64,000 nucleotides of DNA from Butyrivibrio sp. (GTDB lineage: Bacteria; Bacillota; Clostridia; Lachnospirales; Lachnospiraceae). Shown one piece after another: positions 1-64,000 of the stretch (its first letter is position 1; the number at the start of each line of letters is the position of its first letter). The translations under genes and the position numbers were made by a program. The DNA is taken from the NCBI RefSeq assembly GCF_017433805.1, contig NZ_JAFRGN010000036.1, positions 124,001-188,000 of the forward strand, in the 5' to 3' direction. The notes beneath the pieces are model-generated. The model did no database searches. It was not told where the DNA came from and was given only the letters and a program-made list of their open reading frames with translations.

Positions 1-561
1 CCAGGTAAAGAAATTACGACCCATTCTGATAAAGATGATCTGTGAAAGCGCCATAATAAGATCCAGCACCAGATACAGAATATACTCATCGAGCCTTAGT
101 TTTAATACTTTGGCGGTTATAACTGTAGCTATAGCCAGTGCCAGAAGCGTACTAGGAACCATCCACATTACACTCCAGCCATGATAACCGGTTCGATAAT
201 CAACATAAATATCAACCACAATGGCCACAACTACCTCAAAAGTAATGACCTTGATCAGGTTATTTCTAAGGTACAGTGTAGCAACAATTGTAACCCAGGC
301 AGCCAGAATTCCCAGCATGGTAACACCAATAAATGGATATCTATTCTCTGTCTGGTAATTGATAGTTCCAAACACTATCTCTGAGGCAATGAATAAAAAC
401 GTAGCCATCTTAAACAAAGTTATGCTACTGACCTTTTTCTTTCTAAGTGTTGGAAAAGGAGCTTCCGGCTCACCATCTATCTGTTTGAGCTGTCCCTGAC
501 AAAGTGGACAGCAGGCCTTACGCCCTCTTATATTGACTTTACATTTAGGACAATACTGCAT
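1..561 (-). CDS. DUF6320-type zinc-ribbon membrane protein (partial, 3' end outside window)
   Basis: The reading frame is open from the ATG at 561 to the window edge, giving 187 residues with no stop. The N-terminus holds two CxxC pairs (YCPKC near residues 3-7 and CCPLC near 17-21), a zinc ribbon. Several hydrophobic helices follow, so it is an integral membrane protein with a cytoplasmic zinc finger. This arrangement matches DUF6320 proteins of Lachnospiraceae. Its Shine-Dalgarno AAGGAG lies inside the stop region of the acyltransferase-like gene 3 bp upstream, so the two are translationally linked. Function is unknown; the neighbour suggests a role with the acyltransferase-like protein. 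Confidence 0.8.
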   Translation of the reverse strand, partial: MQYCPKCKVNIRGRKACCPLCQGQLKQIDGEPEAPFPTLRKKKVSSITLFKMATFLFIASEIVFGTINYQTENRYPFIGVTMLGILAAWVTIVATLYLRNNLIKVITFEVVVAIVVDIYVDYRTGYHGWSVMWMVPSTLLALAIATVITAKVLKLRLDEYILYLVLDLIMALSQIIFIRMGRNFFTW

Positions 562-564
562 TTC

Positions 565-1830
565 TTACTCCTTGTCGTAATCATTAGTTCCAAGCTCAAC
601 CTCAAGCCCCATCTCAGTAAGGCATCTAAAGAAGTTCAGCATACTCTTATGAGTCTTGTACGGAGAGCACTCACCAAAGGTAAGTCTGTCCTTGTAGGAA
701 CATACAGTGATCTGCTGGCTTGCAGCAGTCATAAAGGCACTAAAGCCCTGAATATAATCTGCTACCTCTTCAGGCATCTTGATCTGACCAAGGTTTGACA
801 TGGAACTTGTAATTCCCTTCTTGGCTGTTCTGTCAAAATAGCCAATTCCCAGATCCTTAAGAGGAAGTGGAATCATCTTGATTCCGATATTATGCTCAAG
901 CGCAGCATAGGAATTCATGGTCTTCTCAATGTTCTCCTGCGAAAGCTTTTCCTTGAAATCCTTGTCTACCTTGTTGATAATACTGCTCATCTGACCGTCG
1001 TACTCAGCAGGATCATAATCAATGTTGATGACGCCAAAGAAATTACGGCTGGTTCCAGACTTAAAGTACTGTCTAAGATTAACAGGAACACTAATAACAA
1101 TATGCTTCTTACTCTGAGCTCTGTTCATTCCCTGAATGATAGCCTTGATATAAACTGCAACACACATAACACCTACTGTTGTGTTGTACTCATGCGCTAT
1201 ATCAAGGAATTTCTTGGCTGATATAGTTCCCTCGATCAGATGTGGCAAAAGATTGTCGTCAATCTCGCCACCTATCTGGTAAGCCTTAACAGAACGCATC
1301 TCTTTGAGCTGTTTTAAGCCCTTTTGCTTACTATAGAAGTCCGTAAAGGCATCTACATTTTTTTCCTCAATAGAAAATTCATCAGTTGGCTTAATATCCG
1401 CATCTATTCCATGTTTGATAACGATGTATCTGGTAAGGAGATTTTTGAAGAACATAAAAGCTCCTGTACCATCAGCCAGAACATGGAACATCTCAAGATT
1501 TATTCTGTTGTTGTAGTAATTAACTCTGTACAAAAGGTTCTTACGACCAGGTATGTACAAAGGCATACAGGCTGGAGTATTCTCTTCCTCAACTATTTCA
1601 CGGAGGTTACTTTCCTCCAGGTAGTACCAGAACAATCCCCTCCTGAGGACACAGTTAAAGATAGGGAATTCTTCTATGATCTCGTCAAGCGCCTGCTGCA
1701 GAATATCCTCATCCACCTGCTCAGTCAGCTGACAAGTCAGTCTGAATACTCTGGTATTTGCACCTTTTGCAGTTGAAGGTACTATCTTGGCTGCATTATC
1801 CAGCTTGTACCAATTGTTGCTGTTTTCCAT
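565..1830 (-). CDS. Alcohol acetyltransferase / condensation-domain-like protein
   Basis: 421 residues. It carries the HxxxDG signature of the chloramphenicol acetyltransferase/condensation/BAHD fold (HVLADGTGAF, near residues 116-125), where the histidine is the general base for acyl transfer. No carrier-protein or adenylation domain is fused, so this is a stand-alone acyltransferase-like protein and not part of a peptide synthetase. It starts 4 bp after the beta-helix gene and is followed 3 bp later by the DUF6320 gene, so the three form one operon. Acyl donor and acceptor cannot be read from the sequence. No signal peptide is visible, so it is probably cytoplasmic. Confidence 0.75.
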   Translation of the reverse strand: MENSNNWYKLDNAAKIVPSTAKGANTRVFRLTCQLTEQVDEDILQQALDEIIEEFPIFNCVLRRGLFWYYLEESNLREIVEEENTPACMPLYIPGRKNLLYRVNYYNNRINLEMFHVLADGTGAFMFFKNLLTRYIVIKHGIDADIKPTDEFSIEEKNVDAFTDFYSKQKGLKQLKEMRSVKAYQIGGEIDDNLLPHLIEGTISAKKFLDIAHEYNTTVGVMCVAVYIKAIIQGMNRAQSKKHIVISVPVNLRQYFKSGTSRNFFGVINIDYDPAEYDGQMSSIINKVDKDFKEKLSQENIEKTMNSYAALEHNIGIKMIPLPLKDLGIGYFDRTAKKGITSSMSNLGQIKMPEEVADYIQGFSAFMTAASQQITVCSYKDRLTFGECSPYKTHKSMLNFFRCLTEMGLEVELGTNDYDKE

Positions 1831-1834
1831 TTAG

Positions 1835-4555
1835 TCAGTTTTCCTTTTTCACATTTTCAAGTCGTTCAGTAACAACATCCATTGACCCTCTGCTCATCCT
1901 GTAGATAACATCCTCTAGGGAAATGAATTTCTTGTTCCTGATAAATTTAAGATATTTAGGAGTAAATCTCATCTTGATGCCTTTAGGCTCTATTCCGCTA
2001 TTAACCTTACTCTGAATAGTGTCGCAGGTATCAGCTGAGTCATGTGTCATACTCTTGGACAAGATACATAAAAGTGTACCCGCTGTTCTCACAAGTCCCT
2101 CAATATTGGGATCTTCCGATACATCAAGCGACTGAAGAGCACCAACAGACCAGCGTTTCAAATTATGGTAAATACCATACTCAAGGTCAAGTTCAACGAG
2201 CTTCTCATTGGTGTTGTCATAGAGCCACACTTCGTTGCCCTTAACAAACATATCACTTACCTGGAAAAGACCTCCCTCAAACGGGAACTTGATTCCGCAG
2301 GCATCACAGCCGGTAAGAAGCACGTTAGAATTAATCTCACTAACCTTATTATCCTGTTCAAACTCATCCTCATCTATTGTAAAGTTGGGTTCTTCCAGCT
2401 CTTCAAGGTTAGGAGCTTCATCTGTAGGTTCTACATAAATAGTAGACTTCTGCTCCTTAACCTCCTCTAATACTTCCTCTTCATCCTCCTTCTTTTCAGA
2501 GATTCTAGCCTTCTCCTCATGTCTTATCATGTAGGAACCAAAGCCTGGAGTCTGAACAGTAAATCGGTCAGTCCTGCATTCCTCAAAAGGTCCTGCCACA
2601 GGACTTATTCCTCTTTTCCTTCCAAAATAATCTCTGTCAAAGATGATCTCTGTACCATCAGGATTCTCAAACCGTGCTTCTGGTTCAAAAGCCACACCCA
2701 GTACAGTAGAATTAACCGGAGTTGTTATATTTCTTGGAAGATATTCATAAAGGTTCGTATGAAGTGTATATCTTCCATCATCCTCATCGATATAGAAGCT
2801 GATCTTGTGGTCTTTATCCACGTGGCACTTCTCATTATCGCAAGGCCTTGCACCGTTAAAATATGCATTGCCAGACAGATAAACAGGCAGATGATCATAG
2901 TAATGATCCTTGGAGCCCTTGTCTTTTTCTGCTCCCTTATAAAAGCCTGAGAAATACTCTGCAGCTGTAGGATATGCATTATATGGGCTTGTGCCACATA
3001 TGAAGTTGTTCATATCCATAGTATCTGATTCTCTGGAAACACAGTATTCCAAAAGATCCTGACGAACCTTCCTTTGAAGGAAAATGTTATTGTAGAACCT
3101 TGCATCTCCATGAAGAATAGTCATGAAACCAGCAATCTTGGTAGAGTGCGGAACATGGTATGGAGTATATCTGTTGGTTGCAAATCTCTTGCCACCGTTG
3201 TCAGTTCCGTTTCCTACATAGGTAAAAGAACCAGCGATAAAGTTATGTACAAAGGCTATTCCCTGAGTACTGAGTCTGCAGGCAATATCTGACAACAGCA
3301 GATTGTGGTCGATTATTGTAGGTCCATGAGATACCTCTATAAAGATATCCTCACCAAGTGAAAGACCTGAATCAATAATTGTTCCTTCCGGTGGAACATT
3401 GTCATGAAGGAAGTTCTGAGACACTCTTGTGCCCTGCGCCTCCCAGTCGAGCCAGATACCTCTGGTACAATGGTCAATGTGGTTGCGCCTTATGATAGTG
3501 TCAATCGCAGCATGAAGCTTGATTCCGCCAATCTCAGCACCTGCAAGGTTATGCTTGTTATTGATATGGTGAATATGGTTATCTTCAATCACACAGAAAG
3601 CACCGCCAAGGTGTCCTACGATACCTGTCTGTCCGCAGTCATGAATATCACAGCGTCTTACGATATGTGATCCTACAGTCTCTTTGTCCCAGCCGTCATT
3701 AACTGCCATGCATACAGCATCTCTCTGAGTCTGCGTTCCATCTTTTACCCAGTTCGTAGTCCACTTATTGTTATTACCCTTCTGATAGTACTTGCCAAGG
3801 GAAATGCCGCTACACTTGGACTCTGAAATATCACAGTCCTCTATTATCCAGCCCTTGGACCAGTGTGGGCCTATCATGCCCTCCTGAGCTGCAGTTGGTG
3901 GAGCCCATTGAGTGGCAGCGCACCTGATGCTAAAGCCAGAAACAGTAATGTAGTTAAGTCCCTCTTTTCCCGGATAAAAACAAGCCTTCCTGACTGAAAG
4001 CTCAACATTTTCTATATTAGGGTTCTTGCCCTGGAAATTGGCATAGATAACAGTCTCATCGTTCTCCTGCGCTGTGAACCAGACATACTCTGTAAAGCCA
4101 GGATCCCATGATCTCTTATCCCTTGTTGGATGCATACATGTGTTAAGGTCAAAGACCTCATACATGGATTTGCCATTTAAATATATATCACCTGTGTGTG
4201 GAACATTTTCAGAAACCGAGAACCAATCCCCGTGAACAGTGTCTACGTAAGGATTATAGCTTCCAAAGAAGCTGTTAGCAATTCTGATGCGCCATACATT
4301 TTCAAACTGCTCCCATCCTCGCAGTTCCTCCGCACCAGTTATTACCGCTTCTGCTCTTGAGGTCGAAATATACGTGATTCGTTTATCCTTGGTACCGGAA
4401 TTAACCGGTTTAACCCACTCTCTGTATATTCCAGGGCCAACAAATACTGTATCGCCTGCATTGGCAAGCTGAGCAGCTTCCTGTATGGTCTTGAATGGAT
4501 GATTGACTGTACCATCACCGCTTCGAAGCACATTACCAGCTACATATATCTGCAT
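1835..4555 (-). CDS. Right-handed parallel beta-helix (pectate-lyase-like) protein, apparently cytosolic
   Basis: I place the start at the ATG at 4555, 5 nt after a strong GGAGGGGG, and not at the in-frame ATG at 4591, which has no ribosome site; this gives 906 residues. The N-terminus enters directly into a beta-helix cap motif (PFKTIQEAAQLANAGDTV), and repeated NxI/HxI turns (for example IVRRCDIHDCG, VIEDNHIHHI, IIRRNHIDHC) run to about residue 540. There is no signal peptide, unlike secreted polysaccharide lyases and epimerases of this fold. A very acidic Glu-rich linker follows (about 690-750), then a roughly 150-residue C-terminal domain with a CDAC motif. It is the first gene of the three-gene operon. 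Carbohydrate binding or cleavage is possible, but I see no certain catalytic set. Confidence 0.75.
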   Translation of the reverse strand: MQIYVAGNVLRSGDGTVNHPFKTIQEAAQLANAGDTVFVGPGIYREWVKPVNSGTKDKRITYISTSRAEAVITGAEELRGWEQFENVWRIRIANSFFGSYNPYVDTVHGDWFSVSENVPHTGDIYLNGKSMYEVFDLNTCMHPTRDKRSWDPGFTEYVWFTAQENDETVIYANFQGKNPNIENVELSVRKACFYPGKEGLNYITVSGFSIRCAATQWAPPTAAQEGMIGPHWSKGWIIEDCDISESKCSGISLGKYYQKGNNNKWTTNWVKDGTQTQRDAVCMAVNDGWDKETVGSHIVRRCDIHDCGQTGIVGHLGGAFCVIEDNHIHHINNKHNLAGAEIGGIKLHAAIDTIIRRNHIDHCTRGIWLDWEAQGTRVSQNFLHDNVPPEGTIIDSGLSLGEDIFIEVSHGPTIIDHNLLLSDIACRLSTQGIAFVHNFIAGSFTYVGNGTDNGGKRFATNRYTPYHVPHSTKIAGFMTILHGDARFYNNIFLQRKVRQDLLEYCVSRESDTMDMNNFICGTSPYNAYPTAAEYFSGFYKGAEKDKGSKDHYYDHLPVYLSGNAYFNGARPCDNEKCHVDKDHKISFYIDEDDGRYTLHTNLYEYLPRNITTPVNSTVLGVAFEPEARFENPDGTEIIFDRDYFGRKRGISPVAGPFEECRTDRFTVQTPGFGSYMIRHEEKARISEKKEDEEEVLEEVKEQKSTIYVEPTDEAPNLEELEEPNFTIDEDEFEQDNKVSEINSNVLLTGCDACGIKFPFEGGLFQVSDMFVKGNEVWLYDNTNEKLVELDLEYGIYHNLKRWSVGALQSLDVSEDPNIEGLVRTAGTLLCILSKSMTHDSADTCDTIQSKVNSGIEPKGIKMRFTPKYLKFIRNKKFISLEDVIYRMSRGSMDVVTERLENVKKEN

Positions 4556-4685
4556 ATATACCCCCTCCTGTAATGTTACTGAAGAAAACATTATCCACTC
4601 TTAATTATACCATGTTTTTTGCATATTCCTTTTATAATAAATAACGTATAATTATGTATATAGTAATAAAAGGAGCGTATTCGTT

Positions 4686-4778
4686 ATGGGAAGAATGAAA
4701 TATATATATGCAATAGCGATTCTGGCGGGCTTCATCCTCGCAGGTTTACTCGTAAGTGCCATTGGCAGATTGTTTTAA
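4686..4778 (+). CDS. 30-residue single-helix membrane peptide (candidate small protein)
   Basis: ATG at 4686 is preceded 11 nt upstream by AAAGGAG (4668-4674), and the frame closes with TAA at 4776-4778. The peptide starts MGRMKYIY, is almost entirely hydrophobic (AIAILAGFILAGLLVSAI) and ends GRLF: one transmembrane helix with basic ends. A strong terminator follows 12 bp later. The only + strand gene between two minus-strand operons, it has its own ribosome site and terminator, which argues that it is real. Function unknown; it could be a regulatory membrane peptide or a type I toxin-like peptide. Confidence 0.5.
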   Translation: MGRMKYIYAIAILAGFILAGLLVSAIGRLF

Positions 4779-4790
4779 GGCATATAATAA

Positions 4791-4830
4791 GGCCGAAACC
4801 TTTGTAACATAAAGGCTTCGGCCATTTTTA
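4791..4830. terminator. Bidirectional hairpin terminator
   Basis: GGCCGAA-A-CCTTT pairs with AAAGG-C-TTCGGCC around the 7-nt loop GTAACAT, followed by ATTTTTA on the + strand. It ends the small + strand ORF. On the opposite strand it lies at the 5' side of the beta-helix operon and just beyond the stop of the GGDEF gene, so it probably also ends that gene. Confidence 0.8.
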
Positions 4831-4837
4831 TCACATA

Positions 4838-5989
4838 TTATCCGGCATTTAGCTTTTTCTGCTTGTACAGATCTGAATCTGCTCTTGCTATAAATGACTG
4901 GATAGGTATTGGTTCTGAATAATCATACTGTGCTATTCCAACACTTACGGCGAGTGTATACGGAAGATTATGCTCAGTTCCGATTTTTCTGACATTAGTT
5001 CTGATCTGTTCCGCAAGCCAGGTTGCTTCTGCCCTGTAGCCCATCTCAGCAACTACTACAAACTCATCTCCGCCATATCTTGAAACAAAGAATCTGTTCC
5101 TTGGTCCCTGACAAGCATTCTTGATAGCATCTGCAATAAGAACAAGTGCATTATCACCTTCTACGTGACCGTAGGTGTCGTTGATGCTCTTAAACTTATC
5201 TACATCAATGATCAAAAGAAATAGTGAAAGGCCAGGATCTGGATTCTTCATCTTCTGTGTCAGGTACTTGTACATCTGATTCCTGTTATTGACCTGTGTA
5301 AGAGGATCAAGCGAAATCAGGTTGTCCTGAATTGAAGTATAAACATAAAAGGCCGCAGCCACCGCACCATAGCAAAGGAATGGCGCTCTCCAGTAAATAG
5401 CCTGTGCGATACCCAGCACAATAGGTGCTATAGGGAAAAATCCGATCATGAAATAAATATTACGCTCTGCATATTTATCTTTGTTAAGTGCTCTTCCAAA
5501 TGCCTTGATAGAAGCAGCTATCATATAGCCAAAAGGAACTAAGATAAGGATGAAATAAAGCTTACCACCTACAATCTTGCCCGTATCATCAACGTAATAT
5601 GCAAGTCCCGTTCTATATGCAGTAACGCAAAGAATTGTTGAAAGCCACACAGGAATACTCATAACCAGCTTGGTAGGATTATTTTCTACCGCTTTGTTCT
5701 TTTGTATTGCCTCTGAGAGCAGATACCACTGGTATGCAGCAATATTCAAAAGCACGTATGTAAAAATGTTGGACAGATACAATAAAGGCTTGGTTGAAAC
5801 AATAACGCCACCATCAACGATGGCCCAAAAGATTTCTGCTGCAAAGTACAACATGAGCACGAAAACAAGGTTTCCTAAATATACCTGTGACAACTGCTTA
5901 TTTACATTGTTATGTATTTTAAAAAGGATAATGCCCATTAAAAATATGCACGCTATCTGGGCCATCACATAATAAGAGACGTATTCCAA
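4838..5989 (-). CDS. Membrane diguanylate cyclase (GGDEF)
   Basis: The likely start is TTG at 5989, 6 nt after GGAGGT; an upstream in-frame ATG at 6052 lacks a ribosome site. This gives 383 residues. About seven hydrophobic segments fill the first 220 residues as a membrane sensor module. A C-terminal GGDEF domain has the intact active-site motif RYGGDEF (GGDEF at about 306-310) and the NDTYGH nucleotide-binding motif. It should make cyclic-di-GMP from two GTP. The RxxD inhibitory site expected five residues before GGDEF is absent (PRNRFFVS is found), so product inhibition is probably weak. It lies next to two EAL genes, suggesting opposed control of the same messenger pool. Confidence 0.88.
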   Translation of the reverse strand: MEYVSYYVMAQIACIFLMGIILFKIHNNVNKQLSQVYLGNLVFVLMLYFAAEIFWAIVDGGVIVSTKPLLYLSNIFTYVLLNIAAYQWYLLSEAIQKNKAVENNPTKLVMSIPVWLSTILCVTAYRTGLAYYVDDTGKIVGGKLYFILILVPFGYMIAASIKAFGRALNKDKYAERNIYFMIGFFPIAPIVLGIAQAIYWRAPFLCYGAVAAAFYVYTSIQDNLISLDPLTQVNNRNQMYKYLTQKMKNPDPGLSLFLLIIDVDKFKSINDTYGHVEGDNALVLIADAIKNACQGPRNRFFVSRYGGDEFVVVAEMGYRAEATWLAEQIRTNVRKIGTEHNLPYTLAVSVGIAQYDYSEPIPIQSFIARADSDLYKQKKLNAG

Positions 5990-6088
5990 AGTCTGACCTC
6001 CAAATTGCCGATGTAAGAACAATTTTATCACGAAAGAATTTTGTTGTAACAATGTTTATACATTATTTATACATTCTTTATAAATTAA

Positions 6089-6116
6089 AAACGAAGAGCC
6101 CCAAAGCCCTTCGTTT
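6089..6116 (-). terminator. Terminator of the EAL / small-protein operon
   Basis: An 8-bp stem (AAACGAAG with CTTCGTTT) encloses a 12-nt loop. On the minus strand it is followed by a T-rich tail. It overlaps the stop codon region of the 90-residue gene and ends that transcript before the GGDEF gene. Confidence 0.7.
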
Positions 6117-6387
6117 ACGCTCCATTTGCAATTGCTGATAACGCTTCAAACTCTGATTCATATACTCCACCCATTGCTTCCAAATCTTCCCATGTATACC
6201 AAGCTCCGCTTAGCTGCACTCCCCTGATGGAAATGTCCGTAGCTATAACCATAAATGGCTTGTGGTTAACCACAATATAGCAGGACCTGTTAAGCCCAAA
6301 GGGAGTCACAAAAACATGGCCCGTATCTATCAGATGATTAAGCTGATCTAATGTGTAGTTTTTAGTTAAAGGTTGTGTCTTAATCAT
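6115..6387 (-). CDS. Small conserved-type hypothetical protein
   Basis: 90 residues, starting with the ATG of an ATGA overlap with the EAL gene, so it is translated by coupling to the phosphodiesterase. It has no membrane helix and no cysteine pair. It begins with a basic, polar stretch and contains two short hydrophobic strands (SCYIVVNHKPFMVIATDI), suggesting a small alpha/beta fold. I do not recognise the family. Tight coupling to an EAL protein makes an accessory or regulatory role in c-di-GMP turnover a reasonable guess only. Confidence 0.7.
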   Translation of the reverse strand: MIKTQPLTKNYTLDQLNHLIDTGHVFVTPFGLNRSCYIVVNHKPFMVIATDISIRGVQLSGAWYTWEDLEAMGGVYESEFEALSAIANGA

Positions 6388-8024
6388 ACTAACTGTTTAT
6401 ACTCCTCAATAGAAACAGGTTTGGAATAAAAATATCCCTGATATGACGTCACACCAAACTTCTTTAATGCATCTCTCGTAGTTGCTGTTTCAATACCTTC
6501 TGCAGTAATATGCAGGCCAATTTTCTTGGCACAGGTTATCATTGCCTCAGCTACAGCCTGTTTACAGAAATCTTCCTCTATACCATTCACAAAAGATTTG
6601 TCAATCTTGATAGCAGCTACCGGAAGAAGAAGCAATAATTCCAGAGCAGAAAAGCCTGTTCCAAAATCATCAATTATAGTATCTATTCCCTGAGATTTGA
6701 GATAAATGATCTCATTTCTAAGGAAGTGCTTATCCAAAATAGTGCATCTTTCTGTGAGTTCGAGCTTTAATCTGTCTGTTGGGAAATCTATTTCCCTTAT
6801 GATTGCCATAATATCTTTTCTAAAGTTAGATCTCTCCAGCTGCGTATATGAAATATTTATACTGAGATTCAGCTCTGGTCTGACTGATAATACATTTTCT
6901 TTCCACAGCTTCATGGCGTTTCTGGCAATCCATAAACCAAGATCATAGAAAAGAGGATCATCCTCAAGCCAGGCAATAAAGTCTGCAGGAGATACACTGC
7001 CAAACGGATCTTTTTTCCATCTTACAAGCGCTTCTGCTCCCTTAAAGCCTTCACCATCTGCATCTATAACCGGTTGGAAAACCAGCGAAAAGCCGCTACA
7101 GTCCTCAATAATGCTATGCCTTAGCGCATTCAGAATAACAAGCCTCTCATGGCTCTTATCCATGGTGCTGTTGCTAAAAGCATAGAGTTCTCCATGCCTT
7201 TCATACATTGATTCTTCCAGACCTCTAAGTCCATTGGAAAAAACAGTATGCTCATCTACCGCAAAGTTGATAACTTCCGTACAGGAGGCTCCCAGCATTA
7301 TTGCCACATGTATTCCATCTACCTCAATTGAGTACTTGCCATACTCAACAAGCTCTCCATATATCTTTTCCAGCTCTTTAAGCTTAAGAGACGTAGAAAC
7401 TACAGCAAACTTGGTTCCACCAGCAGAAAAAACTTCCGCCTCATCAACATATTCAAGGAGCTTTTCTGCAAAGGTCTTTAGCACCTTGTTTCCAAACTCA
7501 TAGCCATAGACATTATTAATATCTATAAAGTTATATATTCCAAGAAAAAGAATATTGTATCTTTCTTTGTCATCCTTATAGTCAGCAAGGGTATCAATGA
7601 GCTTTTCCTTGGTAAAAAGATTAGTTACGCTGTCGTATTCACTGGCTATTCCGTGATTGATCATGGTTCCAACAAAAAACATTTGCTCATCGTTTTCATC
7701 TCGTATAACCTTGCCCTTACAGGAAACAGTTACATACTCACCTTTTTTGTTCTTGGCTCTGTATACAAGGTCGTGGGAATCTGTCCGTCCCTCGAAAATA
7801 TCATGCATGGATTGGTCATATCTGGCCTTATCTATGGGATGTACATGTTCTCCCCACACCTGACCTGCATTTAAGACATGTTCATCTGGCAATCCAAACT
7901 CATCCACGCAGTCCTTAGACCACTTGGATAATCCAGTTTTCAAATCAGTTATAAAAAGATATCTTCCCTTGCCCGAGTCTGCAAGAGCTTCGAAAACCTT
8001 GGATAAAAGAGCTATACCGTCCAT
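6384..8024 (-). CDS. PAS-GGDEF(degenerate)-EAL cyclic-di-GMP phosphodiesterase
   Basis: Start chosen at ATG 8024 because GGGGA lies 4 nt upstream; an ATG at 8039 has none. 546 residues. A PAS-like sensor (about 20-120) is followed by a GGDEF domain whose motif is GGTKF (about 202-206) and so cannot be a cyclase. The C-terminal EAL domain has all the expected residues: AEALVRW (EAL about 331-333), Asn in LSINIS, Glu in LELTER, the IDDFGTG pair (about 451-457), Lys in AIKIDK and AEGIET (about 507-512). It should linearise c-di-GMP. No membrane segment is seen, so it is cytosolic. A terminator sits directly upstream of its ribosome site. Confidence 0.88.
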   Translation of the reverse strand: MDGIALLSKVFEALADSGKGRYLFITDLKTGLSKWSKDCVDEFGLPDEHVLNAGQVWGEHVHPIDKARYDQSMHDIFEGRTDSHDLVYRAKNKKGEYVTVSCKGKVIRDENDEQMFFVGTMINHGIASEYDSVTNLFTKEKLIDTLADYKDDKERYNILFLGIYNFIDINNVYGYEFGNKVLKTFAEKLLEYVDEAEVFSAGGTKFAVVSTSLKLKELEKIYGELVEYGKYSIEVDGIHVAIMLGASCTEVINFAVDEHTVFSNGLRGLEESMYERHGELYAFSNSTMDKSHERLVILNALRHSIIEDCSGFSLVFQPVIDADGEGFKGAEALVRWKKDPFGSVSPADFIAWLEDDPLFYDLGLWIARNAMKLWKENVLSVRPELNLSINISYTQLERSNFRKDIMAIIREIDFPTDRLKLELTERCTILDKHFLRNEIIYLKSQGIDTIIDDFGTGFSALELLLLLPVAAIKIDKSFVNGIEEDFCKQAVAEAMITCAKKIGLHITAEGIETATTRDALKKFGVTSYQGYFYSKPVSIEEYKQLV

Positions 8025-8036
8025 ATTTTCCCCACA

Positions 8037-8080
8037 CAAAAAAATGCCAAATAGTATAAGTAAATTATACTATCCGGCAT
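8037..8080 (-). terminator. Hairpin plus T-run just upstream of the EAL gene (terminator or attenuator)
   Basis: ATGCC-AA-ATAGTATAA and TTATACTAT-CC-GGCAT form a near-perfect stem around GTAAA. Read on the minus strand it is followed at once by seven T residues (8043-8037). It ends the yggS transcript, but lies only a few nt before the ribosome site of the EAL gene, so that gene needs read-through or a promoter overlapping the hairpin. Confidence 0.75.
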
Positions 8081-8124
8081 AATTAGTGTAAATTCGTTTA
8101 CGTTTATTTAATATTTCACATTTT

Positions 8125-8817
8125 TTATTTAGAATAATTTCGCTCTCCGAAGATTCCGGTGCCCACTCTGACAAAGGTTGCACCCTCTTCAATAGCAACC
8201 TCGTAGTCCCCAGTCATGCCCATTGAAAGTGTATCCATCTTAACGCCTGGGATATTAAGCGCATTTATCTTATCCTTGAGCTCTCTAAGCCCCCTGAAAT
8301 AAACTCTGTTACTCTCAGGATCATCAGTAAAAGGCGCTATTGTCATCAGGCCTCTTATATTAAGATGCTTGTTAGCACTTATTTCTTTTACAAAATCTAT
8401 TGCAGCGTCAGGAGAAATTCCAAACTTGGTATCTTCATGAGCCATGTTCACTTCGACTAAAACGTCCATCACCAGCTCATGCTTGGCTGCCTGTTTCTCA
8501 ATCTCATCTGCAAGCTTGACGTTATCTACTGAATGTATCATGCAGGCAACACCTGGAAGATATTTAACCTTGTTAGCCTGAAGGTGACCTATCATGTGCC
8601 ATGAAAGTGGCTCTGTAATCTCAGCTGTCTTATCCCTTATCTCCTGGACCTTATTCTCACCAAACACAGTAATTCCGCAGGCCATAGCCTCTCTGATATC
8701 ACTTACAGGCTTGGTTTTACTGACAGCTATAAGTGTTACTTCACTTCTATCTCTTCCTGCTCTCTTGCAGGCGTTTTGTATATTAGCTTCTACTACTTCA
8801 AGATTCTCTTTTATCAT
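8125..8817 (-). CDS. yggS: YggS/PLPBP family pyridoxal-phosphate homeostasis protein
   Basis: 230 residues from ATG 8817; a GTG two codons upstream (8823) is also possible, as AAGGAG lies 10 and 4 nt before them respectively. It shows the PLP-lysine motif LIAVSKTKP, GENKVQEI, WHMIGHLQANK and the C-terminal SMGMTGDYEVAIEEGAT(F)VRVGTGIFG phosphate-binding stretch of the alanine-racemase-fold family. Length is normal. The family carries PLP and buffers vitamin B6 and amino-acid pools; it is not known as an enzyme. It is monocistronic here, ending at the hairpin before the EAL gene, and diverges from the PilZ gene. Confidence 0.93.
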   Translation of the reverse strand: MIKENLEVVEANIQNACKRAGRDRSEVTLIAVSKTKPVSDIREAMACGITVFGENKVQEIRDKTAEITEPLSWHMIGHLQANKVKYLPGVACMIHSVDNVKLADEIEKQAAKHELVMDVLVEVNMAHEDTKFGISPDAAIDFVKEISANKHLNIRGLMTIAPFTDDPESNRVYFRGLRELKDKINALNIPGVKMDTLSMGMTGDYEVAIEEGATFVRVGTGIFGERNYSK

Positions 8818-8910
8818 ACACACTTTTCTCCTTAAGCTTCCTTGCTAAAATAACACGCCCATTATATCATATTTATAGATAAACATGTTGACGTTTAACG
8901 AGGGGGAACG

Positions 8911-9828
8911 ATGAATATCAACGATATCGCAGCTGGATCCGAAGTTAAAATACATGCTTCTATCAATCAGCACAACGTCGTACTGATGACAGAGGCTATT
9001 TTTGGAGTCAACTCTGGCCTTCTCGTCAAGCCTATGGAATACTTTGGCAAATACATGCAATTTCTTGAGCCATCACAGATTCAGATCAAGAATAAAAGAG
9101 ATGGCAGGATCTATAAGTTTACATCAACTTCTGTTACCCCGGTCAAAACAAGATATGGTAATTTCCATCTGATACGTTGTAATTCTGAGCTTGAACCTGA
9201 AAACTCACGTAGGGCTGAGCGCTTTTATCTTGAAAAGCTAGGTGTATTCAGAACCAATGGTAATTCAGCAACCATCAAGAACTGCATAGTGCATGACATT
9301 TCAATGCGTGGAATGTCTCTTATCATAGATAATGCTTCCCGGGTTAAGATCGGAGATACAGTTGAAATAACCTTCAGATACGGCGAGCTTCTCCATCAGT
9401 ATGAGGTTACAGCCACCGTTGTAAGAATGTTTTCTGTAGCAAACAGACCAGCTCTTGGATGCAGCATCTCCAACATGAACGTAGACCTTATAGGGCTTCT
9501 CAACACCAAAAAGAGCGAGAAGTACGGCGATATCGAGAATTCCGGAGTCGTTGCTACTCCTATCAGAGAAGATATCATTCCTACAGATCTTAATCCGGAT
9601 ATATCCAAGCAGCAACAGATCGTTGAAGTTGAGGAAGATCTCGCTCGTCAGGTCATTTCTGAAAAGAACTCACCTCAGAGAAGGATCACAAACGGTAATC
9701 CTCTTGATCCTGCCAACCTTGAACATATAAGTCGTGAGCCTAAGACTCTCAGGGAACAACGTAAAGAAGCCCGAATGGCTGAACAGGCCAAGGCTATTGA
9801 GAATCTCTTAGATCTTCATGATGTATAA
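8911..9828 (+). CDS. PilZ-domain cyclic-di-GMP receptor (YcgR-like)
   Basis: 305 residues, preceded by GAGGGGG 5 nt upstream. An N-terminal YcgR/YpfA-like beta domain (about 1-95) is followed by a PilZ domain (about 98-205) with both ligand motifs: RxxxR (RRAER at 100-104) and DxSxxG (DISMRG at 129-134). The C-terminal 90 residues are charged and probably disordered or helical (REQRKEARMAEQAKAIE). It should bind c-di-GMP made and degraded by its neighbours, and could act on motility or exopolysaccharide. It is the only large + strand gene in this block and ends in its own terminator. Confidence 0.88.
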   Translation: MNINDIAAGSEVKIHASINQHNVVLMTEAIFGVNSGLLVKPMEYFGKYMQFLEPSQIQIKNKRDGRIYKFTSTSVTPVKTRYGNFHLIRCNSELEPENSRRAERFYLEKLGVFRTNGNSATIKNCIVHDISMRGMSLIIDNASRVKIGDTVEITFRYGELLHQYEVTATVVRMFSVANRPALGCSISNMNVDLIGLLNTKKSEKYGDIENSGVVATPIREDIIPTDLNPDISKQQQIVEVEEDLARQVISEKNSPQRRITNGNPLDPANLEHISREPKTLREQRKEARMAEQAKAIENLLDLHDV

Positions 9829-9847
9829 ATACTGATAAAACAATCAG

Positions 9848-9874
9848 AACCACCGGCTTAGCCGGTGGTTTGTT
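9848..9874. terminator. Terminator between convergent PilZ and Cache-EAL genes
   Basis: AACCACCGGC-TTA-GCCGGTGGTT is a perfect 10-bp stem with a 3-nt loop, followed by TGTT. It extends further as CAGAAC...GTTCTG. Placed between convergent genes, it can serve both. Confidence 0.85.
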
Positions 9875-9909
9875 CTGGTCCTATAAGGGCCTGTTGCTTT
9901 CTCATTTTC

Positions 9910-12849
9910 TCATTTTGTGGTAGCCATTCCCGATGTTGACTCGTTAGCTATTGTCAGGATTGCCACAGCGATTGCTGACGTACCTGTTACAGGATTGACT
10001 CCAATTCGACGGATTAATGTGTGGACATACGTATCCTGACCCATTTTTTCATCAACAATCAAACGTCCACCTTCCCTGCAACAATGCATAATAGCCTTAA
10101 GGAATGTCGATTCCTCTCTGTCTTTAGTATCGAGTATATCTCTTTTTAATGTTTTGAAGTCAATATTTAACGTCCGTTTCAGGAAATCACGGTATGAACG
10201 GTTACAACGGTTATACCACAACTTTGTGTCATTGACTTCTATAATGCACATAGGCAGTGAGTTGAAGTACTGCGTCATGATCTCATCATTTTCTCCATTA
10301 GAAAGCGTTGAGAAATCATACAGATTGAGGCGTCCTATCGAAGCATAATAATCTGCCTCCTCAGGGTTCTCTACTGTAAGCGCCTCTCCCCTTTCAATCT
10401 TGGCAACTATTTCCTCAAAAGGAGTAGGTTTTCCATAGTAGTAGCCCTGTATTCTCGTACAGCCGATCTCGCGCAGGAATTCTACCTGTTCTTCCAGTTC
10501 AACGCCTTCGCAAAGAGTATCAAGTCCCAGACTTATAGCCATATTTACAAGCTCGGTTACGATGATCTTTCCTTCTTCGCCCTCATCAAAGCGCTCCATG
10601 AAGCGCATATCAAACTTGATGAGATCAAAGTGCAACTGATGAAGTACGTCCAGAGATGAGTAGCCGCTTCCAAAATCGTCCATCCAAACCGGGAATCCAA
10701 GCTTCTGGAATCTGGCAACCTGCTCTTTCATAAAGTCAAATTCTTCACCGATTACACTTTCCGTAATCTCCACAGAAATAAGCGAATGGTCAATGCCTTC
10801 AGCATCAACTCTCTTTCGTATTTCCTCTACGATATCACAGCTCTCAAAATCCATACGGGACAGGTTGATAGATTGGGATATCAGGTAGTATCCCAGTTCT
10901 TTCTGTTTCTTCATCTTTTTAAGTACCTGTTCCAGCACATAAAGATCAAGCTTATAAATCAGTTTGGCCTGTTCCAAAGCAGGAATAAAATATCCCGGTG
11001 AAAGGAACCCAAGTTCAGGATCTATCCAGCGTGCCAGAGCCTCTTCATCACATACCTGACCATTGGAAGCGCGCACGATTGGCTGATAGTACACCTTGAT
11101 CCAGCCTTCTTCAATGGCACGGTCCAGATTCTGGATGATGTGAACATTGATCTCGTTCCTCTTTAGCATGTCTTCATCATAATATGTAATTGTTGAAGAC
11201 AACTCTCCCTTCTTCCTGTCGGCTGCAAATTTTGCACGATCGCAGGCAACGTTCACATCTACATCTTCAAGGGCGTTGTTATAGATTCCCACGCGAATCG
11301 GCAGCTCTTTTCCATCCACGGCTGTTCTGCATTCATCCAAAACTTTTTGGAGTATCTCATCTACCTTGTCTCCTTCTGCGACTGCAGTGAAATGATCTCC
11401 GCTAAAGCGGCAAATTCGGTGTTCTCCAAAGTTTTCGGCCAGAATTTTGGAGAAATCCATAATAAGCTTATCGCCCATTTCAAATCCATACTGTCGGTTA
11501 TAGTATCTTATACCTATAATATCGATATAGACCATTACCGGATCAAGTCCTTCTGAAAGGATGCGTTTCTTTTCCTCTACCGCCAGCTTAAAAAAGTGAC
11601 GCATATTAGGAATATCTGTCATTGTGTCATAGAAGATCTGATGATTCAGATTCTCAATATAAAGCTTCAGCTGATCCCTCATTCGCATGAAAGCATTAGT
11701 CAGTGCGCCAATCTCATCCTTGCCCTGATATGTCAGATCAACATCATAGTCAGCATCGGCAAGCCTCTTTGAAGCATTTGTGAGCTGTTTCAAAGGACGG
11801 GTAAGTGCTCCTATCACGAGGAGAATCAGAAAAACGAAAACAAAGATGACTATCACGGTAATCAGTGCAATATCTCTGATAAGTGTGATCCAGGGAGCAT
11901 TGATCTCTTCTGTTGGCGCAATACAGACCACGTGCATACCATTTGACAGTGTGGAAAAAGACATCTGCCTTTTTGTGCCATGGGCTTCATAGCGTATGAG
12001 ATCATTACCGCTATTTTCTTTTGTGAAGGTCTCAGACGAAACGCTGAGCTGTAATTCATCAAGATCGCTTGTGATTGGAAGATCAGGATGATAGATTACC
12101 TTTGCGTCTTTATCAAGAAGACAAACAAAACCGGTGTCGTAGATACTGATATCTTTGACCTGATCCATAAGAATCTCACAGGGAATATCCATTCCAAGTA
12201 CACCGATCAGCATACCGGCTTTATAAATGGGAACAAAGTATGAATATACCCACTCTTTCTGGAAAATGTATGGGCCAACCCATCCGGGCCTTCCCATGTC
12301 AACGGCAGTATCATACCAGGTTGCACCGAGTTGCTCACTGGGTGTGAGATTTGACGCATCAAGCGGATCTTTTTCAATAAGGCCCGTCTTTCCTTCTTTC
12401 ATGTAGAAGAATCCATGAACATTTTTACTGATCTCAGGGCTGATGCAATAGTAATATGAGTTTATTCCTTGTGTATTTTCCGCCACTCCGGAGAATAATC
12501 CCTGGACTCTATTGCAATAAGATTCCAAGTAATCATCCAAAGCTTTGATCTGATCAGGTGTCTGTGCGCTTATATCCGTTCCGGTTTTTATTGCACCATA
12601 ATTAGCCAATACAACGCTGTCAAGATCATCAATAGCGATATTGGACGTAATTTCTACAGACTGCTCAATACTCTCAAAATACTTTTCAAGAGCTTTGTTA
12701 GTATCTGAATTTATCAGATTCATCATATCTACGGAATTCTGGTCTGTTTCTCTCTGGATAATAAAATAACTTGCGCCAAAGACAGACAGAACACTCGTAA
12801 GGATTACCAGAACCGTAATTATTGCGATTTTAGAGCGGATTGAATGCAT
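9910..12849 (-). CDS. Cache-HAMP-GGDEF(degenerate)-EAL-PAS membrane phosphodiesterase
   Basis: 979 residues. One N-terminal helix (about 8-30), a double-Cache extracellular sensor (about 35-315), a second helix (about 322-348), HAMP (about 349-402), then a GGDEF domain with a dead motif (SGDHF, about 483-487). The EAL domain is complete: EEALARW (EAL 603-605), INLSR, VEITES, MDDFGSGYSS (723-732), LIKFD and CEGVE (780-784). A C-terminal PAS-like segment (about 850-979) is unusual after an EAL domain. It should hydrolyse c-di-GMP in response to an extracellular ligand. The binding lipoprotein gene ends 24 bp upstream, so the two are probably cotranscribed and may share a ligand. Confidence 0.88.
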   Translation of the reverse strand: MHSIRSKIAIITVLVILTSVLSVFGASYFIIQRETDQNSVDMMNLINSDTNKALEKYFESIEQSVEITSNIAIDDLDSVVLANYGAIKTGTDISAQTPDQIKALDDYLESYCNRVQGLFSGVAENTQGINSYYYCISPEISKNVHGFFYMKEGKTGLIEKDPLDASNLTPSEQLGATWYDTAVDMGRPGWVGPYIFQKEWVYSYFVPIYKAGMLIGVLGMDIPCEILMDQVKDISIYDTGFVCLLDKDAKVIYHPDLPITSDLDELQLSVSSETFTKENSGNDLIRYEAHGTKRQMSFSTLSNGMHVVCIAPTEEINAPWITLIRDIALITVIVIFVFVFLILLVIGALTRPLKQLTNASKRLADADYDVDLTYQGKDEIGALTNAFMRMRDQLKLYIENLNHQIFYDTMTDIPNMRHFFKLAVEEKKRILSEGLDPVMVYIDIIGIRYYNRQYGFEMGDKLIMDFSKILAENFGEHRICRFSGDHFTAVAEGDKVDEILQKVLDECRTAVDGKELPIRVGIYNNALEDVDVNVACDRAKFAADRKKGELSSTITYYDEDMLKRNEINVHIIQNLDRAIEEGWIKVYYQPIVRASNGQVCDEEALARWIDPELGFLSPGYFIPALEQAKLIYKLDLYVLEQVLKKMKKQKELGYYLISQSINLSRMDFESCDIVEEIRKRVDAEGIDHSLISVEITESVIGEEFDFMKEQVARFQKLGFPVWMDDFGSGYSSLDVLHQLHFDLIKFDMRFMERFDEGEEGKIIVTELVNMAISLGLDTLCEGVELEEQVEFLREIGCTRIQGYYYGKPTPFEEIVAKIERGEALTVENPEEADYYASIGRLNLYDFSTLSNGENDEIMTQYFNSLPMCIIEVNDTKLWYNRCNRSYRDFLKRTLNIDFKTLKRDILDTKDREESTFLKAIMHCCREGGRLIVDEKMGQDTYVHTLIRRIGVNPVTGTSAIAVAILTIANESTSGMATTK

Positions 12850-12873
12850 TGACTAACTCCTTTTTCAAGAAAC

Positions 12874-14532
12874 CTACTCCTCATCACTTATTATGGACAT
12901 TTCACAATACTTGTTTTTTACCGAACCATTCCAGGATGCCTGTATCCCCTGAAGTCTCTCCGATGTAACGTAGTAACGTGTTCTGGAATAAAGAGGAATC
13001 CAGGCAGCATCTTCCTGAACAATTATGCGTTCAAGATCCTGATATTCTTTGATACGCTCCTTCGAATCTGAAATTACACGAGCCTGCTGAATTCGTTTCA
13101 TGACCTTTTCATCCGAATAGCACAGACTACGATAAGTAGTATTATGGCTATTTCCAAAAAATGTGTAGATAAAATTGTCAGGATCATTAAAATCTGCCAT
13201 CCACTGAGCCGTATAACATGCAAGTTCTCCATTCTTTCTCTTGCTCATAAAGTCACTTTCGTCTATAACTTTTATTTTTGCCCTTATACCTACTTCATCC
13301 CACATGGATTTTGCCATCTCAAGGACCTGTAATTCCCATCGTGTCGAAGCAGAGTTCACACTGACAGTAAGGTCAAAACCGTCTTCGAGGCCGGCCTTTG
13401 CCAAAAGCTCTTTTGCCGCCTCCGGATCATAAGGGATTTCCGGAAGATCAGGGTTATAGCCATAAAGCCCATGCGGGAATATTCCATTCTCAATCTGTCC
13501 ACGACCGCCATAAACCGCAGCCAGCAGAACCGGACGGTTTATTGCCATCTGCATGGCCTTACGCACTCGCACATCACTCAGAGGTTCTATGCTCTCATTT
13601 ATCGCAATATACGTTATTCCAATACGTGGAACGCTGAACAGCCTGTCCTGATACTCACTTCCATGTAAAAAGAACTCTGCAGCGTTGCCAAGCTCATCGA
13701 GATCAAGCACGTCAATCTCTCCATTTTCAAACATTCTTCGGATCTCACGGGCATCATTGACAAAGCGAAGATCAAGTCCTTCGCATTTAGGAATGCCCAT
13801 CCAGCAGTGCTGATTTGCAGTCAGGAGCATTCCTTCTCCGGGCGTCCATTTTCTTAGGACAAAAGAGCCTGTCCCTATCGTCCATTTTGGATCTTTCCCA
13901 AAGAGATCTCCTGCCGCCATAGTCGATTCCTGGTCAAGGATTGAGGCTCCGGGCATTGAGAGACAGGCTAAAAAGGCCTCAAATGGCTGCTCTATTGTTA
14001 TGACAAAGTTCAGGTCATCAAGAATCCTGAAGCCTTCCAGATGGTCTGTCTCCCCACTTTCCAGTTCACCAGCACCGACGATTATATCGACTATATCGCT
14101 ATTACAGGAATCCGGGTGCGTTAAAAGCCTTTCAAATGTAAATTGTACATCAGACGCTGTAAGCGGTTTTCCATTACTGAATTCTACAGCTTCCTGTAGG
14201 TGGAAAGTATATTCCCTTCCGTCATCGGAAATCTCCCAGGACTTGGCCAGGGAAGGAAGTATCTGCATATTCCCCGCCTCATCGTTCTCCATTTCTACGA
14301 GACGGTTGAATACATTCTGAGCAATGGTGTAATGGATAGATGTGCATTGGAAATCTACTGTGTCAGGCTCGTCTTCCACCGCCACCAGAAAATGTGATAT
14401 TTCATATTTCTTGGGCTCAAATTGTTGGAGCGTTTTGCTTGTTGATGTCTGCGATCCACACGAAGTATCTACGAAAATCGAAGCTGTCAGCAGAACGCAT
14501 AGGAATAACCTACAAAAATGATCATTCTTCAT
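12874..14532 (-). CDS. Oligopeptide/nickel-type ABC substrate-binding lipoprotein (SBP_bac_5), orphan
   Basis: Start at ATG 14532, 5 nt after AAAGGAGG; this makes the N-terminus a proper lipoprotein signal (MKNDHFCRLFLCVLLTAS, cysteine at residue 25 in VDTSC). 552 residues. It has the family 5 layout, including the segment WEISDDGREYTFHLQEAVEF, normal for DppA/OppA/NikA-type binding proteins. No permease or ATPase gene is nearby. It is cotranscribed with the Cache-EAL phosphodiesterase, so it may be a ligand-presenting partner of that sensor instead of a transporter part. Ligand unknown. Confidence 0.87.
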   Translation of the reverse strand: MKNDHFCRLFLCVLLTASIFVDTSCGSQTSTSKTLQQFEPKKYEISHFLVAVEDEPDTVDFQCTSIHYTIAQNVFNRLVEMENDEAGNMQILPSLAKSWEISDDGREYTFHLQEAVEFSNGKPLTASDVQFTFERLLTHPDSCNSDIVDIIVGAGELESGETDHLEGFRILDDLNFVITIEQPFEAFLACLSMPGASILDQESTMAAGDLFGKDPKWTIGTGSFVLRKWTPGEGMLLTANQHCWMGIPKCEGLDLRFVNDAREIRRMFENGEIDVLDLDELGNAAEFFLHGSEYQDRLFSVPRIGITYIAINESIEPLSDVRVRKAMQMAINRPVLLAAVYGGRGQIENGIFPHGLYGYNPDLPEIPYDPEAAKELLAKAGLEDGFDLTVSVNSASTRWELQVLEMAKSMWDEVGIRAKIKVIDESDFMSKRKNGELACYTAQWMADFNDPDNFIYTFFGNSHNTTYRSLCYSDEKVMKRIQQARVISDSKERIKEYQDLERIIVQEDAAWIPLYSRTRYYVTSERLQGIQASWNGSVKNKYCEMSIISDEE

Positions 14533-14651
14533 GGCAGCCTCCTTTCTTTCGTATATTCCCAGTATATAATTGACGTTATTATGGCATAATATTACCATTT
14601 AATTGTAACATGAACGGGACGCAAAAAATCTTAAATGTCCATAAACCATTA

Positions 14652-14682
14652 AACCTCCATGCGCATATGGCACATGGAGGTT
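14652..14682 (-). terminator. Terminator of the flavoprotein/dehydratase operon
   Basis: AACCTCCATG and CATGGAGGTT form a perfect 10-bp stem around GCGCATATGGCA, followed on the minus strand by TTTAATGGTTTAT. It lies 20 bp past the stop of the flavoprotein gene, the last gene of the seven-gene operon. Confidence 0.75.
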
Positions 14683-14701
14683 CTTTATTTGATATGATAT
14701 A

Positions 14702-16771
14702 TCAGATTTTCATTGCAATGTCCCAGGCGCCCCATACGGCACTTCTGACATTACCAACCTTCTTACAGTCTCCAAGAAGATGTACATTTTTAGCTGCCTG
14801 AAGAAGAGGTGTTGCATGATATCCAACTGACATGATTACACTGTCTGCTGGAAGTGTAACTGGTCTTCCATCTCCAGTTGTTATCTCTACGCTATCCTCT
14901 TTTATCTCCTTAACAGAAGCCTTGAGATATACAGGAACCTTATTGGTCTTGAAGCAGTCACGAAGATAGCTTGTGTTAGCAAGACACATATTCTTAACTG
15001 CAATAAGATCATCCTTCATCTCAACAATCTGAGGATTTTTACCCTTTCTGAAAAGATCAAGAGCAATCTCACAGCCTGTAAGACCGCCGCCGATAATGAC
15101 AACGTCTTTACCGGCATCCTTCTTGTTCAGAAGGTAATCTGTGGCATCCATAGCATAATCAGCTGCTCCTGGAATTGGAATGCGATTAGCTTCTGCGCCA
15201 GTAGCGATAATATATTCATCTGCCTGAGGAAGAGAATCTGCTCTCACCTCAGTATTCATGTGAATCTCAACACCGAGCTTACGAAGCTGTCTCTTCTGCC
15301 ACTCGATAAGGGCTTTGTCTTTTTCTTTAAACTCAGGGGCTGCAGCTGCGATAAATACGCCGCCAAGCTCACCAGTCTTCTCATAGATAACTGGCTTGTG
15401 TCCGCGAAGAGCAAGGATTCTTGCTGCCTCCATACCACCGATACCACCGCCGATAATTGCAACCTTTTTAGGCTCCTTGGCAGGAACTACGCGGTATTTC
15501 TTGCTCTGCATGCTGCGAGGGTTAACCGCGCACTTACACATTCCTGCTGACTCTGTAAGATCCTGATCATTAGCACTGTTGCCGTGCTTGGTCAGGTTAA
15601 AGCATGCTGTGTGACAGCAGATACATGGACGAATATCCTCTTCTCTGCCTCTTTCAAGCTTAGCCACCCACTTAGGATCAGCAAGGAACTGTCTTCCTAC
15701 AGCCATAGCATCAATATCGCCATTCTTAATGGCCTTAGCGCCCACATCAGGCTCCATCTTACCTGCACATACTACAGGGATATCTACAAACTTCTTAATA
15801 TGAGTTACATCCTCAAGGTTACAGTTCTGAGGCATGTACTGTGGTGGATGAGCCCAGTACCAGGCATCATAGGTACCATTGTCGCAGTTGAGCATATCAT
15901 AGCCCGCATCCTGCAGGTACTTGGCAGCCTTCTCAGACTCCTCCATATCTCGTCCGATCTCATCGAACTTCTCACCAGGCATGGCGCCATATTGGAAAGC
16001 TTTGGTCATGGAACGAACTGAATAACGAAGGGAAACCGGATAGTCCTCTCCGCATTTTTTCTTGATTTCTTTAACTATCTCAACAGCAAAACGGTATCTG
16101 TTCTCAAAAGATCCGCCATATTCATCTGTTCTGTGGTTGGTATAGCCAAGTGTAAACTGATCAAGAAGATATCCCTCATGAACAGCATGAACCTCTATAC
16201 CATCAACTCCAGCCTCTTTGCAGAGTCTTGCTGTTTCACCAAATGCGTACACTATCTGATGAATCTCATCTACTGTTAAAGGCCTTGTCATAATGTCATC
16301 AGCCCATCTGTTAGGAAGAACTGAAGGCGCAGCTGTCAGATATTCAGGATCAATGTAAGGCTTAGCTACTGCTCCGAGAGCCTTATTTCTGATCAACATA
16401 GCAAGTGGATCTGTCAGGGCAAAAGACCTTCCAAATCCGGCAGTTAACTGTACAAACATCTTGGCTCCTGTATCATGAACCTGATCCATAAAGCCAGCAA
16501 GCTGCTTAAACTTACCAGGATTCTGGTATAACCATTTACCGCCCAGCATATCTTTTACCGGAGCAATTCCTGGTATTATAAGACCGCAGTCATGTTTGGC
16601 AATTTTCAGAAGGAGTCTTGCAGCCTCTTTATCAAAGTGGCTTCCCCCAGGCTCCATCCAACCAAATATACAAGTTCCGCCCATAGGAGCAAGGACAATC
16701 CTGTTCTTGATCTCCAGATTTCTGATCTTCCAGGGCGTAAACAGTGCTTCATATTCCTGCTTCAATTCCAT
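14702..16771 (-). CDS. Fe-S/FMN/FAD enoate-reductase-like flavoprotein (2,4-dienoyl-CoA reductase / BaiCD / 2-enoate reductase family)
   Basis: 689 residues, the normal size of this three-cofactor family. Residues 1-370 are an old-yellow-enzyme FMN barrel (RIVLAPMGG, EVHAVHEGYLLDQF, NHRTDEYGGSFENRYRF). A [4Fe-4S] site follows (CICCHTAC at 383-390, then CKC at 412-414). Two dinucleotide-binding folds follow: GGGIGGMEA (441-449) for FAD and GGGLTGCEI for NAD(P). The family reduces activated C=C bonds using NAD(P)H. It is the last gene of the operon with the dehydratase and activase, so it may reduce an enoate made by the dehydratase, as in reductive Stickland-type pathways; the substrate is not determinable here. 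Confidence 0.85.
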   Translation of the reverse strand: MELKQEYEALFTPWKIRNLEIKNRIVLAPMGGTCIFGWMEPGGSHFDKEAARLLLKIAKHDCGLIIPGIAPVKDMLGGKWLYQNPGKFKQLAGFMDQVHDTGAKMFVQLTAGFGRSFALTDPLAMLIRNKALGAVAKPYIDPEYLTAAPSVLPNRWADDIMTRPLTVDEIHQIVYAFGETARLCKEAGVDGIEVHAVHEGYLLDQFTLGYTNHRTDEYGGSFENRYRFAVEIVKEIKKKCGEDYPVSLRYSVRSMTKAFQYGAMPGEKFDEIGRDMEESEKAAKYLQDAGYDMLNCDNGTYDAWYWAHPPQYMPQNCNLEDVTHIKKFVDIPVVCAGKMEPDVGAKAIKNGDIDAMAVGRQFLADPKWVAKLERGREEDIRPCICCHTACFNLTKHGNSANDQDLTESAGMCKCAVNPRSMQSKKYRVVPAKEPKKVAIIGGGIGGMEAARILALRGHKPVIYEKTGELGGVFIAAAAPEFKEKDKALIEWQKRQLRKLGVEIHMNTEVRADSLPQADEYIIATGAEANRIPIPGAADYAMDATDYLLNKKDAGKDVVIIGGGLTGCEIALDLFRKGKNPQIVEMKDDLIAVKNMCLANTSYLRDCFKTNKVPVYLKASVKEIKEDSVEITTGDGRPVTLPADSVIMSVGYHATPLLQAAKNVHLLGDCKKVGNVRSAVWGAWDIAMKI

Positions 16772-16787
16772 TCCCCCTTTATGACAA

Positions 16788-17510
16788 TTATTTTTGCTTT
16801 TTACCCAAATGAAGTTCTTTCATACCTTCCACCTCATCACATACAGGCTTCATGCTGCAATGACCGCAGTCAGTAGGCATTCCGTCCAAAATGTGAGTAA
16901 GTGTCTTGGTGATAGTATCAACCTTCTCAGCATTAGGAAGTAACTTCTGAACCAGCTCTTTATCCGTAATGAAAGCTATGCGGACATTCTTAACCCCTGG
17001 AACCTCTTTATATTTTTTGATATAAAGAGCTCCAACCTTGGCAAAGGTAATACCGTTTGCAAAGGCTCCCTCACTGATCCTGATCTGTTCCTGATTGCTT
17101 CTTGCTGATACTCTTACCATGTAGCCCTTGGGAAAAACATGGTATCTGACAAATTCCAGATTACGAATGGCTGCAAAAGCCTTCTCCTGGTCCTTGTCCT
17201 CTTCCAAATCTTCTGTCTCCAGAACAACCACTCTGGCAAAGGCCACATCGCCTTTAATTTCATTTATATCAGCGCCATAAACAAGTATTTCATCCTTATC
17301 TACAATCCCTGATGTTGTAACCAGCGTGTAGTTAACGGATGGCTGTCCGCCGCTTCCAAGCTCAAGCGCAACATCTCTTTGCATTATGAACTCGCTACTG
17401 CCGTTGTCTTTCCAGGAGCTACCTTCATAAGGGTATATCTTTACCTTGTCATCCCCAAAACTATTAAATGCATTCAGGGTGTCTGATATAATTCCATCGT
17501 ATAATTTCAT
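16788..17510 (-). CDS. Stand-alone protein resembling an internal domain of acetyl-CoA synthase/CODH
   Basis: 240 residues. The stretch at about 141-190 (EQIRISEGAFANGITFAKVG followed by KNVRIAFITD) resembles, from memory, the middle domain of acetyl-CoA synthase, where an RISK-x-AV-x-KG segment is followed by a KV-V-I-T strand. It lacks the rest of that enzyme, including the A-cluster domain. A C-terminal CxxCx5C (C215, C218, C224) could bind a metal or an Fe-S cluster. It sits between the small membrane peptide and the flavoprotein, 16 bp before the latter. The family link is plausible, not proven; no enzymatic function can be assigned. The CooC and CooT genes nearby make a nickel or one-carbon connection less surprising. 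Confidence 0.5.
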   Translation of the reverse strand: MKLYDGIISDTLNAFNSFGDDKVKIYPYEGSSWKDNGSSEFIMQRDVALELGSGGQPSVNYTLVTTSGIVDKDEILVYGADINEIKGDVAFARVVVLETEDLEEDKDQEKAFAAIRNLEFVRYHVFPKGYMVRVSARSNQEQIRISEGAFANGITFAKVGALYIKKYKEVPGVKNVRIAFITDKELVQKLLPNAEKVDTITKTLTHILDGMPTDCGHCSMKPVCDEVEGMKELHLGKKQK

Positions 17511-17544
17511 GCTATCGTAATTCCTTCATGTATCTTGTTTTCTA

Positions 17545-17712
17545 TCAGAATCTGATATCTGATTTCTTTTTGTCAAAGATCTTATTGACCACGGTATATA
17601 ACCATGCCATCAGCTTCTGATCAAGATTCCAGAAATAGATAACAAATAAAACGCCTGTGACTACAGTCAGCACTTTTATTATTTTGAAAAAGATTTTTAG
17701 CGCTTTATCCAT
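17545..17712 (-). CDS. 55-residue single-pass membrane peptide of the dehydratase operon
   Basis: ATG at 17712 lies 18 bp after the activase stop, with GAGAGGAC 6 nt upstream; the frame ends TGA at 17545. It has a lysine-rich start, one hydrophobic helix (about residues 11-28), then a basic tail ending KKKSDIRF. It is a paralogue of the 75-residue protein at 25659-25886: both share the pattern F-x-W-(D/N)-L-D-x-K-(F/L)-M directly after the helix (YFWNLDQKLM here, FYWDLDGKFM there). Each copy lies in an operon with one of the two dehydratase pairs. It is probably a membrane anchor or partner for the soluble Fe-S enzymes; function unknown. Confidence 0.72.
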   Translation of the reverse strand: MDKALKIFFKIIKVLTVVTGVLFVIYFWNLDQKLMAWLYTVVNKIFDKKKSDIRF

Positions 17713-17730
17713 GAATTGTCCTCTCTTTAA

Positions 17731-18525
17731 TTATTTAGCAAGGCCCTTCTGTCTTGCGTACTCAGCTGCACCAAGAGCTCCCATAAGCTGTGGATCGATT
17801 GAAAGCTCAACAACCTTAAGCTTGAGAACCTGCTCAATAGCTGCCTTAAGGCCATCATTCTTGGCACATCCACCTGTAAGTGTGATAGAATCTGTAGCTC
17901 CAGCCTTCTTGGACATTACAAAGCATCTCTTAGCAACAGCCATCTCGATACCTGCTGCGATCTCATCCATAGGCTTGCCCTCTCCTACGAGAGTTATAAC
18001 CTCTGACTCAGCAAATACTGTACACTGAGCTGTGATAGGAATAACGTTCTTAGCCTTAAGTGAGAGCTTGGAGAAGTCCTCAAGACTCATTTCAAAAGAT
18101 CTTGCCATAGCCTCAAAGAATCTACCTGTACCAGCAGCACACTTATCGTTCATGGCAAAGTTTTTAACTGTTCCGTCGCTGTCGATGGCAATACCCTTAA
18201 CGTCCTGTCCACCGATATCGATGATAGCCTTAACGCTAGGATTTGTAACATGTACGCCCATAGCATGGCAGGAAATCTCAGAAATGTTCTCATCAGCAAA
18301 TGGAACCTTGTTACGTCCATATCCAGTACCAATAAGATATGTAAGATCCTTGGCACTGCTAAGATCAGGAACCTGGCTTACTACTTCCTTCATAGCCATT
18401 TCTGCTGATTCCTGAGCAATGATCTTACTCTTAATAGTGGTGTTAGCCACCATCTTGCCATTCTCGTCAATAATAACTGCTTTTGTGTAGGTAGAACCTA
18501 CATCACATCCTCCAAAGTATTTCAT
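17731..18525 (-). CDS. 2-hydroxyacyl-CoA dehydratase activase (ASKHA ATPase, HgdC-like)
   Basis: 264 residues, normal size. The phosphate loop is FGGCDVGSTYTKA (4-16). The hallmark NDKCAAGTGRFFE (C129) and ITAQC (C168) supply the two cysteines per subunit that hold the [4Fe-4S] cluster at the homodimer interface; DIGGQD (103-108) is the second nucleotide motif. The family couples ATP hydrolysis to injection of one low-potential electron into a dehydratase or double-cubane reductase. It is the only activase gene in the window, so it may serve both enzyme pairs. It is separated from the upstream large subunit by a 216-bp gap containing a long nested hairpin. Confidence 0.93.
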   Translation of the reverse strand: MKYFGGCDVGSTYTKAVIIDENGKMVANTTIKSKIIAQESAEMAMKEVVSQVPDLSSAKDLTYLIGTGYGRNKVPFADENISEISCHAMGVHVTNPSVKAIIDIGGQDVKGIAIDSDGTVKNFAMNDKCAAGTGRFFEAMARSFEMSLEDFSKLSLKAKNVIPITAQCTVFAESEVITLVGEGKPMDEIAAGIEMAVAKRCFVMSKKAGATDSITLTGGCAKNDGLKAAIEQVLKLKVVELSIDPQLMGALGAAEYARQKGLAK

Positions 18526-18552
18526 TTATATACTCCCTTCTATTCATATCTC

Positions 18553-18687
18553 ATTGATTATGTTTTTCTGCTCATAGTGCTATTCATTTCGTAAAGCCCA
18601 ATACATTCATCTTATCGTGCAATGGCACTCAAAGATGAATTGGTCTTTACTCCATAGCACTAAAATCGCATCAAATACATAATCAAT
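18553..18687. repeat. Long nested imperfect palindrome in the dehydratase operon
   Basis: Nested arms pair across 135 bp: 18553-18563 with 18677-18687 (11 bp), 18575-18583 with 18654-18662 (9 bp), 18591-18596 with 18645-18650 (6 bp), 18605-18613 with 18632-18640 (9 bp), and GTGC/GCAC at the apex (18617-18620 with 18625-18628). All arms share one axis, so the whole gap folds into one rod. No T-run follows at either end as a terminator would need. It lies in the transcript between the large dehydratase subunit and the activase: a likely mRNA processing or stability element, or a miniature mobile palindrome. Confidence 0.75.
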
Positions 18688-18741
18688 TTCGATATTGTAT
18701 CATTATTATTTTATTATTATATCAGTACGTATTACCCTCTC

Positions 18742-20517
18742 TTACCAGGTGGTGTCATCCTCGAAGTCTTCTAACGACGGGTCTATAGGCTCGGCCTTCA
18801 TAACGGTTCTCATGAACTCGTTGACCTGAGCACGCATATCTTTTCTGGATACTGTTCTTGGATCCATCAGATCGTGGCTTACCCAGAGAAGCTTGATTCC
18901 GCGCTCTCTCGCCTGATCTTCAAATAAGCCCTGAACTGTTGCCATGTTCTTACAGGATACGTGCTGATACATCAGAACAAAATCTACATTCCACAGTTCG
19001 CACTGTCTCCAGAGCTCGGTAACAACATGATCGTAACCACCATTGGTGTGACGTCTCATTACCATTCGCTCATAGAGTCTTGCAAGATCCTTAAGGGCTT
19101 CTTCCTGATTCTCTGTCTCCAGAGGCTTGGTGAAGTTAAGTGACTCCATCTCTACCAGAATATCTACGCCCCAGCAGTTAGCAAACCAGTTGGAGAAGTT
19201 CGCATAGTAGTGAGCTGGGATAGACCATACGATAGCTCTGTATTTCATCTTGCCACGCCATGGCTCATCCTTCATCTCATAGGCCTTCTTCATGAGTTTG
19301 TCTACATTGTAGAAGGTCTTGATGATTCGTGGATCAAGTCCGCCGTCCATCTCGTAGTTCCACTTACGGAACAACTCGTAGCATGGACCGATGAGCTGTG
19401 GATCAGGTGTCTGGTTGATTTCCCACTTCTCAAGCTCGTACTTGGTCTCAATGTTGAACCTCTTCATAGCTGCAAAGTAAGCATCCCAGTTCCACTTAGC
19501 CCCAGTGTTTTCTTCGATAAATTTGATACATCCCTTAATATCTTTGACCGCTGCATCCATAATGGATTCGTCCTCATATCTAACCGGGAAAGCCAGGTGA
19601 TATGTAGGAAGATCTCTGAATCTACGGCTCGTATAGGATGATGCCATTACTGAACCATCGCAAGGCATTGAGCTTGAAATAAAGCAGGCGCCCATGTGAG
19701 GCAGCGCATCAACTACTGCTGCACCACACTCGGATGACGGAACAGGGCATGTATCTGACGGAAGTCCATAGGACTCAACAGCGTCAATATATGGCATGCA
19801 GGCCAGCTGATCAATCTCTGACAAAAGAAATACTGGCATCAGCTGATATGGGATTCCGATAAGGTCTGGGAATCCAGCCATAATCTGCGACATTGTCATC
19901 TCATCAAAAAGAACTATCTTCTTGGAGAGCTCTGTGCAGTTACCAACCTTCTCATCTGATTTCATCAAAAGAACCAGATTCTCGGCAACGTATCTAAAGA
20001 TAGCGTATATAAGTTCATGATGCATCTTGAGGGCTCTTCCGCGAAGTCCCAGGGTGTTCTTGTCCATAAAGGAATGACAACAGAAGTATGAAATCATCCA
20101 TCTGTAATGAACAGCTCCCATCATAGCTGGAACAAGATCCTGTGAGAAGGTTGCAAGAAGCATTCCCCACATCTTGGCCCATTCGTAGAAGTCAACGCCT
20201 GTGTCCTTGACGCCTCGCCACTCACGTCTAACTGTGGCCATCTTGCCGTTGGCATAGAGCTTACCAAGCTGTTTTTCTCCGTTTAATACAAGGTCCTTGA
20301 CCTCATCAGGAGACATATTTTTGAGAAGATCAAGCTCGTGAGTAAGGCGCTTCTTGATACCTTTGGCATCCTTGTGAGCAGCCTTGGCAACGTCGCTCCA
20401 ATCTGTCTCTTTGACTATCTCGCCCACAATACCGGCTATTTCCTTCATGTTCTCAGCCTGGGCTTTCCAGTCGATATGGTCTTTTAATCTGAAGTTCTTG
20501 GGATCAATGTAATGCAT
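18742..20517 (-). CDS. 2-hydroxyacyl-CoA dehydratase-like large subunit (pair A)
   Basis: 591 residues, long compared with the usual 370-480 for HgdA/HgdB-type subunits; the extra length is an N-terminal helical region (about 1-200). Cysteines in family-like contexts include DTCPVPSSEC, SSMPCDGS and MYQHVSCKNMATVQGLFEDQ, the last matching the conserved C-K-x-M segment of its paralogue at 23943. Its start overlaps the stop of the 397-residue partner by one base (TAATG), so the two are made as a pair. It probably holds an Fe-S cluster reduced by the activase. The reaction is not predictable: dehydration and double-cubane-type reduction both use this fold. Confidence 0.8.
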   Translation of the reverse strand: MHYIDPKNFRLKDHIDWKAQAENMKEIAGIVGEIVKETDWSDVAKAAHKDAKGIKKRLTHELDLLKNMSPDEVKDLVLNGEKQLGKLYANGKMATVRREWRGVKDTGVDFYEWAKMWGMLLATFSQDLVPAMMGAVHYRWMISYFCCHSFMDKNTLGLRGRALKMHHELIYAIFRYVAENLVLLMKSDEKVGNCTELSKKIVLFDEMTMSQIMAGFPDLIGIPYQLMPVFLLSEIDQLACMPYIDAVESYGLPSDTCPVPSSECGAAVVDALPHMGACFISSSMPCDGSVMASSYTSRRFRDLPTYHLAFPVRYEDESIMDAAVKDIKGCIKFIEENTGAKWNWDAYFAAMKRFNIETKYELEKWEINQTPDPQLIGPCYELFRKWNYEMDGGLDPRIIKTFYNVDKLMKKAYEMKDEPWRGKMKYRAIVWSIPAHYYANFSNWFANCWGVDILVEMESLNFTKPLETENQEEALKDLARLYERMVMRRHTNGGYDHVVTELWRQCELWNVDFVLMYQHVSCKNMATVQGLFEDQARERGIKLLWVSHDLMDPRTVSRKDMRAQVNEFMRTVMKAEPIDPSLEDFEDDTTW

Positions 20518-21710
20518 TACATTACCTCCCTTCTTCTAATCTTCTTGATCTCCAATGCCTCAACAAAGGCCTGGAATCTGGTACGCAGCTGACCAGAATT
20601 ATGTACGTTATAGGATCTGTCAATCGAAAGGGTTGGCCATCCATATTCCTCAGTAAGAATGTGGCTTGCCAGAGGTCTTTCAAATGCCCAAAAATCGCAA
20701 TACTTCATCTGCTCGTAAATGATACCGTCTGCCTTGAACTCTTTAGCCAGGCGATCCGCTGTATCTTTTCTCTGCTGAACCTTCTCTTCTGCCATGTACC
20801 TTGGGCATTCAGAAGTCAGCATGTAATGTCTTGCAATCTGCCTTACTACATCTTCATCGTCATTGAGCTTGATCTCTTCTCTTCCAGGGAAAGAACCATA
20901 GCAGTATCTGTCAGCAACGACCATAGCTCCTGCTTCCTCAAGAAGTCGCGTAAAGTTAAGGTCATCTACCTCTGAGCCAATAACAACCACCCTTGCCCTG
21001 AATGGATTCTTTTCATCAGGCTTTCTATTCTTGAGTTCTTCTAATGTTTCTTTGAGGAGTGGCAGAATCTTGGCTGTCGGGCAGCAATAGCTTGCAAGAC
21101 AGATAACGTGAAATTCATATCCAGTTATGCGAGGATTCTCTTCCTTGCGGAAGTTACCAATCTCAGTGATAACACGACACATCTCGTTGTGAAGCTCTAC
21201 AGCCTTGCGGATTGCAGCGTCAGAAACATCTGTACCGAGCTTTTCATGCATCACATCAAGGAGCCTAAGTCTCATCTGAGTTGCCACTTGATCGAAGTTG
21301 TACTCTTCAACCTTGTAAGGAACATCAGTGTGAGTCACAAAGAAGTGTGGCTTCTCGTTGCACTTAAGGATCTCAATGTGTTCGTAGCATCTGTTCATGG
21401 CTGAGCAGGCATCAACACCAGCGATTCCATCAAGGAAACGATATCCGCCCTCAATACTGTTCTCCAAAAGAGATCTTGCAAACTCACAGGTGTAGTTGGA
21501 CATATAATAGGTAGATATATCTATCGATCCAACTCTTGGAGCTCGCATTCTCACTGAGAAACAGTTGTCGACATTAAGAAGCACCTCTGGCATGTGGTAG
21601 CAGGTATAGCCAATTGCATACTTGCCTTCATCCTGTGCTTCCTGCACCAGAGGATTGGATGCATCCTCCAGCCATTTCTCAAAGGTGATCATGTGCTTTA
21701 AATCTTGCAT
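20517..21710 (-). CDS. 2-hydroxyacyl-CoA dehydratase-like small subunit (pair A, HgdB/BcrC family)
   Basis: 397 residues, normal for HgdB/BcrC-type subunits. Cysteines occur at GYTCYHMPEVL (near residue 32), NYTCEFARS, VDACSAMNRC, SYCCPTAK, DRYCYGSFPGREEI, SECPRYM and MKYCDFWAFERP. Most are shared with the paralogue at 22735 (GYTCYFMPEVL, GRTCMYGRC, DRHCYGSLPGREEI, SSCPRFM, MKFCEYWSYER), which identifies the likely cluster ligands. The C-terminal Q-M-K-(Y/F)-C motif is typical of the family. It precedes its large subunit with a one-base overlap and follows the CooC-like gene by 20 bp. Confidence 0.85.
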   Translation of the reverse strand: MQDLKHMITFEKWLEDASNPLVQEAQDEGKYAIGYTCYHMPEVLLNVDNCFSVRMRAPRVGSIDISTYYMSNYTCEFARSLLENSIEGGYRFLDGIAGVDACSAMNRCYEHIEILKCNEKPHFFVTHTDVPYKVEEYNFDQVATQMRLRLLDVMHEKLGTDVSDAAIRKAVELHNEMCRVITEIGNFRKEENPRITGYEFHVICLASYCCPTAKILPLLKETLEELKNRKPDEKNPFRARVVVIGSEVDDLNFTRLLEEAGAMVVADRYCYGSFPGREEIKLNDDEDVVRQIARHYMLTSECPRYMAEEKVQQRKDTADRLAKEFKADGIIYEQMKYCDFWAFERPLASHILTEEYGWPTLSIDRSYNVHNSGQLRTRFQAFVEALEIKKIRRREVM

Positions 21711-21730
21711 TTATATCCTCCTTTTATAAG

Positions 21731-22498
21731 TTACTGGTCTATAACATCCATGTTGCGAAGAGCGTTTCGTACGCCTTCAAGAATCAATGAATCTTCAGGT
21801 AACTTGAATACACTGTTTCCCTCTATGTCATTTTCAGTCATCACATCATCAGGTTTTATGACGGCCACCACTGGAACACCGCCGATTGAATCTGAGTCAA
21901 CCTTGTCTGGAAGTGGTGCGCGGTTGATAATAAGGCCGATTTTGTCGTACATTACCAGGTCATCTGCTACATTTTTGATGGTCTCGATGATCTGAAGGCC
22001 CTTACGGCTCTGATCAGACACACAGATAAGATGCGTTACCTTCTCAAGTACACGCCTGTTGATCTGCTCGATGCCGGCCTCACCATCGATTACCACATAA
22101 TCGAAATCATCCACAAGCATCTCGATAACCTTGCGCAAATATGTGTTGATAGCACAATAACAGCCTGCAGCCTCTGGCCTTCCTATAGCCAGAAATGCAA
22201 ACCCGTCCTTCTCTACCATTGTCTCGTATAATTGGAATTTGGCTTCTGCAAGAATATCCTGTGTGTCCCTTAGTTTCCCCGTAACGTCCTCAGCAACCTT
22301 CTTCCTGATCTCGTCCAAAGTAAGCTCTGGTCTGACGCCAAGTGCAACCGATAAACCGACTGCAGGATCTGCATCAATTGCAAGAATCTTAGAATCCGGA
22401 TATACATCCGTTAAAACACGCACAATACAAGCTGAAAGAGATGTCTTGCCTACACCCCCCTTACCCGTTAGTGCAATAATCTTGGTTTTTTCCCCCAT
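21731..22498 (-). CDS. cooC: CooC-type nickel-insertion ATPase (MinD/ParA fold)
   Basis: Start at ATG 22498; upstream in-frame codons to 22573 are not part of the family. 255 residues. A deviant Walker A GKGGVGKTS (12-20), DADPAVGLSVALG (switch) and the CooC hallmark GRPEAAGCYCAIN with a CxC pair (C113, C115), which in CooC1 of Carboxydothermus lies at the dimer interface and binds Ni(II). CooC loads nickel into carbon monoxide dehydrogenase; no CODH catalytic gene is in the window. It is the first gene of the operon with dehydratase pair A, which suggests that a metal-dependent step belongs to this system. It diverges from pair B. Confidence 0.85.
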   Translation of the reverse strand: MGEKTKIIALTGKGGVGKTSLSACIVRVLTDVYPDSKILAIDADPAVGLSVALGVRPELTLDEIRKKVAEDVTGKLRDTQDILAEAKFQLYETMVEKDGFAFLAIGRPEAAGCYCAINTYLRKVIEMLVDDFDYVVIDGEAGIEQINRRVLEKVTHLICVSDQSRKGLQIIETIKNVADDLVMYDKIGLIINRAPLPDKVDSDSIGGVPVVAVIKPDDVMTENDIEGNSVFKLPEDSLILEGVRNALRNMDVIDQ

Positions 22499-22734
22499 TA
22501 AGAAAGCAATCCCCCTACCATCAAATGTACATATAATTATTTTAGAACAATTAATGTTTTTTTCCCATGTCACTTTTGTAGAATTTTATTTAAAATTATA
22601 GTGCAATTTACTAAACGCATTTTCATTCAAGTTTCCGCCACATTATGATAAAATCAAATATATGTAAAAGCACATTTTTTACCAGTGCCTAAATACATGG
22701 GTTTTACAATTTTTATAAGGGGGAAAAACTAAAT

Positions 22735-23946
22735 ATGAAAGATCTCGTGCATATCTTTGAGCTCGAGGACTTGTTACAGGAAGCGAATAACGAACTTATT
22801 CGCAAGGCTAAGGACGATGGCAAAAAAGTTCTCGGCTACACCTGCTACTTTATGCCCGAAGTGCTCTTAGACCTGCCAGGCTGCGTTTCTGCGCGCCTTC
22901 GTGCTCCTCGCAGCACTTCACCAGACATGGCAACTTATTATATGTCAGGCCGCACCTGTATGTATGGCAGGTGTTTATTAGAGCGTGCTCTCGAAGGCGG
23001 TTTCAACTTCCTTGACGCTCAGATGGCTACAGAAACCTGTACCGTCACCTGTAGATTCCAGGAGCATTTACAGCTCATGGATATCATCCAGAATCCAAAC
23101 TTCTTCTGTGAATTCACGGATGTTCCATTCAAGAAAAACGACAACTCAATAGAGCATTATGAGAACCAGCTTAAGGTTCATGTTCTTGACAAGCTTCATG
23201 AGCATTTTGGTATTGATACCAGTGATGAAGCTCTTTTAACTGCGATCAAAGAACACAACGAAGTCTGCAGGCTCATTACAGAGATTGGCAGCTACAGAAA
23301 GCTCGATGAGCCCACAATCACAGGCACAGAGTTTTCTATTATTATGCTCTCCACCTTGGTTTGTCCTAAATATCTTATTATCGATAAGCTTCGCGACATT
23401 GCTGAACAGCTAAAGACTCGTGAGCCCGATGTCAAAAAGACCTACAGATGTAAGGTTGTATTATCCGGCTCCGAAGAGGATGATCCTAATTTCATCAAGC
23501 TCATTGAGGAATGTGGAGCTCTTGTTGTAGCTGACAGACACTGCTACGGCTCTCTCCCAGGCCGCGAAGAGATTGTGGTAAAAGACGGTGAGTCTCCTCT
23601 CCGCGCTATTGCAAGGCACTACCTTGGGACCAGTAGCTGTCCAAGATTCATGGAGCAGCATGTCATGAGACAGAGGAAACAAGAGCTTGCTGACATTGTA
23701 AAAGAATACAAGGCAGATGGAATCATCATTTCCCAGATGAAGTTCTGTGAGTACTGGAGCTATGAGCGCACCATTGATACTATCGTTATGCAAAAGGAAT
23801 ATGGTATCCCTGTCTGCTCCATAGAAAAAGAATACGTCAACAACGCCGTTGGACAGCTTCGAACCAGATTCCAGGCCTTTGTTGAAAGTATCGAACTTAA
23901 AGCTCTTAAGAATAATGACAATTCCAAAAAGGAGGTTACAGCATGA
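22735..23946 (+). CDS. 2-hydroxyacyl-CoA dehydratase-like small subunit (pair B)
   Basis: 403 residues, a clear paralogue of the 397-residue protein at 20517-21710: same opening block (GYTCYFMPEVLL), same (Y/F)YMS-x-x-TC segment, DRHCYGSLPGREEI, SSCPRFMEQ and MKFCEYWSYER. It has extra cysteines (GRTCMYGRC and TETCTVTC). It starts 11 nt after AGGGGG and is the first gene of the + strand operon, which shares a 236-bp divergent promoter region with the cooC-led operon. It overlaps the large subunit by 4 bp (ATGA). It presumably depends on the single activase encoded by the other operon. Confidence 0.85.
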   Translation: MKDLVHIFELEDLLQEANNELIRKAKDDGKKVLGYTCYFMPEVLLDLPGCVSARLRAPRSTSPDMATYYMSGRTCMYGRCLLERALEGGFNFLDAQMATETCTVTCRFQEHLQLMDIIQNPNFFCEFTDVPFKKNDNSIEHYENQLKVHVLDKLHEHFGIDTSDEALLTAIKEHNEVCRLITEIGSYRKLDEPTITGTEFSIIMLSTLVCPKYLIIDKLRDIAEQLKTREPDVKKTYRCKVVLSGSEEDDPNFIKLIEECGALVVADRHCYGSLPGREEIVVKDGESPLRAIARHYLGTSSCPRFMEQHVMRQRKQELADIVKEYKADGIIISQMKFCEYWSYERTIDTIVMQKEYGIPVCSIEKEYVNNAVGQLRTRFQAFVESIELKALKNNDNSKKEVTA

Positions 23947-25631
23947 AGCTTAATGATATAAAAGCCAAATACAGAGAGCTTTTTGTTGTAGAAAAAGCTC
24001 CTGAAGATAAGAATAAACCTAAAGATGTTAAAAAAGCAGTCAAAGATTTCTGGTATGGTAAGCCCCATGAAGAGAGACGCCTTGGCGATCTCTACGTTGG
24101 AGATACTGGTCTTTACAAGCACCGTGAGTGGCGAGGCGTCAAAGACACCATGTACTATTTCAATATGGTATGGCTGTACAACTACGCACACATGGTAACT
24201 GATATCATGAAGTACGGTGATGGTACTCCCAAGAGCGTTGTAGACTTTGCCAAAGGCGTAATGCGCTACCGCTGGATGGGACAGACCTACCTTACTGTTA
24301 TGCACTGGTTTGACAGAGGTATGGAGGGTATGCGCGGAGAAGCCATGAGAGCTTCTGCCTGGCACTACCGTGGAATGGTAAGTGAATCCATTCGCCAATT
24401 CCAGCGTATGTTCGTTTCAGATAAGAAGATTCATGGAGGAAAAGAACCAGAAACCTGGAAAAAGAATATCGCCCACAACGAAACAGTTGGCGGAAGCTTC
24501 TTTTACCCCTTCATGGACGAGTTGGAAGAAGTCCCTCTTGAGATGATTCCATACTTTGTATCTGTTCACGTTAACAGCCACACTGTACTTAACTACATCG
24601 ATGCTGCCCAGTCCATCGGCCTTCCATCAGATCCTTGTCCTATGTGTCAGGCTGAATATGGTCTTTTTGTACTGGATGACTATCCAGACTTTGCTCCTGC
24701 CATGGTAACCTCTAATGAAGCCTGTGATGGCTCGGTTGCTACAAGTGTTCTTCAGGACTGGTTCTTAAACCGCCCTCTTTATGCACTTCCTCAGCCTATG
24801 AGATACGATGACCCTCTGGTTCAGAAGCACTGTCAGAAGGAAATTGAGAACTGCTGGAAGTTCATTGAAGAACAGTATGGTATCAAGTTTGACTGGGATC
24901 AGTATGTTAAGCACGCAGAGGCTTACAATAAGCTGACAGAATTTGAATGGGAAAAATGGGATGTTGCAGCTAACACACCTTACTATCCTATTAGCGGCGT
25001 TGCGCAGGCTCTTTACCGTATCTATTATTCTCAGGTAGGCGACAGGCCAATCTGGCATGAGATGGATGAGCACGTTAAGCGCATCATGAACAAGACAGTC
25101 AAGAATAAGATTGAAACCTTCCCTAAGACAAGACATCGTGCTATTGCCTGGAGCTGTGCTCCTCTCTACTACTCACACTGGTGCACATGGGCTTATAACT
25201 GCTGGGGAATCAACTGTGTAATCAACATGGATTCACTTATGTTTGATCAGTACCTTAGAACCGATACTTACGAGCACGCTCTTGAAGACCTTGCCTGGAT
25301 GAACGAGAAGGCACCTATGAGAGCCATGGCTGTTGGTGGTCATGAACATATCCTCTCACTCTTTGACTACATGGAACGCTTCAACTGTGATATGGTAATC
25401 ATGTACGATCAGCTTCAGTGTAAAGGAATGCAGGGTATCCACGGTGTATTCGAGGATGAATTCAGAAAACGTGACATCCATGCTATCTGGATTCCACACG
25501 CTCTTCCAGAAAAGAGAACTGTTTCAAGAAAAGAAATCCGCCAGATCATCAATGACTATATGACAACAGTCATGCACGAAGAGCCGCTTGATCCTACACT
25601 CGTGGACTTCGACGATGATAAGAGCTGGTAA
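23943..25631 (+). CDS. 2-hydroxyacyl-CoA dehydratase-like large subunit (pair B)
   Basis: 562 residues, paralogue of the 591-residue subunit of pair A. Matching blocks include HREWRGVKDT near the N-terminus, DPCPMCQAEYG, NEACDGSV, MYDQLQCKGMQGIHGVFEDE and the C-terminal KRTVSRKEIRQIINDYMTTVM ending in DFDDDKSW. The cysteines of DPCP, ACDGS and QCKGM are shared with pair A; others are not. Starts with the ATGA overlap to its partner. The duplicated pair, each with its own small membrane protein, suggests two related enzymes with different substrates, or a complex made of both. Confidence 0.8.
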   Translation: MKLNDIKAKYRELFVVEKAPEDKNKPKDVKKAVKDFWYGKPHEERRLGDLYVGDTGLYKHREWRGVKDTMYYFNMVWLYNYAHMVTDIMKYGDGTPKSVVDFAKGVMRYRWMGQTYLTVMHWFDRGMEGMRGEAMRASAWHYRGMVSESIRQFQRMFVSDKKIHGGKEPETWKKNIAHNETVGGSFFYPFMDELEEVPLEMIPYFVSVHVNSHTVLNYIDAAQSIGLPSDPCPMCQAEYGLFVLDDYPDFAPAMVTSNEACDGSVATSVLQDWFLNRPLYALPQPMRYDDPLVQKHCQKEIENCWKFIEEQYGIKFDWDQYVKHAEAYNKLTEFEWEKWDVAANTPYYPISGVAQALYRIYYSQVGDRPIWHEMDEHVKRIMNKTVKNKIETFPKTRHRAIAWSCAPLYYSHWCTWAYNCWGINCVINMDSLMFDQYLRTDTYEHALEDLAWMNEKAPMRAMAVGGHEHILSLFDYMERFNCDMVIMYDQLQCKGMQGIHGVFEDEFRKRDIHAIWIPHALPEKRTVSRKEIRQIINDYMTTVMHEEPLDPTLVDFDDDKSW

Positions 25632-25658
25632 AAGAAATAACAAAACGAGGTAGACAAA

Positions 25659-25886
25659 ATGAAATCTATATGGAAACTTTTGGGAAAATTCCTTGGATTT
25701 ACTGCAGTAGTTTATGGCATTCTCTTTGCAGTATTTTACTGGGATCTTGATGGTAAATTCATGTATTACATCTGGGAGCCAATGATGATAAAGAGATTTG
25801 ACAACATGAAGCGTGCAGATAATACAAGCATTCCTTATCTCCAGAAGGATAAGGTTGCTCCCGATGAATACACACAGATTTTGTAA
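25659..25886 (+). CDS. 75-residue single-pass membrane protein of dehydratase operon B
   Basis: Starts 8 nt after GAGG and lies 27 bp after the large subunit. It has one helix (about residues 9-27), then FYWDLDGKFM and a soluble basic/polar tail of about 40 residues. It is a paralogue of the 55-residue peptide at 17545-17712, with the same motif in the same place after the helix; only the tail is longer. That each enzyme pair carries one copy argues for a conserved structural role, such as tethering the soluble enzyme to the membrane. No known domain recognised. Confidence 0.78.
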   Translation: MKSIWKLLGKFLGFTAVVYGILFAVFYWDLDGKFMYYIWEPMMIKRFDNMKRADNTSIPYLQKDKVAPDEYTQIL

Positions 25887-25901
25887 TAGGAGGCTTATAA
25901 A

Positions 25902-26141
25902 ATGTCAGAGCATGAACACCATCATCACGAACACGGAAGCATAGATTCTCCCGAAAAATTAAAAGCACTGCTCCATCATATGTATCATCACAACGAAGAG
26001 CATACTGAGGAGCTCCATGCTATAGTACATGCACTTGAAGACCAGGGTAGCCCTGATCTTGCCGCCAAGGTTTCACAGGCAATAGACGAATACACAAAAG
26101 GTAATAAACTTCTGGATGAAACGCTAAAAGAGCTGCCATAA
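25902..26141 (+). CDS. His-rich small protein, probable metal (nickel/cobalt) binder
   Basis: 79 residues, 7 nt after AGGAGG. The N-terminus is a histidine cluster (HEHHHHEHG, residues 4-12), with further histidines HHMYHH (28-33), then two amphipathic helices with a Glu-rich face. His-rich tails of this kind bind nickel or cobalt in HypB, UreE and CooJ; the likeness to CooJ is functional, not clear homology. The last gene of operon B, its stop codon lies in the loop of the terminator. Together with the CooC- and CooT-like genes it makes three putative nickel-handling proteins in one locus. Confidence 0.7.
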   Translation: MSEHEHHHHEHGSIDSPEKLKALLHHMYHHNEEHTEELHAIVHALEDQGSPDLAAKVSQAIDEYTKGNKLLDETLKELP

Positions 26142-26157
26142 GGCAGCTCTTTTACAT
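26126..26157. terminator. Bidirectional terminator between convergent operons
   Basis: A perfect 12-bp stem, AAAAGAGCTGCC with GGCAGCTCTTTT, encloses the loop ATAA; the stop codon of the His-rich gene is in the loop. T-runs flank both sides, so it serves operon B on the + strand and the DUF362/cooT transcript on the minus strand. Confidence 0.9.
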
Positions 26158-26165
26158 ATTTTTCT

Positions 26166-27059
26166 TCAAATTTCTATCAATTCGTATTCTTTAACTCCAA
26201 ATCCCATTGCAGCAGCGGCGTCAATTGTATGCTCACCATTTTGCCTCTGAACTCTTTCAAGGAAATGGTCACGTCCCGGGTCTTCTGATTTATAAATCAA
26301 ATCCATGCAAGCTCTGTCTATAGCTATAGGATCAGTAGAAGCCAGAATTCCAACATCAGCCATACAAGGATCCTCTGCTATTGCACAACAGTCACAGTCA
26401 ACAGACAGATTCTTCATTACATTAATGAAGACCATGTTGCCCTTAAAATAATCAACTACTGCAGAAGCTGCCTCTGCCATTGATTCAAGAAATGCATCCT
26501 GAGGTGGAAGATCTCCCCAGACAATTCCCTGCTCCTCTGCCTTGACATATTTTCCTGCAGAATGAATATTGACCTTGCCCGCTGTAGATGCACATCCTAT
26601 TGATAACTGCTTGAGTGCTCCGCCATAGCCTCCCATTGGATGGCCTTTAAAGTGAGACAACACAAGCATCGAGTCATAATTTGCAAGATTCTTACCAACA
26701 ATATCGCTCTTTAGATGATTCGGATGAGCTATAGGAAGCTCCATATCAGGGCCTTCAGCATCCATAAGATCAACTACAAAAAAGTCATTCCAGCCATGTT
26801 TCCTTATCAGTTTGGTATGCTTATCAGTATAGTTTCTCTCACCATCATAAGCAGTGTTGCATTCTACTACTGTTCCGTTTACATATTCAACCATAGTTTT
26901 GAAAAACTCAGGTCTTAGGAAATTCTGATTTCCATCTTCTCCTGAATGAACCTTGACAGCAACTTTTCCCTCAAGCTTCTTGCCAAGTGCCTCATACATC
27001 TTAACAACCTGCTCAGGTGTTATTGTTCTGGAAAAATAAACTTTAGAAACTGATCCCAT
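26166..27059 (-). CDS. DUF362 family protein without ferredoxin domain
   Basis: Start at ATG 27059, 7 nt after AAGGAG; the upstream ATG codons at 27080 and 27074 overlap cooT and lack a site. 297 residues. DUF362 features are VAVKVHSGEDG near the start, the central LSHFKGHPMGGYGGALKQLSIG block and ILASTDPIAIDRACMDLIYK near residue 250. Many DUF362 proteins carry a 2x[4Fe-4S] ferredoxin tail; this one does not. A CDCCAIAEDPC cysteine cluster lies near residue 225. Cotranscribed with cooT. The biochemical role of the family is poorly defined. Confidence 0.85.
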   Translation of the reverse strand: MGSVSKVYFSRTITPEQVVKMYEALGKKLEGKVAVKVHSGEDGNQNFLRPEFFKTMVEYVNGTVVECNTAYDGERNYTDKHTKLIRKHGWNDFFVVDLMDAEGPDMELPIAHPNHLKSDIVGKNLANYDSMLVLSHFKGHPMGGYGGALKQLSIGCASTAGKVNIHSAGKYVKAEEQGIVWGDLPPQDAFLESMAEAASAVVDYFKGNMVFINVMKNLSVDCDCCAIAEDPCMADVGILASTDPIAIDRACMDLIYKSEDPGRDHFLERVQRQNGEHTIDAAAAMGFGVKEYELIEI

Positions 27060-27070
27060 AAACGTCTCCT

Positions 27071-27256
27071 TCATTTGCAATCAATCTTAAGAACCGCTCC
27101 AGTTAAATCTGCAAAGGTAAGATTTCCCCTGATAACTTTTTTCTCCCCCATCAGATCGACTAAAGTAATAGAATCTCCATCAATAGAAAGAGACTGAACA
27201 TACTCCATAAGTATCTCATCCGGATTATCTGCTCTTACAGCTGTCGACAAACACAT
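27071..27256 (-). CDS. cooT: CooT-family nickel-binding protein
   Basis: 61 residues, normal for the family. It begins MCLS, with the cysteine at position 2 that binds Ni(II) in CooT, followed by a small beta-barrel pattern (SLSIDGDSITLVDLMGEKKV with the conserved DLMGE-x-K turn, then GNLTFADLTGAVLKI). A strong GGAGGGGAG precedes it. CooT works with CooC and CooJ in nickel supply to CODH. Here it is transcribed with the DUF362 gene and converges on operon B, which ends with a His-rich protein. It reinforces a nickel theme for the locus, although no nickel enzyme is present in the window. Confidence 0.82.
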   Translation of the reverse strand: MCLSTAVRADNPDEILMEYVQSLSIDGDSITLVDLMGEKKVIRGNLTFADLTGAVLKIDCK

Positions 27257-27359
27257 AAGCTCCCCTCCTGCTAATTTAATTAATACTATTATACTATTTT
27301 TCCGGAATCATTACTCAATCGGAGTAAAATCTATAATACTGGTGATTTGCATTTACAGT

Positions 27360-28787
27360 TCAGTATCTCACAACTCCGAAGGAATCAAAAACACATTTTC
27401 TAAATTCATTCAGATCTGCAAATACGCCATCTGCAAGCATCTGAGCACCGATATTGCCAATGGCTGTAGCTTCTCCAGGGCCGGCATTGACTACTCTTCC
27501 TGTCTCCTTGGCTGTCAGCTGATTAAGATATACAGCATTTGATCCGCCGCCAACGATGTTGACGTTGTCAAAGTGTTTGCCTGTGATAGCTTCAATCTCT
27601 TCTGTTGCCTGCTTGTAGCAAACAGCAAGGCTTCTGTAGATAACTCTGGATAACTCCCAAGGCGTCTGTGGAACCTGCTGGCCACTTTCTTCACAGGCCT
27701 TCTGTACCTCTTTTACCATGGAATCAGGATTGAGGAATCTGGCGTCATTGGCTGGGACTACAGAATCAATTGTCTCCTTGGCCGCTCTGTCACAGAGGTT
27801 GGCAAAAGAAAAATCGTCAGCCGCGCTCTTTCCCGGGTAATCGTAGCCCTCTTCAAATTCTTTTTTAACAGACTGGATCATCCAAAGTCCCATGATATTC
27901 TTAAGGAATCTGTATCTGTGCTGATAGCCGCCCTCATTAGTAAAGTTGGCCTTCTGAGCCTCCTTGGTGCAATTGGCCTTTTCAAGCTCGCAGCCCATAA
28001 GAGACCAGGTGCCTGATGAAATATAAAGAGTATTCTCATCAGTACAGGGAACGCTCATAACGGCTGAGCCTGTATCGTGAGTTGCTGGAAGAACAACGGT
28101 GCAGTTAAAACCAGCCTTATTCTCAACGTCCTTTTTAAGTGGTCCAACTACTGTTCCAGGCATAGAGAGCTCTCCAAAGAGCTCATCAGGATAGCCGAGC
28201 TTCGAGATAAGCTCGTGGTCCCAATCTGCAGTCTGTGCGTTGACTAGCTGAGTTGTGCTGGCATTTGTATATTCCTGCTTGCGAACTCCTGTAAGAAGGA
28301 AATGGAAGTAGTCAGGAACCATAAGGAAGGTTCTGGCTCTTTCAAGCTTCTCTGGCTTTCTGACCTTGGTGGACATGAGCTGATAAATGGTATTAAAGAT
28401 AGCCTTCTGAATTCCGGTTCTGGCATAGAGTTCCTCTTCTGAGATGATCTTGTAGACCTCCTCATCCATCCCTTCTGTTCTGCCATCTCTGTAGGCGATA
28501 CAATCGCCAATTCTGTTATCATCCTTATCAAGAAGCACATAGTCTACACCCCAGGTATCGATACCCATAGTAGCAGGAATCTTACCGAGCTCCTTGCACT
28601 TCTTCATGCCTTCAAGAATTTCTGAAAAAAGTCTTTCGGTATCCCATACCTGATGCTTACCCTTTTCATCCATTCCATTATAGAAACGGTAAACTTCTTC
28701 TAAGACAATCTTGTCATCCTCAATATGGGCGAGGATGTGGCGTCCGGAAGAAGCACCTATATCAACTGCAAGGTAATATTTCATCAT
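27360..28787 (-). CDS. rhaB: Rhamnulokinase
   Basis: Start at ATG 28787, 7 nt after GGAGG; 475 residues. FGGY sugar kinase: YLAVDIGASSGRHILAHI (N-terminal phosphate loop), TWGVDYVLLDKD, ATHDTGSAVMSVP with the catalytic Asp, YISSGTWSLMG and the ATP-binding NIVGGGSNAVYLNQLTA. It phosphorylates L-rhamnulose to L-rhamnulose 1-phosphate in the cytosol. It follows rhaD in the same direction, separated by a 153-bp gap holding a long nested palindrome. Induction by L-rhamnose through the AraC-family gene at 32150 is likely. Confidence 0.93.
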   Translation of the reverse strand: MMKYYLAVDIGASSGRHILAHIEDDKIVLEEVYRFYNGMDEKGKHQVWDTERLFSEILEGMKKCKELGKIPATMGIDTWGVDYVLLDKDDNRIGDCIAYRDGRTEGMDEEVYKIISEEELYARTGIQKAIFNTIYQLMSTKVRKPEKLERARTFLMVPDYFHFLLTGVRKQEYTNASTTQLVNAQTADWDHELISKLGYPDELFGELSMPGTVVGPLKKDVENKAGFNCTVVLPATHDTGSAVMSVPCTDENTLYISSGTWSLMGCELEKANCTKEAQKANFTNEGGYQHRYRFLKNIMGLWMIQSVKKEFEEGYDYPGKSAADDFSFANLCDRAAKETIDSVVPANDARFLNPDSMVKEVQKACEESGQQVPQTPWELSRVIYRSLAVCYKQATEEIEAITGKHFDNVNIVGGGSNAVYLNQLTAKETGRVVNAGPGEATAIGNIGAQMLADGVFADLNEFRKCVFDSFGVVRY

Positions 28788-28823
28788 ATTGTAACCTCCC
28801 ATATTCTCAGTTATAGAAAGACA

Positions 28824-28931
28824 GCTGATAATTTGATATTATCGGCAAAAGGATATGCAGATAATCCGATTTGATGCTTAGCATCATCGGAGGATTAGAT
28901 GCATATTTTTGCAATATATCAAATTATCAGC
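28824..28931. repeat. Long nested palindrome between rhaD and rhaB
   Basis: A perfect 16-bp outer arm (28824-28839 with 28916-28931), then GCAAAA with TTTTGC (28845-28850 with 28907-28912), ATATGC with GCATAT (28853-28858 with 28901-28906), CCGAT with ATCGG (28866-28870 with 28886-28890) and GATGC-TTA-GCATC at the tip (28873-28885). The whole 108 bp folds on one axis. It begins 9 bp after the rhaD stop. No long T-run follows. It resembles the element at 18553-18687 in size, nesting and setting but not in sequence. Confidence 0.8.
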
Positions 28932-28939
28932 GTCCTAAT

Positions 28940-29787
28940 TCATACCTCTCCTATGATGTCGCTTTTCTTATCGTAGAGGAAATCTTCACTGATATTAACA
29001 TTAAATGGAGCGTTAAGTGCTCTGAAGTCAGCTGGCTCGATTGTCTGTCTCTTTCTGTCTGTCATGGACATAACCTTAACAAGAATCTCAGCAGCCTTCT
29101 CTACCGTGTGCATAGGCCAAAGGTAATATCAAAGTCTGTTCCGCATGCAAACATTCCATGATGAGCCCAGATTGCTACATCCTGTCTCTTCATGATCTCA
29201 GAAGTAGCAACTGCGATCTCTCTTCCGCCTGGAACCATCCAAGGCACAACGCCAATACCCTCAGGGAATACGATTGGACACTCTGTAGCCATCTCCCAAA
29301 TTTCTCTTGTGAACACCTTGCCATCAAGTGGAAGTACAAAAGTAAGAGCAATTGTGTTTGCTGGGTGGCAGTGATATACAACTCTGATCTCAGGGTTACG
29401 AGCCTTACATACTTCGAGGTTCATAAGGTGTGAAGGAAGCTCAGAGGTTGGTCTTCCTCCCTCTACAAGCCCCCATACAATCTTGTACTTCTCACCAGCA
29501 TCGTCAACCCTGATGATACATACGTTAGCTGCAGGATCAATCTCTACATTTCTAAAGTACTTGCCTGAGCCTGTAACCATGAAGTACTCACCAGCAAGAC
29601 CAGTGACTGTTGTACCAATTTCCTTCCACTCGCCTGACTCATCAAGATCATCTGCTACTGCGGCAATCTCCTCAGCCTTAATTCTATAGCTAAGGTTTCC
29701 GCCATTTCTCTCATGCCATCCCTGATAAAATCCATCAACGCACAGACGGCAGAATCCCTGTGCAAATTTCGAATCCAAAACCTTCAT
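28940..29787 (-). pseudogene. rhaD: Rhamnulose-1-phosphate aldolase with a one-base deletion near the 3' end
   Basis: The frame starting at ATG 29787 runs normally through the class II aldolase motifs (HERNGGNLSYR, VTGSGKYFRN, VYHCHPANTIAL with the zinc histidines, FPEGIGVVPWMVPGG and AHHGMFACGTD) and then stops at TAG 29101-29103 after FGLCTR (228 residues). The -1 frame continues at once as VEKAAEILVKVMSMTDR down to TGA 28940-28942, completing the usual 275-280 residues. One C is missing around 29107-29112: TGC-CAC-ACG is expected, TGC-ACA-CGG is present. All catalytic residues lie before the break. It is either a genuine recent mutation or a sequencing/assembly error; no slippery heptamer is present. 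It cleaves rhamnulose 1-phosphate to DHAP and L-lactaldehyde. Confidence 0.85.
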
Positions 29788-29809
29788 TTTTCATATCTCC
29801 TTTTATAAA

Positions 29810-31060
29810 TCAGGCTCTCTTTGAAAGAACCTCTTTTTCATATTTTGCGCAGTCTGCAAACCAGTCTTTTTCAAGAGCTACGCCCTTAGACTCGCAGTAG
29901 TAATCCCAAACATCACCAAATGGCATCATCTTGAGCTGCTCCTGAAGTGACATGAGCTCTGTGAAATTGCAGCTATCCTGAAGCTGTGTAAACTTATCCA
30001 TTGGCTGAAGCTCAGCATACATAAGAGCCTTAAGGAAGTTTCTCATGCCGTTAGTCCAAGCAGAAATTCTGTTGATGCTGGCATCAAAGTAGTCCATTCC
30101 AATGTAGAATCTGTCTGCGCCGTTTCTAACGATCTCCTGAGCAAGGTCTCTTGCATCGTCGTTGAAGATAACAACGTGGTCTGAATCCCAGCGTACAGGG
30201 CGGGATACGTGAAGTGCCATCTTGTCATTGAAAAGAAGCATTGAAGAAAGCTTATCTGCAACGTTCTCTGTAGGATGGAAATGTCCTGTATCGATAAGGC
30301 ACATTACATTATTTTGGGCAGCATAGTTCATGTAGAACTCGTGGCTTCCTACTGTGTATGACTCAGCGCCGATTCCAAATACCTTGGACTCAACAGCGAT
30401 TGCTACCTTAGACTTGTCATAATCTATAGAAAGAATCTGATCAAGAGAATCCTTAAGTCTTGCTCTTGGAGCCTTTCTGTCACCTGGTACATCCTTAAGT
30501 CCGTCAGGAATCCAGATGTTCATCATACAGGTCTGACCTGTCTGCTCTGCAAAATACTCAGAAATTCTGATGCAGGCCTGACCATGTCTGATCCAGAACT
30601 GTCTGATCTCCTCATCTGCAGATGAAAGTGTAGCTACATCTGACTTAGGATGGCTGAAATATGTAGGATTGAAGTCAACTCCAAGTCCCCTTTCCTTGGC
30701 AAACTCTGCCCATTTCTTGAAATGTTCTGGCTTAAGAGCATCTCTGTCAGCCCACTCTCCATCTTCAAAAATTGCATAAGAAGCATGGAGATTTATCTTG
30801 TGCTTACCTGGCACATATGAAAAAGTCTTATCCATATCAGCCATAAGCTCCTCTGGAGTTGTAGCCTTGTATGGATAATTACCTGTTGTCTGAATACCAC
30901 CTGTAAGAGGTCCTTTCTGATCGAAACCAATTACATCATCCCCCTGCCAGCAGTGCATTGAGAGCTTGATATTAGAAAGTGCTTCTAATGCCTTATCTAC
31001 ATCAACACCAATCTCTGCATAACGTGCTTTTGCGTCTTCATATCTTTCCTTAACTGTCAT
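29810..31060 (-). CDS. rhaA: L-rhamnose isomerase
   Basis: Start at ATG 31060 (MTVKERYEDAK) after AAAGGGG; codons upstream to 31210 lie in the divergent promoter region. 416 residues, as in the family. Typical blocks are LSMHCWQGDDVIGF near the N-terminus, HASYAIFEDGEWADRD, GVDFNPTYFSHPKS, WIPDGLKDVP, IDTGHFHPTENVADKLSS and HVSRPVRWDSDHV with the metal-binding Asp/His/Glu residues. Converts L-rhamnose to L-rhamnulose in the cytosol, using divalent metal ions. First gene of the rhaA-rhaD-rhaB operon, divergent from the epimerase-regulator operon. Confidence 0.95.
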   Translation of the reverse strand: MTVKERYEDAKARYAEIGVDVDKALEALSNIKLSMHCWQGDDVIGFDQKGPLTGGIQTTGNYPYKATTPEELMADMDKTFSYVPGKHKINLHASYAIFEDGEWADRDALKPEHFKKWAEFAKERGLGVDFNPTYFSHPKSDVATLSSADEEIRQFWIRHGQACIRISEYFAEQTGQTCMMNIWIPDGLKDVPGDRKAPRARLKDSLDQILSIDYDKSKVAIAVESKVFGIGAESYTVGSHEFYMNYAAQNNVMCLIDTGHFHPTENVADKLSSMLLFNDKMALHVSRPVRWDSDHVVIFNDDARDLAQEIVRNGADRFYIGMDYFDASINRISAWTNGMRNFLKALMYAELQPMDKFTQLQDSCNFTELMSLQEQLKMMPFGDVWDYYCESKGVALEKDWFADCAKYEKEVLSKRA

Positions 31061-31160
31061 TTTCTTTTCCCCTTTCTGACAAAATATCCTCTTAAATAAG
31101 AGCATACTCGGAATATTACAATTATTTAAGGTCGGTAAAAAACAATTTTTACGTCCTTTC

Positions 31161-31241
31161 TTGCAATTTATCATCCGAGCTATTATCATCAGAAGTATGA
31201 TTATGAACATCTTGCAAGCCTAGGAAAATTCACGTTTGCAA
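31161..31241. promoter_or_regulatory. Divergent rha promoter region with three TTGCAA boxes
   Basis: The 205-bp gap between rhaA and the epimerase gene contains TTGCAA at 31161-31166, 31212-31217 and 31236-31241, the first two each preceded by TC (TCTTGCAA). They may be half-sites for the AraC-type regulator encoded at 32150. Spacing (51 and 24 bp starts) is only loosely helical, so this is tentative. Confidence 0.3.
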
Positions 31242-31265
31242 TAATTCAAAAGGAGAATATAGATT

Positions 31266-32153
31266 ATGGAATTCATCGAAAACGAGTATCTGATAATAGG
31301 CGTTGCTGAGCACGGCGCTGAGCTTAGCAGCATCTTTGACAAAAAGAGAAATAAGGAACTTCTCTGGCAGGCTGATCCTAAGTTTTGGAACAGACATGCA
31401 CCTATTCTTTTCCCATTTGTTGGAAATGTGGTAAATGACGAGTACAGATATAAAGGAAAGACATATCACATGTCATCACATGGCTTTGCCCGCGATATGG
31501 ACTTTGAGTTTGCTGGTAAAACTGAGGATAGCGTCAGCTTCTCTCTCAAGGCAACTGCTGAAACCAAAGAGAAATACCCATTTGATTTTGAGCTTGTTGT
31601 TACTCATAAGCTCACAGGAAGCACAGTTAACGTAATCTGGGAAGTTAAGAACCTTTCTGACTCAGACCCCCTTTACTTCTCTATCGGAGGACACCCGGCA
31701 TTTAGATGTCCTATATCTGATGGAGAGAAAAGAACTGACTACAAGGTTAAGTTTGAAGGCGCTGGCGACAACCTTGAATACGTCCTTATTATACAGGCAA
31801 CAAGAGAAGTAGATTTTGAAAATCCTAATCCTCTTACTCTTAAGGATGGATACCTTGATATCACTGAGCACCTCTTTGATAAGGATGCTCTTATCTTTGA
31901 CAACAATCAGGTAAAAAAGGTCAGCCTCTGCACACCAGACGGTAAGCCTTATATCACTTTAAGCTGCCCTGATTTCCCATCCTTTGGTCTTTGGTCCAAG
32001 CCTACAATAGATGCAGAATATGTCTGCCTTGAGCCATGGTTTGGAAGATGTGACAATAAGGGCTTTAGAGGAGAGCTTCCAGAAAAGTACGGCGAGCAGA
32101 AACTTGACGCTGCAGCAGCCAGAACTATCTCCTACGAGATCACTGTATCATGA
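31266..32153 (+). CDS. Aldose 1-epimerase family protein (LacX-like)
   Basis: 295 residues, 10 nt after AAGGAG. It has the galactose-mutarotase fold: HGAELSSIFDKKRNKELLWQ at the N-terminus, HGFARDMDF with an active-site His, IGGHPAFRCP with the second His and LEPWFGRCD with the catalytic Glu near the C-terminus. It interconverts anomers of free sugars; the context suggests L-rhamnose or a similar deoxysugar, helping the isomerase. Its stop overlaps the start of the AraC regulator by 4 bp. Confidence 0.87.
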   Translation: MEFIENEYLIIGVAEHGAELSSIFDKKRNKELLWQADPKFWNRHAPILFPFVGNVVNDEYRYKGKTYHMSSHGFARDMDFEFAGKTEDSVSFSLKATAETKEKYPFDFELVVTHKLTGSTVNVIWEVKNLSDSDPLYFSIGGHPAFRCPISDGEKRTDYKVKFEGAGDNLEYVLIIQATREVDFENPNPLTLKDGYLDITEHLFDKDALIFDNNQVKKVSLCTPDGKPYITLSCPDFPSFGLWSKPTIDAEYVCLEPWFGRCDNKGFRGELPEKYGEQKLDAAAARTISYEITVS

Positions 32154-33148
32154 ATAGCAAGCTGATAGAGCTTCTTAGTACAATTACAGACGAGGAACAG
32201 GCAATTTTAGATGGTGAGCCTTACATAAATCGCGAGCTATACTATAGCCCAGATACGAAGACATCCGACACCATCGATTCAGCCCGTGTCCTTCAGAACG
32301 GCAAGCTGATCGACATGCGTCCTCACGTGCGTTTTGTGCACTTTCCGCTCCACACTCACAACTATGTGGAATTCATCTACATGTGTCAGGGAGAGACTGT
32401 TCACATCATTGACGGACAGCGCATAACGCTCCATCAGGGCGACCTGTTGTTCCTCAATCAGCACGCGCGGCAGGAAATCCTTCCGGCAGGTGAAAATGAT
32501 ATTGCAATCAATTTCATGATACTTCCGGAGTTCTTCGATACCTCTTTTGCCATGCTAGAGCGCGAGGAATCGCCTCTCAAGGACTTCCTCATAAGCTGCC
32601 TAACTCAGAAGGATATTGGTGGTAACTTCCTGTACTTTGGAGTATCAGGTATTCCACAGATTCAGAACATCATGGAAAATCTGATCCTGAATATGTTGCC
32701 TTCATCTCAAAATGGACCACTAACCCCGTCCCCCTGGTCCACTGGCTCGATCAATCAAGTGACAATGGGGCTACTGTTTATGACTCTTTTGCAACACACA
32801 GATACCATTCGTGTGTCCAGAAGGTCTTTTGAGCAGGAAATAATGTTCAGACTTCTAAGATATATAGATGAACAGTACAGAGATGCTTCTCTATCAGAAT
32901 TTGCCAGGACTGTTGGCGAGGATGAATATGTCCTTAGCCGTATCATCAAGAAAAATACCGGTAACACCTTCAAGGAGCTACTGCAGAATAAGCGCATGAA
33001 CAAAGCCTGCGAACTACTTAAAAACACCGACATATCAATCGCTGATATATCTGTGTTGACAGGTTATGATAATACAAGCTTCTTCCACAGGCTGTTTCGC
33101 AGAACCTACGGCTGTAGTCCCAGAGACTACCGCTTAGAATCAAAATAA
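32150..33148 (+). CDS. AraC-family transcriptional regulator of the rha genes
   Basis: 332 residues. An N-terminal cupin effector domain (about 55-130, HTHNYVEFIYMCQGE and LHQGDLLFLNQ) is followed by a C-terminal double helix-turn-helix (about 232-332; DEQYRDASLSEFARTVGEDEYVLSR then ISVLTGYDNTSFFHRLFRRTYGCSPRDYR). This is the build of RhaR/RhaS-type activators. Cotranscribed with the epimerase (ATGA) and divergent from rhaADB, it probably activates both units on L-rhamnose. A terminator follows 12 bp later. Confidence 0.88.
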   Translation: MNSKLIELLSTITDEEQAILDGEPYINRELYYSPDTKTSDTIDSARVLQNGKLIDMRPHVRFVHFPLHTHNYVEFIYMCQGETVHIIDGQRITLHQGDLLFLNQHARQEILPAGENDIAINFMILPEFFDTSFAMLEREESPLKDFLISCLTQKDIGGNFLYFGVSGIPQIQNIMENLILNMLPSSQNGPLTPSPWSTGSINQVTMGLLFMTLLQHTDTIRVSRRSFEQEIMFRLLRYIDEQYRDASLSEFARTVGEDEYVLSRIIKKNTGNTFKELLQNKRMNKACELLKNTDISIADISVLTGYDNTSFFHRLFRRTYGCSPRDYRLESK

Positions 33149-33160
33149 GTAATACAAAAA

Positions 33161-33192
33161 AGCTACTGCCATCACGACAGTAGCTCTCTTTA
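33161..33192. terminator. Terminator between AraC and YitT genes (convergent)
   Basis: AGCTACTG and CAGTAGCT form an 8-bp stem with a 9-nt loop, flanked by an A-run before and CTCTTT after; it can serve both convergent transcripts. Confidence 0.75.
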
Positions 33193-33204
33193 TATCCAAA
33201 TCTA

Positions 33205-34101
33205 TTAATCTCTTGGTCTCATATAGAAGTTACCCATTACTTCCTCTGTCCTTATGGAGTTAACAAAGGCATGAGGATCAAGCTCTTTGATCATAGGAAT
33301 GAGCTTTCTGGTATCAGAAGCACTTACGATAGAATATACAATCTTCTTGTTCTCGTGTCCGTAAGAGCCCTCGCCATCAATAAGTGTGGCGCCATGGCTT
33401 GACTGATTATAAATCAGATGGCAAATCTCGTCGGGCACATCTGTAATAATAAACAATGTCTTTTGCTGGTAGGTTCTGTACAGGACGTGAAGCGCCTGCG
33501 TTGATACATACTGGAATATCATGGAATAAAGCGCCTTGTCCCAACCAAATAAAAGACCTGCAATAGCAAGCAAAACAACGTTTCCTGCAAGGATAATCGG
33601 GAACGCATCGATTCCTTTTCTCTGTGATAAGAAGATGGAAATAAAGTCAGTACCACCACTTGTAGCATCCACATCAAGACACATTGTGATGGCAACTGCG
33701 TTAACAATACCACCAAAAACAGCTATAAGAAGCGGATCGTGTGTAACTGAATGAACCGGCAGAATATCGACGAATACGCCGTTCATCAGTACCATAATAA
33801 GGGAAAAAAGTGTAAACTTCTTGCCTATAAATCTGAAGCCTATATAGATAGGGATCGCATTTATAATCAGATTGACAGGAGTATATGGAATAGTCAGATT
33901 AAAATACTTCTCTGCCACACGGATAATGATGATCGTAAGTCCCTGTGCTCCACCCGGATAAAGACCTCCTGCATTGATAAATGTCAGGATGTTCATCGCC
34001 ATGATAAAGGCTGCAGCGATTACCACAATAAGGCGAATCAGATCCTTTCTAAGAGTAAATACAATTTTCTTTTGTCTGTCTGACATATAATTCTCCAACA
34101 A
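33205..34101 (-). CDS. YitT family membrane protein (DUF161/DUF2179)
   Basis: 298 residues. Five to six transmembrane helices (about 18-215) with the family signature NAGGLYPGGAQGLTII and DATSGGTDFISIFLSQRKG, and a C-terminal cytoplasmic DUF2179 domain (about 220-290, IVSASDTRKLIPMIKELDPHAF). Molecular function of the family is not established; some are proposed transporters. It is monocistronic and convergent with the AraC gene. Confidence 0.9.
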   Translation of the reverse strand: MLENYMSDRQKKIVFTLRKDLIRLIVVIAAAFIMAMNILTFINAGGLYPGGAQGLTIIIIRVAEKYFNLTIPYTPVNLIINAIPIYIGFRFIGKKFTLFSLIMVLMNGVFVDILPVHSVTHDPLLIAVFGGIVNAVAITMCLDVDATSGGTDFISIFLSQRKGIDAFPIILAGNVVLLAIAGLLFGWDKALYSMIFQYVSTQALHVLYRTYQQKTLFIITDVPDEICHLIYNQSSHGATLIDGEGSYGHENKKIVYSIVSASDTRKLIPMIKELDPHAFVNSIRTEEVMGNFYMRPRD

Positions 34102-34194
34102 CGCATTACTTTGACTCTCATTTGAGCCAAAGACGATTGTAACACATGATTTTCCTCTTTCCTAGGCTTTTTCGCAATGTATACAAGTATGTGA

Positions 34195-35631
34195 TTATTC
34201 TTTTTCCCACAGGAGGCTAAGGTCTTTCTTTCTCTCTGTTTCCATATCCAGCTTGATACTAGGTTCCCCTATGATTCCCTCTTCTATTCCGGCATATATT
34301 TTGGCCCCCTGACACTTGAGTACTTCTCTTGGGATATTAACAATAGCCTGCGCCTGCTGCCCTGGAAGCATTGTCTTAAGGTCAATATTGAGCCTGTACA
34401 CCATCATGCCCTCAGCTTCTGTACCTTCTGCCGCGCGAACACCCTCTTTTCCTTCAAAAGAAATACCACTGTCCTCTGGAAGGTCCAGATAAAGACAAGG
34501 CACGCAGTCGAAGTAAATAGGACATACACCGTCATTAGTTATGGTAGCTGTAAGCTCCACAGTATCTCGACCAATTGATTTTCTGATATTAAACTCGCTG
34601 ATCCTGTATCTGTAGCCCACATACTTGAGAATGGAATCTGCTGCCTCTAAGAACTCCAGCTTCTCTCTCTTGGTATAAGGAACCATTGGTCCGATAAAGC
34701 TCATATGAGACTTCTGCAAAAGAGCTACTGTCTGGTCATAGTCCTTGTCCAGCATGGTGCTGATTGGAACAGAGCTTGCAAACTCTCCGCCTATAGGAGC
34801 TGTATTCCAAATTTCAGGAACAGCCTTAAGCGCGCCGACTTCACCTGTTTCGTTATAATCGCCACCCTCATCTATCCACTTAAGCCATATACTGGTATCA
34901 TGGCTTATTCCTGTCATATCGTTATATACGCCTGCTCCATCAGGAAGCTCATTAAATGGTCTTCTCATAAGAAGCTTGCAATAATCAAAATTGTCAGTGT
35001 AGTGCTTAACGTATTTGGCTCTTACATCAGCAAGTGGCATCTGAGGAATACCAGCCATGTAATAGGTGTGCCACTCTCCCCAGTGTCCAAGACTTCCAAG
35101 CTCCACATAGGATAAAAGAGAATCCTTTCTGAAGTGATCAGCTATCTCTTTTATCACCTTTTCATGCTCTGCAATGAACACCTTGTTGTTGTAATCAGGG
35201 CAATATCCCTTTCCGTACTGCATATCATAAAACTCGCCATCCCCGGTCTTGTCGTAGAGCCACTGAGGAATGTCCATGTGCTCCTTGGGGCCTGGTTTGT
35301 CACACACAAATCTGATGACCACGTTCTTACCAAAGTCGCGCCATCTGTCCAGATTGTGGAACTTATCATAGAGATCCCAGTTGTACTTGCCTTCTTCTGG
35401 CTCAAGATCTGCCCAGGTAATCTCGCAGTATACAAGGCTTGACTTCTCGCACAGACTGATACTGTTAGTATCGGGAGCATAACCGATATAAGGATTCATA
35501 ACAGTTTCTGTTCCCTCTTTGTACTTGTAGGTAGTTCCAGTCAGATTCCTGATATACATTTGATACCCTCTTATTCCTGCACCTATTACCATTGCCAGGA
35601 TCAGGAAAAAAATAAACCCATTCTTTTTCAT
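34195..35631 (-). CDS. DUF4832 family secreted/anchored protein
   Basis: 478 residues with a single N-terminal hydrophobic segment (about 5-22), so it is exported and membrane-anchored. The middle looks like a glycoside-hydrolase-type TIM barrel (EITWADLEPEEGKYNWDLYD, RFVCDKP, ELGSLGHWGEWHTYY with an E in the strand-4 position), as in DUF4832/DUF4874 proteins. A C-terminal beta-sandwich follows (about 350-478). It is the last gene of the Pel-like operon, 16 bp after DUF4956, so it may act on or bind the exported polysaccharide. Catalysis is unproven. Confidence 0.78.
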   Translation of the reverse strand: MKKNGFIFFLILAMVIGAGIRGYQMYIRNLTGTTYKYKEGTETVMNPYIGYAPDTNSISLCEKSSLVYCEITWADLEPEEGKYNWDLYDKFHNLDRWRDFGKNVVIRFVCDKPGPKEHMDIPQWLYDKTGDGEFYDMQYGKGYCPDYNNKVFIAEHEKVIKEIADHFRKDSLLSYVELGSLGHWGEWHTYYMAGIPQMPLADVRAKYVKHYTDNFDYCKLLMRRPFNELPDGAGVYNDMTGISHDTSIWLKWIDEGGDYNETGEVGALKAVPEIWNTAPIGGEFASSVPISTMLDKDYDQTVALLQKSHMSFIGPMVPYTKREKLEFLEAADSILKYVGYRYRISEFNIRKSIGRDTVELTATITNDGVCPIYFDCVPCLYLDLPEDSGISFEGKEGVRAAEGTEAEGMMVYRLNIDLKTMLPGQQAQAIVNIPREVLKCQGAKIYAGIEEGIIGEPSIKLDMETERKKDLSLLWEKE

Positions 35632-35647
35632 ACTATTCCTTTACTTA

Positions 35648-36319
35648 TTATCCGTTATATTCGCCATTGTACTGAATAAGCGTAATGTCTTTTACCTTAG
35701 GGATGTCCCTTATTCTCTCTTCAAAGACAAGGTTCTGATCCTTACAGAACACCTCAACAGCCATTTCTGTAATATCGCCGCGCATAGTCCTTGACTTGAT
35801 AAAATGCTTATTCTTACCAAAGGCCCTTATGATCTCATCCCCTGTTTCCGTACCTTCATAGTGAATAACGGCGATATACACATTGCCCTTGGATGGCTTC
35901 GAATAAAATATTGCTAACATTATTATAACAATAATTGATGCAATAAGGGTAAGGGCATACATACCAGCACCTGCAGTTATTCCTCCAGTGATAGACCAGA
36001 ACAGGTAAAAGAGATCCAGCGGGTCTTTTACAGCCGTCCTGAATCTTACAATAGAAAGCGCACCTACCATACCAAGAGAAATAACGATATTGGTACTGAT
36101 GGCCAGTGTTACCATACAGGTCAGGACGCACATACCGATAAGGGTAACAGCAAAGCTCTTGGAAAATACGACTCCTGAGTAGAACTTTTTATACACAAGG
36201 AATATCAGTATTCCCAGAACAAGTGCTGTAAAAAGTGATAACGCCATCTTCCATACATCTACCTGAAGGTAAGTGTCTGAATTTAGAACCGAATTCTTAA
36301 TAAAATCTCTTACGCTCAT
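35648..36319 (-). CDS. DUF4956 integral membrane protein
   Basis: 223 residues with four hydrophobic helices (about 25-140) and a cytoplasmic ferredoxin-like C-terminal domain (about 150-223). The signature SLGMVGALSIVRFRTAVKDPLDLFYLFWSI identifies DUF4956. This family is found beside VTC and CotH genes, as here: the three lie consecutively. Function unknown; it may form a membrane component for the VTC/CotH pair. Confidence 0.88.
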   Translation of the reverse strand: MSVRDFIKNSVLNSDTYLQVDVWKMALSLFTALVLGILIFLVYKKFYSGVVFSKSFAVTLIGMCVLTCMVTLAISTNIVISLGMVGALSIVRFRTAVKDPLDLFYLFWSITGGITAGAGMYALTLIASIIVIIMLAIFYSKPSKGNVYIAVIHYEGTETGDEIIRAFGKNKHFIKSRTMRGDITEMAVEVFCKDQNLVFEERIRDIPKVKDITLIQYNGEYNG

Positions 36320-36343
36320 ACTCTTCTCCTATATGTCCCACTA

Positions 36344-37078
36344 TCACAGAATATACTTCTCATCACGGTAATATACCTGTTCTCGTAAATAGGCTGTCTT
36401 ATCACAACAGATCACAAACTTGGATGCTGCTGTCAGTTCGCTGCTTCTTGGAGGAACCATATTCCTTACAATCTGAGGAAGGAACTCCGTATACTTGACC
36501 TCCATTATCAGCTTGTCACTATCTATAGCATTAAGTGTTGGCAAGCTATCATCAAATATATCGTAGCCTCCGATGGCAGCCCTCACTCTTTTGTCAAAGG
36601 TTATTCTCACAGTTCCCTCATCCATGATAAAAGGGGTTCTCTCATAGTCCACTATCACCCTTGGTCTCATGACATTGGAAATACACTCAATGTAGAATTC
36701 CCTAAGGAGCTGATCATCACTTTCTAAGAGAAAACTATAATCTCCATCAAGAATCCTGTAGAATTCATCCTTTGAAAGACTTGCCGCTTTCTTGAATATG
36801 TACTTGTCTACTTTCTTTTTGCGTTCCAGCTTAATACTCTTATCTGAATAGTTATATATCCTGATACGATACTTTCTCCTGGCCAGTATACCCATCTCTT
36901 TTTCCTCATAGGCACTGTTCCAGTAATCATCGAAGTAGAGACTTCGTATCGTATACTCCCCGTCCCTTGCATTGGGATCAAGACTAAAATAGGGAAGCAT
37001 CCTTATCCGCAGCTCTTCGTATTCAGGATAGCTTATAAGATATTTAAGCTCATGCCGGTATTGTTCCATACTCACCAC
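36344..37078 (-). CDS. VTC-domain (polyphosphate polymerase-like) protein
   Basis: 244 residues. The triphosphate-tunnel fold of VTC domains shows in RHELKYLIS at the start, TIRSLYFDDYWNSAYEEKEMG, RRKYRIRIYN, IKLERKKKVDKYIFKK and EVKYTEFLPQIVRNM near the end, giving the basic and acidic residues of the tunnel. In yeast the domain makes polyphosphate; in bacteria the role is not settled. It directly abuts the CotH gene (0 bp) and precedes DUF4956 by 24 bp. Confidence 0.88.
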   Translation of the reverse strand: MVSMEQYRHELKYLISYPEYEELRIRMLPYFSLDPNARDGEYTIRSLYFDDYWNSAYEEKEMGILARRKYRIRIYNYSDKSIKLERKKKVDKYIFKKAASLSKDEFYRILDGDYSFLLESDDQLLREFYIECISNVMRPRVIVDYERTPFIMDEGTVRITFDKRVRAAIGGYDIFDDSLPTLNAIDSDKLIMEVKYTEFLPQIVRNMVPPRSSELTAASKFVICCDKTAYLREQVYYRDEKYIL

Positions 37079-38911
37079 TCACTCTGTAACTTCGTATACG
37101 CTTATGCTTCCATCAAGATTGACGAAGAAGCACTTTATGCCATACACCTTACCATTTTCTGTTTCGTAGTAGTCAAAGGCATCCTGAGTGTATCCGCTTT
37201 CGTTGGTGGCTGATGCCTTGATAAAGTACTCTCCGGCAGGAAGTACCACCTCGGAAAAAGAGTTCCACTCACCTTCATAGGAAGTAACTATATCTGTGCA
37301 CTCTAAATCTCTTGCAATGACTACCTTGTACACTATATCTTCCTGGTTAAAGTCATAGCTTAAATCCCAGGTATAGTTCATCTTAACGCCGCTAAGCTCC
37401 GGATCACCTATATAAAATGGCATTGGCTTTTTAAGTGACTCCAGATACTGCTGGTAATATTCCTCCACCAGCTCAGGGAGCTTATCCGCTATTTCTTTAT
37501 ATTCCTCCTGAGTAACAGGTGAATAGTCAACATCAGGCTCAGCATAGAGAAATGGGATTACTATTTCACTATACTCATCCACCATTTTCTCTAATCTGTC
37601 TTTTGTAAGGTACTGCCTTAGATCCTGGATTGCGATGTCAAGCTCCTCTCTGAACTTGTCAGATTTAAGGCATCTCCGGAACAGGATATTTCCCCAGTAG
37701 TTACTTACTCCTCTATCCCAGCTTCCAGCTTCTGACCATCCTTTTATCTCATTTTCATTGTTTCTAAATACTGCGTCCAAATCCCACAGATAGAAATACC
37801 AGATATCATCGTTTAAAGAGCTGTATATATATGAGTTTCTACTCTGGGTATCATAGTTACCTGTCAGGATGTTAAAGGCCATCCAATAGGTAAGATTCTC
37901 CATGTCAAAATACTCATCTATTACTCTTTCTATAGGGATACCATAATCATTAACAGCCTCAAGCATTTCAATCAGCTTGGAGTGATCATCATTTCCTTTT
38001 ATCTCAAGGTATTCTTCAAATTTCTTTTGATCATACCTTCCATCAGTAGTAAGTCTTATAACGTCCTCATATCTGTAGAACTCAAAGAAATTTATCTTGT
38101 ACAGATTACCGGCTCTATCAAGGCCATGGGTTCTAAGAGCTGTCTTATTTAGCTGCTCCACCTGAGTGTACAGGCCATAGTCATCAAAGCCTGTATCTTC
38201 TCCGTCAGTAAGGTCATTTACATACAAATGTACAAACTGCGTCCTAAGGCTCATAAGCTGATCTATTCCTGTAAGAAGATCAAAGCCAAGCTTATTTCTG
38301 AACCTGAGGCCATCAGTCATATGCTTATTGAGAGCTATTGTAGTCTGCCCATTCCATGAACCCATATTAGGCTTGAGCTCAATCTTGTAGTTCTTCTGAG
38401 GGTTACGGCTGGAGGTCTGACCTCTTATCTGAACTGTGGCATTGGGAGCAGTCTCTCCATACCCAAGGTTTCCTGCAGGGATTCCACTTTCTGTTCCCAC
38501 CTGCAAAAGAGCTTCCACCTTATATCTTTCTACGCCCATTTCATCATAGTCGTAGGCAGAAAAAGTGTTGATCTCTTCCCAGGTATGGTTAGTGCCTTCG
38601 GATACATTTCCCTCTCTAACAGTCAGATACATAGTGATAACGCTATTGTTATCATCATATATGAGTCTCTTGTCCCTAAGATGCTCATAGTCAGTATCAT
38701 CCTGACTCTTCCCGCCATCTACCATGTTACTTACAACCTGCGAAGCAATTTCTGCAGCAGAAGGTGTTTCTGTATTTATCTGCACCTGTTCAATTTCACC
38801 CTCTTTTTCCGGGAAAAAAGTATCTTTAATCAAGGAATAGTTACTGCCAATCAGCATAACGATTCCCAGAAAAACAAGAGCCAGTATGATCTTCAGAGTA
38901 TCTTTTTTCAT
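37079..38911 (-). CDS. CotH-family kinase-like secreted protein
   Basis: 610 residues. One N-terminal helix (about 5-26) anchors an extracellular protein. The atypical kinase fold appears in RGQTSSRNPQKNYKIEL (Lys region), DYGLYTQVEQLNK, NILTGNYDTQSRNSYIY (catalytic loop) and WYFYLWDLDAVF (metal-binding Asp). CotH proteins phosphorylate serines of coat proteins in Bacillus; here the target could be a surface protein tied to the polysaccharide. It overlaps the PelG gene by 4 bp, so it is part of the operon. Confidence 0.87.
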   Translation of the reverse strand: MKKDTLKIILALVFLGIVMLIGSNYSLIKDTFFPEKEGEIEQVQINTETPSAAEIASQVVSNMVDGGKSQDDTDYEHLRDKRLIYDDNNSVITMYLTVREGNVSEGTNHTWEEINTFSAYDYDEMGVERYKVEALLQVGTESGIPAGNLGYGETAPNATVQIRGQTSSRNPQKNYKIELKPNMGSWNGQTTIALNKHMTDGLRFRNKLGFDLLTGIDQLMSLRTQFVHLYVNDLTDGEDTGFDDYGLYTQVEQLNKTALRTHGLDRAGNLYKINFFEFYRYEDVIRLTTDGRYDQKKFEEYLEIKGNDDHSKLIEMLEAVNDYGIPIERVIDEYFDMENLTYWMAFNILTGNYDTQSRNSYIYSSLNDDIWYFYLWDLDAVFRNNENEIKGWSEAGSWDRGVSNYWGNILFRRCLKSDKFREELDIAIQDLRQYLTKDRLEKMVDEYSEIVIPFLYAEPDVDYSPVTQEEYKEIADKLPELVEEYYQQYLESLKKPMPFYIGDPELSGVKMNYTWDLSYDFNQEDIVYKVVIARDLECTDIVTSYEGEWNSFSEVVLPAGEYFIKASATNESGYTQDAFDYYETENGKVYGIKCFFVNLDGSISVYEVTE

Positions 38912-40368
38912 AGACTACGCCTCTTTTTCTCCAATGAAAGAAAATACATATAAAGCTTGGTTCCAAGTCCCTTTTTGTGCACTGCCATGATAGGCTGCGC
39001 ACTCAGTATGTGATACGGAAGCCTCTTGGTATAGACCATCAGCCTGTTTATTGCATATATCAGATAGATGATGCTGCCAAGAGCAAAGGCAAAACCGTAG
39101 TATTTGGCCTCAAAAAACAGTGATGCCAGAGAAAACGCTGTTGTAGTTACCGCAAAGACAATATTTGCCTTCATGGCATCCTCGTAGGCCGTAAAGTACA
39201 TTAAAACCAGTGTAAGGACGTTGGCTACAGCATAGGCACCGTATCCAACACACAGTATTCTGAAATACCCTTCCATAAGCGCATCAAAGCCAAGTGGAAG
39301 TCTTTCCAGAATAATAAGTCCAACGCCTAATATGAACGCAGTTCCATAGAACTGTCTTCTTGCTGTGTAGATAAGCTCGTGGTCCAGAACCGTCAGCATC
39401 TCTTTTTCCGCCTGCTCTATCTCAAAGATTGAACCGTGACCATTAAAGAGGTCGTAGTACTTCCTGTATTTGGGATAGAGATTAACCTCTACTGATGCCA
39501 CGAAATTGATGGTTGTGATCAGTATGGTAAGAAAGGCAAACAGCGCTGAAATGTCATGCTCAGGAGCTGCATAAAACAGTCCCTTTATCCTGTGCCCGAT
39601 TCCTCCAAACCAGGCAATTACCAGATGGGCGAAAAGACCTATATTGCTGGTAAGACCTATAACCATAAGGTCTGAATACTCATCAAACCATGGCAGGAAG
39701 TCGAAAAAGTTCTTCTGCGAATTAGGGAAAAATCCATATAGTAAAGCCATATCAAGAGTCATCATGACTCCGTAGCCAAAAACAACGCTAATAAGCATCA
39801 GCTCTATGCTTCCGCCGTAAAAGTATCCGCCAACCTGCGCTGTCACAACGGCAAGAACAATTGAAACAACATAAGATAAGAGAATTCCTCTATAGTCCTT
39901 GATTGCTGACAGATAATTCATCTCCGTCCACACGGTGAGAAGCTCTGCAAACAGCATCAGCGCCAGTAGTCCCTGCAGAAATGTAACTCCTGAAAAGAAT
40001 AGGAAGGTTCCCCAAAGCACTATTCCTGATGGCAAAAGAAATACCAAAATGCCCTCAAGGGATGGTATAACATCTGCTTCCTTGTGCTCATACAAAAGGT
40101 CTGCAACAAATCTGGTCATGACCATAGAAAAGATGCTGCTATAGATCATTGATGCAAGTAGTGAATAGGTAATGATACTGACAAGTAGCTCAGTATTTGG
40201 CTTATCAAGCCCAAATCTTTCAGCAATGACCTGAATAGACAACAGGAATATAAAGCCAAGAATCATAGGACCTGCCGTGATCATACCGGTGTATCCGTAG
40301 GCTCTTAGCATTGATAATACGCCTGTGGCTTTAAAAAGCTTTTTTAGCTCAAAACCTATTCCAGCCAT
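38908..40368 (-). CDS. pelG: PelG-like polysaccharide transporter
   Basis: 486 residues with about 12 transmembrane helices. It starts MAGIGFELKKLF, a recognisable PelG opening, and has long hydrophobic stretches of the flippase (MATE/PST-like) type. PelG forms the membrane export component with PelD, PelE and PelF. It follows the PelF gene by 3 bp and overlaps CotH by 4 bp. It presumably moves the Pel-like polymer across the membrane. Confidence 0.9.
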   Translation of the reverse strand: MAGIGFELKKLFKATGVLSMLRAYGYTGMITAGPMILGFIFLLSIQVIAERFGLDKPNTELLVSIITYSLLASMIYSSIFSMVMTRFVADLLYEHKEADVIPSLEGILVFLLPSGIVLWGTFLFFSGVTFLQGLLALMLFAELLTVWTEMNYLSAIKDYRGILLSYVVSIVLAVVTAQVGGYFYGGSIELMLISVVFGYGVMMTLDMALLYGFFPNSQKNFFDFLPWFDEYSDLMVIGLTSNIGLFAHLVIAWFGGIGHRIKGLFYAAPEHDISALFAFLTILITTINFVASVEVNLYPKYRKYYDLFNGHGSIFEIEQAEKEMLTVLDHELIYTARRQFYGTAFILGVGLIILERLPLGFDALMEGYFRILCVGYGAYAVANVLTLVLMYFTAYEDAMKANIVFAVTTTAFSLASLFFEAKYYGFAFALGSIIYLIYAINRLMVYTKRLPYHILSAQPIMAVHKKGLGTKLYMYFLSLEKKRRSL

Positions 40369-40371
40369 AAA

Positions 40372-41769
40372 TCATGCCTCTCTGTAAAGAGATGAATACT
40401 TCTTCATCATATCTTTATGCTTAAAAAATCTTTCTACTCTCTTTTGCCCTACCATTCCCATTTCTTCTCGTTCCTGTCTGCTTGCGCACATCTTGTCCAT
40501 GGCAATTGCCAGGGCTTCTCTGTGCATAGGTGGTACGCAGTAGCCAGCTGTTCCGTATACGTCATCTGCTTCACCTTCTATCAGCTGTCTGCAGCAGCCA
40601 ACGTCAGTTGTCACCGCAGGCCTTCTGGCGGCAAAGGATTCAAGTACGCACAGTGGCTGGCCTTCCGAGATACTTGTTAGTATCGTGAAGTCTATCTTGG
40701 CCATATACTCAATTACATTGACCTGTCCAACAAACATGACATCCGATAATCTCAATGTCTTGACCAGGTCATAACATTCCTTGGCATATTCATCATCATC
40801 TGTACCCCCAAGGATATGGAGCCTTACGTTTTTTCTCATGCTCTTAAGCTCATTAAAAGCATATATGAGAGTTTTGACGTCCTTGATTGGCGCAAGTCTG
40901 ATAACTGCTGCTATGTCTACAATGCCGTCATCCTCTTTAAGGGGAATATCGCAGAAGTTGTCATAGTGTATTCCGTTTGGAATAACTCTGCATCTGTCAG
41001 GATCTGCTCCCAGCTCCTGCTGTATTTTGCTGGCATTTCCAAAAAGGCAGGTTATAAAGGTTGCTCTTCCGTAGATGGCATCAGATAACATGTAAAAGAA
41101 TCTTATCCAGTGCCTCTTAAACTCTGGTACAACCCATCTGGCCCTTATTATTTCTTCTTCTCGCTCTCTTGAATAAATACCATGCTCAGTGAGGATTACT
41201 TTTTTACCTGTAACAAAATTGGCAAGGGCTGCAAGAAGTCCGCCGTAGCCGGTACAAACTGTATGATATATCTGAGCCTGTGGAACTTCACTCTGTATTA
41301 CATGAAGAACCGGTATCAGCATTGATCTGATGGTGTAAAAGATATCCGCAAAGGCAACATATGGGTATTTTTCCTTACAGAGCTCCGTGAGTATATCAAG
41401 GAAGTCATCGCTCATAAGAAAGCTCGCGGGGTTATATCTTTTGACCTGAAACATATCAAACAAAACGTTCCAGTCAGGTTTATTACAGTCAATAAAGTGC
41501 TTAATGGTCTCTCTTTCTTCTTCCGTTAATTTGAACTTATCTTTTTTTCTGGGCTTGATGAGAAGCGCATCATCCAAAAAGACTTCGTGTACCTCTTTGA
41601 CATTATCGGGAAGCTCATACTTAAACCGCCCCTTGTCTGAAGCTTTGGCGCCAATGACCCACAACACAAATTCATGCTGAGGAAGTGCTTTTATGTAGTT
41701 GTGAGTCCAGGAGGATACACCACCAAAGGTATATGGATAGCTTCCCTCCAAAATAAGGCAGATTCTCAT
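40372..41769 (-). CDS. pelF: PelF-like GT4 glycosyltransferase
   Basis: 465 residues. GT-B fold: the PelF-type opening LILEGSYPYTFGGVSSW (5-21), VILTEHGIYSREREEEI, then the nucleotide-sugar site VIPNGIHYDNF, AVIRLAPIKDVKTLI and SISEGQPLCVLESFAARRPAV (E-x7-E). PelF polymerises UDP-linked hexosamine in the cytoplasm and hands it to PelG. The gene lies between the deacetylase-like gene and pelG. Confidence 0.92.
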   Translation of the reverse strand: MRICLILEGSYPYTFGGVSSWTHNYIKALPQHEFVLWVIGAKASDKGRFKYELPDNVKEVHEVFLDDALLIKPRKKDKFKLTEEERETIKHFIDCNKPDWNVLFDMFQVKRYNPASFLMSDDFLDILTELCKEKYPYVAFADIFYTIRSMLIPVLHVIQSEVPQAQIYHTVCTGYGGLLAALANFVTGKKVILTEHGIYSREREEEIIRARWVVPEFKRHWIRFFYMLSDAIYGRATFITCLFGNASKIQQELGADPDRCRVIPNGIHYDNFCDIPLKEDDGIVDIAAVIRLAPIKDVKTLIYAFNELKSMRKNVRLHILGGTDDDEYAKECYDLVKTLRLSDVMFVGQVNVIEYMAKIDFTILTSISEGQPLCVLESFAARRPAVTTDVGCCRQLIEGEADDVYGTAGYCVPPMHREALAIAMDKMCASRQEREEMGMVGQKRVERFFKHKDMMKKYSSLYREA

Positions 41770-41774
41770 GTAAA

Positions 41775-43598
41775 TTACTTACTCCTTATTATTGTCACCT
41801 TGCTTGACTGAGCCTTTAAAAGATAAAGTGAGTCGTTGAGCTTTATAAGCTCTCCGCCATATGCATTATCAAGTCCGCCCTTATTGGCCCTGATGAGGTA
41901 ATATGCACTGTCTATAAGTCCCTTGTCCGTGAGGCTAATACTGTCGGTCTCTACTTCATATGCTGGGATCAGATTTACATACCTTTGTACTGCTCCGGCC
42001 ATCTCTGAACCTGTCAGATGCCTGATATCTACTGCAGATTCATCAACCCATCCCATGTAGTCATCAAGATTGGCCTTAAGTACTTCCCAGCCAAGATCCG
42101 CTCCTCTGTCCTCATCAAGAAGATCATCGGGATGCATGAAGTGTGAGCTTACAAAGTGAAGATTCATCTCAGCAAAAGCAGTAATACGCATGTAATCGTC
42201 AAGAATTCCGCCTGATACTATTCGCGGAGTCTCTACAATTCCGTCCTCTGCTACTTCAAATTCCTGAACGTACTCGTCAGGCCCTTCCAGATAAATACTT
42301 GCAATACACTTAACCTGCGGAAAATCCACTCCCAGCATCTGCCTTCCCTCAGGCGATAATACATCTGAAGGTGGCACATACACCGACATTTCCTGATTAG
42401 GAAACATACTCGTAGAGAACCTTATAAGCTCTTTTATAGAGGAGTGCATCGTCTTATAGTCATCCCAGGTATTATAGCCAAGCTCCTGATTGTAAACGAA
42501 GTTATCAAGGCAAAGAGGCTGATGGTTATAACCGTGATAGCCAAGCTCGCCTCCCTGATTGAGGAGCATATTGCCGTAGTAGTAATAATTTGCTGTACTT
42601 TCGTTAGCCTTAAGCTCTCCCTCGGTTGTGTCCTGATAGGTCTCGATAATAAGGCCTGTGTACTCGATGTTGTGGTCTCTTCCAAGAGCAAGCATGTCAG
42701 GCCACCAGACTCTCGAATAGAAGTCTGCTATACCCATCTTGTAATCTCTTTTGACATACTCGCCATTTCCTGCGGGAACAGGAGATGGAAAGTCATCAAG
42801 ATAAAAGGTCGAAGCATTTATTACAGGGTAAATAAAAACATCATCTAAAAGAGTGTATGCACTTGAAAAGATTCCTCTGTAGGCTTTTTCTGTATATCCA
42901 AAGTTGCAGACAACAAATCTGCCCTTCTGATAGTCTCTTGCCCAAACAAGTGGAACTGTGTCATCTGCAGTGTGGGCATAAACTGTAGCATCTGAGTCCA
43001 GTACAACAGACAGTGATGATTCATAGCCGTCTATTATGGGATATGTACGCTGAGCCCCCAGCATATAGCCTTCTTCTGAAACGAAGTCATCTACCTTGGC
43101 GTAATTGTTTGAAGAACTCACAATTCCAAGCTTATCTGAGATAAATTCAAAATTGGAAGACTTGAAGGGGGGAATTCCAAACAAGAGCCTTCCGCCATCG
43201 CCAACCCAGCCTGTAACCTTGGTTATATCTTTTCCAAGTATCTCCAGATTACTCATAGCCAGTACAACACTGTTATATTTAGAGATGACCTTGTCTATGT
43301 CCTGCGTATTTTCCCCGATGTTCATATCGTCGTGGGATACTCGCATATCAGTAAGTATCTGATCATAGACCTTAAGAGCCTTTTCACTGGTAGCATCGCC
43401 TTCTTCCCAGATAACGAGGCATTTACTGTTGCTGCCAGTCTTTTTGTCATTTGTTATCTTGTCATCCGTAAGGAGAGCCATATCCGAAGCCGTTCCCTGA
43501 TACAGGATTCCAATTCGCTCTATCAAAAGAAGCGTGAAAATAAGGATAAATCCAAAGGCTACCAGAATCAGCTCATGAAATCTCTTTGTCTTTTTCAT
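41775..43598 (-). CDS. DUF2194 protein, candidate PelA-type deacetylase
   Basis: 607 residues with one N-terminal helix (about 10-30), so extracellular. The first half has a flavodoxin-like look (about 55-240). The second half holds STFYLDDFPSPVP and ELGYHGYNHQPL; the Asp-Asp and HxxxH pairs match motifs of NodB-type polysaccharide deacetylases. In Gram-positive pel operons a deacetylase stands in this place between pelE and pelF, so it probably N-deacetylates the polymer. Overlaps the PelE-like gene by 4 bp. Metal-binding role is inferred from motif order only. Confidence 0.75.
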   Translation of the reverse strand: MKKTKRFHELILVAFGFILIFTLLLIERIGILYQGTASDMALLTDDKITNDKKTGSNSKCLVIWEEGDATSEKALKVYDQILTDMRVSHDDMNIGENTQDIDKVISKYNSVVLAMSNLEILGKDITKVTGWVGDGGRLLFGIPPFKSSNFEFISDKLGIVSSSNNYAKVDDFVSEEGYMLGAQRTYPIIDGYESSLSVVLDSDATVYAHTADDTVPLVWARDYQKGRFVVCNFGYTEKAYRGIFSSAYTLLDDVFIYPVINASTFYLDDFPSPVPAGNGEYVKRDYKMGIADFYSRVWWPDMLALGRDHNIEYTGLIIETYQDTTEGELKANESTANYYYYGNMLLNQGGELGYHGYNHQPLCLDNFVYNQELGYNTWDDYKTMHSSIKELIRFSTSMFPNQEMSVYVPPSDVLSPEGRQMLGVDFPQVKCIASIYLEGPDEYVQEFEVAEDGIVETPRIVSGGILDDYMRITAFAEMNLHFVSSHFMHPDDLLDEDRGADLGWEVLKANLDDYMGWVDESAVDIRHLTGSEMAGAVQRYVNLIPAYEVETDSISLTDKGLIDSAYYLIRANKGGLDNAYGGELIKLNDSLYLLKAQSSKVTIIRSK

Positions 43599-44491
43599 GC
43601 GCTGCTCTCCTTTTGAGAATCATCCCATAGGCTTATCAGATCTCTGATTCCTCTGGAATAATACTCATTACTGTTCTTAACCTTTGTTACCATTTCTCTT
43701 AGTTCTCTGCCGGAGCCAGTCTCGTAGTAGTATCTGAATCTAAGCTTAAAGCATCTGTCGTCATCAGGGCACGCCTTCTCCATGCTCTTAAGCGCTTCAT
43801 CCGCAATAGAAAACTGTTTATTACTAAGAAGAGCCACTATAAATCTCTCATAGGTCTCAGGACTTGGATTTCTGTTAACCTTTTCCATCAGAAGCTGCAT
43901 CAGAGTATTCTTCTGAATTTCCAAAAGCTGACCCTGAATGATATCGCTTGAGATGTACTGTTCAAGGAACATAATGTACTCATCAAGAAGTCCCTCTTTT
44001 TCCGGATCTCTTGCATATTCAGAACTGTATTCCTGAAGTCTAAGTTCATAGTCTTTGGACAGCTCCACCATAGCTGTGGTAGCGTAGTGTACAACCTCGA
44101 CGTCCTCATTCATTCTGGCCTGACTTAAGACTGACAGATAACCTTCTGTATTACTCATGAGTACGTCCAGCATTACTGATCTCTTGGTGGCAGCATCATC
44201 CATAATAAGCGCATCCTCAAGAGGAACTACATTCTCTCCTTCTGGAGCTTCTATCATAAGGTACTCCGAGCCTTCCGTATTGTTATGCATTACCTCAAGA
44301 TCTTTACTGTTCCTGCCCACAAGATTTCTTTTGACCATAACACTGATAATGACCGCACTAAACAGGCCCCAAACAGGAATGCACAAAAGGATCACCCACA
44401 TAAGGTAATCAATTTGGAGAATGTTCTTCCTCTTTAGGAAAAAAGCTATTGCCGCTATTAAAATATGCACGCCCAAAAGCACGTATCCCAT
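43595..44491 (-). CDS. PelE-like membrane protein with TPR-like helices
   Basis: 298 residues: two N-terminal transmembrane helices (about 2-20 and 28-52) followed by a cytoplasmic helical region (about 110-290) with TPR-like spacing (ETYERFIVALLSNKQFSIADEALKSME). PelE of the Pel synthase complex has exactly this layout, and the gene stands between the PelD-like and deacetylase-like genes as in known pel operons. Sequence identity to PelE cannot be judged here; the call rests on topology and order. Confidence 0.7.
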   Translation of the reverse strand: MGYVLLGVHILIAAIAFFLKRKNILQIDYLMWVILLCIPVWGLFSAVIISVMVKRNLVGRNSKDLEVMHNNTEGSEYLMIEAPEGENVVPLEDALIMDDAATKRSVMLDVLMSNTEGYLSVLSQARMNEDVEVVHYATTAMVELSKDYELRLQEYSSEYARDPEKEGLLDEYIMFLEQYISSDIIQGQLLEIQKNTLMQLLMEKVNRNPSPETYERFIVALLSNKQFSIADEALKSMEKACPDDDRCFKLRFRYYYETGSGRELREMVTKVKNSNEYYSRGIRDLISLWDDSQKESSA

Positions 44492-44503
44492 CAGGTAATG
44501 CTC

Positions 44504-46618
44504 CTATACTACGTTATGGACAATGTCACACTTAAGTCCCATATCTCTAAATCGCTTTAATACGATGCCCTCACTGGTCTTATCAACCTGAGCAGCCAAA
44601 AGATATATGTTTCCATCATTTCCAATTCCAACAAGGTCATTGTTCCTGATCTTGGACTGGAACATTTCATCTATCTCTTCAAGGCTCCTATCCTCTCTCT
44701 GGATCTTGATCAGCCTGAAGCTCGTAAGTCTGTTATTCATCATTTCCTTCTGAATCTCAAACTGCTGCTTGAAGTACTCTGTCTTGGTAATACCTGTACC
44801 TTCCACATAAGTTTCTGCAACCACAGCCTTCTGATAATCCCAAGCCTTGAGAATGAAGTTCTCCATTAGGCCCGCCAGGATTCTTATAAGGTTGGAATAA
44901 TAGGTACTTATCTGCAGATACTCAACCTGATAGATCATGATAAGGACAGTTACCATACCTTCGGATTTGATACCTGCCACATAGGTCGGATATTCTTCCA
45001 GCACGTTATTGTTAAACCAGATGTCGTTTTCACTAAGTGTATCCAGAACCTCCTTGTAGTCATCAAGGTTTATTGACTTCTTGAGCACGCGTCCCATCTG
45101 CTCTGAGCAGACATTTAGTCTTGCAAATCTGGCATTAGGATCATTAATCGTATAGATGGCAATGGACTTATTATTAAGAACATCCTCCATTACAGGGATT
45201 GATTCAGCAAAGATTTCCTCCGGCACTGTGGTACTAAGTCTTTTAACAACATCAAAAATTCGGCCAAATCCGTCTCTACTACCTATAAGGTCAGCTTTAT
45301 ACTGATTCTTATAGTTCATAGCTTCCTGATACAACTTATTTATAAATACGTTCTCTGACTTAACGGTCTCGCTCTCTTCTTTTACAAAAAGAATGTCCTC
45401 TTCTCTTTTCTGCTTGATATATCCGCAAAATGCCGCTGCTACCAAAAGAAGAATAAACGCTACCCAGTTACTGGGGTCATAGAACAGTAAAAGTGCATTG
45501 GTGCCAGATAGCTGATAGGCTACAATAAGCGATATGATCTCGATTATCGCTACTAAAGAGCCGATTCTGGTCCCATACATCAGAGCCATTATCATTACAA
45601 ACATGAGCCTTACATCGATTACCTTGAACTGCACACTGCCATTAGACATATAGTTATAGGCTTCGACAAATGCAGCGCCGCCAATGATCTCTATTGGAAC
45701 CATTATTTTGCCCCAGCGCCTGAATCTTTTTCTGATTCGTTCTGAGAGTGTAGGCTTCTGATGATACAGCGCCTGGAACTGAGCTATATACGTTTCAAAG
45801 TCCCAGCAGGCATCATGATGAGCAAACCAGCCATAAATCTCTCTAGCCTTGTTTTCTCCGTGGACAATCTTTCCCTTTATTCCAGATTTGGACAGGGTAA
45901 TATCTGCATGAGGATACGCTTCAAGAATCTTATTTTTTATTTCTCCATAAGTAGTCCTTGCGCCGCTCTTTAGATATATCTTTTCAAAAGAAATCTCTTT
46001 ATCTGACTCTTTGGTCTCAGGCTCCCAATCTGCATAAAGGCGCGTCAAAAAATCTGCAAGATCCGCTGGCTTTAAGAAATAAGCCACTTCATCTTCCAGA
46101 GATTTGATCTCAACCTTTTCTTTGTTCTCTACGCTGTGCAAAATACGGCACCAATAATCCTCACGATTAAAAGCACTCAAAAGATAAGGCGAATATATAA
46201 TTTTGACATCGATGTGGTAAGTCTCTGCATAGTATCTGCAGATATTCTCTGTGGAATCAAAAATGATAGAGTCACTGTTATCAACGTCAACAAGTGCCTC
46301 GTCAGAAACAATATAGATAAACTGCTTAACATGGTGCTTCTGGCTAAGTGAAAGAACGCGCCTAAGCTCCTCTATTTCTCCGACCTCATTAGAATCTCTC
46401 GTAAGAGTTCTGGAGAAAAACATTACTCGCTCAAAGCCGTAGGTATCAAACAATCTACGGAATTTGGCTGACATTACAGGCTGATCAAACCAGGTTATGC
46501 TACCCTCTTTATTGGCGTCACGAGTACAGTCACATACCACTACCATATCTCCATGGCATGCGACAGATATCTCATCTTTTCTAAAATAACTCGTGTTGCC
46601 TACTAATAGCGTATCCAT
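44504..46618 (-). CDS. pelD: PelD-like c-di-GMP receptor fused to an N-terminal SDR-like domain
   Basis: 704 residues. The N-terminal 250 residues look like a sugar-epimerase (SDR) remnant (HHVKQFIYIVSDEAL; no GxxGxxG seen). Four helices follow (about 305-415), a short coiled coil, a GAF domain (about 440-590) and a C-terminal degenerate GGDEF domain. There the c-di-GMP I-site RxxD is kept as RNND (658-661), immediately before a destroyed GGDEF motif (NDGNI). PelD uses this site to sense c-di-GMP and switch on the synthase. This links the operon to the cyclase and phosphodiesterases at 4.8-12.8 kb. The first gene of the compact operon, 53 bp after the GH3-like gene. Confidence 0.83.
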   Translation of the reverse strand: MDTLLVGNTSYFRKDEISVACHGDMVVVCDCTRDANKEGSITWFDQPVMSAKFRRLFDTYGFERVMFFSRTLTRDSNEVGEIEELRRVLSLSQKHHVKQFIYIVSDEALVDVDNSDSIIFDSTENICRYYAETYHIDVKIIYSPYLLSAFNREDYWCRILHSVENKEKVEIKSLEDEVAYFLKPADLADFLTRLYADWEPETKESDKEISFEKIYLKSGARTTYGEIKNKILEAYPHADITLSKSGIKGKIVHGENKAREIYGWFAHHDACWDFETYIAQFQALYHQKPTLSERIRKRFRRWGKIMVPIEIIGGAAFVEAYNYMSNGSVQFKVIDVRLMFVMIMALMYGTRIGSLVAIIEIISLIVAYQLSGTNALLLFYDPSNWVAFILLLVAAAFCGYIKQKREEDILFVKEESETVKSENVFINKLYQEAMNYKNQYKADLIGSRDGFGRIFDVVKRLSTTVPEEIFAESIPVMEDVLNNKSIAIYTINDPNARFARLNVCSEQMGRVLKKSINLDDYKEVLDTLSENDIWFNNNVLEEYPTYVAGIKSEGMVTVLIMIYQVEYLQISTYYSNLIRILAGLMENFILKAWDYQKAVVAETYVEGTGITKTEYFKQQFEIQKEMMNNRLTSFRLIKIQREDRSLEEIDEMFQSKIRNNDLVGIGNDGNIYLLAAQVDKTSEGIVLKRFRDMGLKCDIVHNVV

Positions 46619-46671
46619 AACGGCTTTAATCCTCAGGTAAACAATTAGCTATGCAATATCGATAGTATCCT

Positions 46672-47952
46672 TTATTTTATTTCGTCAACTTTGCCTGAAT
46701 ACTTTAGTCTGTATATTCTTTTTAATGATTCATTAATTCTGTCTTCTGTAATAACTCCATTCTGAACAGCCTCCAGTACTCCCTGGTAAGCCTGCTCAAA
46801 GTCCGCTGGAAGGAAAAGCATATCTGCTCCTGCTGTGATAGCATTAACAGCAGCCTCTTCAGATGAATAATTCTCAGTGATAGCACCTTCATTGAGAGGG
46901 CCTGTCAGAACTAGACCATCATAGCCGAGCATTCCTCTGAGCTCATCTGAGATCATAACCTTGGAAAGGGATGCCGGAGTGTTATCACCAGTGATAGTAG
47001 GAAAAGATACATTACTCATCATCACTGCGCCTGTACCACCATCGCCAATTGCTCTCTGATAAACAACATAGGCTGTAGTAGTAAGCTCTTCCTTGGTCAT
47101 CTCATTGGAAACCATTGCTGACTTGGTGTCTCCACAGACAGGGAACTGATAAACACAGGCTGTAACACCACTGTCATGAAGAGCTGATGTCATAGACACC
47201 GAAATATCTGCCACTGTCTCCATTTCAGTTCCATATCTGCCATTTTCTGTAATATCAAGATCTGGTGCTATGCAGAAGTTGAAGCCATATTTGAACATTG
47301 CACTTCCAACAGCTGAACCTGCATTATAAGCTGTGTCAGAATTATTGACCTCTCCTATCTCAAGGCCACCTACAGATGCTGCAATTGCGCCGTTTCCGCT
47401 TCCATCTTCCATGATTGCAGTAAAAATAGGATACTTACTCATATCGGTAGTATTCTTGATCATCTCAGAAATCTGTTCCTGAGATTTAATATTCTTGGCT
47501 GAGTAGTAGAGACCTCCGATAGCATATTTAGACAGAGCATCCTGAGTACTTGAACCAGCCTTAACAACAGTCGCTACACCAGTGATCTGCTCTGGACTGA
47601 CCATAAAAAGACCTGCAACCTTTTCCTCCAGTGTCAGTTCAGAGATACAGCTGTTAACGATCTCTTCAAGAACATCTCCAGAAGTCATAACTTCCGGCTC
47701 CGGAGTAGTTTCCTGAGGAGTCTCAATCACAACTTCCTGATTCTCACTGGAAGCAATAGCTGCAGCTTCCTCTTTTTCTGCCTTTCTTGCGCTTGTAACC
47801 TTCCTGATGGAATAAACTCCGAAGGCACCAGCTGCTATAACAATAACTAATGTGGTAATAAGTATGATCAAAGCCATGAGCTGACTCTTTTTCCTACGCT
47901 GTCTGCGAGCCAGTCTCTTCTCATCAAAATCTTGTTCTTCTAATCTTCCCAT
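46672..47952 (-). CDS. GH3-like protein with degenerate catalytic residues
   Basis: 426 residues, with a basic cytoplasmic N-terminus, one transmembrane helix (about 25-48) and an extracellular domain of the NagZ/GH3 type (LTLEEKVAGLFMV, YAIGGLYY, FNFCIAPDLDI, AITAGADMLFLP). The normal KH(F/S)PGHGDT loop is YQFPVCGDT (268-276), losing Lys-His, and the nucleophile strand SDDL is TGPL (350-353), with Gly where the catalytic Asp belongs. It is therefore probably not an active hexosaminidase; a polymer-binding role is possible. It lies at the head of the Pel-like operon. Confidence 0.8.
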   Translation of the reverse strand: MGRLEEQDFDEKRLARRQRRKKSQLMALIILITTLVIVIAAGAFGVYSIRKVTSARKAEKEEAAAIASSENQEVVIETPQETTPEPEVMTSGDVLEEIVNSCISELTLEEKVAGLFMVSPEQITGVATVVKAGSSTQDALSKYAIGGLYYSAKNIKSQEQISEMIKNTTDMSKYPIFTAIMEDGSGNGAIAASVGGLEIGEVNNSDTAYNAGSAVGSAMFKYGFNFCIAPDLDITENGRYGTEMETVADISVSMTSALHDSGVTACVYQFPVCGDTKSAMVSNEMTKEELTTTAYVVYQRAIGDGGTGAVMMSNVSFPTITGDNTPASLSKVMISDELRGMLGYDGLVLTGPLNEGAITENYSSEEAAVNAITAGADMLFLPADFEQAYQGVLEAVQNGVITEDRINESLKRIYRLKYSGKVDEIK

Positions 47953-48029
47953 ATCTCCCCAAAAAACTCCCTCTAAAGTAAATCTATTAAATAAATTTTA
48001 CCATATTAAGAGTTTCCTATGAAGAAAAA

Positions 48030-48080
48030 AAGCACAAAAACTGAGGGCAGAAGCTTCATCGATAAAACCTGCTTCTGCCC
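48030..48080 (-). terminator. Terminator of the 48.4-48.0 kb transcript
   Basis: GGGCAGAAGC (48045-48054) and GCTTCTGCCC (48071-48080) form a 10-bp stem with a 16-nt loop; on the minus strand it is followed by TCAGTTTTTGTGCTTTTTTT. It closes the transcript that begins at the consensus promoter near 48450, and insulates the GH3-like gene. Confidence 0.85.
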
Positions 48081-48217
48081 TATGCCGAGTACTTATTAAC
48101 TTCCTTTATTTCGTCCAATGGACTAATCCTCCGGTTTCTCAGCTCCTTCTTTCCATTAACTTTTGCATTCATATGCTGTGGCTGCAAGATGTTGATATTG
48201 CAATTACCACCTATCAT
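48080..48217 (-). CDS. Possible 45-residue peptide (MIGGNCNIN...)
   Basis: ATG 48217 to TAG 48080-48082, with codon use that looks coding: MIGGNCNINILQPQHMNAK, then a strongly basic stretch (KKELRNRR) and ISPLDEIKEVNKYSA. Only a weak GAG lies upstream. The frame stays open upstream for 11 more codons (reading ELGFRNTAIEY) to a stop, so this may be the end of a decayed gene. The stop codon lies at the first base pair of the terminator stem. It is the only reading frame of note in the candidate transcript. Unrecognised. Confidence 0.35.
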   Translation of the reverse strand: MIGGNCNINILQPQHMNAKVNGKKELRNRRISPLDEIKEVNKYSA

Positions 48218-48257
48218 GTACTCGATAGCTGTATTTCTAAAACCTAATTCCTAAAAC

Positions 48258-48289
48258 AAAACTTTAAAACTTTAAAACTTTAAAACTTT
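48258..48289. repeat. Four tandem copies of AAAACTTT
   Basis: Four perfect 8-bp units lie head to tail in the middle of the candidate transcript, outside the short reading frame. Such tracts can change copy number by slippage. Confidence 0.85.
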
Positions 48290-48438
48290 TAAATAGAACC
48301 TAACTTCTTAGTTTGGTGGTCCGTACCATCCTTTCTTTGAATATTTTAACTACTTATCCCTTTGGACTGTACCTACCTTTCTTTCTCCAATGGATCTGTA
48401 TATCTTTGGAGAAGTATTTTGTTTCTTTAGATGTTTTT

Positions 48439-48467
48439 ATTATATTCATGGGGTATCAAATTGTCAA
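48439..48467 (-). promoter_or_regulatory. Perfect-consensus sigma-A promoter
   Basis: On the minus strand TTGACA (48467-48462), exactly 17 nt, then TATAAT (48444-48439). Both hexamers match the consensus exactly. Transcription should start near 48432 and run toward the terminator at 48080-48030. No other gene in the window has so ideal a promoter. Confidence 0.85.
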
Positions 48468-48540
48468 TACATATTTCGTATTTCTTTTAATTAATTTGAT
48501 AATAGAGCTATAATTGTTCTATTTTCTGCTAATTATTATA

Positions 48541-48563
48541 ATTGTATATTCATTATATACAAT
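48541..48563. promoter_or_regulatory. Inverted repeat ATTGTATAT-N5-ATATACAAT
   Basis: A perfect 9-bp inverted repeat with a 5-nt centre, lying about 75 bp upstream of the consensus promoter and just past the glyA terminator. The form is that of a dimeric regulator's operator; no T-run follows. Confidence 0.35.
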
Positions 48564-48584
48564 TTAGACACCTCCTGGAAGCAA

Positions 48585-48623
48585 GAAAAAACGCGCATCA
48601 TCCTTTTTGGAAATGATGCGCGT
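48585..48623 (-). terminator. glyA: glyA terminator
   Basis: ACGCGCATCAT (48591-48601) and ATGATGCGCGT (48613-48623) form an 11-bp GC-rich stem, followed on the minus strand by TTTTTTCTTGC. It lies about 38 bp beyond the glyA stop. Confidence 0.9.
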
Positions 48624-48660
48624 ATTATTTCAAAAACACCAAAAACTAATCTTATTCTGA

Positions 48661-49899
48661 TTACTTAAGAGGATATTTAGCTGTGAGCTCTGCGATGATA
48701 GCTCTTGCATCATCATTTTTCTCACCCTTATTCTTGATAACAATAGCAATTGCCTCAGCAATCTTGTCCATATCTTCCTCGTTCATTCCACGTGTTGTTA
48801 CAGCTGGAGTTCCAAGACGGATACCACTTGTAACAAATGGAGACTGCTGCTCATTAGGAATAGTATTCTTGTTAGCAGTGATATGAGCATCGTCAAGCCA
48901 AGCCTCTACTTCTTTTCCTGTAAGACCGAAGTTTGTGAGATCAACAAGCATGAGGTGATTGTCTGTACCACCAGATACAATCTTGATGCCTCTGTCCATA
49001 AGTCCCTTGCAAAGAGCCTTAGCGTTCTTGACAACGTTCTGTCCATAAGTTGTAAACTCAGGAGAAAGAGCTTCCTTAAAGCATACAGCCTTGGCAGCAA
49101 CTACGTGCTCAAGTGGTCCACCCTGAATTCCAGGGAATACTGCCTTGTTGAACTTGTACTTGTCCTGAGCTTCCTGATTCCAGAGGATAAGTCCTCCTCT
49201 AGGTCCACGAAGAGTCTTGTGAGTTGTTGTTGTAACAACGTCTGCATATGGGAATGGGCTTGGATGAACACCTGCAGCTACAAGACCTGCAATGTGTGCC
49301 ATATCTACCATGAGAACTGCTCCGCAAGCATCAGCAGCTTCTCTAAATTTCTTGAAATCGATTGTTCTGCAGTAAGCTGAAGCGCCGGCAATGATAAGCT
49401 TAGGCTTGTACTCAACTGCAAGTCTGTACATCTCCTCATAGTCAAGAACACCGTTCTCATCTACGCCATAAGGGATAACTTTATAATATGTTCCGGAAAT
49501 ATTAGCTGAACTACCATGAGTTAAATGACCACCCTGATTAAGATTCATACCCATGATTGTGTCGCCTGGCTGAAGCAGTGCAAACTGAACTGCAAGGTTT
49601 GCCTGAGCTCCTGAGTGTGGCTGAACATTTGCATAATCGCAGTGGAACAGCTCTTTAGCTCTTTCGATGGCGATCTTCTCAACTTCATCTACTACATAAC
49701 AGCCGCCATAATATCTTTTTCCAGGGAGTCCTTCTGCATATTTGTTGGTAAGCGGACTTCCCATAGCTGACATAACAGCCTTACTTGTCCAGTTTTCAGA
49801 TGCAATAAGTTCGATGTGATCGTTCTGACGATCTACCTCTTTCTCAATAAGAGACGCGATTTCAGGGTCTACTGCCCTTAATTCTTCCAATGAATACAT
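48661..49899 (-). CDS. glyA: Serine hydroxymethyltransferase
   Basis: Start at ATG 49899 ([20 protein letters not shown]), 8 nt after AAGGAG; upstream in-frame codons are not used. 412 residues, typical. PLP enzyme with the lysine in [14 protein letters not shown], plus [14 protein letters not shown], GYHxxxGG-like [15 protein letters not shown] and [19 protein letters not shown]. It converts serine and tetrahydrofolate to glycine and methylene-THF. Monocistronic, with its own terminator. Confidence 0.96.
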
Positions 49900-50069
49900 T
49901 TCTAGACTCCTTCCCAATAACCTTTTACAATGTAATGCGTTAAAGCAACATCTTGTGTATCGTATCATATACCGAGAAAAAATGCTATAATAAATGCATT
50001 AATTATTTATTTAACAAGACCAGGTGTTAAATGACTAATTATCAATAACAACACAGGGAAGGCAATTAA

Positions 50070-51065
50070 ATGTATTACTGCATAGTTAACCCCTCTGCCA
50101 GATCAGGCAAGGGCAAAGAGATATGGGAGAAACTAGAAAAGAAATTTGACGAAAAGGGATTTGAGTACAGAGCAGTATTCACAAAGGGACCAGGACATGC
50201 AACCAAGCTGGCCAGGAACCTTACAACCAAAGCGCCAGAAGGCGAGAATGATTCCACTAATAAGAAACATGAAAGTCCCATCAAGCTTGTAGTCCTCGGA
50301 GGCGATGGCACTCTTAACGAAGTTGTCAACGGAATACAGGACTTTGAGAACACACTTGTAGGCTATATTCCAATTGGCTCAAGCAATGACTTTGCAAGGG
50401 ATTTATCTTATCCCAAGGATATAGATACTTTGTTAGATAAGATTATAGAAGCTCAGAATGTACGCACACTGGATCTTGGCAAACTGACCTATAATTCCAT
50501 GTCCAGAGAGACATCAAGACTTCACGATGACAAGATAGCTGTAACCAGGATATTCGATGTAAGCTCAGGAATTGGCTTTGACGCTGCTGTATGCGAACAG
50601 GCTCTTTCTTCCGGTACCAAGAATTTCCTCAACAAAATAGGCCTTGGTAAGCTTACCTATGGTTCAATAGCTCTTAGGCAGCTCCTTGGAGCCGAGAAGG
50701 TTCCCTGTGAAATCATCCTTGATAACGGCGAGAGCATTCACTTAAAGCGCTTTATCTTTATAGCTGCAATGATCCATCATCACGAGGGCGGCGGCTTTAA
50801 CTTCGCCCCCAAGGCAGACTTAACTGATGGTAAGTTCGACATTGTTTACGCAGGTGATATGCCAGCAATCAAGATGCTCTTTACTCTTCCAATGTCATTT
50901 TTAGGTAACTACTACTGGATCAAGGGTGTTGGCCACCACGTTGTCAGAAAGGCCACCATCAAGACTGACAAGCCTATGTGGGTTCACACAGACGGCGAAG
51001 TATCTGTCAAATCAGACCACATCACCTGGGAGTGTCTCCAGCAGAAGCTGCGTATGATGAACTAA
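50070..51065 (+). CDS. Diacylglycerol/lipid kinase family protein (YegS/DagK type)
   Basis: 331 residues. The nucleotide-binding motif VLGGDGTLNEVVNG (75-88) and PIGSSNDFARDL (115-126) are diagnostic of the diacylglycerol kinase catalytic domain; the C-terminal beta-sandwich is present (DLTDGKFDIVYAGD). The family phosphorylates diacylglycerol or related lipids at the inner membrane face. Monocistronic on the + strand, between glyA (divergent) and the PAP2 gene (convergent). Confidence 0.9.
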   Translation: MYYCIVNPSARSGKGKEIWEKLEKKFDEKGFEYRAVFTKGPGHATKLARNLTTKAPEGENDSTNKKHESPIKLVVLGGDGTLNEVVNGIQDFENTLVGYIPIGSSNDFARDLSYPKDIDTLLDKIIEAQNVRTLDLGKLTYNSMSRETSRLHDDKIAVTRIFDVSSGIGFDAAVCEQALSSGTKNFLNKIGLGKLTYGSIALRQLLGAEKVPCEIILDNGESIHLKRFIFIAAMIHHHEGGGFNFAPKADLTDGKFDIVYAGDMPAIKMLFTLPMSFLGNYYWIKGVGHHVVRKATIKTDKPMWVHTDGEVSVKSDHITWECLQQKLRMMN

Positions 51066-51083
51066 ATATTTAGAATAAAAAAT

Positions 51084-51116
51084 CAGCCTGACTCGTATGA
51101 GCCAGGCTGTTGTTAT
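51084..51116. terminator. Terminator between convergent lipid-kinase and PAP2 genes
   Basis: CAGCCTG-A-CTC-GTAT-GAG-C-CAGGCTG, with an A-run before and TTGTTATT after, serves both strands. Confidence 0.8.
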
Positions 51117-51826
51117 TAGTTGTAACGAACTGCTATCTTCGATTCCTGCTTGATGCAGAAGTTCTCTAGAAGAGATGTGTGATAGTACAATATGTAGAAA
51201 ATAATAGCCATGATAAATGCTGTTATTACATCATAGAAGGAATGCTGCTTAACAAAAAGTGTGGATAGGATAACACTCCATCCAATGAAGTCCATAATGA
51301 TGCTACCTCTTTTACCAAAGCGCTTACTGTGATGAACAGCTATCATTGTTCCAATTGAGTTATATACATGGATGCTAGGCCATAGATTAGTTGGTGTATC
51401 CGTACTATATATAACACGAACAAGATCTGTAAATATGTTATCCCTTGGCATAACTACAGGGCGTAGATTATGCATATTAGGAAATAGTGTTGATATTACA
51501 AGGAATATCGTCATTCCTGTTGCAAGGAAAAAGAAATACTTGTAATAGTCCTCCACATCAAAAGAAAGCAAAAAGAACATTAGTGTAAGCGCCACATATG
51601 CAAACCATAAATAATATGGAATAATGAATGCCTCCACAAACGGTATGTAATCATCTATTACAGTGTGGATGATTGCATAGTGAGAAAACTTGTGTTTCTC
51701 AATACAAATGAACCAGGACATATAAATAGGCACATAAACCAGAATTGGCATAGCCAATTTAAATAGATCCATCCGTGTCTCTTTACAGAGCTTACGTCCA
51801 GTCCACTCTTCATAGAATTTTTTCAT
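51116..51826 (-). CDS. PAP2-family membrane phosphatase
   Basis: 236 residues, six hydrophobic helices. The motifs WPSIHVYNS (His of the SxH motif) and KQHSFYDVI (catalytic His and Asp) identify the PAP2/inositol-phosphotransferase family; the first KxxxxxxRP motif is weak. It probably removes phosphate from a lipid-linked substrate. It lies 52 bp downstream of the GT2 gene in the same direction, so the two may be cotranscribed. Confidence 0.82.
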   Translation of the reverse strand: MKKFYEEWTGRKLCKETRMDLFKLAMPILVYVPIYMSWFICIEKHKFSHYAIIHTVIDDYIPFVEAFIIPYYLWFAYVALTLMFFLLSFDVEDYYKYFFFLATGMTIFLVISTLFPNMHNLRPVVMPRDNIFTDLVRVIYSTDTPTNLWPSIHVYNSIGTMIAVHHSKRFGKRGSIIMDFIGWSVILSTLFVKQHSFYDVITAFIMAIIFYILYYHTSLLENFCIKQESKIAVRYN

Positions 51827-51878
51827 AATTTTTCCTCATAATCTGATACTAACAGCTTATAATTCCACAATAATCAGA

Positions 51879-52904
51879 TTAGTTAAAGTGGAATATCTTC
51901 TGTAAGAGCTTGTAACCAGCAAGTGTGATCTTTCTTCCGCCCTTACCTGGAAGATAGATATAAGTACCTTCGATACTATATCTGATCTTCAAATATAAAA
52001 GAAAGTTCTTATCCTTGATATAATCAAGAAGTTCTTTTCTCTTAGCGAGATTCTCAGGTGTATCCTCTGTGATCAAAAGAACTGAGGATATAGCTGTAAT
52101 GATCTCAAGATAGTTGAACATGTATTTATGACGCTCTCTCTGAGAACGGATCATACCATAATTCTCAACATAGTAATCAACCATCAGCTTGTTAACGCGA
52201 ATCTGCTGATCGATTCTGGACAACATGATCTTCTGGTTAACTGACTGGTCTTCTCTACCAATGTAGTAGTAATAGAAGTTAACATCCAGATAGTACATGG
52301 TCTTAACAAATGGCAGTGGGTTGAACACATAAATGTTATCTACATAGAAGGTATGCTCTGGAAGCTTAAGTCCACACTGCTGCAGAAGCTTGGTTCTGAA
52401 AATAACTGAATGCATCAAAAGATAATGTCCCTTAGGAGTTCTCTTTACATCCTTCCATGTAAAGAGCTGTTCAATAGGAAACATCCTATTGTAACGCATT
52501 ACCTTATGTCTTTTTTCGCCAACCTTGTTATATACGAAATTGCTGATGAGAAGATCAAGCTGTGTCTCTCCTCCTGCAAGTTCTGCTAATGTTGAAAGGA
52601 TCTTTCTGTAAGCTATCTCCTTAACCCAGTCATCTGAATCAACAACTTTGAAGAAAAGTCCTGTAGCATTCTCGATACCGGCATTAACTGCGCTTCCATG
52701 TCCTCCGTTTGGCTTATGAATAGCCTTGCAAATTGTTGGATACTTGGCTGCATAAGCATCTGCTATCTCAGCAGTTCTATCTTTAGAACCATCATCTACA
52801 ATGAGAATCTCTACATCCTCTCCTCCGACGAGCAGAGAATCAATACATTTCTCCATATAGCTCTCGGAATTGTAGCATGGTACTGCAATTGAAAGTAATT
52901 TCAT
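51879..52904 (-). CDS. GT2 family glycosyltransferase
   Basis: 341 residues. GT-A fold with SIAVPCYNSESYMEKCIDSLL (6-26), ILIVDDGSKDRTAEI (DD pair) and FKVVDSDDWV (DxD-type metal site, near residues 89-98). The C-terminal part has no clear transmembrane helix. It transfers a sugar from a nucleotide donor to an unknown acceptor. Upstream ribosome sites AAGGAG and CCAGGA are present. Confidence 0.88.
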   Translation of the reverse strand: MKLLSIAVPCYNSESYMEKCIDSLLVGGEDVEILIVDDGSKDRTAEIADAYAAKYPTICKAIHKPNGGHGSAVNAGIENATGLFFKVVDSDDWVKEIAYRKILSTLAELAGGETQLDLLISNFVYNKVGEKRHKVMRYNRMFPIEQLFTWKDVKRTPKGHYLLMHSVIFRTKLLQQCGLKLPEHTFYVDNIYVFNPLPFVKTMYYLDVNFYYYYIGREDQSVNQKIMLSRIDQQIRVNKLMVDYYVENYGMIRSQRERHKYMFNYLEIITAISSVLLITEDTPENLAKRKELLDYIKDKNFLLYLKIRYSIEGTYIYLPGKGGRKITLAGYKLLQKIFHFN

Positions 52905-52935
52905 TCCTGGTAAAACTCCTTAAACCTCATAATAT

Positions 52936-53568
52936 TTATCTTAATCTAGTACTCTCGAATTTCTCCATAGTACTGAGACAAGTTCTCAGATCATTAAATC
53001 TGTCATACACATCTCCCTCGTTAACAACAACGCCAAGAGACATAGCCATTATGTCAATCATATCATTCGTTATTGTCGGGCGGAGCTTGGACAATATATC
53101 ATTCTTATCAGCAGCAAGATCAGCATCCATGAACTCAATAACAAGAGGATCCATGTTGAGCTCCTGCGCTTCTTCGTCGACGCTTTTCTCCATGACTGCT
53201 GAAGGCTTGTATGGTTCCTTACGAAAGTTGTTGCGCTGCTGATCAAGGCTTGATGCAGGCGTGGATGCTTTGGAATCAGATGTCTTGCATTCAGAGGCTT
53301 GAGCTTTTGAAGCTACTGGCTCTGACGCTTCTGCTTTGGTATCAGTAACTTTCTCAAATCTGTATTTCTGCTTAACATCAGGATACTTATCCCTGTCTAC
53401 CTCAGACATGAACATATCCAGTGGTCTGACATATACCTTGTAATCACCATACAAAGCTTGGTAAACTACCATCTCTTCTCTTGTCTCAGAGTGAGTAGCT
53501 ATAGTAACTACCTGATACAGATTTCCCTTAAAATGTCTATAAAGTTCCTGTGGTCTTGGTCTATCCAA
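52936..53568 (-). CDS. DUF1653 domain protein with TTG start
   Basis: The likely start is TTG 53568 (MDRPRPQELYRHFKGN), 7 nt after GGGGAGG; the upstream ATG at 53589 would place that ribosome site inside the gene. 210 residues. DUF1653 (about 5-75: YRHFKGNLYQVVTIATHSET, EEMVVYQALYGDYKVYVRPLDMF), an Ala/Ser/Lys-rich linker (about 90-130), and a helical C-terminus. Function unknown. Confidence 0.8.
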   Translation of the reverse strand: MDRPRPQELYRHFKGNLYQVVTIATHSETREEMVVYQALYGDYKVYVRPLDMFMSEVDRDKYPDVKQKYRFEKVTDTKAEASEPVASKAQASECKTSDSKASTPASSLDQQRNNFRKEPYKPSAVMEKSVDEEAQELNMDPLVIEFMDADLAADKNDILSKLRPTITNDMIDIMAMSLGVVVNEGDVYDRFNDLRTCLSTMEKFESTRLR

Positions 53569-53680
53569 AACTAAACCTCCCCGGGCCATACGAAATGATT
53601 AAGAAAATAATCTTTGTCTAGTATAATCCCTTAGTAATATTATTTCAAATAATGTAACAAATTTCTCAACTCCAAAAGTA

Positions 53681-54691
53681 TCACGCTGTGCACTTAATGA
53701 TCACCATCTCAACACTGATCACATAGTCAAGCTTACCAGTCTTGACCGCCTCATCATTAGCGGCGCACAGTTCAAGTGCATCCTGAAGCTCCTGTCTGGT
53801 GTAACCTCTCGCCCACCCAATGTACTTATTAACAAGGAAAGGTGCAAGCTTAACAGCACTTGCTATAGAACCATTATCCTTATGATTCTCATTCATCTCC
53901 TTGACCTGAAGCATCAGATTAAACTGCCTTGTTATAAGAGCCAGTATCTTGGCTGGTGGCTCCTTGAGAGCAAGCAGATCATAGTACAGATCTATAGCTC
54001 TTTTCTGATTCTTTTCAACAATGGCATCTGTCATTGCAAAGATCCTATTGGTAAGCCAGTTAGCGCAAACTGCCTCGATATCCTCTTCTGTTATCTCGTT
54101 TCTATCAAGACAATAGCATATAAGCTTCTCAAGCTCGGTGCTGATATTGGACATGTCAGTACCGACTCTGTCGATCATAAATGAAAGAGCTCTTGGAGAA
54201 ATAGTCTTGCCTTCACTCTTTACCTTGCTGGCAATCCAACTGGCCAGAGTTCTCTCGTCCTGTTCCTCACAGCATATTTCAAAGCCTGTCTTGGAAACAG
54301 TTTTGTAGATATCCTTACGCTTATCTACTTCCTTTTCTGCAAAAATAAAGAACGTGGTCTCTGAGGGACTTTTGAGATAATCTGCAAGTTCTGGACACCC
54401 GCTCTTAAAAAGACCACTATTCTCAATAAGAATAACTCTTTTATCAGATAAAAACGGCATTGTCTCGGCCATGTCGATGATCTCGCCTGGATTGACGGAG
54501 TCTCCCTCGTATCTGGAGAAATTCATCGATGTAACATCGCCGGCAAGAGCTTTCACAAGCTTATCCCTGTTCTGATTTCTCAAATATGCTTCTTCTCCAT
54601 ATACAAGATAGCACCTCTGAAAGTTGCCATTTTTAATATCTTCATTAAGTTGTCTTTGTTTTACTGGAAAATCTGTTGTTTTAGCTGCCAT
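53681..54691 (-). CDS. holA: DNA polymerase III delta subunit
   Basis: Start at ATG 54691, 7 nt after GGAG. 336 residues. Clamp-loader delta: CYLVYGEEAYLRNQNRDKLV near the N-terminus, EIIDMAETMPFLSDKRVILIENS, and the C-terminal domain with LALITRQFNLMLQVKEM. It opens the beta clamp for the replicative polymerase. Immediately follows comEC, the usual gene order in Firmicutes. Confidence 0.92.
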   Translation of the reverse strand: MAAKTTDFPVKQRQLNEDIKNGNFQRCYLVYGEEAYLRNQNRDKLVKALAGDVTSMNFSRYEGDSVNPGEIIDMAETMPFLSDKRVILIENSGLFKSGCPELADYLKSPSETTFFIFAEKEVDKRKDIYKTVSKTGFEICCEEQDERTLASWIASKVKSEGKTISPRALSFMIDRVGTDMSNISTELEKLICYCLDRNEITEEDIEAVCANWLTNRIFAMTDAIVEKNQKRAIDLYYDLLALKEPPAKILALITRQFNLMLQVKEMNENHKDNGSIASAVKLAPFLVNKYIGWARGYTRQELQDALELCAANDEAVKTGKLDYVISVEMVIIKCTA

Positions 54692-54715
54692 TTTCACGCT
54701 CCAACATATATGTTA

Positions 54716-56983
54716 TCACAGAGGCGCCAAAAATTCATCAACGTAAACCCTGTTATTATTCACAATTACTGTTATTGCTCCGGATTTATCCGTGCGATAG
54801 ATCCTGGCGCCAACAGCATCAAGCCTTTCTATAAGTTCCCTGTGAGGATGGCCATAGGAGTTGCCTTCTCCGCAGCTTATAAGCGCAATGCCAGGACGTA
54901 GCGCCTTAAGGAATTCTTCATCGCTTGTGTACCTTGAGCCATGATGTGCAACTTTTAGAAGATTTATATGAGAAAGCTTATCAGAATTAGCCCTCACATC
55001 CTTCATGATATGTGCCTGTCCCTCTTCTTCAACATCTCCAGTAAATAGAGCTGTGAAATTCTCATATTCCATAAAAAGAACTGTCGAATAGGCATTGGCC
55101 CCATCTGTAGTCATATCTTTAACCGGATTAAGACAGGTCAGCTTCATATCATTAAAAGCTAATCCCTGTCCACAGCTGATATAACTTACAGGAATATGAA
55201 GCTCTCTTGCTCTTTCTTCAAGCATTCTGTAGTTAGAGCCTCTGGATGAGCTTCCCACATCAGGAAGAATAAGATTCTTAATACTTATCCCTCCCTTTTC
55301 CATATCATCCATTATCTCAAAAATGCCGGATATATGGTCTTCGTCTTCATGCGTCACTATAGCTGCGTCAAGTTTTCCAACTCCTTCATGTTGAAGATAT
55401 GGAATGATAGTATATTTCCCCACCTGATTTTTGTCTGTACTGCCACCATCGATCAGAAGAGCTTCTGTCCTGGTTCTAATCAGTATCCCATCTCCCTGAC
55501 CTACATCAATTGCAGTAATCTTAAGATCTGGCACGGGATTGATAATCAGAAGAAAAAGAACTGACAGATAGGAAGCCGTAATTGTAGCCTTATATTTACT
55601 AAATTTCTGATTCATTGTAAGCACTGAAAACATGATAAGTGCTGCCACATATAAAACAATCTTCCATTTTGGGGCATTTCCCATATACCACTTTCCTCCT
55701 GGGAATGTCCCTACTACCTTGCATAGAAGGCTAAAGCTTCTGAGAATGACATGTATCATAACGCCCGGTATCAAACCTAAGCTTCCCAGAAAGCTTCCAA
55801 GAAGCATGCAGATTATTCCTAGCAGCATCAGAGGTGGCATAAGTGGCAAAATAAAAAGATTAAGTATAATAGAGTAAATAGGATATACATAGTAAAAGCT
55901 CATGTACACAGGTATTGTAACCAGTAGGATCGATATACTCACAAGAAGAGCTGATCCAATGTATTTATATGCCATAGTCTTAAAAACGCTCTCTTTATCA
56001 TCAGAAAACTTCATCTTCTCAGCCTCTGCATTAGGAATAAAACTCTTAATAGCTGGCATAACGAATCCGATAGCCACCACAGCACCAAAGGAAAATAAAA
56101 ATCCGCTGTTATATAAATATAAAGGCTGTTCTATAAGAAGCATTATCTCTACAAGGCTAAGGGCTGATAAAAGGTCATAGGTTCTTCCAAGCACAGGCGC
56201 CATGAGCCTTACTCCAAACATAACAATTGCTCTTACCGATGAGGCGCTCATTCCACACATCTGCCCATAGGCAAACATGAATGCTATAGGTAATATAGTC
56301 GCCGGTATCAGTGGAATACGAAGCCTTCTAAGGAGCTTATATAAGCCCATACCAAGAATGGAAATATGAAGACCACTAACTGCCATGATATGAATGATTC
56401 CAGCATCCTTATAAAGGCTCTTGGTTTCTTCATCCATAAACGCCTTATCCCCCAGAATGATAGCTTTCATTATGGAAGCATCTTCTGACGATAGGCTCTT
56501 ATCCAGCACAGATTCCAGCTGATATTTTATCTGATACAAGCCCTCTTTGATCGTATCTTTTTTACCGGTAACTGCCAGTATCTTTGCGTTTTTTATTCTA
56601 TATGCAATTTTCAAAGTTGAATAATAAAGGCGTGAGTCAAATTCGCCCGGATTTCTCCCAGGCTCAAAGGATTTTTGCGTTCCTGCCACTTTGACATACT
56701 GTCCAATAGCAGGCTCTTTATAATCCTCTTTAGACATATAACATTGAATATACTTATTATTTCCTAAGTCATTGATTCCTATGGGAATAATATAGATTAC
56801 CGGAGATACTTCACCCAAATAGTCGACTCGAAACTCTTTTCTGTCTACAATGCCAACTATTTGAAGTGAACGCCCATCTCCTGTATTAGAAACATCTACA
56901 AGATTTTCAGATCCAGATAATTCAAGATATAAATAGACTAACGCCGTTATTAAAAGTGCTGCCAAGCATAACGGTCGTTTCAT
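54716..56983 (-). CDS. comEC: ComEC/Rec2-type DNA uptake channel
   Basis: 755 residues. Short N-terminal DUF4131 part, a competence domain with about eight transmembrane helices (about 210-480; MAVSGLHISILGMGLYKLLRR motif), then a metallo-beta-lactamase domain (about 490-755) with THEDEDHISG (HxDxDH) and VAHHGSRYTSDEEFL. It conducts single-stranded DNA inward. comEA lies four genes upstream, so the DNA-uptake core is intact in this region; comEB/comF were not seen. Confidence 0.93.
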   Translation of the reverse strand: MKRPLCLAALLITALVYLYLELSGSENLVDVSNTGDGRSLQIVGIVDRKEFRVDYLGEVSPVIYIIPIGINDLGNNKYIQCYMSKEDYKEPAIGQYVKVAGTQKSFEPGRNPGEFDSRLYYSTLKIAYRIKNAKILAVTGKKDTIKEGLYQIKYQLESVLDKSLSSEDASIMKAIILGDKAFMDEETKSLYKDAGIIHIMAVSGLHISILGMGLYKLLRRLRIPLIPATILPIAFMFAYGQMCGMSASSVRAIVMFGVRLMAPVLGRTYDLLSALSLVEIMLLIEQPLYLYNSGFLFSFGAVVAIGFVMPAIKSFIPNAEAEKMKFSDDKESVFKTMAYKYIGSALLVSISILLVTIPVYMSFYYVYPIYSIILNLFILPLMPPLMLLGIICMLLGSFLGSLGLIPGVMIHVILRSFSLLCKVVGTFPGGKWYMGNAPKWKIVLYVAALIMFSVLTMNQKFSKYKATITASYLSVLFLLIINPVPDLKITAIDVGQGDGILIRTRTEALLIDGGSTDKNQVGKYTIIPYLQHEGVGKLDAAIVTHEDEDHISGIFEIMDDMEKGGISIKNLILPDVGSSSRGSNYRMLEERARELHIPVSYISCGQGLAFNDMKLTCLNPVKDMTTDGANAYSTVLFMEYENFTALFTGDVEEEGQAHIMKDVRANSDKLSHINLLKVAHHGSRYTSDEEFLKALRPGIALISCGEGNSYGHPHRELIERLDAVGARIYRTDKSGAITVIVNNNRVYVDEFLAPL

Positions 56984-56999
56984 AATGTAATTCCTTTTG

Positions 57000-57947
57000 T
57001 TATTCTACCAGATCAAGATTCCTTTCATATGATCCGCTTATAAGATAATCCATAAATGTAAAGGCAGACTCTCCGTTAACAGAGAATACTACTTTGTTGA
57101 TATTTGGAAGTTCCGTAACAGTATTTACTATTGAATAAATAACAGCTTCTGCAGAAGCTGAACCAGTCTGAGATAAAAACGCAGAGTCAAAGTCTATATA
57201 GCAGACACCATCCTTGGAATTTATACTTCTGACCTTGGTTTCCTTGGATACCGTTGGAAAGGCAATATCTGTGTTAGGCCCGTTGATAACCTGCTCAACT
57301 GCAAGCTTTTCCATTGAAATATTACTGTTATATACAACAGATCTGTATACGGGAATCAGCTTCTTGCCATCTTCACTGGCAAAATACAGCTTAAGCTCAA
57401 CCTTCTCATAGGTATTAATCTCGTTACCAGCATTATAGATGAAGGTATCTGCAGACATATTACCAATAACATTTCCGTAATGGTCAGTAATTGGTGTTCC
57501 CTCGATCTGGAAGGATACATAATCAATATTCTCTAGCTGAGTAAAAGTTCTGACTATGGCTGCTCTGTCCAAAATTTCTATTGTTCTACCAAGGTTAGTG
57601 TAATTAGGGCTGAAATTCATGGTCAGAAGCTTATCATTAAGTGAATAGCCAATCAAATGAATATCACCTGATATCGGTGCCTCGTACTGAAGTCTGTCAG
57701 GCATCTGTCCCAATACATCAATGAGCTCTTTGATAGCTGCGTCAGTATCTGTTATAGGCGCAATAAGCTCATAGTCCTGAGATATGATTCCGGTCTCACT
57801 GCTATTTACGTAGTAAACCTTGATCTGCTGCTCAGGAGAAGCTTCCTCTTTGCCACAACCAGCCAGAAGTGGCATAAGCATTACTGTAGCCAGAAAGACG
57901 CCCAGATTCCGTATGCAATTTGAATGTCTGTTAACTGTTTTCATCAT
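57000..57947 (-). CDS. GerMN-domain lipoprotein
   Basis: 315 residues. A lipoprotein signal with cysteine at LLAGCG (near residue 31), followed by two GerMN repeats (about 50-165 and 180-305; each ends in a VxFxxxG-like strand). GerMN proteins occur in germination and cell-surface contexts. The start ATG overlaps the sensor-kinase stop (ATGA), so it is translated with the two-component system and may be an output or accessory protein of it. Confidence 0.87.
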   Translation of the reverse strand: MMKTVNRHSNCIRNLGVFLATVMLMPLLAGCGKEEASPEQQIKVYYVNSSETGIISQDYELIAPITDTDAAIKELIDVLGQMPDRLQYEAPISGDIHLIGYSLNDKLLTMNFSPNYTNLGRTIEILDRAAIVRTFTQLENIDYVSFQIEGTPITDHYGNVIGNMSADTFIYNAGNEINTYEKVELKLYFASEDGKKLIPVYRSVVYNSNISMEKLAVEQVINGPNTDIAFPTVSKETKVRSINSKDGVCYIDFDSAFLSQTGSASAEAVIYSIVNTVTELPNINKVVFSVNGESAFTFMDYLISGSYERNLDLVE

Positions 57948-59458
57948 TTTGTTCCTACACTTGAAAGAGGTATCTTAACTGTGAAGGTTGTGCCCTCTCC
58001 CACAGTACTCTTAACATCTATTGAGCCTCTGTGCATGATTACTACGTTTCTCGCTATAGATAGACCAAGACCTGTTCCACCGATTTCTCTGGAACGTGAC
58101 TTATCTACGCGGTAAAATCTCTCGTAAATATGATCCAGTGAAGCTTCCGGAATGCCCATTCCAGAATCTGCCACAGATGCATAGAAATACTGATGGTCGG
58201 CATCAAGTGTTACTCTTACCCAGCCATTATCCTTGTTGTATTTAATAGCATTCTCAACCAGGTTCATGATGAGAAGCGAGATCTTAACTTCATCAATTTC
58301 AGCTGTTATTGCTCTCTTACTCTCAAGGGTCAGCTCTATATTATGCTTTCTGGCTATAGGCCTCATCCTCTTAAGCACGCTTTCTGTGAGTGCAACCACA
58401 TCAACCTCGGTAATAGAAAGACCTGCAGAAGTCTTGTCCATCTTAACCAGAGCAAGAAGGTCATTGATGATCTTATCTTCTCTGTCTATCTCATTACCAA
58501 TATCTGTCATGAACTCTCTGTACACTTCATTAGGAACATCTTCCTGTGCCAGAAGAGAATCAGCTAATATCTTGATGGAAGTAATAGGAGTCTTAAGCTC
58601 ATGAGAGACATTGGATACAAATTCCTGTCTGGAGTCGTCCAAAACCTTCATTCGCCTGAGGAGAGCATTGAAAGCCTTGATGATCTGCTCTGTCTCCATA
58701 TAGTTGGGGCCAACAATAGGCTTATCTGTATAACCTTCCTTGATGTCATTGATAGCAGCTGTAATTCTATCAAACGGCTTAAGAAGCGCATATGCAACAA
58801 GTGCTGCAAATACCAGAATCACCATGGCAATCAATATCTCAATTGTAGTAGCACGCCTATCAAGGATCTCCATTGTGGTAGCAATAGTGTCAGTAGATAC
58901 ACTAGTCAAAAGAACTCCTCTAACCACCTCGTTCTTATCGTCGCTGTCATATACATCCTGCTCTTCTATAAGCTGTGTCTCTACAATAGGTGTCAAAAGC
59001 TCAATATATCCATTGGCCTGATCGTACCTTGACATAGTTCCCTTTGTTCCTGTCTTCAGGCAGTTTACAACTTCCTCAGAAATAATTGTCTTGCCCTGAC
59101 TGATACTATAAGTATCTTTGACAACCTTGAGATCATCATTGATAACCATTACTCGTCCATCATAGAGATTGGCAAGCATATCCAGCTCAGCATTGATAAC
59201 ATCTGATGACTGGTTCTGTAAATAGTTGTAAGTAATAAGGTGATTGGCCAGAATCTTGAGCTGCGTCTGCACCTCTGTAGACTTGACACTGACGGCACGG
59301 TTCTCATAGCTATCAAGAATCATCATATGCACAGAAAGGCATGATAATAATCCTGTAATAGCTACGACAAAAAAGAAACGTACTCTTAGACTTTTTAGAA
59401 GGTCTCTGATTTTTAATTGTTTAAAAGATTCAATAATTCCATCTACAAACTTTTTCAT
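57944..59458 (-). CDS. Membrane sensor histidine kinase (PhoR/WalK type)
   Basis: 504 residues. Helix 1 (about 25-45), an extracellular sensor (about 48-195), helix 2 (about 202-222), HAMP-like segment, HisKA with FVSNVSHELKTPITSIKILADSLL (phospho-His near residue 288), and a complete HATPase domain: NLVENAIKYN (N box), DSGMGIPEASLDHIYERFYRVD (G1/F) and GGTGLGLSIARN (G2). It phosphorylates the response regulator 13 bp upstream in the operon. Signal unknown. Confidence 0.92.
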   Translation of the reverse strand: MKKFVDGIIESFKQLKIRDLLKSLRVRFFFVVAITGLLSCLSVHMMILDSYENRAVSVKSTEVQTQLKILANHLITYNYLQNQSSDVINAELDMLANLYDGRVMVINDDLKVVKDTYSISQGKTIISEEVVNCLKTGTKGTMSRYDQANGYIELLTPIVETQLIEEQDVYDSDDKNEVVRGVLLTSVSTDTIATTMEILDRRATTIEILIAMVILVFAALVAYALLKPFDRITAAINDIKEGYTDKPIVGPNYMETEQIIKAFNALLRRMKVLDDSRQEFVSNVSHELKTPITSIKILADSLLAQEDVPNEVYREFMTDIGNEIDREDKIINDLLALVKMDKTSAGLSITEVDVVALTESVLKRMRPIARKHNIELTLESKRAITAEIDEVKISLLIMNLVENAIKYNKDNGWVRVTLDADHQYFYASVADSGMGIPEASLDHIYERFYRVDKSRSREIGGTGLGLSIARNVVIMHRGSIDVKSTVGEGTTFTVKIPLSSVGTK

Positions 59459-59471
59459 ATTAGAATGCTAC

Positions 59472-60152
59472 TTACGCCTGGAAATAGTAGCCACTGCCCC
59501 ATTTTGTTCTGACATATCTGGGTTCACTAGGATTGGACTCAAGCTTTTCTCTAAGTCTTCTGATATGAACGTCAACAGTTCTGACATCCCCAGGATACTC
59601 AGTTCCCCATATTGTAGTGAGCAGTTCTTCTCTTGAATAAACCTTGCCAGGGTTAGAAGCAAGGAGCTCCAAGAGCTCATATTCACGGCTGGTAACATTT
59701 ATTTCCTTATTACCAACGAATACTCTTCTATACTCCTCATTAAGCTTGAGGTCGCCATAGGCGATAACATCTTTACTATCAGAATTCTTGGATGCTCTAC
59801 GCATAATTGCCTTGATTCTGGCCTTAACTTCAAGAATATTAAATGGCTTGGTGATATAGTCATCAGCACCATACTCAAGACCAAGGATTTTGTCCATATC
59901 ATCGCCCTTAGCTGTGAGCATAATGATAGGAACATTTGAAAACTCTCTGATCTGCTGACATACTTCAAAACCTGTAAGTATAGGCAGCATTACATCTAAA
60001 AGAATAATATCGTATTCATTGGCTTTTGCCTTATCAAGAGCTTCCTGTCCATCATAAGCACAGTCAACAACTATGTCATCCTGTTCAAGGCTATACTTAA
60101 TGCCCTTGACTATCACTTTTTCATCATCAACAACAAGTGCTTTTTTACTCAT
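59472..60152 (-). CDS. OmpR/PhoB-family response regulator
   Basis: Start at ATG 60152 (MSKKALVVDDE), 5 nt after GGTGG. 226 residues: receiver domain (DD near 9-10, phospho-acceptor Asp in IILLDVMLPI near residue 53, Lys in YITKPFN near 104) and a winged-helix DNA-binding domain (about 130-226, VNVTSREYELLELLASNPGKVYSRE, VRTVDVHIRRLREKL). Forms a two-component system with the kinase that follows it. Confidence 0.93.
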   Translation of the reverse strand: MSKKALVVDDEKVIVKGIKYSLEQDDIVVDCAYDGQEALDKAKANEYDIILLDVMLPILTGFEVCQQIREFSNVPIIMLTAKGDDMDKILGLEYGADDYITKPFNILEVKARIKAIMRRASKNSDSKDVIAYGDLKLNEEYRRVFVGNKEINVTSREYELLELLASNPGKVYSREELLTTIWGTEYPGDVRTVDVHIRRLREKLESNPSEPRYVRTKWGSGYYFQA

Positions 60153-60166
60153 ACAAACCACCATTT

Positions 60167-60823
60167 CTACACAGTTATCTGATCTTTTATCTTGGAAAAG
60201 AGCTTATTCTTGATCCCTGAAACCTTCATAATATCCTCGATACAGGAAAAATTACCAGTCTCAGTGCGATAACTAACTATCTTGCCAGCTACCGCGTCTC
60301 CAATCCCAGGAAGCACCTTAAGCTCTTCTATTGAAGCTGTGTTGATATTAATAAGTCCATTGTTACTGTCCGCTGATCCAGTCCCTTGTCCTGAAGTATC
60401 ACCAATGTCAAAGCTCTCGGCCTTGGCACTCTTATCAGAAGCTTTCTCTGCTTCTGCCACTTCAGCTACTGTCGGAATCCTGAGCCGTTGTCCATCCTGA
60501 ATCAGCGCCGCAAGATTGACATAAGCTTTGTCAGCATCCTCAGTAAAGCCACCTGCAGCATCAACTGCATCCACGATCCTGAGATCATTATCAAGATAAT
60601 AAACTCCAGGATTAACCACTGCGCCGCATACAAACACTGCGCAGGTCACCTTCTCTATAGCTTCTGCAGTCTCTGTCTCTTTCGGAGTTTCCTCCGCTGT
60701 GTCTGTTTCCAGAACCAGCTCCTGCTCTACATCCTGAGAAGATAATACCATCACCTGTGAATCTGCCCTCTGACAGCCCACAAGTAACATCATTGTAACT
60801 AGTAATACTATAATATTTCGCAT
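60167..60823 (-). CDS. comEA: ComEA-like DNA-binding protein with a lipobox
   Basis: Start at ATG 60823, 4 nt after GGGAGG. 218 residues. An SLBB domain (about 55-125, CAVFVCGAVVNPGVYYL, VDAVDAAGGFTEDAD), an Ala/Ser/Glu-rich linker, and a C-terminal helix-hairpin-helix pair (ININTASIEELKVLPGIGDAVAGKIVSYR). The N-terminus has a lipobox (LLVGC, cysteine at residue 17), while typical ComEA uses a transmembrane anchor. It binds incoming DNA at the cell surface for ComEC. Confidence 0.88.
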   Translation of the reverse strand: MRNIIVLLVTMMLLVGCQRADSQVMVLSSQDVEQELVLETDTAEETPKETETAEAIEKVTCAVFVCGAVVNPGVYYLDNDLRIVDAVDAAGGFTEDADKAYVNLAALIQDGQRLRIPTVAEVAEAEKASDKSAKAESFDIGDTSGQGTGSADSNNGLININTASIEELKVLPGIGDAVAGKIVSYRTETGNFSCIEDIMKVSGIKNKLFSKIKDQITV

Positions 60824-60912
60824 GTTTCCTCCCTTAGAGAGGACCCCGCCATGCATTTTAATTTTATAAAAGTTAACTTGATAACGCAATACCATTTATG
60901 GCATGCACATCA

Positions 60913-62412
60913 TCAATCACTTTCCTCTGTAAGTCCAGCTGTAATAGCCTCATCGTCAGGATCAGGAATAAATTCCTCAGTGTAAGCTTCTCCTGTAATC
61001 TGAGTCATAATGCTCTCAGATACCGCTCTAAGAGTAGCGTTACAATCCTCTCCATTCCAGATCTTGGTAAATGCAATCTCAAGCTCCATCCAAAGATTAC
61101 TTGTCTCAATAGTCTTAGGCATAGGAACTGAATCGTTATATACATCAACAAAAGTATTAATATTGCTGTCATTATATTTAACGCCATAATGAGCAGCCAC
61201 TTTGCCACTATTGACGTAAATATCTCCTGAGTTATCGTTGCAAAGATATCTTGCTACGGCATTAGCCTCTGTAATGTGCTCAGTATATCCATTAACTACA
61301 AGGCAGTTTGTAACTGACATAGTTCTGGTACCAAAATCAGCTGTAAGCCCTGGCATATCAGCAACAGCAAATTCGTAAGGACATTCGCCTGCATCCTGAG
61401 CCTCTTTGATCTTGCCAAGAATATCTGTTGTCGCTACGGTAAATACAATCTTACCATCTATGAAATCGCTGACGATCTTGTCGTAGTCGATGTCATCTGC
61501 ATCAATAGCAAAGAACTGGTTAAGCTGCTGATAAATCTTCATACAGCTGATTGTGTCTGTATTGTAAATATCAATAAGACTAACATCGTCACCAGCCTTA
61601 CCACCAACATTCATATAATTACCTACAAAGAAGTAATTATAGAAAATATCAGTAACATCCCATTTAAATACGGCCTCAACCTGCTCTGGAGCATTGTAGC
61701 TCTCAGCAAACTTGAGGATATCAGATATTGTAAGAGGAAGGTTATGTGCAATCTCCTCCTCAATCATGACCTGAGTAATCTCTGTAGGTACATCCGATGT
61801 AGCCTCGCTTGAATCAGCCTCAGACGCCTCATCAGAAGAAGCATCTATCTCAGCCTGAGCAGCTTCACCCTCAGCAGCATCTATTTCTGACTGCATGTTG
61901 GCAACGGCCATCTCTTCCATGTAGGTCTTGTTATACACAAGACTACTGGTCTCAAAATACATAGGATAGGCTATATATCTGCCATTATATGAAACAGAAC
62001 TGATTGCAGCATCAGGGAACATCTCAGGTGAAAGATAATCCTCACCATCAGTAATCTCCATGGCAAGTCCAGCCAGATAAGCCTTTTCCAATGAATCATT
62101 AGTTATAATAAATAGATCCGGGTAGTTATCATTTGTAAGAGAAGCCTTATTGATTGCTTCCAGATACTCAAGACCAGACACAAGCACAGGCTCAACTCTG
62201 ACATTCTGATTGTTCTCAGAATAAGCAACAGCCTTGCTCTGAAGATAACTGGTAAGGGAATCATCCGTGTACCACAATCTCACTGTTGTTCTGCTCTTGG
62301 GAAATAAAGAACGATTTTCAAAAATGCTCTGTCCCGAGCGGGCGTACACAATTGTGCCCGCAAGGGTACATGCAATAAGTATAATAGAAAAAATTCTTAC
62401 TTTTAATTTCAT
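60913..62412 (-). CDS. Extracellular solute-binding protein (family 1-like), orphan
   Basis: Start at ATG 62412, 5 nt after CTGGAG; overlaps the argD stop by 4 bp. 499 residues. An N-terminal hydrophobic export segment (about 7-24) with a marginal lipobox LIAC. The sugar-type binding fold is seen in TVRLWYTDDSLTSYLQSKAV, YPDLFIITNDSLEKAYLAGL and IVFTVATTDILGKI. An acidic low-complexity insertion (AEGEAAQAEIDASSDEASEA and beyond, about 183-215) is unusual for the fold. No permease genes are adjacent. Ligand unknown. Confidence 0.75.
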   Translation of the reverse strand: MKLKVRIFSIILIACTLAGTIVYARSGQSIFENRSLFPKSRTTVRLWYTDDSLTSYLQSKAVAYSENNQNVRVEPVLVSGLEYLEAINKASLTNDNYPDLFIITNDSLEKAYLAGLAMEITDGEDYLSPEMFPDAAISSVSYNGRYIAYPMYFETSSLVYNKTYMEEMAVANMQSEIDAAEGEAAQAEIDASSDEASEADSSEATSDVPTEITQVMIEEEIAHNLPLTISDILKFAESYNAPEQVEAVFKWDVTDIFYNYFFVGNYMNVGGKAGDDVSLIDIYNTDTISCMKIYQQLNQFFAIDADDIDYDKIVSDFIDGKIVFTVATTDILGKIKEAQDAGECPYEFAVADMPGLTADFGTRTMSVTNCLVVNGYTEHITEANAVARYLCNDNSGDIYVNSGKVAAHYGVKYNDSNINTFVDVYNDSVPMPKTIETSNLWMELEIAFTKIWNGEDCNATLRAVSESIMTQITGEAYTEEFIPDPDDEAITAGLTEESD

Positions 62413-63608
62413 ACAGACTCCAGGCATGACCTTAAAATATCGATCATGTCATCCACATTCTCTTTGGTTATAATGAGAGGTGGAACGAATCTGATTATCT
62501 CAGCCCCGGCATTAATTAAGATCAAGCCCTTTTCAAGAGCCTTGTTTATTATCTCTGAAACAGGTCTGTTAAATACCAGCCCCTGCATCAATCCCGCACC
62601 TCTTCTATCTATTATGAAGTCGTACTCATCCTTAAGCTCATCTAAGCGCTTTTCTAAATAAGGAGCCACTACTTTCACATTCTCTATTATATTGTCCTGT
62701 TTAAATAAATCAAGTACTTTGCCTACCGCCGCACAGGCAAAAGGGTTGCCCCCGTAGGTAGTACCATGATCTCCGGCAACAAGAGAATTTGCTCCAACTT
62801 TTTCTGTCATAAGGAAAGCTCCAACGGGAACTCCGCAACCTAGTGCCTTGGCTGTTGTCATGATATCTGGCTTAATTCCAAATTTCTGCCAGGCATACAT
62901 ATATCCGGTTCTGCCCATACCACACTGAATCTCATCCAGTATCAGCAAAATGTCCTTTTCATCGCAGAGCTTTCTTACCTTTGTAAGGAACTCTTCAGTA
63001 GCCGGAAAAATACCTCCCTCACCCTGAACAGTCTCCAATATAATAGCACATGTTTTGTCTGTAACGCACGCTTCTACGCTATCATAGTCATTGATATCAG
63101 CAAATTTAACATTGCCGATCATAGGTTCAAAAGCTTCTCTATAGTGAGGATTTCCAGTAACAGATAACGCTCCAAAGGTTCTGCCGTGGAAGGAATGGTT
63201 CATGGCTATAATCTCACCATCTGCCTTGCCAGTCTTATTATAATGATACTTTCTGGCAGCCTTAAGTGCTCCCTCTACAGCTTCAGCTCCACTGTTGGTA
63301 AAAAATACTCTGTCCATACCGGAAGCTTCTTTTATCTTCTTGGCAGCTTCTATGGCAGGAACATTATAGTAGTAATTAGAAGTGTGCAAAAGCTTATCTA
63401 TCTGAGCTTTAAGAGCATCGTTATACTCCTTATTATTATAACCAAGAGCAAAAACAGCTATACCAGATACAAAATCCAGATATTTCTTGCCATCAAGGTC
63501 ATAAAGATATACCCCATCCCCCTTATCAAGGACGATCTGATATCTGTTATAGGTATGAAGAAGCGCTTTCTCAGCTTCCTCTATATACTGCTTCATTGTC
63601 TCACTCAT
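62409..63608 (-). CDS. argD: Acetylornithine aminotransferase
   Basis: Start at ATG 63608, 8 nt after GGGAG (a GTG one codon upstream is less likely). 399 residues. Class III aminotransferase: FFTNSGAEAVEGALKAARKY, HSFHGRTFGALSVTGNP, LDEIQCGMGRTG, the PLP Lys in TTAKALGCGVPVGAFL and GDHGTTYGGNPFACAAV. It makes N-acetylornithine from the semialdehyde with glutamate. argB lies 37 bp upstream in the same direction, so this is the downstream part of an arginine operon. Confidence 0.93.
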   Translation of the reverse strand: MSETMKQYIEEAEKALLHTYNRYQIVLDKGDGVYLYDLDGKKYLDFVSGIAVFALGYNNKEYNDALKAQIDKLLHTSNYYYNVPAIEAAKKIKEASGMDRVFFTNSGAEAVEGALKAARKYHYNKTGKADGEIIAMNHSFHGRTFGALSVTGNPHYREAFEPMIGNVKFADINDYDSVEACVTDKTCAIILETVQGEGGIFPATEEFLTKVRKLCDEKDILLILDEIQCGMGRTGYMYAWQKFGIKPDIMTTAKALGCGVPVGAFLMTEKVGANSLVAGDHGTTYGGNPFACAAVGKVLDLFKQDNIIENVKVVAPYLEKRLDELKDEYDFIIDRRGAGLMQGLVFNRPVSEIINKALEKGLILINAGAEIIRFVPPLIITKENVDDMIDILRSCLESV

Positions 63609-63645
63609 CACAATATCTCCCGTTATTTATGAAATCCATAGTACG

Positions 63646-64000
63646 TCAGGCTTCTGCAGCAAAGTCATCAGCATCTGGCATAAACATTGTTCCAATACCT
63701 TTATTTGTAAATATCTCCAGCAGCAGGCAGTGAGGAATTCTTCCATCGAGGATATGCACTCTCTTAACGCCCTCTCTGATTGCATTGGTACAGTTATTAA
63801 GCTTAGGGAGCATTCCTCCGCCAATGTTACCACCAGCAATAAGCGCATCTGCCTCAGAACAGGTAAGACGTGAAATAAATGTAGAAGGATTCTTGATATC
63901 CTTGTAAACACCTTCAATATCAGTCAGGAACGCAAGCTTATCAGCTCCAACTGCCTTGGCAATAGCGCAGGCTGCGTCATCAGCATTGATATTGTAGGTA
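63646..64000 (-). CDS. argB: Acetylglutamate kinase (partial, 5' end outside window)
   Basis: The frame ending at TGA 63646-63648 gives the last 118 residues of Arg[77 protein letters not shown] and NKGIGTMF, the expected C-terminal motifs of the amino-acid kinase family. It phosphorylates N-acetylglutamate in arginine synthesis and precedes argD. Confidence 0.93.

Follow-up and report, generated by a model that had tools for sequence, protein, structure and literature searches.

A conserved operon of rumen and gut Clostridia, pairing a putative ATP-driven iron-sulfur reductase with relatives of nickel proteins, suggests an undescribed nickel-linked enzyme

Gene content of the locus

The window (the whole 64,000-nucleotide stretch of Butyrivibrio sp. 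DNA analysed here) raises the question of what relatives of the nickel-maturation proteins of carbon monoxide dehydrogenase (CODH) do beside an activase and two pairs of PF06050 proteins. Every gene named in the initial annotation lies where it had been reported (Table 1). Its further remark that no CODH catalytic subunit is present holds beyond the locus, since the whole draft genome (98% complete) gave no match to PF03063 or TIGR01702.

Table 1. Features of the locus (positions in the window)
Feature	Position	Strand	Basis and remarks
OYE-type flavoenzyme (689 aa)	14702..16771	-	PF00724 194 bits; operon's last gene, optional partner
CdhCd (240 aa), ACS middle domain plus tail	16788..17510	-	PF03598 35 bits, cut-off 24
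55-residue protein, putative single-pass membrane protein	17545..17712	-	sequence judged by eye
Activase (ASKHA ATPase, 264 aa)	17731..18525	-	TIGR00241 214 bits, cut-off 125.4
Lg1 (591 aa), large and putative active-site subunit, extended N-terminally	18742..20517	-	PF06050
Sm1 (397 aa), small subunit and putative carrier of an [8Fe-9S] double cubane	20517..21710	-	PF06050, six Cys
CooC-type ATPase	21731..22498 (open frame to 22573)	-	CooC 3kje match, E 5e-14
Sm2 (403 aa), small subunit of second pair	22735..23946	+	PF06050; same six Cys as Sm1
Lg2 (562 aa), large subunit of second pair	23943..25631	+	PF06050; own clade
75-residue membrane protein, homologue of the 55-residue one	25659..25886	+	shared BLAST cluster
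His-rich protein (79 aa), conserved C-terminal domain	25902..26141	+	HMM
CooT (61 aa)	27071..27256	-	PF10133 49.3 bits, cut-off 27

Six genes, those of CooC, Sm, Lg, the activase, the 55-residue membrane protein and CdhCd, form what we call the core. Translation of CooC probably starts at 22498 rather than at 22573, as the ATG there agrees with the starts of its relatives. The activase is the only one within the locus. CooC has no second close copy in the genome, whose sole PF03598 match is the 245-aa frame. A third Sm/Lg pair lies on another contig with no adjoining activase, and a 1419-aa protein elsewhere carries two activase domains. With three paralogous Sm/Lg pairs against a single activase of the core type, a single close CooC and a single CdhCd, the pairs are probably interchangeable catalytic modules.

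DUF362 (26166-27080) and, further to the right, the rhamnose genes were rejected as parts of the system, being found near the core in 0/43 and 2/43 long-flank loci, respectively. By eye, no CoA ligase or CoA transferase was seen among the listed frames of the window, and no nickel riboswitch was found, there being no Rfam match within the window at gathering thresholds. Among seven relatives, Rfam returned one Clostridiales-1 RNA, which is unrelated. The OYE-type gene scored 361.5 and 361.8 bits with the BaiCD and bilirubin reductase (BilR) profiles, under their cut-offs of 825 and 750.

Recurrence of the core and its relation to CODH

Each core gene was present in 53-59 of the 59 loci with enough flank (activase in 57, CooC in 56, CdhCd in 55, the 55-residue protein in 53). 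The core recurs in Lachnospiraceae, Oscillospiraceae, Anaerovoracaceae and two genomes from another family of the class. The short CdhCd occurs in 12 genomes, every one of them core-bearing. Partners are more variable: a homologue of the 75-residue protein was found in 26 of 43 long-flank loci, and 25 of the 43 hold a frame with an OYE domain (counting the OYE domain alone and leaving out GltD-like proteins), which adjoins CdhCd on the same strand in 18. Only one of five other same-genus genomes listed has the core, which is therefore dispensable.

Our survey of the family covered 150 genomes, 14 with the core and 136 without. CODH scored over the cut-off in 3 of the 14 and in 27 of the 136 (Fisher p=1.0), indicating that core and CODH occur independently; the idea that the core is a remnant of CODH/ACS is, for this reason, unsupported. 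CooT was found in 20 of the 150 genomes, adjoining CODH in 17 and the core in three, and nowhere else; the three have no CODH match. Counted by genome, the association of CooT with the core is weak (p=0.095), CooT being absent from 10 of the 14 core genomes. The initial annotation held that the grouping of these genes would be due to chance if most genomes with them also carried CODH and if CooC and CooT were unlinked from the dehydratase genes. The survey returned a different picture, with 11 of 14 core genomes devoid of CODH over the cut-off. Since the linkage recurs across families and CooT, in the 150 genomes, sits only at CODH or at the core, we reject chance clustering.

No description of this gene set was found in open-licence PMC literature (titles and abstract openings, among the matches listed), which supports the view that the system is undescribed as far as searches of that literature reach. 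Taken together, a conserved operon of rumen and gut Clostridia that joins a putative ATP-driven iron-sulfur reductase, related to those acting on aromatic rings, to relatives of the nickel-handling proteins that accompany CODH/ACS suggests an undescribed nickel-linked enzyme.

Conserved cysteines and kinship of the proteins

All 125 Sm proteins (370-440 aa) have C37, C75, C102, C270, C302 and C338, and these align with the six cysteines of BzdN and of DCCP. Sm thus bears the six-cysteine mark of carriers of the double-cubane [8Fe-9S] cluster and is a putative carrier itself. HadC has no cysteine aligned at C37 (one lies three residues off) nor at C270, and because two of the six therefore go unmatched, the pairs are not usual dehydratases. 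The earlier description of 'dehydratase-like pairs' needs refinement on this point; a standard 2-hydroxyacyl-CoA dehydratase is disfavoured by the full set of six cysteines and by the lack of visible CoA enzymes in the window.

In Lg, C257 and C286 were found in 129/129 proteins and C522 in 127/127 of those covered. We matched them to BzdO Cys95, Cys128 and Cys380 in alignments that are weak, the one with BzdO being shifted by one at C286 (which falls on C129, the ligand being C128) and scoring below zero over the C522 stretch; MbdO supports C522, and DCCP and HadB support C286. An excerpt of PMC11971306 gives these three BzdO residues as its cluster cysteines. The catalytic His131 of BzdO, three residues past the second cysteine, corresponds to S289 in 129/129 Lg proteins, or to G288 in the shifted alignment. 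Lg yielded no nickel motif, and its N-terminal extension matched no known domain in PDB at E 1 or in Pfam at E 0.01. Lg2 forms a clade of its own (support 100/100). With the DCCP profile NF040772 (cut-off 350 bits), Sm1, Sm2, Lg1 and Lg2 scored 133, 140, 24 and 32 bits, all below the cut-off.

The activase, which passes the TIGR00241 cut-off, has C129 and C168 in 71/71 proteins; we take them to be cluster ligands. CdhCd matches ACS chains with a profile E of 1e-7. It had been annotated as an acetyl-CoA-synthase-domain-like protein, and indeed contains the CdhC domain (PF03598); this corresponds to the middle domain of acetyl-CoA synthase rather than to its A-cluster domain. Its tail has C215, C218, C224, E226 and H234 in 65/65 proteins (C-x2-C-x5-C ... 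H).

CooC is the best PDB match of the CooC-type ATPase, whose P-loop lysine and two CxC cysteines (C138/C140 in the listed frame) are present in 82/82 proteins. It bears these marks of CooC, ATP-dependent nickel insertion being a putative function, and the tree places core CooC together with one of two CODH/ACS CooC types. CooT passes the PF10133 cut-off and has Cys2, the nickel-binding residue according to part of the review PMC6006190, in 23/23 proteins. Near the core, CooT was found in 28 and the His-rich protein (by HMM) in 25 of 47 long-flank loci; missing in 19 and 22, respectively, they are not obligatory. The His-rich protein has its histidine stretch at the N-terminus and shares its C-terminal domain with a CODH/ACS-locus protein; an excerpt of PMC6006190 puts the His region of R. 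rubrum CooJ at the C-terminus. Homologues of CooC, CooT and this C-terminal domain were present in 8/8 CODH/ACS loci fetched vs 0/6 CODH loci without ACS, an absence that, in view of part of PMC13056359, may reflect the CODH clade.

Matches to HypA over its cut-off were obtained in 11 of the 14 genomes with the core and in 31 of the 136 others (p=5e-5). HypA also pairs with a GltD-like flavoprotein module that is present without the core; this module explains the distribution equally well, and we count HypA as belonging to the core to a limited extent. In a Crickella genome 18 kb hold the core with the second pair, CooT and the His-rich protein, as well as HypA, two HypB-like genes, CbiM, CbiQ and a metal-sensitive repressor. 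We dropped the argument for nickel by exclusion on account of a PF00374 match, another possible nickel user, and of a second HypA, both in the window's genome; a PF00374 match is absent from 11 of 14 core genomes.

Proposed mechanism, alternatives and known systems

The activase and double-cubane-type reductase proposed in the initial annotation find support here, with linkage to nickel accessory genes that is independent of CODH. We consider it rather likely that the system is a reductase of the benzoyl-CoA reductase/double-cubane family that is driven by ATP, works at very low potential and brings a nickel-maturation kit of its own. NAD(P)H-linked flavoproteins and ferredoxin would supply electrons to the activase, which would spend ATP to lift them onto the [8Fe-9S] double cubane in Sm. 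From there they would pass to Lg and its [4Fe-4S] cluster, which would have three cysteine ligands and an open site at one iron, the place of substrate reduction. The short membrane protein may anchor the complex. Nickel would be delivered by CooC, aided by CooT and the His-rich protein in loci that have them, either to the three-cysteine site of the ACS-derived CdhCd or to the open iron site in Lg, at a guess near the conserved C448/H548. We know of no double-cubane enzyme that uses nickel.

The same reductase might be nickel-free; CooC would then be an ATPase for assembly or insertion of its iron-sulfur clusters, and the part of CooT and the His-rich protein would be limited to metal buffering. 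An excerpt of PMC11971306 describes the clusters of BzdN and BzdO as iron-sulfur only, and in the kit CooC alone is near-universal (56/59 loci), CooT and the His-rich protein being absent from about half of the loci. We nevertheless find this unlikely, because these three proteins are related to their counterparts at CODH/ACS loci and because CooT, across the 150 genomes, sits beside either CODH or this core. Less probable again is a complex that is not itself a catalyst and serves as an ATP-driven device to activate or repair another nickel enzyme of the cell. Such devices have a precedent in methanogens, where an activase-containing complex activates methyl-coenzyme M reductase. The activase here matches methanogenesis marker 15 (TIGR03286; 93 bits, below the cut-off of 456), and no transporter, CoA enzyme or pathway gene recurred beside the core across lineages in the contexts examined. 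Three paralogous pairs are better explained by several substrates, however, and a nickel client shared by the core genomes did not emerge; CODH over the cut-off is lacking in 11 of the 14, and a PF00374 match likewise in 11 of the 14.

It seems highly improbable that the pairs are 2-hydroxyacyl-CoA dehydratases or benzoyl-CoA reductases of the ordinary kind and that unrelated nickel genes came to lie beside them by chance. The Pfam and activase families are identical, yet the BzdN-like cysteines of Sm, the missing His131 in Lg, the absence of CoA enzymes by eye and the linkage repeated across families all speak against it.

ATP-driven double-cubane enzymes catalyse among the hardest reductions in biology. 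We see even odds that the present system represents a new class of nickel enzyme, in which a double-cubane reductase is fuelled by the activase and nickel is brought to the active site or to the ACS-derived subunit by CooC, CooT and CooJ-like proteins. If it does, the kit would have a second client besides CODH/ACS, spread through gut Clostridia, and several paralogous catalytic modules would share one electron pump. The double-cubane family, whose DCCPs have an unknown physiological function according to an excerpt of PMC11971306, would gain both a metal and a chemistry from such a nickel-linked branch in bacteria of the rumen and gut. Part of the review PMC6006190 counts 111 CooT homologues and 85 CooT-containing proteomes with CODH; the core would offer a client for some CooT proteins that occur without CODH. 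With CooT adjoining the core in CODH-free genomes, the nickel question is directly testable.

Among known systems, the CODH/ACS maturation kit (CooC, CooT, CooJ) of the same bacterial family has homologues of CooC, CooT and the His-rich protein and differs in its neighbours, which here are the dehydratase-like core. CODH/ACS itself needs the CODH catalytic subunit and a complete ACS, and neither was found in the window's draft genome. AcsB/CdhC shares the middle domain with CdhCd, and three CdhCd cysteines fall on A-cluster-domain cysteines in a forced global alignment, but at 240 aa CdhCd lacks the first domain and the rest of the A-cluster domain. HadBC/HgdAB have the PF06050 family and an HgdC-type activase in common with our system, in which two of the six Sm cysteines have no counterpart in HadC and no CoA enzymes were seen near the pairs. 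DCCP, which also has an activase partner, resembles Sm in its six aligned cysteines, whereas here the pair is heteromeric, with a three-cysteine large subunit, and misses the NF040772 cut-off. Another is class I benzoyl-CoA reductase (BzdNO, MbdON): BzdN is the nearest PDB match of Sm (profile E 1e-34), with the six cysteines, and Lg shares the three cluster cysteines of BzdO. Compared with BzdO, Lg1 is longer at the N-terminus by about 160 residues and lacks a histidine at the His131 position; the bzd system has two activase genes (BzdP, BzdQ) and this operon one; and here a nickel kit and CdhCd are attached.

Gene arrangement and recurrence of the core

The window genome is Butyrivibrio-like, the large subunit of its core pair (Lg1) being 96% identical to Lg1 of Butyrivibrio sp. 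VCB2006. On the minus strand lie, in order, CooC, the small subunit Sm1, Lg1, an activase, a 55-residue membrane protein, the ACS-domain protein CdhCd and an OYE-type flavoenzyme; apart from a 216-base gap separating Lg1 from the activase, these genes overlap or are closely spaced (open frames came from a simple script, and start sites are therefore rough). Divergent from CooC, the plus strand carries a second pair (Sm2, Lg2), a 75-residue protein and a His-rich protein, beyond which DUF362 and CooT genes occupy the minus strand, CooT being first in transcription. DUF362 was found in none of 43 long-flank relatives, yet L150, an orphan pair (Sm and Lg without the rest of the core), likewise has a DUF362 gene nearby.

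From a scan of named GTDB genomes, many of them metagenome bins, we kept 80 of 98 related loci; judging by their titles, many originated in the rumen or in the gut of a goat, deer, horse or rabbit. With 16 stretches from same-family survey genomes, including the window's own, the total was 96 loci. Flanks around Lg were sufficient in 59, where same-strand partners within 5 kb or less were Sm (59), activase (57), CooC (56), CdhCd (55) and the membrane protein (53), counts that are non-independent, as many loci are from Butyrivibrio and four sets have identical Lg1 C-termini (one set, L031 and L065, resembles a single contig). Two of the 59, L030 and L034, hold Sm and Lg alone, with the full core elsewhere in both genomes (G000, the window's own, and G036, as L035); the genome carrying L150 (G843) also has a full core elsewhere.

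The system is patchy. It was found in 1 of 398 phylum genomes (the window's own), 7 of 391 class genomes, 1 of the 5 other same-genus genomes listed, and 2 of 40 from one other family, which we guess to be Acetobacterium. In the latter two loci (L147, L148) the neighbours of the core include a regulator, a gene resembling aldehyde:ferredoxin oxidoreductase and one for a MoaD-like protein; where scanned (L148), the regulator is of the sigma-54 type. L148 also holds an NlpA lipoprotein gene accompanied by ABC genes, as well as frames that resemble oxoacid oxidoreductases, some of the gene names in both loci being tentative. An HtpG-like gene (Hsp90, by eye) lies between second pair and core in L097 and L121, and its cluster (cluster 18) is present in six loci. 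Among the clusters and contexts inspected, we saw no gene for a transporter, a CoA enzyme or a pathway step that recurred across lineages, and in open-licence papers, the literature covered, we found no description of the gene set.

Coordinates of additional features at the locus, in its relatives and in the window genome (G000)
Feature	Location	Observation
DUF362 gene	window 26166-27080	10-base overlap with CooT
Run resembling a Gram-positive pel-type exopolysaccharide operon (by eye)	window 34195-46618	frames presumably PelG-like, PelF-like, VTC-domain, CotH-like and DUF4956-like
Clostridiales-1 RNA (RF01699)	L031:15793-15956	113 bits; directly downstream of Lg2
1419-aa frame	G000:C6:183591-185303	two activase domains, only one of which passes the TIGR00241 cut-off
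HypA/flavoprotein module	G000:C6, L156:4205-9387	consecutive GltD-like Fe-S flavoprotein (960 aa), HypA, HypB-like GTPase, DUF5692 protein
Second HypA	G000:C25, L157:5001-7602	followed by frames we take to be LarC-like and a CobW-type GTPase

Independence from CODH and attachment of the nickel kit

Searching 150 same-family genomes with Lg1 gave 23 matches at E 1e-5; 14 genomes (E ≤ 6e-123) were counted as core-bearing and nine (E 3e-12 to 5e-6, 21-24% identity) were left out. CODH (TIGR01702 over cut-off) was present in 30 of the 150, namely 3 of 14 core genomes (G026, G056, G148) versus 27 of 136 others (Fisher p=1.0), and the window genome had no CODH match. The core is therefore not dependent on CODH. 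The check suggested in the initial annotation, whether the gene set occurs in genomes without CODH, came out positive, 11 of 14 core genomes having no CODH over the cut-off.

CooT (PF10133) was found in 20 of the 150 genomes, with a single match in each. They include all 17 genomes with a strong ACS match (>200 bits, open frames of 500-747 aa), and in these 17 CooT shares a contig with a CODH match, lying no more than about 2.2 kb from it in 16 genomes and about 10 kb away in G050. In the remaining three (G000, G009, G081), which lack a CODH match, CooT is at the core. The linkage of CooC and CooT to dehydratase-like genes noted initially holds, through CooC in 56 of 59 loci and CooT in these three CODH-free genomes. 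Ten of 14 core genomes are without CooT, and G026 has it only at CODH/ACS. Evidence for the core-CooT association resides in placement, not at the genome level, where it is weak (4/14 vs 16/136, p=0.095).

We compared eight of the 17 CODH/ACS loci and six CODH loci without ACS. Each of the eight contains CooT and the His-rich protein along with two types of CooC; the six gave no match to any of these kit members, which they may lack because maturases differ between CODH clades, as PMC13056359 reports. A composition effect behind the His-rich match was rejected, as the C-terminal domain minus its His run scored 65-76 bits at 8/8 CODH/ACS loci. A tree was built from 41 CooC proteins, each with one CxC; in it a single branch (99/98) sets off the core proteins, which group with one CODH/ACS type, separate from the other (100/100; the midpoint root serves drawing only). 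Of the 47 core loci that have 8 kb on either side, 28 carry CooT nearby and 25 the His-rich protein, in varying order and orientation. The two genes come after CdhCd on its strand in L066, with gaps of 1 and 17 bases; L121 (Candidatus Crickella) holds, within 18 kb, the core together with the second pair, CooT, His-rich protein, HypA, two HypB-like genes, CbiM, CbiQ and a metal-sensitive repressor.

HypA passed the cut-off in 43 of the 150 genomes. Leaving out G131, which passes by summed pieces only, it was in 11 of 14 core genomes versus 31 of 136 others (p=5e-5) and, among genomes without a PF00374 match, in 8 of 11 versus 19 of 122 (p=1e-4). In 20 chosen stretches around HypA matches we found a long GltD-like Fe-S flavoprotein in 17, a HypB-like gene in 12 and a DUF5692-like protein in seven. 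Six loci (L033, L040, L043, L121, L149, L163) have the flavoprotein-HypA pair inside the core cluster or close to it; HypA is weaker evidence, since its module also occurs without the core. Many family genomes carry the L156-type module, whether or not they have a NiFe hydrogenase match, and it could represent another, second nickel-linked system that is undescribed.

Core proteins and their likeness to class I benzoyl-CoA reductase

The tree of Lg, with 42 proteins, resolves Lg1 and Lg2 as one clade each (100/100), and a third group unites core Lg of other Lachnospiraceae with the four orphan copies; the window genome has all three kinds, together with one core-type activase in addition to the 1419-aa protein, one close CooC (other matches are 26-29% identical) and one PF03598 match.

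The best solved relatives of Sm by profile are BzdN (E 1e-34), the double-cubane cluster protein DCCP (1e-26) and HadC (3e-23). Cysteines 37, 75, 102, 270, 302 and 338, invariant in 125/125 Sm proteins, align with six of BzdN and of DCCP, whereas HadC has none aligned to C37 and C270, with one Cys three residues from the first. According to PMC11971306, BzdN holds an [8Fe-9S] cluster through six Cys, and BzdO a [4Fe-4S] cluster through Cys95, Cys128 and Cys380, with water/hydroxide on the fourth iron beside Glu65 and His131. Lg aligns weakly with DCCP, HadB, BzdO and MbdO. Its C257, C286 and C522, invariant wherever sequence covers them, lie at the BzdO cluster-Cys places, a match supported by DCCP, HadB and MbdO, the BzdO alignment itself being one off at C286 and without significant score at C522. 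Ser289 (129/129) takes the position of His131; C448 (127/129) and H548 (126/126 covered) are also conserved. About 160 residues precede the BzdO-like part in Lg1 and about 80 in other Lg types, and a search of this extension for known domains found none.

CdhCd matches only the part of ACS that we take to be its middle domain. Its tail has an invariant C-x2-C-x5-C...H (65/65), whose Cys fall on those of the A-cluster domain in a forced global profile alignment; this correspondence is suggestive only, because the local alignment ends before them. The short CdhCd form occurred in 12 genomes of the family survey, all core-bearing, and BLAST found it in two more core genomes missed by the profile (G022, G081). 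The OYE-type flavoenzyme is present in 25 of 43 long-flank loci, beside CdhCd in 18 of the 25 and mostly in Butyrivibrio and kin, a recurring partner that would fit reduction of unsaturated compounds.

The attached nickel kit argues that some component of the system is a nickel protein. By analogy, this might be Lg, whose open iron site would resemble the sites that CooC serves in CODH, or CdhCd, as a relative of the nickel enzyme ACS. ATP-driven reduction at very low potential is the natural reading of the system as a whole, because its predicted chain of activase, double-cubane cluster and three-Cys cluster corresponds to the one in class I benzoyl-CoA reductase.
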